From: Tillus elongatus
Taxonomy: Eukaryota; Arthropoda; Insecta; Coleoptera; Cleridae
Length of the DNA stretch: 64,000 nucleotides
Direction of reading: 5' to 3'
NCBI GenBank assembly: GCA_964006375.1
Contig: OZ023264.1
Location: forward strand, 11,728,225-11,792,224
Both the position numbers and the translations under genes were made by a program. This document shows, one piece after another, positions 1 to 64,000 of the stretch. Position 1 is the first letter of the stretch, and each line of letters opens with the position of its first letter. The notes beneath the pieces were generated by a model. That model did no database searches. It was not told the origin of the DNA and worked only from the letters and a program-made list of their open reading frames with translations.

Positions 1-205
1 ATTTGGAGCTGTCGTGACAACATACTACCTAAGATGGCGACACTGTCGTACATCTCACAATGTTCTAGGAGGCTGGCTACCATAGCCATATTACTTTATA
101 GGTGTGTTCTCGCTTTAATTAGTATATCGTCTGATGAGCTCTAATTAGAGCGAAACCGGTCTGCGGTTCTAATTATAGTGAGAATACGTCTAGGCTTACA
201 TGGAA
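1..205 (+). repeat. Decayed relative of the 307-bp retrozyme unit
   Basis: This stretch aligns by eye, with many substitutions, to the reverse complement of the 307-bp tandem unit at 51.9-53.2 kb. Shared blocks include the segment reading 'GTGACAACA', the segment around 'CTATCGTATAGCC' (here degraded), and the end block with 'GAGCGAAACCGGTCT' followed by 'CGGTTCTAATT'. It is cut by the window edge and no second unit follows. It is read as an old, diverged monomer or array end of the same family. Confidence 0.7.
116..175 (+). ncRNA. Hammerhead ribozyme motif, stem I decayed
   Basis: The core CTGATGA is followed by a perfect 5-bp stem II (GCTCT/AGAGC, loop AATT), then GAA, then the self-complementary stem III ACCGGT and a C, which gives a GUC cleavage triplet. 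The outer stem I is retained (TAATTAG pairs with CTAATTA). The inner stem I next to the core has lost one base relative to the array copies and pairs poorly. It probably cleaves weakly or not at all. Confidence 0.6.
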
Positions 206-1056
206 TAGTTTTTAAAGTAATGACAACATAATTTACTTGTGTACATGTCATTTTAGTCGTTTCATTTAAAGCGCTAAATTTGCTACCGAACTAAGTGATT
301 TTGGTTTCGTAACGTTTCATAACTTCCCTAAGCTAATCGCGTATTAAATTTTATGAATTAGGCATTATTTAGGCAGCAAATTCAGAAAACATGAGCCCAG
401 GTGTCGTATTCATATAAGCTCAGTTTTATATTGAGGCGTCAACGTAATACTGTATTTTCCGACAATGTTGGCAACTTTGAAATTTGCGTTGTCATCTGAC
501 GTTAACTTTGCCTGGTGAAATATGGCATTCAAGTATCAAAACTGCAATATATCAAAATAAATCTGTTCCCATAAGTCAATCGGCTTCGAACACCCTTCCA
601 CCACTTTTATTCACTAACGCCGAACTTTGAGAGCATCCCCATTATATCAGCGCACTTTCTTGCTTATTTTCTCAAATATCTTTCACGAGTTTGCGTTTGT
701 CATGTGGGATGCATTATTCATTGCGGTCCTAGAAGGAAAAGTTTCCCCAATGTCAGTTTCGTTATTAGGGAATTATTTAATGTTGCTTCTGAATATTTAT
801 TTATTAGTTTAGTCATGTATTTATAATGTAGTTTCAAAATTTAAAGTGTTTTGCAAATAATCATCACTATGATGACCGCAGTCTATAGGCGAGGTCGCAT
901 TGTCGTCGCTGCCACGATGCGACGTCAGCAGTTGTTTTCATTTCATTGTACATTTTGCATTGTATCAATTGGGTCAGATTTTCTAGCAGTCTTTCTCTTG
1001 GCCCGCTTCTTCTCTTTTAGCGATTTTTTTTTAAATTCGCTAATGAGGAGATCTGT

Positions 1057-1060
<4 letters not shown>
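206..1060. other. No gene recognised
   Basis: AT-rich sequence with only short open frames and no recognisable domain, RNA gene or repeat structure. The last 40 bases, with a 'CTAATGAGGAGATC' motif, belong to the left arm of dispersed repeat R1. Confidence 0.5.

Positions 1061-1132
<72 letters not shown>
1061..1132. repeat. (AT)n microsatellite
   Basis: Uninterrupted AT dinucleotides of about 72 bp between the two arms of an R1 repeat. Confidence 0.98.
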
Positions 1133-1135
<3 letters not shown>

Positions 1136-1728
1136 ACCGATAACTCAAAAATAAATGGACCAATCTTGATTAAATTTGGTTTGTGCCTTCCTTTTGCAAG
1201 TGGCTTGGATCAGTTCGTTAGCCAGGAAAATCGGAACAGGTTTTCCCGGAAAATTTTGTGTTTTCTTTCTAAAAAAATTCATATCGCCGGAAATAACAAA
1301 GCAAGGGCAACCAAATTTAATACGCGTGTTTGTATTATAAAGAGTGAACTCTTTACTAAAATTTAGGTCTCTAGCTTTAAAGACAAAGAAGTTATGGGCA
1401 GTCAAAGAAACAAATTTTTGAGTTTTCCTCAAAACGTCAAACTCGCAATTTTAAACGTCAAAATTGGCAATGTTTAGGCAAAGAACGTGAAACAAATACT
1501 AATTGTGAAAAGAAAATGTTGCAAGAAGAGTGTTCTGCAAACCCTTAAGTTTCAAATTCAACCGTCATTGCCCTTCATTTTATTAAAATATTTACAGAAC
1601 ATTCATTTCAAATAGACCCTTTCTCTGGTGCTTTGACTGTCGGTTTAGTTAAGTTGATGCTTTCGTTGTAGGTTTAGTGAAGTTTTTGCATTTTTTATCG
1701 AAATATGATGCGTTTGTAAGAAAAAAAA
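1133..1728 (+). repeat. Dispersed repeat R1, right arm
   Basis: Starts after the AT array with 'GATAACTCAAAAATAA' and runs through 'GGCTTGGATCAGTTCGTTAGCCAGG' type sequence, then 'AAAACGTCAAA', to 'TAGACCCTTTCTCTG'. The same order of blocks recurs at about 35.1, 38.0, 41.2 and, inverted, at 15.7, 28.7, 50.2, 51.6 and 56.5 kb. No coding potential is seen. It is probably a non-autonomous mobile element; its termini are not resolved. Confidence 0.7.
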
Positions 1729-2860
1729 TCTGGACGCAGTAAGTGCGTTTTGGTAGCGAATTTTCGCTAAATTTGCGGTTTAGCTCCCGAACGCTTTTCA
1801 AAAAACTGTTTTCAGAAACCTGCCTAGGGCCCTCCCTGGATCCATAAACCCCAAGAAAAATTTCTTGTCCACACTCCCAAGGAAGTTACGGGGCCAGGAG
1901 TGAGTAGGGGTGTAAAAATTTTTTTTAGCTAATTTTTGTAGAACAAATTCGTTAATGCATTTTTGCATTTTTTATCGAAATATGATGCGTTTGTAAGAAA
2001 AAAAGCTGGACGCAGTAAGTGCGTTTTGGTAGCGAATTTTCGGTAAATTTGCAGTTTAGCTCCCGAACGCTTTTCAGAAACCTGCCTAGACACCCCCCCC
2101 GATCCGCAAACCCCAAGGAAAATTAGTTGTTCACACCCCCCAAGGAAGTTACGGGACCAGTAGTGAGTAGGTGTGCTGGGCGGGGTAGGTAGCAAAACGG
2201 AAATATGAGCAGAAAATTCAAATAAAATGCGCTTGAAAGCTGTCTTCTCCACATCTTGAAGCCATATCTTCCTTAAACCCTGCCTACCCCGCACAGCACC
2301 CCTATCCCCACAGGTGCCGTAACTTCCTTGGCGGGAAGGAACAAGACTTTTTTCTTGGTTTATGCAGCGAGGGTAGTTGTATGCACGCGAGGAAGAATGA
2401 AAATCCCCACGACGAAGCAGCCACCCCCAACCCCCGCCCCTGCAACAAGTCAAATCGGGGGGGGGGTGCTGCTTCGTCGTAGGCATTTTTCTTCCCCCAT
2501 CGTGTGCATACAACCACTCTCGTTGCATAAACCACAAGAAAAACTTCTTGCTCATACCCCCCAAGGAAGTTACGTGACCTGGGGCAAATAGGGGTGCTAT
2601 GCGGGGTAGGCAGGGTTTAATGGGAATATGGCTTCAAATAGACAGCTTTCAAGCAGTTTTCTTCGCATTTTCTGCTCATATTTCCTTTTTACTACCTACC
2701 CCGCCCAGCACCCAGCACCCCTATTTACTCCCAGTCCCGTAACTTCCTTGGGGGTGTGGACAATAAATTTTTCTTGTGGTTTGTGCATCCAGGTGGGATC
2801 CTAGTAATGTTTCTGAAAACAATTTTTTGAAAAGCGTTCGGGAGCTAATTGCAAATTTAC
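1729..2860. repeat. GC-rich foldback (imperfect palindrome)
   Basis: Two arms of about 390 bp pair across a centre near 2455. The left arm carries 'CTCCCGAACGCTTTTC', 'GGAAGTTACGGGACC', 'GCGGGGTAGG' and 'GACGAAGCAGC'; the right arm carries their complements in reverse order, ending in 'GAAAAGCGTTCGGGAG'. A partial extra copy of the outer arm lies at 1735-1920. The arms are C/G-rich in otherwise AT-rich DNA. The outer edge starts with the 'GGACGCAGTAAGTGCG' terminus used by the MITE family listed below, so this looks like a foldback-type non-autonomous DNA element. Confidence 0.65.
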
Positions 2861-3292
2861 CGAATTTTCATTAAATCCTTCAAATTTTAATAACTCAATT
2901 TGCTATTAACGTAAGCTTTGTTGGTTAGAAAACCAACATTTAAGTTTATTTTCTGAAAATTTTTGTATATTTTCAAACCATAAGTAATTTTGATAAAATA
3001 TAGTACATTGTTTCTACTACATAGGCTATACCGGTAATCATATTGATGCCTGCTCGCATTTGCTATTAAAACATTTTTTGGAAATTCAGTTCCATAACAC
3101 ACTTGCTGCATCCAGACTTTTGAAAAATGTTTATATATTTTCAATCGATAAAGTTATTTCGATGAAATATGGTACATTGTTTCTACTATATAGGCAACCA
3201 AGTTTGATGCCTGCTTTCATCAGAGAAAGACATTTGCTATTAAAAATATTTAAAAAAAAATTCGCTACCATAACGCACTTGCTGCGTCCACA
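2861..3292. repeat. MITE-like repeats with GGACGCAGCAAGTGCG-type ends
   Basis: Contains two right-hand MITE ends, 'CATAACACACTTGCTGCATCC' in variant form near 3100 and 'CATAACGCACTTGCTGCGTCC' in standard form near 3290. Between them lie internal blocks ('GGTACATTGTTTCTAC', 'GATGCCTGCTTTC') shared with the copies at 7.7, 24.8, 40.3, 42.0, 49.6 and 56.0 kb. It appears to be a nested or tandem pair. Confidence 0.55.
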
Positions 3293-3480
3293 CTTTTTTT
3301 ATCTCCTTGCACTCTTTAAATATTGTTGACAAAAAGTTGTTACACTTGGATTATGTCCAACAAAGATTGCCTTGTTGCTTTCAATGCCTTATAGTAAGCA
3401 TTTCCTTCCTTCAACTCTTTTAGCATATTTTTATTGATAGTTTTATCACTGTGTCTTGTCTGTGAATTTTTTTTTCTATA

Positions 3481-5395
3481 TTAACGTTTCATAGGATTCT
3501 CTCTCAAAAAAGAACCAATCCTCGCAAAAAATCATCTCGTATCCATAGAAAATACGGTCTCCCGAAAATCCGTAAGCTTATTCGTATTCCTCGTATTCCT
3601 CTTCGCCATATTGTAAGTGCTCACCGTTCACCCACACAAAAATTTGCAAAACATCTAGTCAAAAGTCTCCAGCCATTAGTAGAAACCACTACATCCTATG
3701 TCAAAAACTCCACCAATTTCATTGACCTTCTGCAAAACAACACCATTTTTCAAAACGGCATTCTAGTTAGCTTTGATATAGTTTCCTTATTCGCTAATAT
3801 ACCTCTATCTGAAACCCTTGACATTCTTAAAAATAAACACAATATTTCACACGATACGTTAGCTCTTCTAGAACACTGCACATCTAAAACTTATTTCCTT
3901 TTTCGAAACAAATCTTAGAAACAAGTTCGAGGTGCTCCCATGAGTTCATCACTCTCTCCTGCATTGGCTAACATTTTCATGGAAAACTTCGAGACACGAA
4001 CACATCCCAACTTAAACCAACCTGCTAGTTAAGATACGTTGACGACATTTTCGCGGTCTCGCCACACGGTAAAGAATCTCTAGACGAATTCCTTTCTTAC
4101 CAAAATAACATCAACCCCCAAATCCAGTTCACCATGGAAATAGAAAATAATTTTTCTTTGCCTTTCTTAGATGTAATCATCACTAAAAACCTAGTTAGAT
4201 GACTTTCTTACACTGTGTACCGAAAACCAACACACTAATCGTTATCTTAACGCCCAATCTCACCATTACCCATCGCAACTAGATTTCGTGGTTCGAACAT
4301 TAGTAACACAATCCCTCAGACTGACGGACAACAAAAATAAACAGACAGAATTAAGCTTTTTGAGATAGACATTGCTAGAAAACGGATGCGACAACAATCA
4401 CATACTACGAAACATTAGAAACGCACAACAACAAACCACTACACCACAACAATAACCGACAGAGTCAGATACACAACAACACACAGCGTTTTTACCATAC
4501 ATTTAAGGGATCACCGACAAAATCAGCTGAATTTTTAGAACCCATAATATCAAACCATATTCACAACAGAGCAAAAACTGTCAAATCTGATAAAAACTCC
4601 CAAGGATACGACTCCAAACGAATCTCCCGGAGTTTACGAAATTCCTTGTTTCGACTGTAGGACAAACAAATAGACGCATCCACAATAGAATATATGAGCA
4701 CACCCTCGCAGTTAGAAAATCCGACCCCTCGTCGGAGCTGGCCATGCATCATATTCATACAAGACAGAAAATGGGCTTCTATAATGCCAAAACAATAGCC
4801 CTAGTTTGCAATTTCAAAACTAGTATTATCCGCGAAGCGATCGATATCGAAAAACGTCCGGATTGTTTAAATAAGAGAGATGATGGTATTCGTCTTCCGA
4901 TTACTTGGAAACCTATTATATCTTTATTACAAACACACAAAAAGACAGTAAAGTCAATAGACGATTTTATTTCCCCATTACCTAACTCAGCAAATACCTG
5001 CAATCCTCTTAATCCTCCAAGTGTAGTGACGAAAGCTGATTCAATTGACCGTGACCCGACTCATTACACTGATAACGAAGCAGGTAGACGAAATGGTACA
5101 TACAAGACTTGCAACGAACTGCCAGATCTCTCTTAGGCCTAGGGTTGAACACACTGAGACCTTAGAGACGATCTCCGGCGAGATTTGGGGAGTAGGCAGA
5201 TTGAGGCCCCGTAAGTAAGCTAGAACAACCCAACCCACCTTGGTCCACCGCTTTAAGGTGGATTTTTTTAAAGATTGAGGCCTTAGAGTTCATCTCCTTA
5301 CATATTTTATTTACCTCTTGAAAATTGCTCCAAAACAGGAGCCGAAACGTCGAGTTTTAATAAATTCTGGACGCGGTTCAACCTGAGAGCCAAGT
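3481..5395 (+). pseudogene. Degenerate Penelope-like element (RT plus GIY-YIG remnants)
   Basis: Conceptual translation across several stops and frameshifts shows Penelope-type reverse transcriptase signatures: 'SFDIVSLFANIPL' near 3770, 'GAPMSSSLSPALANIFME' near 3935 and the catalytic 'RYVDDIFAV' near 4035. These are followed by 'LPFLDVIITK' and 'LLENGCDNNHILRNIRNA'. From about 4630, remnants of a GIY-YIG endonuclease appear ('GVYEIPCFDC' in one frame, 'GQTNRRIHNRIYEHTLAVRKSDPSSELAMHH' type sequence in another). The last readable block, 4744-5136, is open for 130 codons. The 3' tail carries the 'GGAGCCGAAACGTCGAG' terminus typical of PLE ends and then meets a TA array at 5430. In PLEs the RT and GIY-YIG domains form one protein used for target-primed insertion. 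This copy is dead. Confidence 0.85.
5314..5354 (+). ncRNA. Hammerhead-like motif in PLE terminus
   Basis: Stem I CTC/GAG, core TTGAAAA in place of CTGANGA, stem II GCTCC/GGAGC, GAA, minimal stem III AC/GT and C (GUC cleavage triplet). PLEs are known to carry type I hammerheads with such tiny stem III. Here the two core positions 3 and 8 are both changed (U3, A8), so activity is uncertain. The same variant is present in the two PLE ends at 55.0-55.5 kb. Confidence 0.5.
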
Positions 5396-5428
5396 ATGTC
5401 TCATATTAAAGACCGCGGAAATCTTTCG

Positions 5429-6133
<705 letters not shown>

Positions 6134-6210
<77 letters not shown>
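6134..6210. repeat. (TA)n microsatellite
   Basis: About 77 bp of pure TA inside an R1 subfamily copy. Confidence 0.97.
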
Positions 6211-6780
<570 letters not shown>

Positions 6781-7683
6781 AGTGAAACAATCGTCATTAT
6801 GAACATTGTTGTTACCTGTTGTGTACAAACTAGATTGTGATTGGTTCAAACAAGCGCCTATATGGCAAAATACGTTGTGTGAATTGACCAGCGCTGTAAA
6901 TTATTGATGGTATTATGGCCAGTATTACCAATTGCACAATATCTAGTAATGCAAACATCAAACACGGGTGAAAATATATTTACACACAACAAAACTCAAG
7001 TTAAACCATTTTTTCCGACCGTTCGGGAAACCAATAGACAATTATTGAAATAGTACATCTATTTTTCACTTAGTCCGCAGTCGTTTCACAGTATATTTAT
7101 TCTCCTGGAAGAATCTCCAAATGAAATGTAATATTTTTCACCGTCATTTCATTCGTTCGAAATGAATTTGGAAGTCGCGCTTTTTGCCAGTGAAATATGT
7201 TGTTTCCAAAGTTTCCCGGATGGGTTCTTTCTCAATTTAAACCCCTTTCAATATGAATAAATTGTATGTTGGCCGTTATTGATGTTGTGTTTGGACGCCT
7301 TGAATAGTATTATATTCCACCTTATTCTTTCGATATAAATCAAATATAGTTTGCCAGGTCTGGGTAGGGTTGATCTTCCGAAGAGAAATATTGCATTTAT
7401 TAAATGGAATAGAAATCAAAGCAGCAACCCTTAGGTTGACGTGAGTGCTGAAATAGGGGTTCCCTCGCGCGACCTTGACCGTGTCATTTGATTTCTATCT
7501 CCCTTTGTTTGCCGTTCTGCCGGAATGACACTGGAAACTGCTTTAGAATTCTAACTACGTGGCCTAGAGAAAATGTTTTGTAATCATGACAAACTAACAG
7601 GAGTTGGAATCGAATAGGCGAGTAGACAAGGTATTTATGATTATCACAGTGTGGGTAATTAATTTAATCAAATCTTTAAAAAT
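6781..7683. other. No gene recognised
   Basis: No repeat family seen elsewhere in the window, no supported ORF and no RNA gene. It may be older single-copy intergenic DNA. Confidence 0.5.
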
Positions 7684-7998
7684 GTCTGGAGGCAGCAAGT
7701 GCGTTATGGAAATGAATTTTCACAAAAATGCTTTTATTAGCAAATATGTCTCTTTAATGCAAGCAGGCATCAAGTTGGTCACCGGTATAACCTATATAGT
7801 AGAAAAAATGTACCATATTTTATCAAAATAACTTACTATTTGAAAATGTACAAACATTTCCCGAAAATAAACTTAATATGTTTCGGAAAAACTCGTTTAC
7901 TAGCCGACGAACCTTAGGTTAATAGTAAATTGATTTATTGAATTTTGAAGCACTTAATGCAAAATTCCCTGCCAAACGCACTTGCTGCGTCTCGAATT
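7684..7998. repeat. MITE with GGACGCAGCAAGTGCG-type inverted ends
   Basis: Begins 'TCTGGAGGCAGCAAGTGCG' and ends 'CGCACTTGCTGCGTCTCGA'. The inverted ends extend inward about 80-90 bp with decreasing identity, through 'TTAATAGTAAATTGATTTATT' type sequence. It encodes no protein. Its copies are near 310 bp. Confidence 0.7.
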
Positions 7999-8312
7999 TT
8001 TTACAAACATGCATTATATTTCGATGAAACGCGCAAAAATGCAATAAAGAATGTTAAAAAAAATTGGAGGTAACATCAACGACTTATGGGCCCCCCTGTG
8101 ATTGTCAAAATAATTTTATAGGATGCAGCTCAAGACTCCCTATAAGTAACGTAGACAATTTTTTCTCGTATCTTGCATAATAACAATTATATTGAGCTTT
8201 ACCGTAGAAATGCGCCACTTTGTATATATGTAAGCAGAAGGTAAACCCGAATATGGATCCTAAGGGGCCTAGTTTGCGCTCATTTGAAGAAATCTTTTTA
8301 GAATTCAGAAGT
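7999..8312. repeat. Segment C plus R1 left arm
   Basis: Segment C runs from 'ACAAACATGCATTATATTTCG' type sequence through 'CGACTTATGGGCC' to 'TACCGTAGAAATGCG'. Other copies end in an 'ATACAGGATGACGC'-like edge that resembles mariner-type termini. Segment C adjoins MITE copies at 7.9, 25.1, 40.2, 41.8, 49.9 and 56.3 kb. The final bases match R1 up to 'AGAAGTCGCG', the errantivirus insertion site. Confidence 0.55.
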
Positions 8313-8317
8313 CGCGA

Positions 8318-8638
8318 ATTAACAACACTTGTACTTAGGTTGCTTTTTTAAAAAATTTATTAAACTACTTAAACTATTTAACAACAAACTAGCATAGTTA
8401 CTGCCTAAATTAATACTGAACAAATATTACACAAAACAGTGGCTTTATATAATAATCGGATAAGTGTTCGTTGCAGGTTCTCACGGGAACATGCAGATCT
8501 AGCTTCCTCTGATTTCGCACTGCTGGCACTATCTGCAACGGTCGGCATAATTCATAGAATCTGCTTATGGGAACTGCTGCATGCAAATGTAACTTGATAC
8601 CATCTACGTGACATATCGTGAGAAGCCATGTGTTAACT
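8318..8638 (-). repeat. Errantivirus 3' LTR
   Basis: 321 bp, matching 15351-15671 except at about two positions. Read on the minus strand it contains a TATATAAAG promoter-like box (8441-8450) and an AATAAA signal (8356-8361). One extra shared base at 8317/15350 makes the inner boundary ambiguous by 1 bp. Confidence 0.93.
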
Positions 8639-8650
8639 CCTCCCCCCATT
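8639..8650 (-). other. Polypurine tract
   Basis: Minus strand AATGGGGGGAGG lies directly next to the 3' LTR, the usual plus-strand DNA primer site. The env stop codon (8649-8651) overlaps its first bases. Confidence 0.85.
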
Positions 8651-10364
8651 AGAGGACGGAACCCTTGGGTTTCGGAATTCTTAAGGGATTTTCCGCTTCT
8701 GCTTTGCTTCTTTCATTCTGCTGGGCACATCTTCTTTTGACAAAAACTGTAATAAATATTGTTGCTAGAAGGATTAGTATGATGTAGAGTAGGATCGTCC
8801 AAACACTTGTGTGGTACAACGGGAGTCTAATTTTGTTGGGAATTCTACTTTTTATAGACTGCAGCTGAGCCCTGATGTTGCTTACGTCGTGCAAAGGGAC
8901 GTTTTCCAGTTCCATTGCTGGCAATTCTTCTATGTTCATTTTGCTTCCTGAATCTTCTTCCAACTTTGGTAAAGAGAACAATTGTTGTGTCTCAACTGAG
9001 CTCTGCACTGTACTGTATCGTTTACCACCAATCGACAACTGACATCTTGGTTTGAGTGTCACCATATACGTGCCTTGTATAATTTGTGTGTTTTCTTCTC
9101 CCGAGCATTTGATTGACATCTTGGTTTCCTTTGGAGCCACCACTATAAACTGTGTGTTGCCATATTTGGAAACGATAGTCTTGGTAATTTTTACAGTCTC
9201 TTGTTCGCAATTATTGATAGGCTTTTGGAAATTAATTAGCCTAACTTCACAGGGAGGATCTTCACTGACATCTGCTATTGTATCTTCTGTACAGACATAG
9301 ATCTCGTTCGTAAGCTCCTGGCAGGGGTTGTTTCTGAAGGCGTATTGTTGCTCATTTAGGATAAGGTACTTGGATCGAGGTATTATCATTGAGAAGCTGT
9401 TAGGATTGGTTTGTATAGGTAGGGAGTACAGTTGGTAGTAAATATAGTCAGATTTATCTATTAGTGGAATATCAATTTGGAATATAATTTTATATCCAGT
9501 TTGGATAGACTTGATTTTAAATAATTTTTCATATAAAGATAAGTCATTCTTGCTTACTAATCTAGATTGTGAAATGTATTTTTCTATTACAGGAAGCTCT
9601 TTAATAATGAATTTTGGTTTGATGATAGAAGTGTAAAAAGTATTTAATTTAGAGAACGTTATAGCATTTTCAGTTGTTAATATTATCGATTCTATGACAT
9701 TAAATAGGTTAGTGATTTCAGTCAACAGTTCTAGAATATGTGCTCGCTGGAGAACAGGCATGATATTAGTAGCTAAATCTTTAGTAATATTTTGAAGTGC
9801 CAACATTCTTTTGACAATTTCTTTTTGATTATGAGTTAAAGTATTTACTGTTTGATTAAATTCGTTTATTGCATTTATCATAACAGATGTTTGTTCGTCA
9901 AATAGCTCATGCATTCTATTTTGATCATCAGCTAATAATTGAAGGGCTTTGTTGATTCTTTCGCCATCATCAGCATCTAGATTGCCAGTGATTGATTTAA
10001 AAACTGTACCCAAAGGGTTGAGTAAACCTCTCTTAAATCTATACTTATCAGGGAAAATTCTAAGGAAAGTTTCATCTATGTTATCTACAGTATAATTAAG
10101 GGCGATTATAAAATTATGGTATTCAGATCTAAAATTATCACTTAAAGTATTGGCTATAAGATAATATTTATATTTAAGTTTACTGTAGTCAGTAAATAAA
10201 GGTTCCATATTATATACATGTATAAGGCGCCATACGTCATTTTGGCAATAGCTTCTACCTAACTTGCGAGGTAAAAACCCAGGGTTGTTCTTTAAATCTT
10301 CTAGCTGTGGCTGCCCTCCGCATGCCCACCTGAAAGGCGAAGATTTCTTAAATGAGTTACACAT
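8649..10364 (-). CDS. env: Errantivirus envelope (baculovirus F-like fusion protein)
   Basis: An open 571-codon frame for a class I-type membrane fusion glycoprotein of the F/Env family found in insect errantiviruses. It has a basic cleavage motif RFKR at about residues 109-112, followed at once by a glycine/leucine-rich fusion peptide region. A long helical, heptad-like stretch spans roughly residues 130-260. A cysteine-containing region covers about 360-450. One transmembrane helix lies near residues 521-541, before a 30-residue basic cytoplasmic tail. No clear signal peptide is visible at the start given by the open frame, and the frame overlaps the end of pol by 64 bp. Errantivirus env is made from a spliced RNA, and a candidate acceptor lies at about 10330, so the true N-terminus is unresolved. 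The frame is uninterrupted. Confidence 0.9.
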   Translation of the reverse strand: MCNSFKKSSPFRWACGGQPQLEDLKNNPGFLPRKLGRSYCQNDVWRLIHVYNMEPLFTDYSKLKYKYYLIANTLSDNFRSEYHNFIIALNYTVDNIDETFLRIFPDKYRFKRGLLNPLGTVFKSITGNLDADDGERINKALQLLADDQNRMHELFDEQTSVMINAINEFNQTVNTLTHNQKEIVKRMLALQNITKDLATNIMPVLQRAHILELLTEITNLFNVIESIILTTENAITFSKLNTFYTSIIKPKFIIKELPVIEKYISQSRLVSKNDLSLYEKLFKIKSIQTGYKIIFQIDIPLIDKSDYIYYQLYSLPIQTNPNSFSMIIPRSKYLILNEQQYAFRNNPCQELTNEIYVCTEDTIADVSEDPPCEVRLINFQKPINNCEQETVKITKTIVSKYGNTQFIVVAPKETKMSIKCSGEENTQIIQGTYMVTLKPRCQLSIGGKRYSTVQSSVETQQLFSLPKLEEDSGSKMNIEELPAMELENVPLHDVSNIRAQLQSIKSRIPNKIRLPLYHTSVWTILLYIILILLATIFITVFVKRRCAQQNERSKAEAENPLRIPKPKGSVL

Positions 10365-10720
10365 TGCTCGTCATTCTTGTGATTTATGAGTAAAGCTTTA
10401 TTATGTTCTAAGAGGGATATTATAGTGTATGGGCCTGTATAGGGGTTTTTGTGCTTCTTGTCAAATCCAGGGGGTATCTTTTTATATACTGTTTGGCCCT
10501 CTTTAAATGGCTGATTAACTTCGACGTTAGTTCTAGTTCTGAGGAGCATTTTTTCTTTCGATTTTTCTATCCGATCTAATACGATATCATAAACTATTTT
10601 CATAAAATGTTTGTGTTTTTGGTTATATTCTTGAGTGAGTGTAACTTCGGGATCAAAGTTGAAGATTTCTGGGATGTATCCGAATATTAGCTCAAAAGGT
10701 GGTTTGAGAGTTTGAGTGAA
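10301..10720 (-). pseudogene. pol: pol 3' end (integrase C-terminal part), shifted frame
   Basis: This continues the integrase in another frame after a one-base-type shift near 10710-10730. The last 100 codons, 10301-10603, are open and carry basic sequence with 'QTVYKKIPPG' and 'NPYTGPYTIISLL', which matches the C-terminal DNA-binding region of gypsy integrases. It overlaps the start of the env frame. The shift separates it from the catalytic domain, so this pol is defective. Confidence 0.85.
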
Positions 10721-12614
10721 TGCTTGAATTGTAAGCTAGGATGCAGTAGGGTATCAAGTCAGGAGGTTTTAGATTTGGGTATTTTATTTTGAAAATTCTA
10801 TAGTGTTCAATGAGTGTGCTGTGGAATCTCTCTACTGGGCTGTTAGAGTTAGGATTATGAGGTGTAGTTATGTGCAGTTCAATTTGATATGACTTTAGGA
10901 GCTCTTTGACAGTGTCATTTGAGAATTCTGTACCAGAGTCGGAAACGACGCCTCTTACTGTACCATATTGTGAAAAATATCTCATTAATACCCTGGAAAT
11001 TTCGATAGCATTCTTGCTTTTAATGGGAAAGGCCTGACCGAATTTACTGAAAGGATCAAGAATTGTAAAGAACTGAGATGATTCGATTTGAAATGTATCT
11101 ATGTGAATTAATTCTAGAGGTTTCGAAGGAGTTGGAGTGTGTTCTAAAGGTATTTTAATGGGATGTCTATTGTATTTTGCTTGCTTACATGTCGCACAGT
11201 CTAAAATGAATTCTAAAATTTTTTGTTTTAAACTAGGATAATAATATTTCTGTTTCATCCTTAAATAAGTTTCATCCGGATCCCTATGGTTAGTTTTACC
11301 TTGATGATATGCTATTATAAGATCCTTTAATTCATCCTCACTGTTAATTTCTTCCAAAACTTTATCACATCTATAAAATTGTGGCGCATGCGCATTATTA
11401 AAGTGTTGATTGATAGCCGAACTAACTAATTCATAATGTCTCTCATTAATAAATAGGCAATAGTATTTCTTTTGAGGCAAACAATGCTGCTTTACAAATT
11501 CCGCTATCTTGTCTGGATCTTCTAAATTAAATTTAGCATGAATAAAATTTCTCTTGCCTTTTTTGACGTGTAGAATTTCGGGTTCCTCTGAGCAACTAAA
11601 GAATATTTGATTGGATTTATTATTGATAATTTCCTCTTCCAAAATAGGAATGCCTGGTGCGGCATATGATTCCTGGTTAGAATTAACTGTATCTAGTTCT
11701 TCGATCTCCTCATCAGCGTTCTCATTATCTCTCTGCCATTCTGTTTCATCTACATTATTAATTACTGATTGATTATCAACATCCAAAGGATTAATTTCTA
11801 CACGTGATAAAGCGTCGGCGTTATTTGTTTTTCCTTTCTTGTATTCTATATCGTACTCATATTCTTCAAGCTTTAAACGCCATCTTACTAGCTTCGAATT
11901 GGGCTCCTTTAATGAAAATAGCCATTTCAGTGGTTTGTGATCAGTCATTATGGTAAATCTTTTGCCGTAAAGGTAGGGTCTAAAGTAATTTACAGCCCAG
12001 ACTATTGCAAGTAGCTCTTTTTCGATTGTACTATACCTGCTTTCTGTCTCATTCAGAGTTCGGCTTGCATAAGCTACAAGCAGGTCTGAATTCGGTTCGC
12101 CTTGACTTAAGACAGCTCCAAGTGCGACGTTGGAAGCATCCGTAGTTAATATAAATTTCTTTGTAAAATCTGGTGGCTGTAATATTGGACTGTTCATTAA
12201 AATATGTTTACATGTTTCAAATGCCTCTTTATAATCTTCGTTGTTAATATCAATTTTTGAATTTTTCTTTAGACATTTTGTTAAAGGTTTTGTGACATTC
12301 GCAAAATTCTTAATAAATTTTCGGTAGTATCCTATTAAACCCAAAAACGATTTGATTTCTTTTTGTGTTTTAGGAATCGGAAATTTCTCTATGGCTTCGA
12401 GTTTCCGTGGGTTAGGTTTAATTCCTTCTGGGCTGACCACATGTCCCAGAAATTCAGCCTCCTTCTTTAAAAATTCGGTTTTGTCCAATTGTATCTTTAG
12501 CTGAAAGTTCCTGAACCTTTCAAAAACTTGTGTAAGCTTGTCTAGATGCTCCTGTAGAGACGTCGAGAACACAATTACGTCATCCATGTAGACAAGGCAA
12601 GTTTTCCCAATCAA
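10692..12614 (-). pseudogene. pol: pol middle part: RT palm end, RNase H, integrase core
   Basis: This 640-codon frame opens at the reverse transcriptase active site (YMDD, residues 9-12), just after the TA interruption. The RT thumb and connection come next. RNase H shows TTDAS near residue 153, a conserved glutamate in 'EKELLAIVWA' and 'MTDHKPLKWL'. A histidine/cysteine zinc-binding region includes 'CATCKQAKYN'. The integrase core has aspartates in 'IHIDTF' and 'VSDSGTEF' and a glutamate in 'SNSPVERFHS'. The frame stops at 10692 because of a small frameshift; the expected continuation is in 10301-10720. Confidence 0.92.
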
Positions 12615-12628
12615 TCCGTGTAGAACAT

Positions 12629-12630
<2 letters not shown>

Positions 12631-12687
<57 letters not shown>
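12631..12687. repeat. (TA)n array inside the errantivirus RT
   Basis: About 57 bp of TA, with short ATAATATTATA edges, lies inside the reverse transcriptase frame. It separates the fingers/palm portion from the YMDD portion. Confidence 0.97.
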
Positions 12688-12693
<6 letters not shown>

Positions 12694-13865
12694 TATACTC
12701 ATAATGACCTAGATCTGTTGAGAATGCCGTCTTTTCAATGTCGTCCGGATGTATCTCTATCTGATGAAAACCTGATGCCAAATCAATTGTAGTGAAATAG
12801 TGAGATCTACCAATTTTATCCAATATTTCTTCTATTTTAGGTATGGGGTAGCGATCTGGTATGGTTTTATCGTTGAGCTTTCTGTAGTCTACAACGATTC
12901 TCCACTTTTGTTTCCCACTGGCATCTGCTTTCTTTGGGACGACCCAAATTGGTGAACACCACGGTGAATGTGAATGCCTAATAATGTTTTGCTGTAACAT
13001 TTTATCCATCTGTTTTTGTACCTCTTCTTTATGCACCTGTGGGTAACGATATAATTTCGAATGGACAGGTATATCGTCGGTCGTCCTAATCCTATGTTTT
13101 ACAACGTGTGTGGAAGTTAACTTTTCGTCCTCTTTATAAAATATATCTGAATAACGTTTGCATAAATATATTAACTGTTCACGTTCTTCTTGATTTAAGT
13201 GATCCATGCGTATTTCTTTTAAGGCCCAGTTATCATCGCAATTTTTCTTAACACTATTATTATATTTATGATTGTAATTGCTATATATTGCATTATTATT
13301 TAATTCAATGGTCTCTAAAGGTTTAGTAAATCTGACATTAATTTGTGTAGAGGTTGGGTTTATTATTTTAACACTGGCCTCACTATCTGACAATTTAACT
13401 AAACAGTCAGGTATAAATAAATTATTAATTAACACTTGGTTAACAAGTCCATATCCATTGGACTTATTGACAGGAACATTGATTTTAGTTTCCGTATTTG
13501 GCTCAAGAGTATATTCATAAGGAAAATGTATATCAATTTCTAACCTACCTAAGTATAATTTCCTATTATTAAAATCTAGCCTAGCTTTACTTGCAAGGAG
13601 AAAATCGGCTCCTATCAAACCCGTGTAGTTATCATTAAAATTAAATAAACAAAATTCGTGTGGACGATTAGTAATTGAATTCAGTAAAATATTTGCCCTG
13701 TATTTGTGCACGGAGAATCCATGAGCTGATTTAATGTGAAATGATTTTTGAAAGATTTTATTTTTATATTTTTCTTGAACAATATCTGGTTTCAAAAGAC
13801 TTTTACTGCTTCCCGAATCTATGAGCAATTTTCCAGGCAGTTCGGGGATTTCAACATAAGGAAGT
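12688..13865 (-). pseudogene. pol: pol N-terminal part: protease and RT fingers/palm
   Basis: The retroviral-type aspartic protease has its active site DSGSS at about 13810-13822. The RT begins further on, with 'WRIVVDYRKLNDKTIPDRYPIP' type sequence and the first catalytic aspartate in 'FTTIDLASGFHQI'. The frame runs into the TA array after 'DLGHYEY'. The conserved block normally between that point and the YMDD motif, roughly 18 codons, is absent, so the array replaced sequence as well as inserting. The open frame extends a few codons upstream of its first methionine and overlaps the end of gag in a different frame, as expected for a gag-pol frameshift. Confidence 0.9.
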
Positions 13866-13893
13866 TGACATAAATTGAGACTGTTTATTTCTA

Positions 13894-15192
13894 TTAAGGA
13901 TTTTCGGTTGATGTGCCCGGTGAAGGAAAATTTTGATTTTTACGATCGTAAAGTTCGGAAGGTGTATCAATCTCATGAGTAAATAGTTCGTCAGAATTAA
14001 ACCTTGTTCTGGGAACTGTGGATCTTTGCTGATTAGCAGGGAAGTTATTTCTTCTTGACTGTGTTGAAAAATTATTGGAATGTCTTGTAAACCTTGTGTT
14101 GCCACTCGAAGTATCCATGGGTTCAGGATATCTGTTTTGGAAATGTTCTCGTGGGTTTTCTGGTTTAAAAGAGGGCGGTCTAGAAAATTGTGAATTCTGA
14201 TTATTTTGGCTTTGATATTGGGAAGTATTCCTAAATTGTGAAGTTTGATTATTTTGGCTTTGATATTGGGGATTATTTCTAAATGGTTTCTGAAATTGCA
14301 TAACTGGAAAGTTTTGGGGAGTAGAACGATTGTTGAAAGACCTGGTTTGTGGATTGGGGGTTTTATTATTTGGCGATGTATAATTGCCTGATTTAAGAAA
14401 TGTTCTATCCCTATACTCGTAATTTTCTTCCAGAACTATAAACTTAAGAGCATCTTCAATAGATGCAGGTGCAGTGGATCTTACTACCATTCCTAGAGGG
14501 TTTCTAAGTCCCCCGAGGAACGCTTTTAATGTTTGTTGAGCGTAAATTGCTCTTTTCACTTCTAATATTTGTTGATTGTCTTCATTACAAATTAAATTAG
14601 AAACCAGAAGTTGTTCAATATATCTACACCTATTACTAAATGTTAAAGCATCCTCATTATGTTTCTGCTTGAGTGTTAAAAGTTCGCTCAAAAGACTAGT
14701 GTCGTCTCGTTGGTCCGTGAAGTTTTGCACTATAGCTTGTCTTAGGTCTTGCCAATTATTAATAATTTTTGTGCTAATTATAAGTCTAGCTTGACTGGTT
14801 AATTTTGACTGTATAAAATTAACTAAAAAATGATTTAAATATAATCTTTCATCTTCAGCGTTATAAAATGTGTTCATAATGAGATCGCATGCCTTAAGAA
14901 AGTTACCAACATTTGCCGGTTCCCCATTGAACTCAGGTATCATCTTTAAATAGAATTCACTAAAGTTGTTTGCCATATTGTTAGCTTGGGCCATGTTTAT
15001 GCTAAATTCTGTAGTATTAATTAAGTTACTATCAATTTGTTTTACAAGACTAATACTATTTCGAGTAAAATTTTTCTGAACTTCCTGTTCAACAATATTA
15101 ATATCTAAATTATTTTCTTCAGGAATGACTTCTAAGTTATTTTCAAAATTAAACTGATTAAGTCTGCTTATTAATTCACCAATATCCGACAT
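13894..15192 (-). CDS. gag: Errantivirus Gag
   Basis: 433 codons if translation starts at the methionine of 'MSDIGELISRL' (15190-15192). An upstream methionine at 15300 is also in frame but lies in the leader that holds the candidate splice donor, so it is less likely. The middle of the protein resembles the capsid region of errantivirus Gag ('FNGEPANVGNFLKACDLIM', 'LSELLTLKQKHNEDALTF'). The C-terminal third is rich in N, Q, S and R, with two near-identical 'QYQSQNNQ' repeats. No CCHC zinc knuckle is present, which is usual for this group. The frame is intact. Confidence 0.9.
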   Translation of the reverse strand: MSDIGELISRLNQFNFENNLEVIPEENNLDINIVEQEVQKNFTRNSISLVKQIDSNLINTTEFSINMAQANNMANNFSEFYLKMIPEFNGEPANVGNFLKACDLIMNTFYNAEDERLYLNHFLVNFIQSKLTSQARLIISTKIINNWQDLRQAIVQNFTDQRDDTSLLSELLTLKQKHNEDALTFSNRCRYIEQLLVSNLICNEDNQQILEVKRAIYAQQTLKAFLGGLRNPLGMVVRSTAPASIEDALKFIVLEENYEYRDRTFLKSGNYTSPNNKTPNPQTRSFNNRSTPQNFPVMQFQKPFRNNPQYQSQNNQTSQFRNTSQYQSQNNQNSQFSRPPSFKPENPREHFQNRYPEPMDTSSGNTRFTRHSNNFSTQSRRNNFPANQQRSTVPRTRFNSDELFTHEIDTPSELYDRKNQNFPSPGTSTENP

Positions 15193-15239
15193 ATATTCAC
15201 ATACATAAGACAAAGGAACAGAGAAAATATAGGAGAGCA

Positions 15240-15248
15240 ACTTACAGT
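15240..15248 (-). promoter_or_regulatory. Candidate 5' splice site for env RNA
   Basis: Minus strand ACTGTAAGT in the leader between primer site and gag matches a splice donor. With the pyrimidine-rich CTTTCAG acceptor at about 10330-10336 it would remove gag-pol, as known for env RNAs of errantiviruses. This is inferred from position and motif only. Confidence 0.45.
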
Positions 15249-15339
15249 AATAGTAGGAACCAGATGACCATTTGTTCTTCTTAAAAAACCAAGGAACCAA
15301 TATTCTTTTGATGCCTTAGGTTGCTGGGAGATCCGTCAC

Positions 15340-15350
15340 CGACTGCGCCA
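15340..15350 (-). other. Primer binding site (serine tRNA type)
   Basis: Minus strand TGGCGCAGTCG directly follows the 5' LTR. It is complementary to the 3' end of insect serine tRNAs, the primer used by 17.6/297-like errantiviruses. Confidence 0.85.
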
Positions 15351-15671
15351 ATTAACAACACTTGTACTTAGGTTGCTTTTTTAAAAAATTTATTAAACTA
15401 CTTAAACTACTTAACAACAAACTAGCATAGTTACTGCCTAAATTAATAGTGAACAAATATTACACAAAACAGTGGCTTTATATAATAATCGGATAAGTGT
15501 TCGTTGCAGGTTCTCACGGGAACATGCAGATCTAGCTTCCTCTGATTTCGCACTGCTGGCACTATCTGCAACGGTCGGCATAATTCATAGAATCTGCTTA
15601 TGGGAACTGCTGCATGCAAATGTAACTTGATACCATCTACGTGACATATCGTGAGAAGCCATGTGTTAACT
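15351..15671 (-). repeat. Errantivirus 5' LTR
   Basis: 321 bp, nearly identical to the 3' LTR. On the minus strand it starts AGTTAACAC, and a TATATAAAG box lies at about 15474-15483. Confidence 0.93.
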
Positions 15672-15675
15672 CGCG

Positions 15676-16258
15676 GTATTCTCATTAACGAATTTTTTCT
15701 ACGAAAATTAGCTAAAAATTATAAACTGTTAAACCGTAAACTTAACTTAAACTACTGCCAAAGCATCAGAGAAGGGGTCTATTTGAAATACATTTTCTGG
15801 AAATATTTCAGTAAACTGAAGGGCAATAATGGTTGAAGCTAAACCTGAAGGATTTCCAGAACACTTTTTACACAATACGTATTTCTTTCAGGGTCATTGC
15901 CTAAATGTTGTCAATTTTGACGTTTCAAATCGCAACATTGACGTTTTGAGGAAAACCCCAAATTTTTTTCGTTTAAATGGCTATAACTTTTGCGTCTTTA
16001 AAACTACAGACCTAAATTTTATTAAATGGTTCACCTCTTATAATACAAACACACGTACCAAATCTGGTTGGCCTTACTTTGTTATTTCCGGAGACATAAA
16101 TTTTTACCGAAAGAAAACACAACATGAAAAACCTGGCTCAGTCTTCCTGGCTAACGAACTTATCCAAGCCACTTACAAAAGGAAGATACTCAGCAAATTT
16201 GATCAACATGCGCCCATTATCTTCAAGTTATCGATGTGATACACACACACACACACAC

Positions 16259-16262
<4 letters not shown>
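15676..16262 (-). repeat. R1 repeat, right arm, inverted
   Basis: Contains 'ACGAAAATTAGCTAAAAATTATA', 'CCAAAGCATCAGAGAA', 'GACGTTTCAAATCGC' and 'CTTATCCAAGCCACTTAC' type blocks in inverse order to 1133-1728, ending in 'GATACACACACACACA'. It is continuous across the errantivirus with the R1 arm at 8.25-8.31 kb. Confidence 0.7.

Positions 16263-16311
<49 letters not shown>
16263..16311. repeat. (TA)n microsatellite
   Basis: About 49 bp of TA after a short (CA)n run. Confidence 0.97.
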
Positions 16312-16315
<4 letters not shown>

Positions 16316-16350
16316 TATCTCCCCATTAGTGAATTTGGCCATTCAATGGA

Positions 16351-16943
16351 TTGGCATTTAGCGAAGAGGACATTAATTCAAGTTATGTTACGGATAAACC
16401 CTTGCCTGAAAAACCAGAGGTGGGTATCGAAAACAGAAGTGAGAGAGAAGAAAGCCCACAGAACCAGACTGAATTTGGCAATTTGACAGATCAAGGAGCA
16501 GAAGACGATGAAAACGGTAAAGATATATTCGTCAAAACATTACAAGAAAAACATTAATTCATTTATTCCAAGCCTAACATTACGGTTCTAGATGTCACAA
16601 CTCTTTTGCCGTCTATTAGTGACCATAGTCATCCCAAAAAACAATGTCGCACGCCAAGAGTTACACCAGAATCTATCAAGCCTTTCCCTAAAGCAATAAA
16701 TAACTGGATACAAGTAACATGAAGCCTTGGCTCTCCAGAATTTATACTTATACTTCAGAAAAGGATAGATTGGACAAAATTGAACGAGAAGGAACGAAAA
16801 ATCACCCTTGCAAACAACAGATAAAAAAAGTCAAGTTTAACCGTAAACCACAACATTTTTGTAATGATAAGCGTAAACTATACTTTTTTAAAGCTTTAGA
16901 AGCCAAAAAGCACACATTTAATTATTATTTACGGGGAGTGTAA
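16351..16943 (+). pseudogene. Possible pogo/Tigger-type transposase C-terminal relic
   Basis: A short open frame (16351-16557) is acidic. Downstream, across stops, the translation includes 'VTPESIKPFPKA', and a second frame gives 'TSEKDRLDKIERE'. This resembles the '(T/S)PE-x-(V/I)-x-P(F/Y)PKA ... TPEK' tail of CENP-B/pogo-derived transposases. The final part, 'PQHFCNDKRKLYFFKALE', recurs with changes at about 59.95-60.02 kb. The assignment rests on short motifs only. Confidence 0.35.
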
Positions 16944-16959
16944 TCGAATTCTTAGCAGA

Positions 16960-17545
16960 ACATGTCGTGTGTTTGCAGGGAGATTTCCAGATAGACATAG
17001 ACCAACTCCTGGCATAATCAGAAGACTATTGAAAAATTGGTCTGAGAATGGAACGTTCAGGAGGTAATAAAAATAAACCGCTATTGGACAATGAAGAGAC
17101 ACAAATAAATGTTTTGGCATTTTGTACTGCTTATCCGCATGCGCCAATCAGAGACTGCAGTAGAAATTTGCAGCTTTCAAGAGGAACTATTCACAGAATT
17201 CTAAAAATTAACAAATAGACACATAAATGTGACAATGTTTTTTAAGAAATTTTTGAAAAAAGTCAAATATCTCGAAAATGGTTGAGAAAAAGGACATAAC
17301 ATGTTAGTAAAACCTACCATAAAACTTGAGCAATCTAGATCCATAATAAAAAATACGATCTTTCATTTGAAATCAGAAAGTTGATGTCTACTTCCGGTAT
17401 AACCAGAAGACCCATACTAACGTCAATATTTTCAGTGAGCTGGAAATTTTGAGAAACCCACATGCGTGAATTTTCAGAATTCAATTGTGAGCCGTACTCC
17501 AGAAACGGCTAATGGAAGGTCTACGTGGGACACCCTGTATTGACA
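16960..17545 (+). pseudogene. Mariner-like transposase N-terminal relic and element end
   Basis: Shifted-frame translation gives 'FPDRHRPTPGIIRRLLKNWSENGTF' type sequence and then 'RDCSRNLQLSRGTIHRIL', a helix-turn-helix region like that of DD41D-type insect mariners. The 3' side ends in 'GTGGGACACCCTGTA', a mariner-style terminus. There are multiple stops and no catalytic core. Most of the element is deleted. Confidence 0.45.
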
Positions 17546-17800
17546 ATGTGGAAGTAAAAAATAAATTAAGAATTACTAGATTTGTATAACCACTATTTTC
17601 GTTATTCTTACCCCTTTTAACTCTTTTTAACAATAATATTAAGGGACTGAATATAAACAAAACATAAGCAACACAAACTTAAAATTTGAAAAATTTATTA
17701 TCGTACGTATCCATAGCAACCATTCACAGCATTTTCGACATAATGGATACACAATTAAAATTTTCCGTTTCTTAGAAATAATTTTAAAACGACTTGAAGA

Positions 17801-18130
17801 GCCTCGGTGGTTCAGTGGAGCGTGTGCCTCTGAACCGAGGAGTACTGGGTTCGATCCCAGCGTTTTTCTTTCCCCTTTTCAGTACAAACTGTAACATTAA
17901 CATCAACCAAGTTTCTGGCATTGTATTTGAGCCAGTTGAATGTCTGCACGTTCCGTCCCTGGAGGAGGTGTAAAGCCGTCCCGTGTCCATGCGATGTTGG
18001 ACATGTTAAAGGTCCCTACCCTCCTTACAGAAAGACAGGGGTTCGGCAAAATTTCCAGGATAGTGATGTGAAACTGCTCCATGGCGTCGGTGATTGGCTA
18101 TAGTCGCGGAAATAGACCGACGTTAAAAAA
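17801..18130 (+). mobile_element. tRNA-derived SINE
   Basis: The head has RNA polymerase III promoter boxes: A box TGGTTCAGTGG (17808-17818) and B box GGTTCGATCCC (17848-17858), with tRNA-like spacing. About 270 bp of tRNA-unrelated body follows ('GGAGGAGGTGTAAAGCC', 'TTAAAGGTCCCTACC') and then a short A run at 18125. The 5' seven bases do not pair with the sequence after the T arm, so this is not a working tRNA. Target duplications were not found. Confidence 0.65.
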
Positions 18131-19454
18131 CTATTTGATTAGGTATACGTGTATTAACATGTAATTAATTCTGCAGTAATTTTTATCGAGAATTTGATTA
18201 TGTAACGAAAAATAGGTGATTCTATTAAAAACACTGTTGATATTTTCAACAATTGCTGAAAAGTATAAATTTAGGAATTACTCTCAGGTACAAATGTTTA
18301 TTTTAAAAATACCACCTACTAAAATTTTACGGGTTAGGGCTATACCGCCAGAGAGTGGACCTTGGGATGATGCAAATACGCCCTAAAACATTCCCTTCGA
18401 TTATAACATCGATCTATCTCGCAACATTTAAAAATTACATACCAGGGTAGACATATAAAGGAGGGAAGTTTTAAAATTGACACTCTGTATAGAATCCGCA
18501 TGAACTTATCCAGTTGTTTCTTGAAATTTATTTTTATTTCATTATTTTTTTTTGATTAGAGTTTTGACTTTGAGAACTGGCTCATTCAGTCATTGTCAAT
18601 CTTTAAAATGAACAAGGGTGCATCTGACTTTGCTTTTCACAATGGCAAAACCTGTCTTAAGAATGTTACTCTAACAAGCTCTTAAACTTTTTTCTTTTAT
18701 CTTGTTTTATCTCCCTATAAACTTGCTGTTTACTAAAAATATATACTAAAATTAAAACTTACACACATATCCACCCATACGCGTACGCGAGCGCATGTAC
18801 ACTCATGTATACGCACTCACGTCAATAGGCTTTATACGTCCAGTACTTAACACTAGGTGCAGGACAGAAAATGCACATTATTTCTTCATGTGCACATACA
18901 CACACATACATATGCATGCAAACATCTACGCTACAAGTTGTTGCAGGAGAAACACTGGGACACTTTTCACACCAATGGAGCCTGTCATGGCGACTTTTTA
19001 ACATATTGGGGAGGCTGCGGTCAAAATAGGTGAACACAAGGAAAGACACAAAGGAACTTACTTTTATCTATCTGACTATACATTAATCTGCTAAGTTTAT
19101 TTAGTATCCTTCAAGACTATATAGTATATTGCCAGTGGTACAATATTTATTGGAACAGTCCAATTTTCAGAATTTCTTGAAATTTAATCAGTTTACGGCG
19201 TCATAAGCGTAAAATGCACTGTAGAATATTTGTTATCAACGTTTATTAATTCAAATTTCACGATTCTGAATATGCCGTACTTGCTATACAGTTTTTGCTA
19301 TTATCCCCTACTGCTTCTATTGATCTATCGATAGAACAGTTCGCAGCATTAATCAGGGAGTAGAAAATTAAAGTTAGAGACCATCTGCAATATCTGTACT
19401 AATTGCACAAGTTCGCAATACTCGTCAATAAAATGTACTTTTTTTGTTTCACTG
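18131..19454. other. No gene recognised
   Basis: AT-rich DNA with CA-rich microsatellite-like patches near 18760-18930. No domain, RNA gene or shared repeat is seen. Confidence 0.45.
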
Positions 19455-19811
19455 ATGCAGGATAGGGGCAGTGCTCGTTTCATGCTGTATTTTATAGAGC
19501 TGGTGATCTATACAAAGAGTTTTTGTTTTGTTTATAGATGTATCATCAGTCCGTCTTGCATCAATATTTATTGGTATGGCTATTTATTGAACCTTACACA
19601 TGCTGTCGTCCACACTGCAGCACACAATTTTCGTTTAAAGCAACTCCCTTTGGGGGATTTTAACAAACTGACTCATTCTTATCACAAGACATCCGTTACG
19701 CCAACTATTCATTTTTACAAGCACATGCCGCCTAAATTACATAATACCGAAATAAGGATGAAGGCAGTGACATGGCCAGCGAGATGTTTAGATTTTAATC
19801 CTATAGATATA
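19455..19811 (+). pseudogene. Tc1-like transposase C-terminal relic
   Basis: An open frame contains 'VVHTAAHNFRLKQL' and then 'VTWPARCLDFNPID'. The latter matches the last catalytic block of Tc1-type transposases (WPA-R-S-D-NPIE). Upstream residues are not recognisable. The relic is cut at 19812 by the 3' end of LINE copy 1. Confidence 0.5.
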
Positions 19812-20907
<1,096 letters not shown>

Positions 20908-21639
20908 AGTAATATTTTAATTAGCCGTAGTTGGAGTTCTATGTCCCCAATAGGAGAAACGGGGGAATCAAGAGGGCGTGGCTTACACTGTTTGGTTACG
21001 AACGAGTCTTGTCGGATTGGTTGTGGGCGGGATATGCAGTATCTTGTGGGTGGAGCTCTATATACACGCCCATTTGCATAAAGTTAGGTAAAGAATTACT
21101 TGTATTTTTCTTTTAATTAGATACTGAATACAGACGTAGATACTTGTACTCTGGCTTCACAATTACTTATTTTCTTCTGTGTAACAGGTTTCGCTGCAAC
21201 AACATAATAATTTAATTATATACATGTTATCCCATACGTCTTTTCACTTCGTGATTGTGCGAAAAGGTTCGAAAACATTTCAATCACTTTGCTAGCTCTA
21301 AGGTCTTAATAGCAGGCTAATGGCACAATGTGGTGTAAAATGCTTGTTGCATTTAATTAAAGAATGCCAAATTTAATTACGAAAATCCAAGGGTATAATA
21401 GGAATAGCGGAAAAAAGATTATATAGGAGTGACGCAGGAAACAGAAAAATAGGCAGTATCGGTTTGTGATGCCTAATTGGAAAGATCTCTTTATTCGCTA
21501 TTCAAAATTGCTACGGTCTTAAAATTTATTGCAAAAATTAACAGTAAAAAAAGAAATTTCTGTCTGACGAACTTCGCTACAACACACTAAAAAGTTAATA
21601 GCTACCTGGGTTTAATTCTTGACTATGAAAAAAATAAAA
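20908..21639. other. No gene recognised
   Basis: No supported ORF and no repeat shared with the rest of the window. Confidence 0.45.
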
Positions 21640-21990
21640 ACACACCAATCTAGGAGATGTTCAAAATGCATGCCATGGATATGTTGACAGCATCCTAATT
21701 TCAATTAAACGTTAATTAACATTCGAGGCGTGACCGCAGTCGCTTTTTTTCTTCTTAAGTTAGTTATATTGATTGGTATAGTTCTATATACCATACTCCC
21801 ACAGGAAGAAGTCTAATAGAGTAAGATCGGGTGATCGTGCTGGCCATTCTGACGACTTGAGCCTTCCGATCCATCGATGTGCAAATATTAAATCCAGATA
21901 CCGCCAAACATTGATTTGGTTACGTGCTGGTGCTTCGTCCTGCTGAAACCGTATAACATTCGCTAAAACTTTCCTCGTTCAGGATGTAAA
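21640..21990 (-). pseudogene. DD41D mariner transposase relic (C-terminal)
   Basis: Minus-strand translation includes 'QQDEAPARNQINVWRYL' and 'WIGRLKSSEWPARSPDLTLLDFF' type sequence, corresponding to the second and third catalytic blocks of the intact transposase at 33.3-34.4 kb. The 21650-21700 segment resembles the 'HFEHL' C-terminus. The relic is broken by stops and deletions. Confidence 0.6.
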
Positions 21991-22330
21991 TTTGCCAAAA
22001 CTGCCACGACATTGTTTTTTCTCATATCTTGTATAAAGACAGAAACTTCGAATTTCTTTTTGCCAAAACGGCGTAAAAAGTTTCAAAACATATAGAAAAC
22101 TTGAGTCTGGAACGATTTTTTTTGCGTGTGTCGGTTTGTCGTTAGGTTCTTCTGTCGGCCTGTACAATCTTTAAATTTGGTATCCAGTTAGCACCCAAAA
22201 AAGGAATGCCTCGAATTGTTTTTGGGTAAGATCCTTTAGGGGGTAGGGGATTACAGGAGGACGATTTGGTGAAAAAGGACATTTTTCTGTTAAAACTCTC
22301 GAGTAATATAGCGTTTCAGAAGTTTATGAG
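21991..22330 (+). repeat. Dispersed repeat R4
   Basis: Shares, in inverse orientation, blocks with 31968-32280: 'GGTATCCAGTTAGCACCC', 'TTTTTGGGTAAGATC', 'GGGGGTAGGGGATTA' and 'CTCGAGTAAT' type sequence. No coding potential. Family unknown. Confidence 0.6.
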
Positions 22331-22859
22331 TAAAGTAATATGAATATTTTCTTTGTGATCAAGTCATGTACCCTGAATTCATTTGACGAGAATGCATTTC
22401 TGAGGAGAGTAGATTAGCACAGCTATGCGGAAGTAATGATTCAATTTGCAGCACTATTTCTTCAACCGACCGCTGGCACGCTTGATGCATCTATAGAACA
22501 ACTTTTTATTATTTGACGATCAAGAGAAGCAAAGGGCAGCAAAAGAAAATAGATAAAGTTCCAGGTTCACAAAGTTCGTTTAAATATTTAATGACCGGTT
22601 AGTTATTCAAGGCTTCAGACCACCAATTACAGCTACAAAATATTTGGTTGTCATGGCAAAACCCGAATCACAATCTGTGTTTGGTCGTCTTAAGTCTTGA
22701 TTAAATCTAACCGGCCGTTAAATATTTTATCAAGCTTTGTGAAACTGGGCAGCAGTCCAGAAACCACAACTACATAAGAAGAAGAGCTGGTAGAAAATCG
22801 GTCCGCCAAGTGTCATATGATACAGTAGCGGCTCGTGCCTTAATGCATTGGGGGTGCGC
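22331..22859. other. No gene recognised
   Basis: Contains a short inverted pair around 22560-22760 ('TTTAAATATTTAATGACCGGTTAG' type sequence versus 'CTAACCGGCCGTTAAATATTTTATC' type sequence). Otherwise unremarkable. Confidence 0.45.
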
Positions 22860-23260
22860 AAGAAAAAACAGGTCGGGATGCAGAAAATGCGTTATGGTAG
22901 TGAATTTTTATTAAATGCTTCAAATTTGAATAACTCAAATTTCTACAAACTTGAATTTTGGTGTATAGTAGGGTCTTATCCAGGGCAACATATCCACCGA
23001 ATTTCATCAAAATAACTTTGTAATTTTCGGAGAATTTTTTTTTTTCAAAAGCAAACTCAAAATTTGAATAACTCAATTTTCTAAAAATGTAGAAAGTTGA
23101 ATTTTAGTGTGTAGCAAGGTCTTTTACAAGGCAACATATCCACCGAATTTCATTAAAATTTTCCTGACTAACGAACTCATCCAAGCCATTAATAAAAGAA
23201 AGGCACTTGCCGAGTTTCATCGCAATCAGTTGCTGATTTTTTGAGTTATCGGTTGGATAC

Positions 23261-23353
<93 letters not shown>

Positions 23354-23480
23354 CATTTTAATAATTGAAACTGACCCCGGATATGGGTTCTAGGGTCCTA
23401 GTTCGCGCTCATTTGAAAATTTTCTTGCAAAGTCTCTTCATCGATACCTTCTATTGGTGAATTTTTTAAAATAAAAATTA
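22860..23480 (-). repeat. R1 subfamily copy with TA core
   Basis: Starts with a MITE-type edge ('GGGATGCAGAAAATGCG'), continues with the 'ATTTCATCAAAATAACTTTGTAATTTTCGG' type blocks, then (CATA)n, TA (23274-23350), and the R1 left arm with 'GCGCTCATTTGAAAATTTTC' type sequence to 23470. Confidence 0.6.
23274..23350. repeat. (AT)n microsatellite
   Basis: About 77 bp of AT following a (CATA)n run at 23258-23273. Confidence 0.97.
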
Positions 23481-24808
23481 ACTAAAAATGAAGAGCTCAC
23501 CTATTTTTTCCCCGAAAATGTATTATAAAAAAACCTACTTACTAACCTTAATAATTAAATAACTATACTTATCAAGTTTTCCTCTAGTAAGTTATAGGTT
23601 GTAGTAGTTAAAAAGTCCCTTCAAAAGTTAACCTTTAAATTTAAAATATCCACTGAATTAATCACAGTATCACAATTATTTTGTCCACTTATTAGGCAGC
23701 CCAAACTAGGAGCCATAATAATAATAATTTTCTTGTTAGAACATGTAAACAACAACGAAATGATCTAATTAAAATCAATCCGACGCGCAGCACTACACGA
23801 AAATTACTAAACACATGCTAGACACAGACAAGCTCTGCCAAAATTCCACTGCAAACTGCAAGTGTGGAATTTGAGAGCGCACACCAGATTGCTTATTCGG
23901 TCGTTTTCGACGATGATACTCGATCATTTCGCATTGAAGTATCGCATTTCCTCAAGAGCGCAGAAAAATACACACCGCCGGCAACTGATGTATATATGGA
24001 TATTTGGATATGGATGTATATAACGATAACGTCTGCAACCAACCATTAACTCTATACTTATTCTGATGCTGTATTAATGGCTGCCGACTCTGCGATCATC
24101 GATCCTCGATATACTAATTTTGTTTGTTGAATGCAGGAATGCAGGAGATACAAAAGCAAATAAAAATTTATTAAAATATAGCATAGCAAAAGAATTTTTT
24201 TCCACGACAGGGGACAGTGCGCGCGCACGGGAGCACTTATTGAGGAGCTGCCCCTGATATGATATTCGTTTGTGGCTGGAATATACGTCACACATCGGGA
24301 ATTCTTAAAAGAGACTCCCCACAGTTGCGTCGCCGCCATATGCCTAAACCCGGCCCTGTTTAGGTTCAGTTCTGAAAAGATTACGTGAAAACGAAATGGC
24401 AAAATTTCTTTTATCGTATCGCTTAAAATTAATTTCTTGTTCGTTCTGAAAAACTGAATTTATTTCAATCTAATTTTGTCTGAGAGCAGAGTTTCTGTCA
24501 TCGATCCATATTTCTCAGACGTAATGCCACCATAATAACGAAATAATTTGATTTACGGATTGGGTTTGAGCGTGGTATTTTTTGCTTGAACAAGTTTACA
24601 GCTTCCCCTAATGGAAATCAGGGTATGGAGTCAAGAACAAAAACGAGATAGAATCAGCGAGGATCACTTAAAACTACTTAAAGCTTTCCTATATTGCGAG
24701 ACGCCGTCGTCTATTCAAGAGCGCCAATTGGGTCAGAATTGAGTGTCAAGGAAGAGCCAAATGTTTACACTCGGGCTTATGGCCTACAAAAATGACGATA
24801 TAAAAAAG
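23481..24808. other. No gene recognised
   Basis: Probably single-copy intergenic DNA. A 114-codon minus frame at 24058-24402 has a hydrophobic stretch but no splice context or family resemblance. Confidence 0.45.
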
Positions 24809-25118
24809 TTTGGAGGCAGCAAGTGCGTTATGGAAGTGAATTTTCATTAAAAAAATGTAATAGCAAATATTTTTCTTTAGTGCCAACAGGCATCAATTTG
24901 GTTACCGGTATAACCTATATAGTAGAAACACTGTACCATATTTTATTATAATAACTTATTGCTTAAAAATGTATAAAAATTTTCCGAAAATAAACTTAAA
25001 ATGTTTCCGAGAAAACTGGTTTCCTAGCCAACTAACTTTAGGTTAATAACATATTAAGTTATTGAAACTTGAAGCATTTAATGAAAATTCGCCACCTAAA
25101 TGCAATTACTGCGTATCG
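24809..25118. repeat. MITE, GGACGCAGCAAGTGCG family
   Basis: Begins 'TTTGGAGGCAGCAAGTGCG' and ends 'CAATTACTGCGTATCGA'. Internal blocks match 7684-7998. No protein is encoded. Confidence 0.65.
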
Positions 25119-25856
25119 ATTTTTGTTCTCACAAAAATGCATCATATTTCGATAAAAAAAATGCAATAATATAAGGGGTATTCGGAAAAAAAATTTAGTT
25201 ATCACCAACGACTTATGGGCCAGCCTGTGATTGTCAAAATAATTTTATAAGATGCATCTCAAGATACCCTCAAGTTTTCAGTGAATTTTTATTTTAAAAA
25301 AAATCACTAATAGAGAGGTATCAAGGGTGAGGCTTTGCAAACATTTTTTCAAATGAGCGCGAACTAGGACACCTAGAACCCACATCCAGGGTCAGTTTCA
25401 ATTATTATATGTTAAATTAACCGATTTCAATGAAACTCGGCAAGTGCCTTTCTTTTATTAATGGCTTGGATGAGTTCGTTAGCCAGGGAAATCGGACGAG
25501 GTTATCCGGAAAAATTTTAAATTTCCTTTCAAAAAAAATTTTTTTTCTCCTAAAATAACAAAGCTGCTTTAATAAAATTTACTATATATGTTGCCTTTGG
25601 AGAGACCTTACTACTTACCCAAATTCAACTTTCTAGATTTATAGAAAATTGAGTTATTTAAATTTTAAATTTTCTTTTGAGAATTTTTTTTTATTTTAAT
25701 GAAATTTTAATGAAATTTGGTGGACATTTTGCACTAGGAAAGGCCTTACTACGTACCAAAAGTAATCTTTCTAAGTTTATAGAAAATTGAGTTAATCAAA
25801 TTTGCAGCATTTAATAAAAATTCACTACCATAACGCACTTGCTGCGTCCCGAGCTT
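25119..25856 (+). repeat. Segment C fragment plus R1 subfamily right arm
   Basis: 25119-25280 is segment C ('CGACTTATGGGCC', 'CTCAAGATACCCTC'). From 25290 an R1 subfamily copy without a TA core runs to the MITE-type end 'ACGCACTTGCTGCGTCCCGA' at 25851. Confidence 0.55.
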
Positions 25857-26312
25857 TTTGTTTTTGACGCCATCTGCGACGCCATTCTAGACTCCGGCTC
25901 TAGGAGCCGTCTGTTTTTCATTGTGAAGCTGTCCTCTGCCCTGATCCTGTGGGAGGAAGAGGTGTTGTACTTGACGGAGGAGCCCCGCACCAGACAACCA
26001 GGGGCCTCCGCAGCGTTTCAACAGTGCTATACGCAACGTTGAGTCACATCCTCGATGGCAGAGGGGTTCGGATGGAGCCGAGCGGTCGGTGGAATCCCAA
26101 GCTGAGTGCTTCATTTGTCTGTGTAATTTTTTTGAAGCAAAGATAATATAATAAGATAATTTATCGGGAAACATGTAGTCGGTTGCATTGTATTCAGCTT
26201 GATAGATTCACTACAGTTGGCATTGTGTGAGTTCAATAGATTTTTAATGGACCAATGTGCCAATTTTAGCCGTGTTTCTGATTTTTTTTGTGCATCTTTT
26301 TTTATTTTATTA
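25857..26312. other. Unidentified segment with GC-rich island
   Basis: 25870-26100 is much richer in G and C than its surroundings and is open on both strands for 60-95 codons. The plus frame reads 'DAICDAILDSGS' and 'LILWEEEVLYLTEEPRTRQ'. No family is recognised. It could be a captured gene fragment or part of an unknown element; the LINE copy follows. Confidence 0.35.
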
Positions 26313-28467
26313 TTTCGACAACACACCACGAGGCTTACAGCCGAAATACTATCTTACTGTGGGTGTCGACAAGGAGGAAAGAGGCAACTTGTTAATTCTG
26401 TACTTGAAGGTTCAGAGGAGAAGGAAAAACATGCGCCGGCAAGGAATTCCACAACTTGGAAGTCCTCGGGATAAAAGAGCGGGCATAACAAGATGTTCTA
26501 TGTCTGATGACCTGGACAGTAAAAAGGTGCATTCGCTCTGTTCCCCTGGTAGATCTGTTGGGGGCAGCAGGTGGAGGAACTATGGAAGAAAACTCCTCTG
26601 AGCATTGCCCGTGAGATATCTATAAAAGAGAGAGAGGTTACCAACGGCACGTCGGTGATCAAGGGATGGCAGCCTTTGGGTGAGGGTAGGGTCACCAATG
26701 AGACGTATAGCTCTTTTCTGAATGGAGTCCAGGATAGCGAGTGTAGAAGCAGCAGCAGCACCCCAGATGTGCGAGCAGTATTCGAGGTTTGGCCTTATTT
26801 GTGAAGTATATAAGGTATAGAGATTAGCTGGTGAAAAGTATTTGCGAGCCCGGAAAAGGAAACCTAATTTCTTAGCAGCTGCTTCTGCAATTTATGTGAC
26901 ATGTTGGTTCCAACTGAGATTGCGATCCACAGAAATGCCAACAAGTGAAAAGGACTCATTACTTTGAATAACTTGTTTGCTCATTGTGATGGTTCTAGGG
27001 CTGGTGTATCTTTTATGAGATAGAAAGCAAGACTGAGATTTGGTGGGGTTGAATTGTACAAGTTTTCTACTTCCCCAGTCTAATATTTTTTGGAGATCCA
27101 CGGAGACAGAACCCTCCATGAGTCTGCGATCCTCATCTAATTGGGCCAAAGAGACAGGCTTATTGTATATTTGAGTGGAGAGTGCTGTCGTCCGCGTAAC
27201 TGTGAACTGGGTTGGAAGTGCTAAAGAGGAGGACATTGATCTGGAGTAGAAACAAAGTAGGGGCTAAAGCTGAACCTTGAGGAATTCCTGCATTAATTGG
27301 ATATAGTTTAGAGGAATGGCTATCCACGACAACAGAAATGCTTCGGTTGGACAGGAAGTTTGCTGTCCAGGTACAGAGTTTTGGTGGTACGCCATACGCC
27401 GGAAGTTTATTAAGCAGCGTTGCGTGCCAGACCTGGTCGAATGCTTTGGATATGTCTAGAGCGACAATCTGGGATTCGCCGTGTAGTTCCATAGACTTGT
27501 TCCAAGAATGTGTGACAAAGGAAAGGAGGTCGGCAGTTGATCTGCGCTGACGAAATCCATACTGCCTGTCGTGGATTAGACTGTGCCTTTCAAGAAATTT
27601 TTGTAATTCGGTGTTTATATACTTTTCCATCACTTTACAGATGACTGAAAGGAGATAAATAGGCCTGTAGTTGCTAGGAAGCGCTTTGGGTCCTTTCTTG
27701 GGGACGGGTTGTACTCTACTCGAGCAGTTTTCCAGTTACTAGGGAATATGCCTCTATGGTAAGATGTCTGAAACAGACGAGTCAGGAGAGGGGCAAGTTC
27801 TGGTGCACATTTTTTGAGAACAATTGCTGGGATCGCGTCAAGGCCAGATGCTTTCCTGGTATTAAGAGAAGACAGCATCTTTCGTACCTTCTTAGTTTTG
27901 AAAATGATATCCGTCATTTTATGCGCGACATTGGGGACTATTGGTGGTTGAACATTTGGAGGTGGGTTGAGAGTAGAATTGCCGGCGAACAACGAGGCAA
28001 AAAGTTCAGCCTTGCCTAGGGCGGTAGAAATAATTTCATCTCCTAAAACAAGAGGTGGAAACGTGCTCTTGCAGAAATTGTTCCCAATAGATTTAGCAAG
28101 AGTCCAGAAGGGTTTGCTGCCGTTGGAGCTTAAGAGGACTTTGTTTTTGATGTGGTTATTAAACGATTTTTTTGCCTCAGAAAGAATGCGGACATAGCGG
28201 TTTCTTGCGTCGTTAAATGCTTGACGATTTTGTTGACTGGGATTGTGTAGAAGCGTTTTGTGAGCTTTGACCTTTTCAAGTCTCGCCTTGTCACAAGATT
28301 TAGAGAACCAGGGCTTGCACCATACCAATTGTGAGTGCAAAAGGCCATGCCCTGTGTTTGATTTGCATTGAAGCTTATGCCTTCGACTGAGCAGCAAAGT
28401 TGAATTTTGTGATCTTTTATATAAATTTTGTTCCTTCGTTGGATTGGAGTCAATGAGTTATACTCAA
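26313..28467 (-). pseudogene. LINE copy 2 (CR1/Jockey-type), frameshifted
   Basis: The longest copy of this non-LTR retrotransposon. 27630-28397 encodes the region between endonuclease and RT ('KPWFSKSCDKARLEKVKAHK', then 'RKASGLDAIPAIVLKKCAPEL'). 27160-27633 encodes the RT palm with 'ALDISKAFDQVWH', 'IPQGSALAPTLFL' and the catalytic YADD. 26892-27236 and 26498-26761 encode the C-terminal part. These blocks are in different frames, so the ORF is broken at least twice. The endonuclease domain is missing. The 3' end lies at 26313 next to T-rich flank. Confidence 0.88.
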
Positions 28468-29480
28468 GATTAACGTATACAATTTTTTTCTCGTATCTTG
28501 TATAATAACAATGGTATTAAGCTTTACCGTAGAAATGCGTCACCCTGTTTATAGGTAAACAGATAAAAACTTACACTAAACCCGGATTGAATTCTAGTGG
28601 GCCTAGCTTGCACTCATTTGAAGAAATCTTTTTGAAATTAAAAAGTCGCGGTCTCCTCAATAACCATTTTTTTTGTATCAAAATTAGCTAAAAATTATAG
28701 ATTGTTGAACCATAATATTAACTAAAACTACTGCCAAAGCATCAGAGAAAGGATCTATTTGAAATGAATTTTCTGGAAATATTCTAGTATAATGAAGGAC
28801 AATGACGGTTGAAGCTGAAACTTAAGGGTTTGCAGCACACTTTTTTTGCCACAGTTTCTTTTCATAACCCGTATTTGTTTCAGGTTACTTGCCTAAATGT
28901 TGCCAATTTTGACGTTTCAAATCGCGACTTTGGCGTTTTGAGCAAAACCGCAAATTTTTTTTCTTTAAATTCCTATAATTTTTTGCCTTTAAACTTACAG
29001 ACCTAAATTTTGGTACGTCGTCTTTATAATACAAACATGCGTACCAAATTTAGTTGCCATTACTTTGTTATTTCCGGAGACATAATTTTTTTCATAAAGA
29101 AAACACAAAGTTTTCTGAAAACACCTGGTCCGATTTTTCTCGATAGCGAACTTATCCAAGCCACTTTGTAAAAACTGGAACCTGTGATGAGCACTAATAA
29201 GTACACTTGGAGAACCCAAATCACCACAACACATATTTAAGAGACCTTACGATCGTTTCGTTGACCATGTCAACATCTTCAGAGAATTTTTCTTCCTCTG
29301 AAGATGTTAACATGGTCAAAGAATCGGTCGTAAGGTCTCTGAAATATGTGTTGTGGTAATTTGGGTTCTCCAAGCCACTTGCAAAAGGACGGTACTTACC
29401 AAATGTAACCAAAATCCGGCTGTTAATTCTTTGAGTTATTTGAAGTTTCATCAAGCTAGATAACGTCATAGTGGTCAATC
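28468..29480 (-). repeat. Segment C plus R1 right arm, inverted
   Basis: 28468-28560 is segment C ('TTACCGTAGAAATGCGTCACCCTG' type edge). 28640-29480 carries the R1 arm in the same orientation as 15676-16262 and is interrupted at 29167-29369 by a hairpin insertion. Confidence 0.6.
29167..29369. mobile_element. Hairpin insertion with 11-bp target duplication
   Basis: The R1 sequence 'CCAAGCCACTT' is present on both sides (29156-29166 and 29370-29380). The roughly 203-bp insert contains a near-perfect inverted repeat, 29209-29369, whose arms run from 'GGAGAACCCAAAT' through 'TAAGAGACCTTACGA' to a loop near 29290 ('GAGAATTTTTCTTC'). No coding capacity. The element class is unknown. Confidence 0.6.
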
Positions 29481-29759
29481 AGCTGCAGAATAAGCTTACA
29501 AGTTGCACATCAGCAGGCGACCAATTAATCGAACTGGCCACAAAACTTACATACCATTAATTAATTCTATAGTTTAATTTGACCACTGAATAACAATGTT
29601 TCTTCGAGAAGTGAATTTCGACATTAGTGTTGATCTACTTTTAATAAAGCATTTATTTATTTATTTATTATTTATTGAAATTAATAATAGTGCAGCACGT
29701 TGAATCATAGCTTCCACATAGATGTGATAATCTACTCTTCTCAGAAAGACATTCATATA
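29481..29759. other. No gene recognised
   Basis: AT-rich flank of the hAT element, with a short (TTTA)n run at 29650-29675. Confidence 0.45.
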
Positions 29760-30042
29760 CCTGTACCCAGCGCCGGCCTTAACCACCCAGGCGCCCCGGG
29801 CGAGTCAATCATTTGGCGTCCTTTATTATATGATAATGATATAATACTTATGTATAATTATATATTAAAATAATAAAAGTTAATTGGGTAGCACATTTGT
29901 TTTAAATTTAAGATCACTCTAAGCTTCTCTGGCAGTTGGTTGAACTCGAAACATGTTAAAACTTTACTTTTCTAGCTTTTTTGTCAGCAAATTCTCTAAT
30001 AAGACAAACAAAATCTCGTTTTTCTGCAACTTTTTTTTTTAA

Positions 30043-31433
30043 TTTCGACAACACACCACGAGGGCTTACTGCCTAAATACTATCGTACCGTGGGTGTCGA
30101 CAAGGAGGAAAGGGGCAACTTGTTAATTCTGGACTTGAAGGTTTGGAGGTTCAGAGGAGAAGGACAAACATGTTCCGGCAAAGAATTCCATAACTTGGAA
30201 GTCCTCGGGACAAAAGAGCGGGCATAACAAGGTGTTCTGTGTCTGGAGACCTGGACAGTAAAAGGATGCATTCGCACTATTCCCCTGATAGATCTGTTGG
30301 GGGCAGCAGGTGGAGGAACTATGGAAGAAAGCTCCTCTGAGCACTGCCCGTGTAGATATCTATAAAAGAGAGAGAGCTCACCAACGGCACGTCGGTGGGC
30401 AAGGGATGGCAGCCTTTGGGTGAGTGTAGGGTCACCGATGAGACGTATAGCTCTCTTCTGAATGGAGTCCAAGATAGCGAGTGTAGAAGCGGCAGCGGCA
30501 CCCCAGATGTGAGAGCAGTATTCGAGGTTTGGCCTTATTTGTGAAGTATATAAGGTATAGAGATTAGCTGGTGAAAAGTATTTGCGAGCCCGGAAGAGGA
30601 AGCCTAATTTCTTAGCAGCCGATTCTGCAATTGAAGTGACATGTTGGTGCCAATTGAGACCTCGATCCACAGAAATGCCAACAAGTGAAAAGGACTCATT
30701 ACTTTGGATAACTTGGTTGTTCATTGTGATGGGTCTAGGGCTGGTGTATCTCTTATGAGTAAGACAGCAAGACTGAGTTTTGGTGGGGTTGAATTGTACA
30801 AGATTTCTACTTCCCCAGTCTAATATTCTTTGGAGATCTACGGAGTCAGAATCCTCCATGAGTCTGCGATCCTCATCTAGTTGGGCTAAAGAAACAGGCT
30901 TAGGATATTGTATATTTGAGTAGAGAGTGCTGTCGTCCGCGTAACTGTGAATTGGGTTGGATGTGCTAGAGAGGAGGTCGTTGATGTGGAGAAGAAACAA
31001 AGTAGGGGCTAAAGCTGAACCTTGAGGAACTCCTGCATTAATTGGATATAGTTTAGAGGAATGGCCATCCACGACAACAGAAATGCTCCGGTTGGAGAGG
31101 AAATTTGCTGTCCAGGTACAGAGTTTTGGTGGTAGGCCATAGGCCGGGAGTTTATTAAGCAGCGCTGCGTGCCAGACCTGGTCGAATGCTTTGGATATAT
31201 CTAGAGCGACAATCTGGGATTCACCGTGTAGTTCCATAGACTTGTACCAAGAATGGGTGACAGAGGAAAGGAGGTCGGCAGTTGATCTGCGCTGACGGAA
31301 TCCATACTGTCTATCGTGAATTAAACTGTGTTTTTCGAGAAATTTTAGTAATTCGGTGTTTATATACTGTTCCATCACTTTAGAGACGACTGAAAGGGGA
31401 GAAATAGGCCTGTAGTTGCTAGGAAGCGCTTTG
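30043..31433 (-). mobile_element. LINE copy 3 (CR1/Jockey-type), 5'-truncated, RT frame open
   Basis: A non-LTR retrotransposon fragment whose RT-to-C-terminus frame is uninterrupted (open region 30080-31489; the first ~20 codons are flanking hAT sequence). RT blocks: 'ALDISKAFDQVWH' (codons 95-107), 'VPQGSALAPTLFLLHINDL' (154-172) and the catalytic YADD (183-186). A C-terminal region follows with 'IRPNLEYCSHIWGAAA' and 'KLWNSLPEHV', typical of CR1/Jockey-type proteins. It lacks endonuclease and promoter, so it is immobile. The 3' end abuts T-rich sequence (the poly-A side on the minus strand). Confidence 0.88.
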
Positions 31434-31890
31434 TTTCCATGGATAGTGGGGTCAAACTGGTCAATCTGGTTTGAGACATTGTAGACCACAAGTAGGTTTT
31501 TATCAATTTTAGTTTGGAAAAACTGCGTTCACCACTTGCAACAGTCACTGGTATTGTTAACAGAATACGCAACGATATCCAGGTGTTGGGATATAATTCT
31601 TGAAGGTTATGCTTCTTGATAAAGTTGAAGGCTTCAATAGGCTTGCTTGATTGTCTTCAAGATAATGTTGCAGGCCTAAAATTTCATCGCACAACAAATT
31701 GCCATCGATATCTGATTTAAAGTTGACAGTTAACTCTTCCTGTAATTTAGCATAATGTTTTAATAATCGTTCTTGTTTTGATTCTTTTTTATGCTAAACA
31801 AGAAACTCCACGTCGTAGAAAAATCTTGCATCTGTTCAAATCATTCGTTTATAGATATAAGCACGGTATCCAAAAGAGCATTAAAAAATT
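31434..31890 (-). pseudogene. hAT transposase C-terminal dimerisation region
   Basis: Minus-strand translation gives 'VTVASGERSFSKLKLIKTYL' followed by 'STMSQTRLTSLTPLS', the conserved C-terminal hAT dimerisation motif found in ZBED-like and hAT proteins. The upstream part (31590-31790) reads, with breaks, as hAT-like sequence. The very C-terminus (an 'EFADKKARK' type tail, in a shifted frame) lies on the other side of the LINE, at about 29960-30020. Confidence 0.75.
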
Positions 31891-31967
31891 CACGGCGTCC
31901 CTGTGCCCCGGTGCCCTGGGCGACCGCCTGGGTCGCCCCTGCCCCTAAAGCCGGCGCTGCCTGTACC

Positions 31968-32280
31968 CATAAATTACTGAAAGGTTACATTACTCGAGTT
32001 TTAACGAAAAAATGTCAATTTTCACCAAATCACCCCTCCATTTATCCCCTACCCCTTTTAGAGCGATTTTACCCAAAAACAATCCGAACCGTTCGTTTAT
32101 CGGGTGCTAACTGTATTCCAAATTGGAAGACATTATCTCAATTCGTTATAAAGTTATCGTGGTTACAATCAAACAGACATACAGACCGAGAGACAAAAAA
32201 AATCGTTCCCAAATCATGTTTTCTATGTTTTGACACTTTTTACGATGTTTAAGGGAATTTTTTTTTTGAAATTTTTGTCG
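31968..32280 (-). repeat. Dispersed repeat R4, second copy
   Basis: Inverted relative to 21991-22330; shares 'TACTCGAGTTTTAACG', 'CCCTACCCCTTTTAG', 'GGGTGCTAACTGTATTCC' and 'ACAGACCGAGAGAC' type blocks. Confidence 0.6.
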
Positions 32281-32815
32281 CCGAAGCGATACCTCCCAAC
32301 GTATTGGCGATGTGGAAGTAATACAATGTCTAATACAAAATAAGCTGAGGGAACACATATTTTCAGTTGTTATAGTAATGTCAAGGTGACTATCGTGAGC
32401 TCAATCACTTAATAAATTCGACCTTGTGTCGACTTTATTTCATAGAATTGGAAAACCTGTAATGGAATCCCAACAATGAGAGGACTCACAAGAACCTGTG
32501 ACTAACACATATTTGTCTATTATTTATAGATATATTTGGTTTGAATGAGTCAAAAAATATGAATATTGAAAAAAAACACAGCATTTTATCGCCATTATCA
32601 TAATCATAATTGAAGCATGCGAATTTAAACTCTGAGTCACTGGCTAATGTGGTTGAAGAAGTAACTGTCCAAGTAATTAAATTAATATTTTGGTATGCAA
32701 ATGCTAAACTTGTATTTCGAAACAAAAAAATAGCGACCTGACCCGACCTAAACATAAAGATGCCATTATTACTGACCTCCTATAATAATTATGTATTTAT
32801 TTTTTGTTTTTCAAC

Positions 32816-32818
<3 letters not shown>
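32281..32818. other. No gene recognised
   Basis: AT-rich, with no repeat shared with the window and no supported ORF. Confidence 0.45.

Positions 32819-32910
<92 letters not shown>
32819..32910. repeat. (TA)n array left of the mariner
   Basis: About 92 bp; a mariner-type element is inserted at its end. Confidence 0.97.
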
Positions 32911-32914
<4 letters not shown>

Positions 32915-33335
32915 GGTCGCTGATCAGTCTGGAAACGGTCGATTATCCGGGAAAATATACAAGGTGTCGAAAAAAGTTTTATACAAAAGTTTTTGGGTTC
33001 TTCAATGTCTACTAGGCGGTGATAATTTCATTTATACAGGGTTGGTCATACAGGCGTGGCACACCAATATTAATTTTTTTTTAATGGAACACCCTATATA
33101 TTATTCGATATTTCAATCCTTCTCTTAATTTTGAGCAACATTTATCAGAAGCATGATGTACATAAACTCAATCGTTTCCGGGTAAAAAAATAAATAAAAA
33201 TAAACGCTATTGTTTTTAAAATCTATTGGATGAAGAACAAAAATAAATGAAAAGTAGAATATCTCTTGAAAACAATCTGTGAGTGTGAAAAGAACCGGTT
33301 GCGATGTTTTTAACATTGTTTGAAATCCTATTTTA
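32911..33335 (+). repeat. Left long terminal inverted repeat of the DD41D mariner
   Basis: Matches the reverse complement of 34558-34983 with few differences. It contains internal 'TATACAGGGTTGGTC' and 'ACACCCTATATATTATTCGA' type blocks that echo the terminus itself. Confidence 0.85.
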
Positions 33336-34431
33336 TAAGATGTTCAAAGTGTTCTCCATTGACCTCCTGACAATAATGAATTCGCTTAACAAAACATTGC
33401 ACTGCATTTACAAGAGCGTTTTGAGGAATGTTATTAATTTCATGCACAATCCTTGCTTGCAACTCTTCAATATTCTGCGGTCTATTTTGGTAAATTAAAT
33501 TTTTTACATGAACCCACAAAAAAAAGTCAAGCGGTGTCATGTCGGGAGACCTAGCTGGCCATTCAATAGTTCCCCTGCGCCCTATCCATCTGCCAGGAAA
33601 GGTTTGATTCAGATATTCCCGTACCTCAATTCCAAAATGAGGGGGTGCCCCATCCTGCTGAAACCATATTTCTTCCGCTGGTAGATTTGGGTCGTTATTG
33701 TTCGGAAATAATCGACTAACGTCTGTAACAATTGATTCTTGCAAAAGTGTCAAATATCGAGCAGAGTTCAAATTACCGTGTATAAAATAAGGTCCTATGA
33801 TATGTCCACCAATAATAGCACACCAAACATTTACTTTTTGCGGTCTTTCGGTGTGAATTTGTTCCATCCAATGTGGGTTTTCGTCTGACCAGTACCTACA
33901 GTTGTGTCGGTTGACTTGTCCATTCAAACAAAATGTATATTCGTCGGAAAACAAAATGTGGTTGGCAAAGTTAAAATTTTGGCGTAACTTCTCCATAATA
34001 AGTTCACAGAACTCGATTCTGCGATCAAAATCGTCTTCACTCAGTTCTTGCAATAAATGAATTTTATATGGACGGAACTTTTCCCGCTTCGTAATCTTTT
34101 GAATTGAATATCGACTCATATTGTGATTTAAAGCCAATTGCTGTGCCGAAGTTTTCGGATTTTCCACCACATCCAATATTACATTCAAAGAATTTTCTTC
34201 ATTTGTAACGGTTACTGGCCTTCCAGTTCCAGGTTTATCCTTAATACCGCCAGTTTCGTGAAAACGATGCAAAGTTTTCGAAACTGTGGATTTGGAGATC
34301 GATTCCCGCTCAGGATGCAACTCATTGAACATAATCACCACTTGAGCAAAACTTCGTGTTCTATCACCGTACCCTATCATCATTAAAATTTCGATACGTT
34401 CGGTTTCACTTAAACTTGCCATTTTGCACAA
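33328..34431 (-). CDS. Mariner-type transposase, DD41D
   Basis: A 367-codon cut-and-paste transposase; the methionine at codon 4 ('MASLSETERIEIL') is an equally likely start. The N-terminal half has paired-type helix-turn-helix regions ('SKSTVSKTLHRFHETGG' around codons 47-62, 'SAQQLALNHNMSRYSIQKI' around 95-113). The catalytic domain has D163 in ILFSDEYTF, D260 in WFQQDGAPPH and D302 in SPDMTPLDFFLW. The 41 residues between the last two aspartates give the DD41D signature of the rosa group. No stop or frameshift is seen. The ORF slightly overlaps the left inverted repeat. A relic of a related protein lies at 21.6-22.0 kb. Confidence 0.93.
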   Translation of the reverse strand: MCKMASLSETERIEILMMIGYGDRTRSFAQVVIMFNELHPERESISKSTVSKTLHRFHETGGIKDKPGTGRPVTVTNEENSLNVILDVVENPKTSAQQLALNHNMSRYSIQKITKREKFRPYKIHLLQELSEDDFDRRIEFCELIMEKLRQNFNFANHILFSDEYTFCLNGQVNRHNCRYWSDENPHWMEQIHTERPQKVNVWCAIIGGHIIGPYFIHGNLNSARYLTLLQESIVTDVSRLFPNNNDPNLPAEEIWFQQDGAPPHFGIEVREYLNQTFPGRWIGRRGTIEWPARSPDMTPLDFFLWVHVKNLIYQNRPQNIEELQARIVHEINNIPQNALVNAVQCFVKRIHYCQEVNGEHFEHLIK

Positions 34432-34557
34432 AAACTGTTGACACTAAATTACTAATGTTTCAAAACTGTTGACACTGAATGAATGTTTGACATTCGTTGT
34501 CCTGGAAACATTTTAAAACAAAAGAATAATACTGCGTTTCTTATGGGCATCTTATCT

Positions 34558-34979
34558 TATCTTGGGATTCCAAACAATGTTAAAAACATCGCAACCGGTT
34601 CTTTTCACACTCACAGATTGTTTTCAAGAGATATTCTACTTTTCATTTATTTTTGTTCTTCATCCAATAGATTTTAAAAACAGTAGCGTTTATTTTTATT
34701 TATTTTTTTACCCGGAAACGATTGAGTTTAGGTACATTATGCTTCTCATAAATGTTGCTCAAAATTAAGAGAAGGATTGAAATATCGAATAATATATAGG
34801 GTGTTCCATTAAAAAAAAAATTAATATTGGTGTGCCACGCCTGTATGACCAACCCTGTATAAATAAAATTATCACCGCCTAGTAGACATTGAAGAACCCA
34901 AAAACTTTTGTATAAAACTTTTTTCGACACCTTGTATATTTTCCCGGATAATCGACCGTTTCCAGACTTATCAGCGACC

Positions 34980-34983
<4 letters not shown>
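34558..34983 (-). repeat. Right long terminal inverted repeat of the DD41D mariner
   Basis: Starts near 'GATTCCAAACAATGTTAAAAAC' type sequence and ends at CGACCCTGT; pairs with 32911-33335. Confidence 0.85.

Positions 34984-35061
<78 letters not shown>
34984..35061. repeat. (TA)n array right of the mariner
   Basis: About 78 bp; the right half of the array that the mariner interrupts. Confidence 0.97.
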
Positions 35062-35064
<3 letters not shown>

Positions 35065-36010
35065 ACCAATAATTAAAAAAATAATGAGCCGATTTTGATG
35101 ACATTTGGTACGTGCCTTCCTTTTGTAAGTGGCTTGGACAAGCTTAGCCAGGAAAATGAGAGCAGCTTATCCGGGAAGATTTTGGGCTTTCTTTCGGAAA
35201 ATTTTTGTATCTCCGAAAATAACAGAGTTATGACAACCACTATCTCAAACTTACCCTATATACCAAAATTCAGATCTATAAGTTTAAAGAAAAAAGTTAT
35301 AGGCATTAAAAAAAAATGGGTGCCACTGGTGATCAGAGGAAAGCACCAGAACAAAATATTTTGTGTAACTAGCAAAACCAATTGAATATTACATACAACA
35401 GTTAAGTTTTCTTGACGCAAAAAGGTCAAGAAGTAGCAGAAAAAATATTTGAAAATTTTATAAAGTCGCGATTTGAAACGTCAAAATGTGCAATTTTCAG
35501 ACAACAAAACTGAAACAAATACGGATTATATAGAAAAAGTGTCGTAATAAGTGTATTTTACAAAGCTTTAAGTTTCAGCTTTAACCATAATTGTCATTCA
35601 TTTTACTAAAATATTTTCGGACAATCTATTTCACATAGACCCTCTTTCTGATGCTTTGGCACTAGCTTCAGCTATAGAGTTTATGACTTAATAGTCTATA
35701 TTTTAGCAAAATTCGTTCATGAGAAGACCGCGACTTATGAATTTTAAAAAGATTTCTTCAAATGAGCGCGAACTAGAACCCCTAAAATCCATATACGGGG
35801 TCAGTTTCAGTTTTTGTCTGGTTACACATATACAGGATGACGCATTTCTACGGTAAAGCTAAATATATCCGTTATTATACAAGATATGAGAAAAATTTAT
35901 ATACGTTATTTATAGGTCAATCGAGGTATTTTGACAATCACAAGTGGCTCTTAAGTCGCTGGTGATACACACTTTATTTTTTTTAATAGAACGCCTTATG
36001 TTATTGCATT
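35062..36010 (+). repeat. R1 right arm and segment C
   Basis: 35090-35760 follows the R1 order of blocks and includes the unoccupied version of the retrozyme target (35389-35400, TTACATACAACA). From 35825 segment C begins with 'ATACAGGATGACGCATTTC'. Confidence 0.7.
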
Positions 36011-37089
36011 TTTGTATTTTCCATCGAATTATAATGCATTAAAAAAAATGATATCGTTAATCGTTTTTAAGTTATTTCAACTGTTTTGCAACTTTTCACG
36101 TCTTTGGCACATATCGCAAACACATATCACAAATTGTGATACGGCGTTTTTACCAATAGATAGAATAAGAATTTCTGCTGGTGCATTACTTTTCTTCAGG
36201 ATTGTGAATCTGCTGGTGCTAGATCCATGAAGTAATCAGGATATAAAGCGAGGATTGTCTCATGTCTCGCCAAAAACTGGACTGAGCGTGAGCGATATAA
36301 TTGTTCACTTGGATCATCTACAGATGTCATCTTCGGACTTTAAGCCTTTTTCTCAGCGGCTTACAAAAACGGCCGTCCCCTCACTTTAAAATAATACTTT
36401 ACTAATTCGTTAAAGAGAGATAAGATAAAAAAATGAACGCACGACTTTAAGTGTCCATAAGGTTTGGTTTCCACTGTTTTAAATGGTGAACCTGGGATAT
36501 TTTTAGAATTGTGTAAATAATATGCTTCGTTATCAAAGACATCTTGAGTAAGTACGGCAATTAGACGGCATCTCTAAAATTCCGATTGTGTGGAAAGTAA
36601 GATGAGAACGGAAGTTTGAACATAAATTTATCGATTAGTCAGTTGCTGGGGTCGGCTTCATTAAGAGAGACATATTTTCACATTTAGGAAAGAAACTTTC
36701 TCAATTGAATTTTATTGAGTCGAACACAAAGTTCAGATAGGATTGGTATTAAGTGCAAACAAACAAAGAAACTTCTCACTGCTGACTGTAGTATTCAATC
36801 CAGACGTTGTTTATCTAAAAATCGATATCCTGGAGCAAAGAGTCGCTCAGCAAATATTTAATAAGCTGAGATAACTGATAGTTATGTTAGATATAATACC
36901 GGCCAATCGAGGCTTACATCGAAGAATGTCCCAGCTGCACCTGTTAGGTTCCAATCTGTCGCAATACCTCTTGACAATAAACAAAACCAAATCAAGCATG
37001 AAATTCGAAGTTTCAATAAAAATTGAGTACCAAGTAAAATGGTGACAGTTTATTATCAAATCTTCGTAACGAACGTAAGATATTCCTTT
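36011..37089. other. No gene recognised
   Basis: 36011-36170 resembles 39150-39310 (a segment C extension with 'ATCGTTAATCGTTTTTAAG' and 'CACAAATTGTGATACGGCG' type blocks). The rest has no recognisable feature. Confidence 0.45.
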
Positions 37090-37223
37090 CTTTTTAGTGA
37101 ATTTTCGTAGAAAAAAATCAATAATGGGGAGATCCCGACTTTTGAATTTTGAAAAAATTTTGCAAAAGAGCGCGAACTATAAACTCTAGAACCCATATCC
37201 GGGGTCAGATTCAATTTGTTTAT

Positions 37224-37225
<2 letters not shown>
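37090..37225. repeat. R1 left arm
   Basis: Carries 'GGGGAGATCCCGAC', 'AAAAGAGCGCGAACTA' and 'CATATCCGGGGTCAG', running into TA. Confidence 0.65.

Positions 37226-37316
<91 letters not shown>
37226..37316. repeat. (TA)n microsatellite
   Basis: About 91 bp between an R1 arm and a PLE terminus. Confidence 0.97.
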
Positions 37317-37321
<5 letters not shown>

Positions 37322-37777
37322 GTTTTTGTGACGGTAATAGTGTTATTTACTCAAAAAATTGTGGGAAAGCCGAGCTTTGGGAAAAGTTTATTCCATTCTC
37401 AAGGCTACAACATGGAAAGAAAAGTTTACAATTTACATAGGAAAAATATAAAAGTTTAAAATACTTACCTATAACGCGAGTTTTACTATGACTAATTATG
37501 CAATAACAAACATGAAAAAACCTTGGTGTAAATTTGACTGAAGTCGAAAAGTGCCAAACTGACATATAAGCTAACTATTGTTTATTTGAATTTGTTTTTT
37601 GTTTTTGTCTAGGAAATATAAATAGAGGTAGTGATTTCTAAAATTATTATCTTTCTTTAAGTTTATTAAATTGTCGTTCAAAGTAATTTCAAATTCTTCT
37701 AAACACATTCTTTTATTACTTAAGGTTTCACAGTGTAAAATAGAAACATTACTAAAATTTATACATTGGCCAAACAA
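37317..37777 (-). pseudogene. Penelope-like element 3' fragment
   Basis: The minus-strand frame at 37571-37777 reads 'INFSNVSILHCETLSNKRMCLEEFEI', the C-terminal half of a PLE GIY-YIG endonuclease. The remainder towards 37317 is a PLE-type terminus ('CCTTGAGAATGGAATAAAC' on the minus strand) shared with 57292-57435. It is arranged head-to-head with 37778-37958. Confidence 0.65.
37366..37404 (-). ncRNA. Hammerhead-like motif, degraded
   Basis: On the minus strand: stem I AGCC/GGCT, core TTGAGAA, stem II GGAA/TTCC, then CAAA in place of GAAA, minimal stem III AG/CT and C. The GAAA change makes cleavage unlikely. Confidence 0.35.
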
Positions 37778-37955
37778 GCAGAGTCCTTAAAGATAGATTA
37801 ACCCAGCACAAAAGTGACATACGTTTACAAAAAAAAAAGGGCTCTGTCTGAACATAATCTCGACACTGGACAGAATATTAATTTTAGTAATGTTTCTATT
37901 TTACACTCTGAAACCTTAAGTAATAAAAGAATGTGTTTAGAAGAATTTAAAATTA

Positions 37956-37958
<3 letters not shown>
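37778..37958 (+). pseudogene. Penelope-like GIY-YIG fragment
   Basis: The plus frame around 37814-37950 gives 'ALSEHNLDTGQNINFSNVSIL' type sequence and 'SETLSNKRMCLEEFKI', the same endonuclease region as the minus-strand copy next to it. An upstream 'RLTQHKSDIRLQ' block, the catalytic-region arm of GIY-YIG PLE enzymes, is also readable. It is cut by the TA array at 37959. Confidence 0.7.

Positions 37959-38038
<80 letters not shown>
37959..38038. repeat. (AT)n microsatellite
   Basis: About 80 bp joining a PLE fragment to an R1 right arm. Confidence 0.97.
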
Positions 38039-38041
<3 letters not shown>

Positions 38042-39330
38042 ACACACAGATAACTCAAAAAATAATGGGCCGGTTTTGATGAAACTTGGTATGAACCTTG
38101 GTACTTGTAAGTGGCTTGGATAAGTTTATTAGCTAGGAAAATCGGACCAGTTTTTCCGGGATAATTTTGGGTTTTCTTGCGGAAAATTTTTGTACCTCCG
38201 AAAATAACAGAGCTATGACAACCAAATTTGACGTATACATTTCCACTATCAAACTTACCCTACACACCAAAACTCAGATCTCTAACTTAAAATAAAACAA
38301 GTTATAGGCATTTAAAGAGAGAAAAAAAGGGTGCCACTGGTGATCAGAGGAAATCACAAGAACAAAATATTTTGTGTGACTAACAAAACCAATTGGATAT
38401 TACATACGACGATTAAGTTTTCTTGGAGCAAAAGTGTCAAGAAGTAGCAGAAAAAATATTTTGAAAATTTTATAATTTTCTCTTTAAAACGTCAAAGTCG
38501 CGATTTAAAACGTCAATTGGCAATCTTCAGACCACAAAATTGAAGCAAATACGGAATATGTCGAAAAAATATCTTAATAAGTGTGTTTCACAAAGCCTTA
38601 AGTTTCAGCTTCAACCATCACTGTCCTTCATTTTACTAAAATGTTTTCGGAAAATCCATTTCAATAGACCCTCTTTCTGATGCTTCGGCAGTAGTTTCCG
38701 CTATAGAGTTTATTCAGTTTATATAGTTTATATATTTTATATAGTTTATATAGTTTTATAGTTTATATAGTTTTATAGTTTATATAGTTTTATAGTTTAT
38801 ATAGTTTTATAGTTTATATAGTTTTATAGTTTATATAGTTTAATAGTCTATATTTTATCAAATTTTCGTAGAAAAAATTCTTTGTGAAGAAGATCGCGAC
38901 TTATGAATTTTAAAAAGATTTCTTCAAATGACGAACATACACATATATAAGGCGACGCATTTCTACGGTAAAGCTCAATATATCCGTTACTATACAAGAT
39001 ATGAGGAAAAAGTATGTACGTTAATTATAGGGTGTCTCGAGCTGTATCTTATAAACCTATTTTGACAATTACAGGTAGCCCATAAATCGTTGGTGGTACA
39101 CGCTTTATTTTTTTTATAAAACACCCCTTATTTAATTACATTTTTGTATTTTTCATCAAATTCTAATACATGTCTGCAAGGAAAAAAATGATATCGTTCA
39201 TCGTTTTTGAGTTATTTCAATTGTTTTGCAACTTTTAACATTTTTGGCACATATTTCAAACGCATATTACAAATTGTGATATGGCGTTTTTGTCAATAGA
39301 TCGGGGCCCCTTGGAAATGACGCATTCAGA
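38039..39330 (+). repeat. R1 right arm and extended segment C
   Basis: 38040-38700 follows R1; a diverged version of the retrozyme target site is near 38398-38420. 38709-38850 is a minisatellite. From about 38945, segment C and its extension run to 39310. Confidence 0.65.
38709..38850. repeat. Minisatellite, about 22-bp unit
   Basis: Repeats of 'TATAGTTTTATAGTTTATA' type units with small variations, about six copies. Confidence 0.85.
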
Positions 39331-39590
39331 AAGCGTTTTTTTACTAGTCGACGAAAAAATCGAGCTGCCGTATACCGGTACTCTCATATAAGGCTGAAAA
39401 GTTTTCGCAGAAATGTTTTTAGTGTTTCCGTAGAAATCATTTTTGTGATATGTTGGTAATAAATAATAAATGTTTAGTAAGTTATTGTAACAAAAAAGTT
39501 GTCGGCTCTTTGTGAAAAATATAATTTAGTGTAGCATTACTGAAGGCAATTTATGTAACGAAATTATCATACTTTTTTAGTGAATTTTAT
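39331..39590. other. No gene recognised
   Basis: Short AT-rich spacer between repeats. Confidence 0.4.
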
Positions 39591-40300
39591 TAAAAAAAAT
39601 TCACTAATGAGGAGATCCCGACTTTTGAATTTTGAAAAAATTTCTTCAAATGAGCGTTAATTATGCCCCCCAGAAAACATATCCGGGGTCTGTTTCAATG
39701 TTTATATGTTATAAGTAAGCTACCTACCAAAATTTAGCTATGTAAGTCAAAAGACAAAAAAGTTATAGGCATTTTAAGAAAAATAAATTGAGGTTTTCCT
39801 CAAAACGTCAAAGTGGCGATTTAAAATGTCAAAATTGGCAACATTTAGGCAAATAACTAGAATATAATACGGGCTATAGAAATAAAATGTCTCAAGAATA
39901 ATGTTTTACAAACCCTAAAGTCTTAGTTTCAACCGTCATTGTCCTTCATTTTACTAAAATATTTGCAGAAAATTCATTTCAAATAGACCCTTTCTCTGAT
40001 GCTTGGCAGTAGCCTTAGCTATAGAGTTTATCGTTTAATGATATATAATTTTTGTCGAATTTTCGTAAAAAATCAATAAAGCTCAATATATCCGTTATTA
40101 TATAAGATATGAAAAAAATTTGTATATATTAATTATAGGGTGTCTTGAGCTACATCTTAAAATAATATTTCTACAATCACAGGGTGGCCCATAAGTCATT
40201 GGTGATACAAATTTCCTTTTTTTTAATCAAACACGCCTTATGTTATTGCATTTTTGCATTTTCCATCGAGATATAATGCATGTTTGTAAGAAAATAAATT
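39591..40300. repeat. R1 arms without TA core, then segment C
   Basis: 39595-39710 is the R1 left arm and 39711-40070 part of the right arm, joined without a TA array. 40075-40290 is inverted segment C ('AGGGTGGCCCATAAGTC'). Confidence 0.6.
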
Positions 40301-40617
40301 CTAGACGCAGCAAGTGCGTTATGGTAGCGAATTTGATCAAATGTTTCATATTTGAACAGCTCAATTTGCTATTAACCTATAAGGTTGACTATGAAACGTG
40401 TTTTTTCGGGAACACTTTAAGTTTACTTTTCGAAAATTTTGTACATTTTCACACAATAAAGTTATTTTGATGAAACATGGCACATTGTTTCTAATATATA
40501 GATTATACTGGTAACCAAATTTGATGCCTGCTTTCTTAAAAAAACACACATATTTGTTATTAAAAACATTTTAATGAAAATTCACTACCATAACGCACTT
40601 GCTGCGTCCAGATTTTT
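40301..40617. repeat. MITE, GGACGCAGCAAGTGCG family
   Basis: Begins 'TCTAGACGCAGCAAGTGCG' and ends 'AACGCACTTGCTGCGTCCAGA'-like sequence. Inner blocks match 41952-42267 closely. Confidence 0.7.
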
Positions 40618-41075
40618 TTTTTTTCAATTTTGGTTCTAAAGCTGTTAGTGAATAAATATATCTTGTCAGGTGTGTAAATAGCTTAAATAGGTTGTGTAAA
40701 TAGCGTAAAGAGGTTCGTTGGCCAGGAAAATCGGACCAGTTTTTCTGAAACTTTTAAAGTTTATTTTCGGAAAACGTTTGTACTTTTTGTAACTACAAAG
40801 CTATTTTAATAAAATATGGTACATTGTCAGTGCTATATAGCTGTCAACCAAGTGTTCTTCTTGTAAAAACAAGACATATTTTTTTATTAAAAATCTTTTT
40901 ACGAAAATTCGCTACCATAATGCATTTGCTGCGTTCCGACCTTTTTAGTGAATTTTCTTTAAAAAAATTCACTAATGAGGAGATCCCGACTTTTGAATTT
41001 TGAAAAAATTTCTTCAAATGAGCGCTAATTAGGCCCCCCAGAACACATTTCCGGGGTCAGTTAAAATTTTTATAT

Positions 41076-41077
<2 letters not shown>
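40618..41077. repeat. MITE right end and R1 left arm
   Basis: A MITE-type right half ends near 40950 ('CATTTGCTGCGTTCCGAC'). 40960-41077 is the R1 left arm. Confidence 0.5.

Positions 41078-41153
<76 letters not shown>
41078..41153. repeat. (TA)n microsatellite
   Basis: About 76 bp, centrally placed between the two R1 arms. This is the clearest example of the TA core position. Confidence 0.97.
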
Positions 41154-41156
<3 letters not shown>

Positions 41157-41951
41157 ATCGATAACTCAAAAAATAATGGGCCGATTTTGATTAAATTTCG
41201 TGAATACCTTCCTTTTGCAAATGGCTTGGATAAGTTCGTTAGCCAGGACAATCGGTCCAGGTTTTCCCGGAAAATTGTGTTTTCTTTCAAAAAAAATTTA
41301 TATCTCCGGAATTAACAAAGTAAGGGCAACCAAATTTGGTACGCGGGTTTACATCCTTATAGGTAAGCTACATACCAAATTTAGCCCTGTAGGTCAAAAG
41401 ACAAAAAAGTTATAGGCATTTAAAGAAAAATAAATTGGGGTTTTTCAGAAAACGTCAAAGTTGCGATTTAAACGTCAAAATTGGCAACATTTAGGAAAAG
41501 AACTTGAATCTAATACGGGCTATGGAAATAAAGTGTCTCAAGAAGAATGTTTTACAAACCCTGAAGTCTTAGTTTCAGCCGTCATTGTCCTTCATTTTAA
41601 TAAAATGTTTCCAGAAAATTCATTTCAAATAGACCCTTTCTCTGACGCTTGGCAGTAGTCTTAGCTATCGAGTTTATCGTTTAATGGTATATAATTTTTG
41701 TAGAATTTTCGTAAAAAAAAACAATAAAGTACAATATATATTATTATACAAGATATGAAAAAAAATTGTATATATTAATTATAGGGTGTCTTGAGCTACA
41801 TCTTAAAAAATTATTTCTACAATCACAGGGTGGCCCATAAGTCATTGGTGATACAAATTTTCTTTTTTTTTTTTAATCAAACACGCCTTATGTTATTGCA
41901 TTTTTGCATTTTCCATCGAAATATAATGCATGTTTGTAAGAAAAACAATTC
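41154..41951 (+). repeat. R1 right arm and inverted segment C
   Basis: 41155-41690 is the R1 right arm; 41720-41930 is inverted segment C, as at 40075-40290. Confidence 0.65.
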
Positions 41952-42267
41952 TGGACGCAGTAAGTGCGTTATGGTAGCGAATTTTGATCAAATGCTTAAT
42001 ATTTGAATAGCTCAATTTGCTATTAACCTATAAGGTTGACCAAGAAACGAATTTTTTCGGGAACACTTTAAGTTTACTTTCGGAAATTTTTGTACATTTT
42101 CAAACAATAAAGTTATTTTGATGAAACATGGCACATTGTTTTTCCTATATAGGTTATACTGGTAACCAAATTTGATGCCTGCTTTCTTAAAAAACACATT
42201 ATTGCTATTAAAAAATAGTTTTATGAAAATTCGCTACCATAATGCAGTTGCTGCGTTCCGACCTTTT
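41952..42267. repeat. MITE, GGACGCAGCAAGTGCG family
   Basis: Begins 'TCTGGACGCAGTAAGTGCG' and ends 'AATGCAGTTGCTGCGTTCCGA'-like sequence; near-duplicate of 40301-40617, which suggests a shared segmental origin of both blocks. Confidence 0.7.
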
Positions 42268-42970
42268 TTAATTACAATGATGTATCTCCAAAATTAAAAA
42301 AAAAATTGTTCGAAAATTGAATAGTCTTAATATTTTTGTACAAACAACTTGCAGACTAAACTATATGTTTAGAGGCGCGTTTCAAAAATAAGCGACCTCG
42401 TAAGTTGATACTCTCTTTACGCCCTAGCCTCATATTTTCTTTCTGCGGTCCTGGAAAAAGCAACAAAGCATAACCCTTTTCCTAATATAATACACCCGTT
42501 ATTATTTGTCACGGTTTGCGGTTTTGGTAAACCGAAAGGCCGGAAACAGTATCACTCACTGAAATGCGTCAGGCGCCACCTCCTGCCGAACTTGCCGTTC
42601 TATTGTTATAAATGTTCTCATTCGCAAGTCTTAACAAAACGCCGGCAATTAGTTCTGTTGCTAATTATTGTCAAGAAAATAGTTGCAAGTTTCCATTAAA
42701 CTGTTAAAAGCAGAAACTAGACGCCGGTCTATTATAAATTCATTCATCAACATCTCCGGAGTAGAGCGGAGAATGCGAGCAAAAACCATGGCGTGCTTCA
42801 AATTGCATTGTAAAAGCTATGTTAAACTAAGAAAGTTATAATTAATCTGGTAATAGGTCCGGCCATCAAATAAGTTAGACAGGTTAATGGACTTTGGGTA
42901 TCTCGTTTTTTTGTGCTGTAGCAAAAAATATCAAGACTTAATATGCGCATACATTATTGGGCTATGAAAG
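42268..42970. other. No gene recognised
   Basis: Left flank of the gypsy element; no supported ORF or known repeat. Confidence 0.45.
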
Positions 42971-42974
42971 ATAT

Positions 42975-43712
42975 TGTTGCGTTTTCTCCGGGTTCTGGAT
43001 AAGTGAGACTTTAAATTTTAACAAAACAACTTTATTTACACTCTAAATATGGATACAATAAAATTTCTAGAATGTCTCTCTCACAAAACACTTAATTTAC
43101 TGTCTACAATTACTACTCTCAACAAAAGTCACTAATCTGGTACTACAGTCACTACTCTCTTAACACTTTACACTGCTTCAAGTCACTACCACATTCTCTT
43201 CCTGAACTGAACTCGGGCTGGCTTGCTTTCGCTTTTATATACTCGCCGTACCTTCCCCTCCTTTCTAGAGCATTCCATTCCAGAACGTTCCAGAACCTTC
43301 TTTTACTAGAAGGTTCTGTGAATGCAGATCGGTCCCGTGTGTATACAGGGGGATGTATATACAGGGTGATCCAAATGTGGTCACCACTCCTATGTTACAC
43401 AAGAGGTGTTTCTCGAACTATAAGATCTCTCTGCGTATACAGGGTGTAAGGGTTTCTCTGCGTATACAGGGTGTATATACAGGGTGTTCGGAATGTGCAG
43501 ACCTCAGTTATCCGTTCCGACGGGGTACAAGTTGGTAACTTCGTTATTTCTGGTCCTAGAGGGTTGAGACTTCGCCTGAGGGGGGTCACCCCAGGCACCC
43601 CCAGGGGGGTGGGGAGGCGGTGTTGCCAGATTGTGCAAAAATTCCCAGATGTTGGGGAAATTCTGGAGATGTGGCAACACCGCACCTACGTCTATTGAAG
43701 TGCTTTGTAACA
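42975..43712 (-). repeat. Gypsy 3' LTR
   Basis: 738 bp. On the minus strand it has a TATATAAAAGC box at 43231-43241 and an AATAAA signal near 43026. It carries five TACAGGG motifs between 43340 and 43485, most preceded by GTA or TAT. Confidence 0.94.
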
Positions 43713-43727
43713 CTGCCCCCCTCCTTA
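43713..43727 (-). other. Polypurine tract
   Basis: Minus strand AAGGAGGGGGGCAG directly adjoins the 3' LTR. Confidence 0.85.
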
Positions 43728-43750
43728 AGACTGTTCGTCCCGAACAGTAT

Positions 43751-46700
43751 TTACCGGCCGCCAACTTGGAGTTCGTTGCCCCGATAGGGACTCAACCTCT
43801 CTATGTGAACAACTTTGGGTTTAGTTCTTGGAGACAGCTGGATTCTGTAGACTAGGTCGTTAATTTTCTTAGTCACCAAGTATGGCCCTTCCCATGGTTT
43901 CTGAAGTTTGGGACTGAGGCCCTTTCTCCTTGTTGGTTGGTACAGCCACACTGCATCACCTTCCTTGAATGTATGGGGTGTTGCTCTGCGATCCAAGCGC
44001 ATCTTCATCCGGTCACTGCTTAAGAGGAGCCTATCTCTGACACATCTGTGTATAGTGCGCAGTTTTCCTTCTAGGTCGGCGACATACTCAGGTAACGTAG
44101 CTAGGTCCGCTATGTCCTCGTTCGGTGGTGGTCTCGTCATGTCGATTGGTAACCGCATCTCTCTGCCGGTCAACATCATGGATGGAGTGTAACCGGTAGA
44201 TTCATGCTGAGAGCTTCTGTAAGCTAGGAGGAACAGAGGTATCAGCTTGTCCCAGGTTCTCTGATTCTCGTCGACAAACATAGCAAGATACTGATTGATG
44301 GTCCTGTTATGCCGTTCTACCATGCCGTCTGATTGAGGGTGGAGTGGCGTTGTTCTCGTTTTCTTTATGCCTAGCAAGTCCATTAGGCTTTTCCAGACCT
44401 CTGATTCGAAATTCCGGCCCTGGTCGGTGTGAATCTCCAAGGGTACGCCATGCCGTGATATGACATTTTCCATCAGGGCTTCTGCTACGGTCGTTGCCTC
44501 TTGGTTGGGGATCGGCGCAACTTCAGGCCATTTCGAGAAGTAGTCCATCGCCACCATTATGTATCTGTTCCCAGACTCTGTGATGGGAAAAGGTCCTGCG
44601 ATGTCTACGGCAACTCTCTCCCACGGTGTACCTGAGATGTACTGCATCATTTTTCCTCTGGATCGGGTCTTTGGTCCTTTCTTTGAAGCACATTGGTCAC
44701 ACCTTTTGCACCATTCTTCCACGCTTCTTCGGCAGTTTATCCAATAGAAGCGGTCTCTCACTCTGGCAAGAGTCCTGTTGACCCCAAAGTGGCCTCCACT
44801 TCTACTATTGTGTAACTCTTGAAGAACACTGCTTATGCACTCACTTGGCACAACGGTCTGGTATATACAGTCTCTACCATCGGCAGTTTCCCATTTTCGA
44901 GTGATCATGTCATTCTTTAGACACAATGAGTCCCATTGTAGCCAGTAGCCTTTAACCTCCGCCCCAAACCGGGACACATCGTGCCACTCAGGTCTTTTCC
45001 CCTTTTGTAGCCATTCTCTAATATTTTTCAAGTCTGGATCTGTCTTCTGTGCGTCTCTGATGTATTCAAGATTTACGTCTAGATCGGTGTTATTCTCCTG
45101 TCCTGCCACCAGTTGTTTGATCTGATGAGTTACTTTGTCGATCTCTTTGTTCTCTTGTCGCTCGCAAAATTTACATTCATGCACTGAACATGGTCTTCTT
45201 GACAGGCTGTCTGCATTGGCGTGACTTCTTCCTCTTCGATGTTCAATCCGGAAGTCGTAGCTCTGCAGTTTCTCTATCCATCGTGCTATCTGTCCTTCGG
45301 GATTTCTAAAGTTCAGAAGCCATTGCAGAGCAGAGTGATCTGACCTCACGCGGAATGTTCTTCCGTACAGGAAGCTGTGGAAATGTTCGATGGATCTTAC
45401 AACTGCCAGCAGTTCTTTCCGGGTTACACAGTAATTTCTTTCTGCTTTTCCGAACGTTTTGCTGAAGTAGCCTATCACAACTTCTTCTCCGGCTTGGAGC
45501 TGTGAGAGTACTGCCCCAATGCCATACTGGGAAGCATCGGTGTCCAGTATAAACAGTCCTTCGTCCTGAGGATAAGCCAGCACAGGAGCAGTGAGAAGAC
45601 GATGTTTGAGCTCTCTAAAAGACTCTTGGCAATCTGGTGACCAGATGAACTCGGCCTTATTTTCAGTCAGGCTATGCAGAGGTTTCGCAATGCTGCTGAA
45701 GTACTTTACAAAGCGTCGGTAGTAGCTGCAAAGTCCCAGAAAACTTCTGACCTCATGTTTGTTCCTCGGCACAGGCCAGTCTCTTACTGCCTTTATTTTC
45801 TCTGGATCAGTTTCTATCCCTTTCTCAGAAACGACATGTCCGAGGAAATTCACTTTCTTCTGGAAGAGGACGCATTTCTTGGGATTGAGTTGCAGATTGG
45901 CACCTCTCAGCCTGGAGAAAACCTGCTTTAGATTCGACAGGTGTTCATCGAAAGTCCCTCCAATCACCATGACATCGTCGAGATACACCAGGCATGTTTC
46001 CCATGTAAGTCCTCTCAGCACTAACTCCATTAGTCGCTCGAAGGTGGCAGGAGCATTACATAAGCCGAATGGCATGACCTTGAATTGGTACAACCCATTC
46101 CCGGTTGAAAAAGCAGTCTTCTCCTTATCGTCTTTATGGAGTTCTACTTGCCAGTAGCCACTTTTCAGGTCTAATGTAGAGAACCACTTTGATCCGGCCA
46201 AAGTGTTCAAAGTGTCGTCGATCCGGGGCAGGGGATAACTGTCTTTCTTGGTGACATCATTCAGCTTCCTATAGTCCACGCAAAATCTCATAGTGCCGTC
46301 TTTCTTGGTGACCAAAACTACTGGGGACGACCAAGGACTATTAGACTCCTCAATCACACCATCTTCCAGCATTTCGTTAACCATCGCCTTGATTTCTGAT
46401 TGCTTGGCAAAAGGCAGTCTTCTCGGCGGCTGTCTAATTGGTCTTGCGTCGCCAGTATTAATTCTGTGTTGCACTAGACTCGTACGACCTGTGATTTTAT
46501 CTTGAGCGAAAATATCGGCCTCCTCCAATACGAACTTCAGGGCCATTTCCATCTCCATGTCGTTCAATTGGCCCCAAGAATTCTTGAACCGCTCTACCAT
46601 TTCTACTGGCAGTCTTCTGTCTAATGCCGTGGGTGTCACCTTTCTTGATAACGTCACTCGGTCAATGGGCTCGCAAGTGGCGATAACCTCACCTTTCTTC

Positions 46701-48697
46701 AATGTGACCCTGTTAGTTTGCACGTTAGCCACTCTTATGGGTATTGTCCTCTTCGGGTCTACTAAGCATCGTGCGACGAGGGCACCATCAGGTCTATCTT
46801 TTAGGGGCTCCGCTATGAGAGCAGACATACCATCAAGTTTCTTCTCTAGCCTGGCTCTGACAATCTTCTCACTGTTACCAGGAATCCGTGTATCCTCGTC
46901 GACAATAAGTCTCACCCTGAGATTAGCTTCGCCTGCTGTTGGAGATAAATACAACTCTTCGTTGCCGATTCTCAAAATCTTATTTTGGAAGTCTACTGAC
47001 AGGACATCGAAATCTTCCATTAAATCCAGGCCCAGAATAAATTCGTCGACGATTTCTGCGACGACAGCCCTTACCTGTAGCTCAGTACTGCCCAGCCTAA
47101 TGAAAACAGTGGCCTCTCCATGCACAGGTATCCTATCTCCTTTTGCCGTCTCCAACACAGGCTGTTTGTTGGTCGTGAGTGCGGACCTGTTTGGCAACAT
47201 GTCTGGACGTACAACGGATCTAGTAGCACCAGTATCGATGGTGAAACTGCATTGTCTTCCGTCTATGCTGCCAGGTATAACGAGGCTCTCGCGGTAGCGT
47301 CGGATAGTGGAGACCCTGACCTTGGGGCCCTGGGTCTCGCATGCCACGTGTCGCCCACCTACACTGGCGTCAGGTCGTTTTCCCTGATGGCGCTCCCTGT
47401 TGGTATATTCTTGTCTTCTGCGAGCCACCTGTTGGGTTTGTAAGCACTGCCTACTTATGTGGCCTTTCCTACCACACTTGTAACATTCTATGTCTGACCA
47501 ACCTGCTTTCGTTTTACGTGCTCCGACCGTTGCAGTGAGCTTGCTTATGGCTTCTTTTATCATTTTCATTTCTTGCCTTAGTTCCGCTGTCGTGTCTGCA
47601 AATTCCTCTATCTCCTTCACCTCGCGCAGCCTGTTGCGGCGAGGTTGAGATGCATTCTTCGCTGCTTCAAATTCCAAGCCATAAATTACGCAGTCCGTAA
47701 GTGTTTTCAACCTTCCGAGCCTTAAAGCTTGTTGCATTTCATTATCAAGTACCCCATCGATGAAGGTCTGGACGGTTATCTGGTTGACAAATTCTTCTGG
47801 GGCTTGGGGATATGCCAGTCGCACAAGTTTCTCCACTTCGGCACTAAATTCTTGCAGCGTCTCATTTGGCTTCTGGACCCTTGACTTTAGTTGTGTCTGG
47901 TAGACCTGGCTCATGTACTTGTTACCATATCTCAAATCTAGGGCCTGTATCACTGTTAAGTAGTTTTGCTGTTTCGACTCCGGGATGTTCTGGAGGATTT
48001 CTAGGGCTTTACCTCGAAGCGAGAGAATTAGAGCAGTGGCTGCCTGTTGTTCGCTCCACCCATTGCTGAGAGCTGCCGCCTCAAACTGCCTCCTGTACAT
48101 GGGCCACGATGTTTCTCCGTCAAAAGTCGGCGGCTTTAGGGTTCCATTAAGCTGCTGCACGGCTGGCATATCTTCTTCCGGACGATTTTGAACTGGAGAC
48201 ATTCCAGTAACTCCTCTTGGCTGAGTTCTATCAGTCTGACCCATCACCTGTTCTGTCAGTTCTTTATGTCTGATGTCTGTGCCTTTCATCATCATCTTTA
48301 TTTGTTCTTTCAATCCTTCAACTTCTTCCCATTGTTTATTCATTTCCTCTGTTACATTTTCTACTTTCCTGTTCACCACTCCTATTGCATTTTCCACATC
48401 TTCTACTTTCTTGTCCACATGTTCTATTTGTTCGTTGATCTGTTCAATTTCTTCTTTTACATCGACTCTCATATTGTGGAACATACTTCGGAGGTCTTCT
48501 TTGTCTTCTTCACGTTGCTTCTTGAGTTCTTCTTTATCTTCTTGTCGTCGTTGTTCGTCTTCTTCGCGGTGCTTCTTGATGTCTTCTTTATCTTCTTGTC
48601 GTCTTCTCTCGTCTTCTTCGCGTTGTCTTTTCAGTAAGTCCATCAACTCTTTGATTTCAGCCATCTTGTCGTAGTCAGTCGATCTAGTGTTTACCAT
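43751..48697 (-). CDS. Gag-Pol polyprotein of Ty3/gypsy element
   Basis: 1648 codons in one frame. Codons 10-145 are a long charged coiled coil with tandem 'REEDE..RQEDKE' repeats. 185-345 resembles the gag capsid region. A CCHC zinc knuckle lies at C405, C408, H413 and C418. The aspartic protease has D488-T-G-A. The reverse transcriptase spans about 760-960, with 'FCVDYRKLND', D842 in 'STLDLKSGY' and YLDD at 905-908. RNase H has D1054, E1095 and D1120. The integrase has H1296, H1303, C1333 and C1336, then D1365, D1425 and E1461 (35 residues between the last two). The C-terminal region has 'GDAVWLYQPTRRKGLSPKL' and no obvious chromodomain. Every catalytic residue checked is present, so this copy may be active. 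The exact gypsy clade was not determined. Confidence 0.96.
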   Translation of the reverse strand: MVNTRSTDYDKMAEIKELMDLLKRQREEDERRRQEDKEDIKKHREEDEQRRQEDKEELKKQREEDKEDLRSMFHNMRVDVKEEIEQINEQIEHVDKKVEDVENAIGVVNRKVENVTEEMNKQWEEVEGLKEQIKMMMKGTDIRHKELTEQVMGQTDRTQPRGVTGMSPVQNRPEEDMPAVQQLNGTLKPPTFDGETSWPMYRRQFEAAALSNGWSEQQAATALILSLRGKALEILQNIPESKQQNYLTVIQALDLRYGNKYMSQVYQTQLKSRVQKPNETLQEFSAEVEKLVRLAYPQAPEEFVNQITVQTFIDGVLDNEMQQALRLGRLKTLTDCVIYGLEFEAAKNASQPRRNRLREVKEIEEFADTTAELRQEMKMIKEAISKLTATVGARKTKAGWSDIECYKCGRKGHISRQCLQTQQVARRRQEYTNRERHQGKRPDASVGGRHVACETQGPKVRVSTIRRYRESLVIPGSIDGRQCSFTIDTGATRSVVRPDMLPNRSALTTNKQPVLETAKGDRIPVHGEATVFIRLGSTELQVRAVVAEIVDEFILGLDLMEDFDVLSVDFQNKILRIGNEELYLSPTAGEANLRVRLIVDEDTRIPGNSEKIVRARLEKKLDGMSALIAEPLKDRPDGALVARCLVDPKRTIPIRVANVQTNRVTLKKGEVIATCEPIDRVTLSRKVTPTALDRRLPVEMVERFKNSWGQLNDMEMEMALKFVLEEADIFAQDKITGRTSLVQHRINTGDARPIRQPPRRLPFAKQSEIKAMVNEMLEDGVIEESNSPWSSPVVLVTKKDGTMRFCVDYRKLNDVTKKDSYPLPRIDDTLNTLAGSKWFSTLDLKSGYWQVELHKDDKEKTAFSTGNGLYQFKVMPFGLCNAPATFERLMELVLRGLTWETCLVYLDDVMVIGGTFDEHLSNLKQVFSRLRGANLQLNPKKCVLFQKKVNFLGHVVSEKGIETDPEKIKAVRDWPVPRNKHEVRSFLGLCSYYRRFVKYFSSIAKPLHSLTENKAEFIWSPDCQESFRELKHRLLTAPVLAYPQDEGLFILDTDASQYGIGAVLSQLQAGEEVVIGYFSKTFGKAERNYCVTRKELLAVVRSIEHFHSFLYGRTFRVRSDHSALQWLLNFRNPEGQIARWIEKLQSYDFRIEHRRGRSHANADSLSRRPCSVHECKFCERQENKEIDKVTHQIKQLVAGQENNTDLDVNLEYIRDAQKTDPDLKNIREWLQKGKRPEWHDVSRFGAEVKGYWLQWDSLCLKNDMITRKWETADGRDCIYQTVVPSECISSVLQELHNSRSGGHFGVNRTLARVRDRFYWINCRRSVEEWCKRCDQCASKKGPKTRSRGKMMQYISGTPWERVAVDIAGPFPITESGNRYIMVAMDYFSKWPEVAPIPNQEATTVAEALMENVISRHGVPLEIHTDQGRNFESEVWKSLMDLLGIKKTRTTPLHPQSDGMVERHNRTINQYLAMFVDENQRTWDKLIPLFLLAYRSSQHESTGYTPSMMLTGREMRLPIDMTRPPPNEDIADLATLPEYVADLEGKLRTIHRCVRDRLLLSSDRMKMRLDRRATPHTFKEGDAVWLYQPTRRKGLSPKLQKPWEGPYLVTKKINDLVYRIQLSPRTKPKVVHIERLSPYRGNELQVGGR

Positions 48698-48741
48698 TTA
48701 CAGCTAGCTTAGTTGTCCACTTCTTCACTCACTTATCCCAC

Positions 48742-48754
48742 ACTTCTGACACCA
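48742..48754 (-). other. Primer binding site (leucine tRNA type)
   Basis: Minus strand TGGTGTCAGAAGT starts three bases after the 5' LTR. It resembles the complement of the 3' end of leucine tRNAs (...CTGACACCA). Confidence 0.7.
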
Positions 48755-48757
48755 AAT

Positions 48758-49495
48758 TGTTGCGTTTTCTCCGGGTTCTGGATAAGTGAGACTTTAAATT
48801 TTAACAAAACAACTTTATTTACACTCTAAATATGGATACAATAAAATTTCTAGAATGTCTCTCTCACAAAACACTTAATTTACTGTCTACAATTACTACT
48901 CTCAACAAAAGTCACTAATCTGGTACTACAGTCACTACTCTCTTAACACTTTACACTGCTTCAAGTCACTACCACATTCTCTTCCTGAACTGAACTCGGG
49001 CTGGCTTGCTTTCGCTTTTATATACTCGCCGTACCTTCCCCTCCTTTCTAGAGCATTCCATTCCAGAACGTTCCAGAACCTTCTTTTACTAGAAGGTTCT
49101 GTGAATGCAGATCGGTCCCGTGTGTATACAGGGGGATGTATATACAGGGTGATCCAAATGTGGTCACCACTCCTATGTTACACAAGAGGTGTTTCTCGAA
49201 CTATAAGATCTCTCTGCGTATACAGGGTGTAAGGGTTTCTCTGCGTATACAGGGTGTATATACAGGGTGTTCGGAATGTGCAGACCTCAGTTATCCGTTC
49301 CGACGGGGTACAAGTTGGTAACTTCGTTATTTCTGGTCCTAGAGGGTTGAGACTTCGCCCGAGGGGGGTCACCCCAGGCACCCCCAGGGGGGTGGGGAGG
49401 CGGTGTTGCCAGATTGTGCAAAAATTCCCAGATGTTGGGGAAATTCTGGAGATGTGGCAACACCGCACCTACGTCTATTGAAGTGCTTTGTAACA
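48758..49495 (-). repeat. Gypsy 5' LTR
   Basis: 738 bp and practically identical to the 3' LTR. The TATA-like box lies at about 49014-49024. Transcription would run leftward into the gag-pol ORF. Confidence 0.94.
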
Positions 49496-49550
49496 ATATT
49501 GTAATATAGATCAGTAGATGCAAATATCGTGTGATCAAATAATAAAAGTC

Positions 49551-49857
49551 TGGACGCAGCAAGTGCGTTAGGGAAGTGAATTCTCATAAAAATGTTTTTA
49601 ATAGTAAATATGTCTCTTTAATGCAAGCAGGCATCAATTCTGTATAACCCATATAGTAGAAACAATGTAACCATATATGTCAAAATAACTTATTGTTTGA
49701 AAATGTACATACATTTTCCGAAAATAAACTTTAAATGTTTCCGAGAAAACTGGTTGCCTAGCCGATGAACCTTAGGTTAATAGCCAATTTAGTTATTGAA
49801 TTTTGAAGCATTTATTGAAAATTCGCGACCAAAACGCACTTACTGCGTCTCGATTTT
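49551..49857. repeat. MITE, GGACGCAGCAAGTGCG family
   Basis: Begins 'TCTGGACGCAGCAAGTGCG' and ends 'CGCACTTACTGCGTCTCGA'. Confidence 0.7.
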
Positions 49858-50733
49858 TTTACAAACATTCAAAATGCAAAAACGCAATAAGTAATGTTCA
49901 AAAAATAATTTTATGTATCACCAACGACATATGGGCCACCTTGTGATTGTCAAAATAATTTCATAAGATGGAGCTCCAGACACCCAATAAGTAACATATA
50001 CAGTTTTTTCTCGTATCTTGCATAATAACAATTATATTAAGCTTTATCCTAGAAGTGCGTCACCCGGTATATACATAAACAGAAAGTAAACCCGAATATG
50101 GATTCTAGGGGGGCTGGTTTGCGCTTATTTGAAGAAATCTTTTTAGAATTCAAAAATCGCAGCCTCATTGACGATTTTTTCTACGAAAATTAGCTATAAA
50201 TTAATAACCGTTAAATAAATTTAACTAAAACTACTGCCAAAGCATCAGAGAGGAGGGTCTATTTGAGATGAATTTTCTGGAATTTTTTTTGTAAAATGAA
50301 GGGCAATGATAGTTAAAGCTAAAACTCAAGTGTTTGTAGAACACCCTTTACATAATCTGTATGTCTTTGCTTAAATGTTGCCAATTTTGATGTTTCAAAT
50401 CGCAACTTTGACGTTTTGAGGAAAACCGCAAATTTTTTTCTTCAAATGCCCATAACATTTTTGTCTTTAAACCTACAGCCCTAAATTTTTGCAAATGGTT
50501 TAACTTTTATAATACAAACACGTTTACCAAATTTGGCTGCCCTTACTTTGTTATTTCCGGAGATATAAATTTTTCTCGAAAGAAAACAGAATTTTTTCCG
50601 GGAAAACCTAGGCCAATTTTTCTGGTTAACGAACTTGTCCAAACCACTTACAAAAGGGAGGAACTCAACAAATTTAATAAAAATTGGCCCATTATTTTTT
50701 TGAGTTATCGGTGTGATACACACACACACACAC

Positions 50734-50737
<4 letters not shown>
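49858..50737 (-). repeat. Segment C and R1 right arm, inverted
   Basis: 49860-50070 is segment C; 50100-50715 is R1 in inverse orientation, ending in (CA)n. Confidence 0.65.

Positions 50738-50809
<72 letters not shown>
50738..50809. repeat. (TA)n microsatellite
   Basis: About 72 bp after (CA)n at 50718-50736. Confidence 0.97.
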
Positions 50810-50812
<3 letters not shown>

Positions 50813-51927
50813 TTGAAACTGACCCTGGATATGGGTTCTAGGGCGCCTAGTTCGTGCTCCTTTGAAAATTTTTTGGTAAATTCAAAAATCTTGATCTCCT
50901 CATTAGTGAATTATTTAAAGAAAATTCACTAAAACAAGCACTCGTCAAGCCTCGGGAAAAGCCTTTGACTGTATTAAATATGAAACGGCTTCAATAAGTC
51001 AGGGCAAGAACAAACAACGAGATATGCTATTCAAAATGAATTAATGAATTAAGTCATAAAGGTTTTCATCTCTTCTTTAATAAATTATTTTTTATACAAA
51101 AACTCGCTAAAAAATTTATCAGAATAACAACAATCTGATCAGATAACGGTAAAGTGAAATGATAAAAAAATTTTTGGCACGTAGGCTACTCTTTATGACA
51201 AAACGTACCAAAACAATGAAAGATATCAATTTTTTTCTCACAGAAATGCATTACAATTCGATGAAAAATGCAAAAATTCAATAACATAAGCGATGTTCTA
51301 TTAAAAAGGAAAGTGTGTATCACCAACCACTTATGGTCCACTCTGTGATTATTAAGATAATTTTATAAGATGCAGCTCAAAACACCCTATAACCAACGTA
51401 TACAATTTTTGCTCGTATCTTGTATATAAACGAAAATAGTGAGTTTTACCGTAGAAATGCGTCATCCTGTATATGTGTAAACAGAGGAAAACTGAAACTT
51501 ACCCCGTGTATGGGTTTTAAGGATTCTATTTCGCGCTCATTTGAAGAAATCTTTTCTAAATTCATAAGTGGCTGTCTTCTTAAGGACGAATTTTTTCTAC
51601 GAAAATTTGCTAAAATAGAAGCTATTAAACCATAAACTCTAGAGCTGAAACTACTGATAAAGCATCAGAATTGTGGTCTATTTGAATTGGATTTTCCGAA
51701 AATATTTTAATAAAATGAAGGACATGGTGGTTGAAGCTGAAACTTAAGGCTTTGTCAAACACACTTATTACGACATTTACTCTACAAAATCCGTATTTGT
51801 TTCAGATTCGTTGTCTGAAAATTGCAAATTTTGACGTTTCAAATCGCGATTTTGACGTTTTAAGAAGAACAATTATAAAATATTTTTTCTGCTACTTTCT
51901 GACCTTTTTGGGCCAAGAAAACTTAAC
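50810..51927 (-). repeat. R1 left arm, segment C, second R1 right arm
   Basis: 50810-50930 is the left arm of the copy around the TA array. 51220-51480 is segment C. 51570-51927 is the right arm of another inverted R1 copy that continues after the retrozyme at 53178. Confidence 0.6.
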
Positions 51928-51939
51928 TGTTGTATGTAA
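51928..51939. other. Target duplication of the retrozyme insertion, left
   Basis: TGTTGTATGTAA, repeated exactly at 53166-53177. The unoccupied R1 copy at 35389-35400 carries a single instance. Confidence 0.9.
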
Positions 51940-51963
51940 GTAAGACTAGATGCATTCTCGCAA

Positions 51964-52024
51964 CAATTAGAACCGTAGACCGGTTTCGCTCTCATTAGAG
52001 CTCTTCAGTACGGCATACTAATTG
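51964..52024 (-). ncRNA. Type I hammerhead ribozyme, array unit 1
   Basis: Read on the minus strand: distal stem I CAATTAG/CTAATTG, an internal loop (TATG and TT), proximal stem I CCGTA/TACGG, core CTGAAGA, stem II GCTCT/AGAGC with loop AATG, GAA, self-complementary stem III ACC/GGT, and cleavage after GTC. All conserved core bases are present. The loopless 3-bp stem III implies that cleavage works best in tandem (dimeric) transcripts. Confidence 0.92.
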
Positions 52025-52270
52025 CAGCAAAAATGCACCAAAAATAACACGGCTATCGTATAGCCAGTCTTAAAACACTAAGTGAGTAGCGAACGTGTCG
52101 CCACCTAGTTCGGAACCAAGTACTTGTTGTCACGCCCGCTCCAAATAATACAGAGTATTAAAAATAGAGACGGTATACAACTAACTAACAATTTAAAAAA
52201 ATTGTTAGCCCTGGCCCATTTCTACCCCAATATAGGGACAAAGTATGTAAGACTAGATGCATTCTCGCAA

Positions 52271-52331
52271 CAATTAGAACCGTAGACCGGTTTCGCTCTC
52301 ATTAGAGCTCTTCAGTACGGCATACTAATTG
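52271..52331 (-). ncRNA. Type I hammerhead ribozyme, array unit 2
   Basis: Same sequence as the unit 1 ribozyme, 307 bp further on. Cleavage at units 1 and 2 would release a 307-nt RNA. Confidence 0.92.
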
Positions 52332-52577
52332 CAGCAAAAATGCACCAAAAATAACACGGCTATCGTATAGCCAGTCTTAAAACACTAAGTGAGTAGCGAA
52401 CGTGTCGCCACCTAGTTCGGAACCAAGTACTTGTTGTCACGCCCGCTCCAAATAATACAGAGTATTAAAAATAGAGACGGTATACAACTAACTAACAATT
52501 TAAAAAAATTGTTAGCCCTGGCCCATTTCTACCCCAATATAGGGACAAAGTATGTAAGACTAGATGCATTCTCGCAA

Positions 52578-52638
52578 CAATTAGAACCGTAGACCGGTTT
52601 CGCTCTCATTAGAGCTCTTCAGTACGGCATACTAATTG
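52578..52638 (-). ncRNA. Type I hammerhead ribozyme, array unit 3
   Basis: Same sequence as units 1 and 2. Unit 4 (from 52885) keeps only the 3' half of the motif because of the inversion junction near 52930. Confidence 0.92.
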
Positions 52639-52685
52639 CAGCAAAAATGCACCAAAAATAACACGGCTATCGTATAGCCAGTCTT

Positions 52686-53165
52686 AAAACACTAAGTGAG
52701 TAGCGAACGTGTCGCCACCTAGTTCGGAACCAAGTACTTGTTGTCACGCCCGCTCCAAATAATACAGAGTATTAAAAATAGAGACGGTATACAACTAACT
52801 AACAATTTAAAAAAATTGTTAGCCCTGGCCCATTTCTACCCCAATATAGGGACAAAGTATGTAAGACTAGATGCATTCTCGCAACAATTAGAACCGTAGA
52901 CCGGTTTCGCTCTCATTAGAGCTCTTCAGTACGCTCTAATGAGAGCGAAACCGGTCTACGGTTCTAATTGTTGCGAGAATGCATCTAGTCTTACATACTT
53001 TGTCCCTATATTGGGGTAGAAATGGGCCAGGGCTAACAATTTTTTTAAATTGTTAGTTAGTTGTATACCGTCTCTATTTTTAATACTCTGTATTATTTGG
53101 AGCGGGCGTGACAACAAGTACTTGGTTCCGAACTAGGTGGCGACACGTTCGCTACTCACTTAGTG
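52686..53165. repeat. Inverted junction ending the retrozyme array
   Basis: About 235-bp arms (52686-52920 and 52931-53165) are inverted copies of the same unit region, separated by about 10 bases. Confidence 0.85.
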
Positions 53166-53177
53166 TGTTGTATGTAA

Positions 53178-53530
53178 TATTTAGTTGGTTTTGTTAACGA
53201 CACAAAATATTTTGTTCTTGTGCTTTCCTCTGATCACCAGTGGCACCCAACTTTTTTTTCCTTAAATGCCTAAAAGTTACTCCTTTTAACGTAGATATCT
53301 GAATTTCGGCATAGAGCAAGTTTGATAGTATAAACGCATATGCCAAATTTTGTTGTCATAGCTTTGTTATTTTCGAAGATACAAACAGTTTCCGAAAGAA
53401 AACCCAAAATTTTCCCGGAAAAACGAGTCCAATTTTCCCGACTAATGAACTTATCCAAGCCACTTACAAAATAAAGACACCTACCAAATTTCATCCAAAT
53501 CGGCCCATTATTTTTTGAGTTTTCGGTGTG
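53178..53530 (-). repeat. R1 right arm, continuation after retrozyme
   Basis: Resumes R1 exactly where 51927 leaves off ('TATTTAGTTGGTTTTG') and ends at a short (AT)n, 53531-53549. Confidence 0.75.
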
Positions 53531-53549
53531 ATATATATATATATATATG
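53531..53549. repeat. Short (AT)n run
   Basis: 19 bp between the R1 end and the DD34D mariner. Confidence 0.9.
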
Positions 53550-53558
53550 TATGTTTTT

Positions 53559-54949
<1,391 letters not shown>

Positions 54950-55025
54950 TCAGAAAGATTTCCGCGGTCTTTAATGTGAGACATACTTGGTTCTCGGGTT
55001 TAACCGCGTCCAGAATTTATGGAAA

Positions 55026-55065
55026 CTCGACGTTTCGGCTCCTGTTTTAGAGCCATTTTCAAGAG
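55026..55065 (-). ncRNA. Hammerhead-like motif in PLE terminus
   Basis: Minus strand: stem I CTC/GAG, core TTGAAAA, stem II GGCTC/GAGCC-type, GAA, AC/GT and C. Same U3/A8 variant as at 5314-5354. Confidence 0.5.
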
Positions 55066-55312
55066 GTAAAGGAAATATGTAAGGACACTCTAAGGCCTCA
55101 ATATGCCTACTCCTTAGAGTGATGGACAAAGGTGGGTAAAGGAAATATGTAAGGACACTCTAAGGCCTCAATCTGCCTACTCCTTAGAGTGGTGGACAAA
55201 GGTGGGTAAAGGAAATATGTAAGGACACTCTAAGGCCTCAATCTGCCTACTCCTTAGAGCGGTGGACAAAGGTAGGTAAATGAAATATGTAAGGACACTC
55301 TAAGGCCTCAAC
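55065..55312. repeat. 70-bp tandem repeat, about four units
   Basis: The phrase GGTAAAGGAAATATGT or a close variant starts at 55065, 55135, 55205 and 55275, a constant 70-bp spacing. Confidence 0.93.
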
Positions 55313-55459
55313 AACCCAACCCACCTTTGTCCACCGCTCTAAGGAGTAGGCAGATTGAGGCCTTAGAGTGTCCTCACATATTTCCTTTACCCACCTTGGT
55401 CCATCACTTTAAGGAGTAGGCAGATTGAGGCCTTAGAGTGTCCTTACATATTTCCTTTA

Positions 55460-55500
55460 CCTCTTGAAAATGGCTCCAAAATAGGAGCCGAAACGTCGAG
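55460..55500 (+). ncRNA. Hammerhead-like motif in PLE terminus
   Basis: Plus-strand partner of 55026-55065: core TTGAAAA, stem II GGCTCC/GGAGCC, GAA, AC/GT, C, GAG. Confidence 0.5.
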
Positions 55501-55544
55501 TTTCCATATATTCTGGACGCGGTTTAACCCGAGAACTAAGTATG

Positions 55545-55970
<426 letters not shown>

Positions 55971-56281
55971 GGGACGCAGCAAGTGCGTTATGGTAGTGAA
56001 TTTTCATAAAAATGTTTTTAATAGCAAATATGTGTGTTTTTTTCAGAAAGCAGGCATCAAATTTGGTTACCAGTATAACCTATATAGTAAAAACAATGTG
56101 CCATGTTTTATGAAAATAAATTCATTGTTTGAAAACGTACAAAAATTTCCGAAAGTAAACTTCAAAACCGAAATAATCCGTTTCTTGGTCAACCTTATAG
56201 GTTAATAGCAAATTGAGCCTTTCAAATATGAATCATTTAATAAAAATTCGCTACCATAACGCACTTGCTGCGTCCAGAAGT
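55971..56281. repeat. MITE, GGACGCAGCAAGTGCG family
   Basis: Begins 'CGGGACGCAGCAAGTGCG' and ends 'AACGCACTTGCTGCGTCCAGA'-like sequence. Both ends are well preserved, and the inverted ends extend through 'TAATAGCAAAT'/'AATAGCAAATTGAG' type sequence. Confidence 0.75.
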
Positions 56282-57198
56282 TCTTTACTTACAAACATGC
56301 ATTATATTTCGATGGAAAATTCGAAAACATAAGCGTTTTCGACATTTTTTTTAATATTTGTATCACCAACGACTTATGGGCCAGCCTGTGATTGCAGAAA
56401 TATTTTTTTAAGATGTAGCCCCAGACACCCTATAATTAATGTATACAATTTTTTTCATATCTTGTAGAATAACGGATATATTGAGTTTTATTGATTTTTT
56501 ACGAAAATTCGACAAAAGTTATATACCATTAAACGATAAACTCTACAGCTAAGGCTACTGCCAAGCATCAGAGAAAGGGTCTATTTGAACTGAATTTTGT
56601 GGAAACATTTTAGAAAAATGAAGGACATTGACTCTTGAAACTAAGTCTTCAGGGTTTGTAAAACATTCTTCTTGAGACATTTTCTTTCCATAGCCCGTAT
56701 TAGATTCAAGTTCTTTGCCTAAATGTTGTGAATTTTGACGTTTTAAATTGTCATTTTGACGTTTTGAGGAAAACCCTAATTTATTTTTCTTTAAATGCCT
56801 ATAACTTTTTTTGCCTTTTGATCTACAGCGCTAAATTTTGGTAGGTAATTTACCTATAGCGATATAAAACGATGTACCAAATTTAGTTGCCCTTACTTTG
56901 TTATTTCCGGAGATATGATTATTTTTTCTAAATAAAACACAAAATTTTCCGTGAAAACCTCGACCGATTTTCCTGGATAACGAACCTATCCAAGCCACTT
57001 ACAAAAGGAAGGTATTCACTAAATTTTGTCAAAAACGGACCATTATTTTTTGAGTTATCGGTGTGATACTAGGGGGGCTAATTAGCGCTCATTTGAAGAC
57101 ATTTTTTCAAAATTCAAAAGTCGGGATCTCCGCATTAGTGCATTTTTTTAAAGAAAATTCACTAAAAAAAGATAACATTGTAATATGAATATATAGAA

Positions 57199-57204
<6 letters not shown>
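56282..57204 (-). repeat. Segment C and inverted R1 arms
   Basis: 56290-56480 is segment C. 56490-57065 is an inverted R1 right arm, and 57066-57165 is the left arm with no TA between them. Confidence 0.65.

Positions 57205-57291
<87 letters not shown>
57205..57291. repeat. (TA)n microsatellite
   Basis: About 87 bp on the left of a PLE terminus. Confidence 0.97.
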
Positions 57292-57295
<4 letters not shown>

Positions 57296-57431
57296 GATCT
57301 AACGTTAGATCCTTGAGAATGGAATAAACTTTTCCGAAAGCTCGGCTTTTAATAAAGAGTTTTATTTTGCAACTGACGGCTTTCCCACAACTTTTTAAGT
57401 AAATAACACTATTACCGTCACGAAAACTTAA

Positions 57432-57435
<4 letters not shown>
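57292..57435 (+). repeat. Isolated PLE-type terminus between two TA arrays
   Basis: Matches, inverted, the 37317-37410 PLE terminus ('GAATGGAATAAACTTTTCC', 'CGGCTTTCCCACAA', 'ATAACACTATTACCGTCACG'). About 40 bp ('AATAAAGAGTTTTATTTTGC') are extra here. Confidence 0.65.
57310..57345 (+). ncRNA. Hammerhead-like motif in PLE terminus
   Basis: Core TTGAGAA, stem II GGAA/TTCC, GAA, minimal stem III AG/CT and C. Stem I is weak (CC/GG). Position 8 is A and position 3 is U, as in the other PLE family. Confidence 0.4.

Positions 57436-57502
<67 letters not shown>
57436..57502. repeat. (TA)n microsatellite
   Basis: About 67 bp on the right of the PLE terminus, leading into an R1 left arm (57503-57640). 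Confidence 0.97.
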
Positions 57503-57505
<3 letters not shown>

Positions 57506-57656
57506 ATATAAAAATCGAAACTGACCTCGGATATGTGTTCTAGAGGGCCTAATTAGCGCTCATTTGAAGAAACTTTTTCAAAATTCAAAAGTCAGGATCT
57601 CCTCAACAGTGATTTTTTAAAAGAAAATTCATTAAAATTAGCTGTTTCACGCATGA

Positions 57657-57657
57657 C

Positions 57658-57704
<47 letters not shown>

Positions 57705-57793
57705 AAAAAAAAAAAAAAAAAAAAAAAATAAATAAATAAATAAAAAAAATAAAAAATAAAAAATAATAATAATAATAATAAAAAAAAAAAAAA
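57657..57793. repeat. A-rich low-complexity tract
   Basis: A long poly-A run broken by TAAA and TAATAA units. It could be a retroposon tail, but no body is recognised upstream beyond the R1 arm. Confidence 0.8.
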
Positions 57794-58407
57794 TCTAAAG
57801 GAGTTTATATGTGTGTATATGTGCATGTGCGTATGTATTTGTGTTTGTATATTGATGTTATTAAGTACGTAAAACATACACTAATTATATAAGACAAAGT
57901 ATAAGCACCGTATCTAACTCATATGTTTAAACATATCAAATAAATTTTCTACTTGCCACTTGCCTATCCCGTATCATATATAAAACTTCAAATCCACACC
58001 GTGTAATTTATAAAAGTCTGTGGCTAGTGGAGGATCATTCCGTTGCCATCCTAGCATTTGAACACACACACACACACACGCATGACCTTGTAAATGGCAT
58101 ATAAATTTACATTTCTCACACATACACACGTCATATCATCTCTGATAACAACTAAACACACACACACACACAGTATAATATATGTTCTATTAATTATACG
58201 AGTCCGTCTATTATTCAATATAGAAGCTACAATGCATGTTATATTTGTTATAAGAAAAGAAATTCAAATGGAACGCTATTAAACACGTCAATAGTAATAC
58301 ATATGCATCACAATTTGAATTATGTCAATATGCTGATGATTTTAATTGATAATGACGATGGGTCAACCAAAAACATGTATGATGTTTATGTGAAATAATT
58401 TAATATT
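57794..58407. other. No gene recognised
   Basis: AT-rich with short (AC)n runs near 58065-58080 and 58155-58170. It would be intron of the gene inferred from the exon at 58415. Confidence 0.45.
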
Positions 58408-58414
58408 GACTTAC

Positions 58415-58592
58415 CAATAATAAAAACTACAATGTTAGCTACGATGGGAGCGCGCAGACGCACCCGGAGCCGTTTTCTGCTAGTAGGCTGTGTCTTCTTG
58501 TCGGTGCCTGTAGCAGGAATAGTGATACATGTCTGTGGTTGTTGGGCCTGCCGCTCAGGTGGCGCTGTCGTGTTTGCCATTATCTTGTTATC
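58415..58592 (-). CDS. Candidate host-gene coding exon with start codon
   Basis: A 178-bp GC-rich island in AT-rich surroundings. On the minus strand it is preceded by a strong acceptor (pyrimidine tract then CCGCAG, ending 58593) and followed by the donor GTAAGTC (58414-58408). An ATG lies 12 bases into the exon (58578-58580). The 55 full codons begin MANTTAPPERQ, are rich in Q, T, P and K, then basic ('RKRLRVRLRAP'), and end in a hydrophobic stretch 'IVANIVVFII', the probable start of a membrane helix. The exon ends in phase 1. This looks like the first coding exon (not the first exon) of a membrane protein with a cytosolic N-terminus. Family not recognised. Confidence 0.55.
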
Positions 58593-59815
<1,223 letters not shown>

Positions 59816-59929
59816 TTTTTTATAATAATGAGATATAGGGTTGTTCTTTATTAGTTAATTTTCTTAGATATACAATTTGTGTATGAATGTATATGTGTTT
59901 AAGATATGTATTAAAATAAAACAGAACAT

Positions 59930-60108
59930 AGACCTACAGTAAATAACCGCGTACAACCACAACATTTTTATAATGACAAACGTAAACTAGACTTTTTTTG
60001 AGCTTTGGAAGTCAAAAAGCACACACACGACAATAGCTACCTTGTTTTAAACGAGCAAACTGATTTAATGAATTCCCCTTTCTTGGATATTCTTCTTTCT
60101 AATTAATT
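59930..60108 (+). pseudogene. Possible PLE reverse-transcriptase fragment
   Basis: Translation near 60030-60105 gives 'NSYLVLNEQTDLMNSPFLDILLSN', similar in pattern to the PLE block that follows the RT active site ('LPFLDVxxTK'). The preceding 'PQHFYNDKRKLDFF' type sequence is shared with 16.84-16.92 kb. Short and uncertain. Confidence 0.35.
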
Positions 60109-60186
60109 TTTTGATCAAAACATATCATAACATAGCAACAGATCTTTATTTGTAGTTGTCATGATTTCGTACTAATTCAATTTTAA

Positions 60187-60227
60187 TCTGTCTGAGAATG
60201 CTGTCAAGCAGCGAAACTAGTCACAGA
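60187..60227 (+). ncRNA. Hammerhead-like ribozyme motif, left arm
   Basis: Stem I TCTGT/ACAGA (perfect 5 bp), core CTGAGAA (expected CTGANGA), stem II GCTG/CAGC with loop TCAAG, GAA, self-complementary stem III ACTAGT and C (GUC triplet). Only core position 8 departs from consensus. Confidence 0.5.
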
Positions 60228-60571
60228 ATCGTTGAAGAACATCCTAGAACTTCCAGAATTTATAAGGGCCACTTGCTCCAGTTAGCTTACGTGCTGGCTA
60301 CGTCCTTTACCTACAAAAACGAAAACCAACAGTATGTATGTAGTATGGACCAATTTCACCAAGTAAGGGAATCAATGAATACTAATTGTACTATTCATTG
60401 ATTGTTGTTGCCCTTACTTGGTGAAACTTGTCCATACTGCATACAGACTTAGAGAATACTTCTCTAGCTTCACTGTTGGTTTTTAGTGGTGAAGGACGTA
60501 GCCAGCGCGTGAGCTATCTGGAGCAAGTGGCCCTTACGAATTCTGGATGTTCTAGGAGGTTCTTCAACGTT

Positions 60572-60614
60572 TCTGTGACTATAGTTTCGCTGCTTGACAG
60601 CATTCTCAGACAGA
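60572..60614 (-). ncRNA. Hammerhead-like ribozyme motif, right arm
   Basis: Minus-strand counterpart of 60187-60227 with the same stems I and II and core. Stem III here is ACTATAGT, still perfectly self-complementary although two bases longer. Confidence 0.5.
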
Positions 60615-60956
60615 TTAAAATGGAATTAGTACGAAATCATGACAACTATAAATAAAGATCTGTTGCTATGTTATGATATGTTTTGATCAAAAAATTTATC
60701 AAATTGAAAAAAAAAAAAGAAACACAGATGACAGATGAGGCTTTCAAAATGTCTACGTGATGTATGTCAATATTTTACATAAAAATAGAACTGGCCTATA
60801 ATAACTATGATAACAGTTACAACAATAAAATAACTAAACAATAACAGTATAAAAGCGGTCTCTATACAACAAAAATATCGACATACATCAAGTCAAAGAA
60901 AATAAATTTAAGTATTCTTTCAAAAAAGTTGTAATAAGATAATGAGTTGATGTATG

Positions 60957-61056
<100 letters not shown>

Positions 61057-61590
61057 AGGAATGTATTTTCTCACCCTGGTCACAACGCTATTTTATTATG
61101 AAAATTCTCTATAGGTTTTAAATAGACTCGTATTATGTGAACAGGTTTCACGTTAACTTTTACATATATAGCACCATTAAATTAAAAGTGTAGGCATCTG
61201 GCCCATCGTCGCTTGTTTAAAATCTTAGCTGGACGTAAGGGGAGGTTTAAGTGCGAGATATCTCATCTCAAGTCAACGTTAGGGGAGATTGCTTATCGGG
61301 CATATGGTTCATCTAAAGAAGGCATTAGCCATTGTATCGTTTAACGTGTTGGTTGCAGTAGAAAATTGTGTGTGGTGTTTATTGTTTTCTGTAAATTTAC
61401 AGTGCACGTTATATATACATTTATTCAGGTGAGTTATTGCTCATTGAACATGGCTGGTTCGTTTATTGTACCTGCTCTTATTTGTTTAAGTTATACATTG
61501 AGAAATAATTTCAATAAGTATTTGATTGAGAATGGTTTCAGGAAAAATCATGTAATAACTAATTTATATGAAAATAAATTGTAGCTAGAG

Positions 61591-61950
61591 TTAAAAGTCA
61601 GTTTATTATTTATACGAGGCTAAGTTATAAATTTAGAAGTAATTATCATATTCAAATAAAGGAGCTTTATGAAATAATTAGTAAAAATAGCTAAGTCAAA
61701 ATCAGTTTATTATTTATACGAGGTTAAGTTTTAAATTGAGAAGTAATTATCATATTCAAATAAAAGAGCTTTAGGAAATAATTTGAGAAATAGCTAAGCT
61801 AGATTACATTTATTATTTATACGAGGGTAAGTTATAAATTGAAAAGTAATTATCGTATTCGAATAAAGGGGCTTTATAAAATAATTTAGGTATTAGCCAA
61901 GTTTACATTAGGGCTGTTACTTATACGAGGTTAAGTCAATATTCATAAAT
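61591..61950. repeat. 104-bp tandem repeat, about 3.5 units
   Basis: TATACGAGG occurs at 61611, 61715, 61818 and 61922; the units diverge by point changes and small indels. Confidence 0.92.
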
Positions 61951-62558
61951 TAAGTAAGAGTTGAATTATGTCAGTTTGTTTATAGTAAATAAAGTAGAGT
62001 CTGTTTGAAAGTAAATTGATGATAGTTTGGAAGGTGTGAGGGACACCTTCGCTGTTTGCTCACCCAGTAGGGCGTCATACTGGTAGAGGCGTTTGGGTTT
62101 AGACCCAGGTTACGTAACCACAACACGGTGGCTTTTAGTGGCATCGTCAGACTAAGGTAGGGTTACGAGGTAACCATTGCACCTATCCCTGTTCGATGCG
62201 TGGATACCAGAGAGGGCACATTGTTGGGTTCGCCCTTTGTGTCCATTGCACTGATCAGTATTCATGTTGCCGGGAGCGTTGTTGTATTTGTCGATCTGAT
62301 AGCTTGTCCGAGACACTGTGGCCAGTTCACCCGTTGGTCTCATTGCACGGTCAGTCCCAGTGGGGGAGTTGGGGTACCTGGAGAAGGGCACAGTGTTGAG
62401 CAAGTCCATTGTGTCCATTGCACTTCTCGGTAGTCAACTCTGTCAGTACGAGCACTCTAGGTGAGGTATTGAACTGTGCCTCATTGCACACCTGGAAGCC
62501 GGCACGGACCTAGTGTTCGGGTACAGCGCCCAACAAAACACACAGGCTAAACTATTGT

Positions 62559-62690
62559 TTTAGAAACTATTATTTGAGTAACTAATGTTTGAATAATTGT
62601 TGTTTGAGTAATTATTATTTGAGTAACTATCGTGTGGGTAACTATTTGAGTAATTATTGTCTGAGTAATTATTGTTTGAGAACCTAATGG
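62559..62690. repeat. Minisatellite, about 15-bp unit
   Basis: Variants of TTTGAGTAATTATTG repeated about eight times. Confidence 0.85.
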
Positions 62691-62762
62691 TTGAGCATTT
62701 AGAGACATTGTTGAGAAGCAGTTCTGAGGCACTGATGTGCGCTTTTGAGAGAGTATTATGTG

Positions 62763-62899
62763 GCTCAGTGGAGCCTTGAGTAGAAACTGCTATGTTGGAG
62801 TTGCTCAGTGGAGCGTTATGTCGAAACTGCTCTTAATGTTAGGTTGCTCAGTGGAGCTTTGAGTATAATAGTTATTGATTATGAGTCGCTCGGTGGAGC
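62763..62899. repeat. 42-bp tandem repeat with GCTCAGTGGAGC core
   Basis: The 12-base core, itself partly self-complementary, begins at 62763, 62803, 62846 and 62888 (last copy GCTCGGTGGAGC). Confidence 0.9.
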
Positions 62900-63342
62900 G
62901 TGTAATTGGTAAATGATTGATAAACTGATAATTGAATGCTCCTCGTATATATGTTAGGTAGTGCTTTAGATAGGCAACGGTGTGTTCAGGTATATTTTTA
63001 ATTACAGGTTAGTGATGTTGTTACTGGACACATTTGGCACCCGCTCGCCCGACTCATTACGCCCGTACCTTAAGGCTTCGCCATCATTCTGACAAGTAAT
63101 AAACCTTTTGCCTTTTGCATGATTACTCTTAAGTAGATAACACAACTGCTAAGTAATATATCGACTGGTGATTGATTGTTGGGCTATGTAATTATATTAT
63201 GTGACCGTTAGTCGATTGTTATTATTATAATAGGTTACTTATATTGTTTACTAAGAGGGTTGTAACCTTGTGTCATCGAAGGGTTGCGTTCACTATTATT
63301 CGCTATTATTTAATATATTAGAAAAAAAAACGGACCCTTACA

Positions 63343-63475
63343 ATATATATAAACATAAAATAAAAATTCAATCAGAACTTAGTTTTGGGTTCTAAGTGCT
63401 CTAATTCACGCTCATTTGAAGAAATTTGTGGGAAGTCTCACCATCGATAACTCTCTATTACATATTTTAATAAAC
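63343..63475. repeat. R1 left arm
   Basis: 'TTCTAAGTGCTCTAATTCACG', 'CGCTCATTTGAAG' and 'CACCATCGATAACTCTC' type blocks follow the end of the LTR-like unit. Confidence 0.6.
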
Positions 63476-64000
63476 AATGGTAAGTGTGAGTTAAGTATTA
63501 CAAATTCTTATGATATATTTATAATGCGTCATCTACTGACTAATAAAGTGAATAATTCAACTTACAGAAATGAAGCATTCTTTCTCACAATCTGCGTATT
63601 CATCTTGTATCTCGAGATTTATCTTCCACGACAGTGACATAATAACTCATTACCGCTACTAAAACTTGAAACTTAATGGAATGTGTACAAAGGAACTTTA
63701 TATTTAGATGGCAATTGCAACAATAACTAATAACTAAGTACTATTTATTATACAGCTAAGGAGAAAAATGATTACCAGATAAGATAATGAAAAATTGCAT
63801 CAGTGTATTGAGGTGAAATCATCAACATAATTTAACACAAGCTAATTTCTCGTATTGTTCTAAAAATGTATGGGTGCAGCAAGTTCGTTATAGTAGCGAG
63901 TTTTCATAGAAATTATCTACAATAAATTTTTTACAAGTTTTCATTTAACTTAACCTGTTAGTACGTTTGCTTGTGTTTGTTAGTATGTTACGGTAAAGTC
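63476..64000. other. No gene recognised; MITE edge near the end
   Basis: From about 63873 a diverged MITE start ('GGGTGCAGCAAGTTCG') is visible. The rest has no identified feature. Confidence 0.45.

Follow-up and report, generated by a model that had tools for sequence, protein, structure and literature searches.

The systems closest to the locus reported here are the non-LTR retrozymes of animals and the endonuclease-bearing Penelope retrotransposons. According to the available text of PMC7761336, animal retrozymes have no conserved motif from which the mobilising retrotransposon could be deduced, while the sections of PMC7229834 at hand propose Penelope-like elements on the grounds of shared hammerheads, tandem copies and co-existence. 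The same sections describe the axolotl hammerhead HHR_Amex1 as one that cuts well only as a dimer. For endonuclease-bearing Penelope, the accessible portion of PMC3846280 describes direct pLTRs with a shorter pLTR lying next to them in inverted orientation, and a tail of 31 bp that may or may not be present. The target duplications given there are 9 bp long, with 8 and 10 bp in other cases and none at all in some. In the excerpted results of PMC11167929, an active Penelope-like enzyme of Anolis begins reverse transcription internally, 3' of the hammerhead and at two adjacent sites. It also cuts and extends both target strands, and its insertion in vitro is independent of hammerhead cleavage.

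The insertion analysed here lies in a contiguous stretch of 64,000 nucleotides, referred to as the window, whose features are collected in Table 1. It measures 1226 bp (51940-53165) and is flanked by exact 12-bp target duplications. The direct part spans 994 bp, or 3.24 head-to-tail units of 307 bp, and ends at 52933. TRF returned a period of 307 with 3.3 copies, and the sole mismatch of the array at that period, position 51939, falls within the target duplication. Each unit is a simple direct repeat lacking any internal domain. Comparison with the reference unit (52243-52549) revealed no mismatch among 687 direct bases and none among 232 inverted bases (0/919 overall). As the RNA sense is the minus strand, the inverted arm lies on the RNA 5' side, i.e. 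head to head with the direct copies. An earlier reading of this DNA, made from the sequence only, had placed the array and its 307-bp period correctly and had described three identical units. Their identity holds, but that reading had overlooked the incomplete fourth unit as well as the inverted partial copy at 52934-53165. The complete agreement among the repeat bases fits one young insertion and lends support to its description there as recent, although gene conversion could equally keep the copies alike.

Table 1. Features of the insertion and of related loci, in window coordinates
Feature	Position	Strand	Remarks
Left target-site duplication TGTTGTATGTAA	51928..51939	.	Identical to 53166-53177; single in paralogue 35389-35400
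Direct unit 1	51940..52242	-	303 bp inside insertion; RNA-sense 3' end of insertion = 51940
Direct unit 2 (reference unit)	52243..52549	-	TRF and self-comparison
Direct unit 3, identical	52550..52856	-	TRF and self-comparison
Partial direct unit 4	52857..52933	-	77 bp; terminates within hammerhead
Head-to-head inverted partial copy	52934..53165	+	232 bp, 0 mismatches; RNA 5' side; arms 10 nt apart
Right target-site duplication TGTTGTATGTAA	53166..53177	.	Alignment with paralogous repeats
Unoccupied target site in paralogous repeat	35389..35400	-	TGTTGTATGTAA once, no insert
Hammerhead 1	51964..52024	-	Rfam and strict descriptor; predicted cut between 51978 and 51977
Hammerhead 2	52271..52331	-	Rfam and strict descriptor
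Hammerhead 3	52578..52638	-	Rfam and strict descriptor
Hammerhead 4	52898..52933	-	Core kept; outer stem I missing at fold-back junction
Second, diverged retrozyme copy	1..201	+	About 75% identical; truncated by window start; core 131-155; RNA 3' end about 201
Decayed Penelope-like element	3466..5429	+	RT piece 3466-3918; GIY-YIG-like about 4594-5136; degenerate hammerhead-like motif and tail to 5429
Small fold-back, minimal-hammerhead-like motif	29168..29369	.	12-bp duplication TCCAAGCCACTT at 29156-29167 and 29370-29381
Fold-back with GIY-YIG fragment	37681..37958		E 0.0024, below cut-off; adjoins AT microsatellite
Fold-back of two Penelope-like 3' ends	54951..55552	.	One arm tailed, one tailless; between AT microsatellites
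Fold-back with hammerhead-like motif, non-consensus core	60079..60722		Fold-back and motif inspection

The host DNA of the insertion is itself a repeat, which allowed the target to be inspected in paralogues. Both the exact duplication and the unoccupied site claimed by the sequence-only reading were recovered, the paralogue on the minus strand carrying the target a single time. A second paralogous repeat at 38400 (minus strand) is likewise free of insert, its site reading CGTCGTATGTAA with 2 bases different. The alignment comprised 7 repeat copies, 5 of which could not be aligned across the site. The host repeat is dispersed over at least 10 places in the window (e.g. 35040-35873, 38017-38736 and 50034-50718), and several copies extend up to an AT microsatellite. 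Directly to the right of the insertion is a broken mariner (Mos1-like) transposase at 53703-54786, with a Pfam HTH_48 match below cut-off. The window also contains an intact gypsy-type polyprotein frame of 1648 aa (43751-48697), and the frames on either side of it (43096-43449 and 48879-49232) are identical at 354/354 bases, which suggests young LTRs. Further gypsy-type frames, at 8649-15315, include an env-like gene (Pfam Baculo_F).

Each full unit contains a minus-strand hammerhead made up of a stem I of 7 and 5 pairs with an internal loop between them, the core CUGAAGA, a stem II of 5 pairs, GAA, ACCGGU and GUC. A strict descriptor of this arrangement matched the window at 4 positions, all of them in the array and on the minus strand, compared with a mean of 0.02 matches when the window was dinucleotide-shuffled 100 times (1/100 shuffles with any match). 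The search with Rfam covariance models that the earlier reading had recommended gave RF02275 as the best match to the array, at 30.4 bits (E of 2.7e-5 in a 1.3-kb search and 0.0014 in the whole window). This is below the gathering score of 52, and a search of the window at that score found nothing. An exact pattern scan yielded 0 matches in viral contigs and genome contigs and none in plasmids.

The hammerhead is real, as the descriptor matches demonstrate, but calling it textbook was too strong, because stem III is a loopless palindrome. ACCGGU cannot fully form this stem inside one hammerhead; as a single molecule, stem III amounts to one pair with a CCGG loop. Full pairing is possible only between two copies, so cutting would probably proceed by double hammerheads. 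The minimum-energy fold of the single hammerhead is inactive, and the active fold costs a further 5.3 kcal/mol if stem III is omitted and 11.0 kcal/mol if its one pair is included. The double hammerhead form lies 5.7 above the two-strand minimum; since this form is also above its minimum, the energies leave single and double action undecided. The locus adds one more example, probably from an insect, of a hammerhead with a weak stem III, and a monomer circle with such a stem might resist self-cutting. Folded as a 307-nt circle, the unit reaches -106.4 kcal/mol, whereas shuffles average -71.0 (z = -7.7; 0/200 shuffles as low), the antisense circle giving z = -3.1 (100 shuffles). The predicted 307-nt circle is largely rod-like.

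Animal retrozymes are taken here as dispersed non-coding elements with units of about 170-400 bp, a type I hammerhead in each unit, a GC content below about 45-50% and a target duplication >4 bp. The present locus has 3.24 units of 307 bp with type I hammerheads, a unit GC content of 40.7%, a longest stop-to-stop frame of 58 aa within the insertion, a 12-bp duplication and copies at two sites with different flanks. These features support the reading already offered for the array, and the insertion is best interpreted as a non-autonomous animal non-LTR retrozyme, confirmed to the extent that DNA permits. Because it is non-coding and contains no RT/GIY-YIG ORF, it is not itself a Penelope element. 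We infer that it would give rise to a 307-nt circular RNA and that it may currently be mobile.

The second copy, which the sequence-only reading did not include, sits at the window start in a flank different from that of the main insertion. It scores 27.7 bits against RF02275, and the strict descriptor found no match in it. Across the hammerhead and an extended stem I, 29 of 31 pairs are kept, two of them via changes on both sides, a level reached in 95 of 5000 trials that placed these changes at random. The innermost stem I pair is lost, and copy 2 may thus be inactive. As the copy is cut by the window start, its target duplication is unreadable. The RNA 3' end, however, can be placed in both copies: it lies 38 nt past the ribozyme cut in the main insertion and 40 nt past it in copy 2 (n = 2 insertions). 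By simple counting, two ends falling within 2 nt of each other on a 307-nt circle correspond to a coincidence of about 5 in 307.

These observations bear on two accounts in which no retrotransposition would be needed to explain the array. It could be a satellite-like tandem repeat that expanded through unequal exchange or via rolling-circle DNA and in which the hammerhead is a passenger. The units are indeed identical, and hammerhead satellites are described for cave crickets in the available part of PMC2837043. An exact target duplication together with an empty site, a second copy with another flank and nearly the same end, and the preservation of base pairs between the copies all argue against a satellite, which we regard as very improbable. 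Even less credible is an assembly artefact, in the form of a fold-back read or a collapsed repeat. Chimeric long reads are a possible source of inverted repeats with short loops, but here the inverted arm stops exactly at the second copy of the duplication and continues into matching host repeat.

The combination of direct copies with a neighbouring inverted partial one, a short target duplication and a 3' end inside the unit agrees with what has been published on insertions of endonuclease-bearing Penelope. Penelope-like material is present nearby, a feature also absent from the earlier reading. The RT piece at 3466-3918 matched Pfam RVT_1 with an E of 0.042 and showed 34% identity over 95 residues to one weak relative, while comparison with solved structures returned nothing credible. 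For the piece at about 4594-5136, which we take to be GIY-YIG-like, there was no Pfam match and protein searches were empty. The window contains no recognisable intact Penelope gene, and the pieces show weak homology. The 3' end of the element at 3466-5429 recurs twice in the fold-back at 54951-55552, which also contains 70-bp tandem repeats.

Fold-backs with arms of at least 60 nt that are at least 88% complementary, at most 400 nt apart and not microsatellite occur at five loci, a count made after the pattern had been noticed. One of them is the retrozyme, three carry hammerhead-like motifs and the fifth a GIY-YIG fragment; not counted were two pairs with 74-78% complementarity, at 41926-42285 and 2106-2365, and one pair formed by AT microsatellites. 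The hammerhead-like motifs of the Penelope-like loci are presumably Penelope hammerheads. Neither Rfam nor the strict descriptor detected a hammerhead in these loci, and the motifs at 54951-55552 and 60079-60722, among the three present in fold-backs, deviate from the CUGANGA core. The stretch inspected around 60079-60722 contained no flanking duplication of at least 7 bp. Sub-threshold Rfam matches to mir-2363 on both strands of 29156-29381 are probably due to the palindrome.

Measured from the presumed cut, the Penelope-like ends lie at 39 nt on one arm and 84 nt on the other in the small fold-back, at 52-55 and 79 in the large fold-back, and at 78 in the 5.3-kb copy. The retrozyme terminal GTCTTACAT agrees at 8/9 positions with GTCTCACAT, one end of the larger Penelope-like family, a level that 5/307 positions match as well, and at 7/9 with two other ends of that family. 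The terminus of copy 2 agrees with Penelope-like ends at 6-7/9. The small fold-back terminus and the retrozyme terminal motif share 5/9, which is background level (193/307 positions do as well). The sequence named for comparison with the Penelope reverse-transcription start motif is GUCUUACAU. We also looked for a hairpin at the foot of the Penelope-like tail as a parallel to the site on the rod, but the folds were inconsistent and the idea was dropped.

Taken as a whole, the best explanation is an animal retrozyme inserted by a Penelope-like enzyme, which we consider slightly more likely than not and far from secure. The link to Penelope is backed, not proven, by two insertions and by coincidences noticed post hoc, and against it stands the finding that the start site of the right arm is seen at no Penelope-like end. 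The RNA and enzyme steps we infer are as follows. Minus-sense transcripts of the array would undergo hammerhead cleavage, probably in the double form, and the 307-nt monomer would be closed by a host RNA ligase, as suggested by published retrozymes. A Penelope-like reverse transcriptase-endonuclease would cut the target with a 12-nt stagger, and both target 3' ends would be extended on the retrozyme RNA. Synthesis at the left end would start at C38 after the cut and run 3.24 units, that at the right end would start at G209 and run about 0.76 unit, and the two cDNA 3' ends would be joined head to head.

Mobilisation by a LINE, with the inverted piece produced by L1-style twin priming, has to be weighed against this scheme. 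The window has a LINE-type RT frame of 482 aa, which we take to be CR1/Jockey-like. Among the best 120 of its 3011 matches, the closest relatives are 67% identical, and the best named ones come from the bruchid beetles Acanthoscelides (58% over 88%) and Callosobruchus (44-62% over 63-91%), which makes an insect, perhaps a beetle, the likely host. LINEs typically yield target duplications of about the size seen here. They are also named as candidates in the available sections of PMC7229834. The RNA 3' end, however, has neither a poly(A) nor a simple-repeat tail, and the geometry of the arms differs from that of twin priming. Twin priming should leave the first cDNA ending where the second one began on the RNA. 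In the present insertion no more than about 11 nt separates the two cDNA ends, at about bases 273 and 284 after the cut, and base 209 is where the second cDNA begins. On these end positions classic L1 twin priming was rejected for the inverted arm, and we judge a LINE-mobilised retrozyme unlikely.

A more serious alternative retains Penelope-type insertion but has the fold-back arise by snap-back self-priming of one cDNA instead of extension from two ends, as the accessible portion of PMC3846280 proposes for Penelope inverted junctions. The spacing of the arms, 10 nt, fits a short hairpin loop, the junction falls within the palindrome-rich hammerhead, and the gap of the small fold-back is also short (11 nt). 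The turn would be primed by at most one base pair, however, and the two Penelope-like fold-backs with hammerhead-like motifs that were measured start differently on their two arms (tail/no-tail). Nor would snap-back lead one to expect the position at which the inverted arm has its outer end. In the predicted circle G209 pairs with U40, opposite C38 (top pair probability of base 40, 0.64), so that the two arm starts, bases 38 and 209, face each other across one internal loop of the RNA rod. We find snap-back doubtful on these grounds, though it retains appreciable weight.

Extension from two ends can be carried one step further. The retrozyme RNA may mimic the Penelope reverse-transcription start region. 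One internal loop of the rod would then serve as the binding site of the enzyme, and the two staggered target ends would be extended there from opposite strands, at C38 and G209, which would yield the direct copies and the head-to-head inverted one. We put this forward tentatively, as a possibility that falls short of being probable. If it is true, retrozymes would parasitise Penelope elements much as SINEs parasitise LINEs. A complete insertion, with its duplication, empty site, inverted copy and nearly shared end, offers junction evidence on what mobilises animal retrozymes, and such evidence makes the printed Penelope proposal testable in assembled animal genomes. Neither the titles and abstract beginnings of the openly accessible papers listed nor selected passages of PMC11722881 and PMC8490949 contain an account of this junction structure.

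The element shares with metazoan non-LTR retrozymes, as presented in the consulted parts of PMC7229834 and PMC7761336, tandem non-coding AT-rich units of about 300 bp, a type I hammerhead, a target duplication above 4 bp and a predicted stable self-paired circle. In comparison with those descriptions, the head-to-head inverted partial copy and the internal 3' end common to two copies (within 2 nt) are found only here. The weak stem III is an amphibian trait in the available text of PMC7229834, where most invertebrate hammerheads cut efficiently alone. Specifically, a stem III consisting of one base pair and a palindromic tetraloop is shared with HHR_Amex1 of newt and axolotl, whose unit in that text is about 330 bp rather than 307 bp; the likeness is one of description, and the host here is most likely an insect. 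Plant LTR retrozymes, in the accessible portions of PMC4918200 and PMC7761336, are likewise non-autonomous, with tandem hammerheads and circular RNA, and are described with a type III hammerhead, LTRs, a PBS and PPT, and a 4-bp duplication.

With endonuclease-bearing Penelope, as far as the excerpts of PMC3846280 and PMC11167929 describe it, the insertion has in common tandem copies, an adjacent inverted partial copy, a short duplication and an end 3' of the hammerhead. It differs from Penelope as described there in being non-coding and in having a duplication of 12 bp as opposed to 8-10 bp. The retrozyme hammerhead is also a full type I with a stem I internal loop, unlike those of endonuclease-bearing Penelope elements. 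Extension of both target strands is a feature of the Penelope-like enzyme in vitro in the excerpted results of PMC11167929, and it is proposed for the present insertion.
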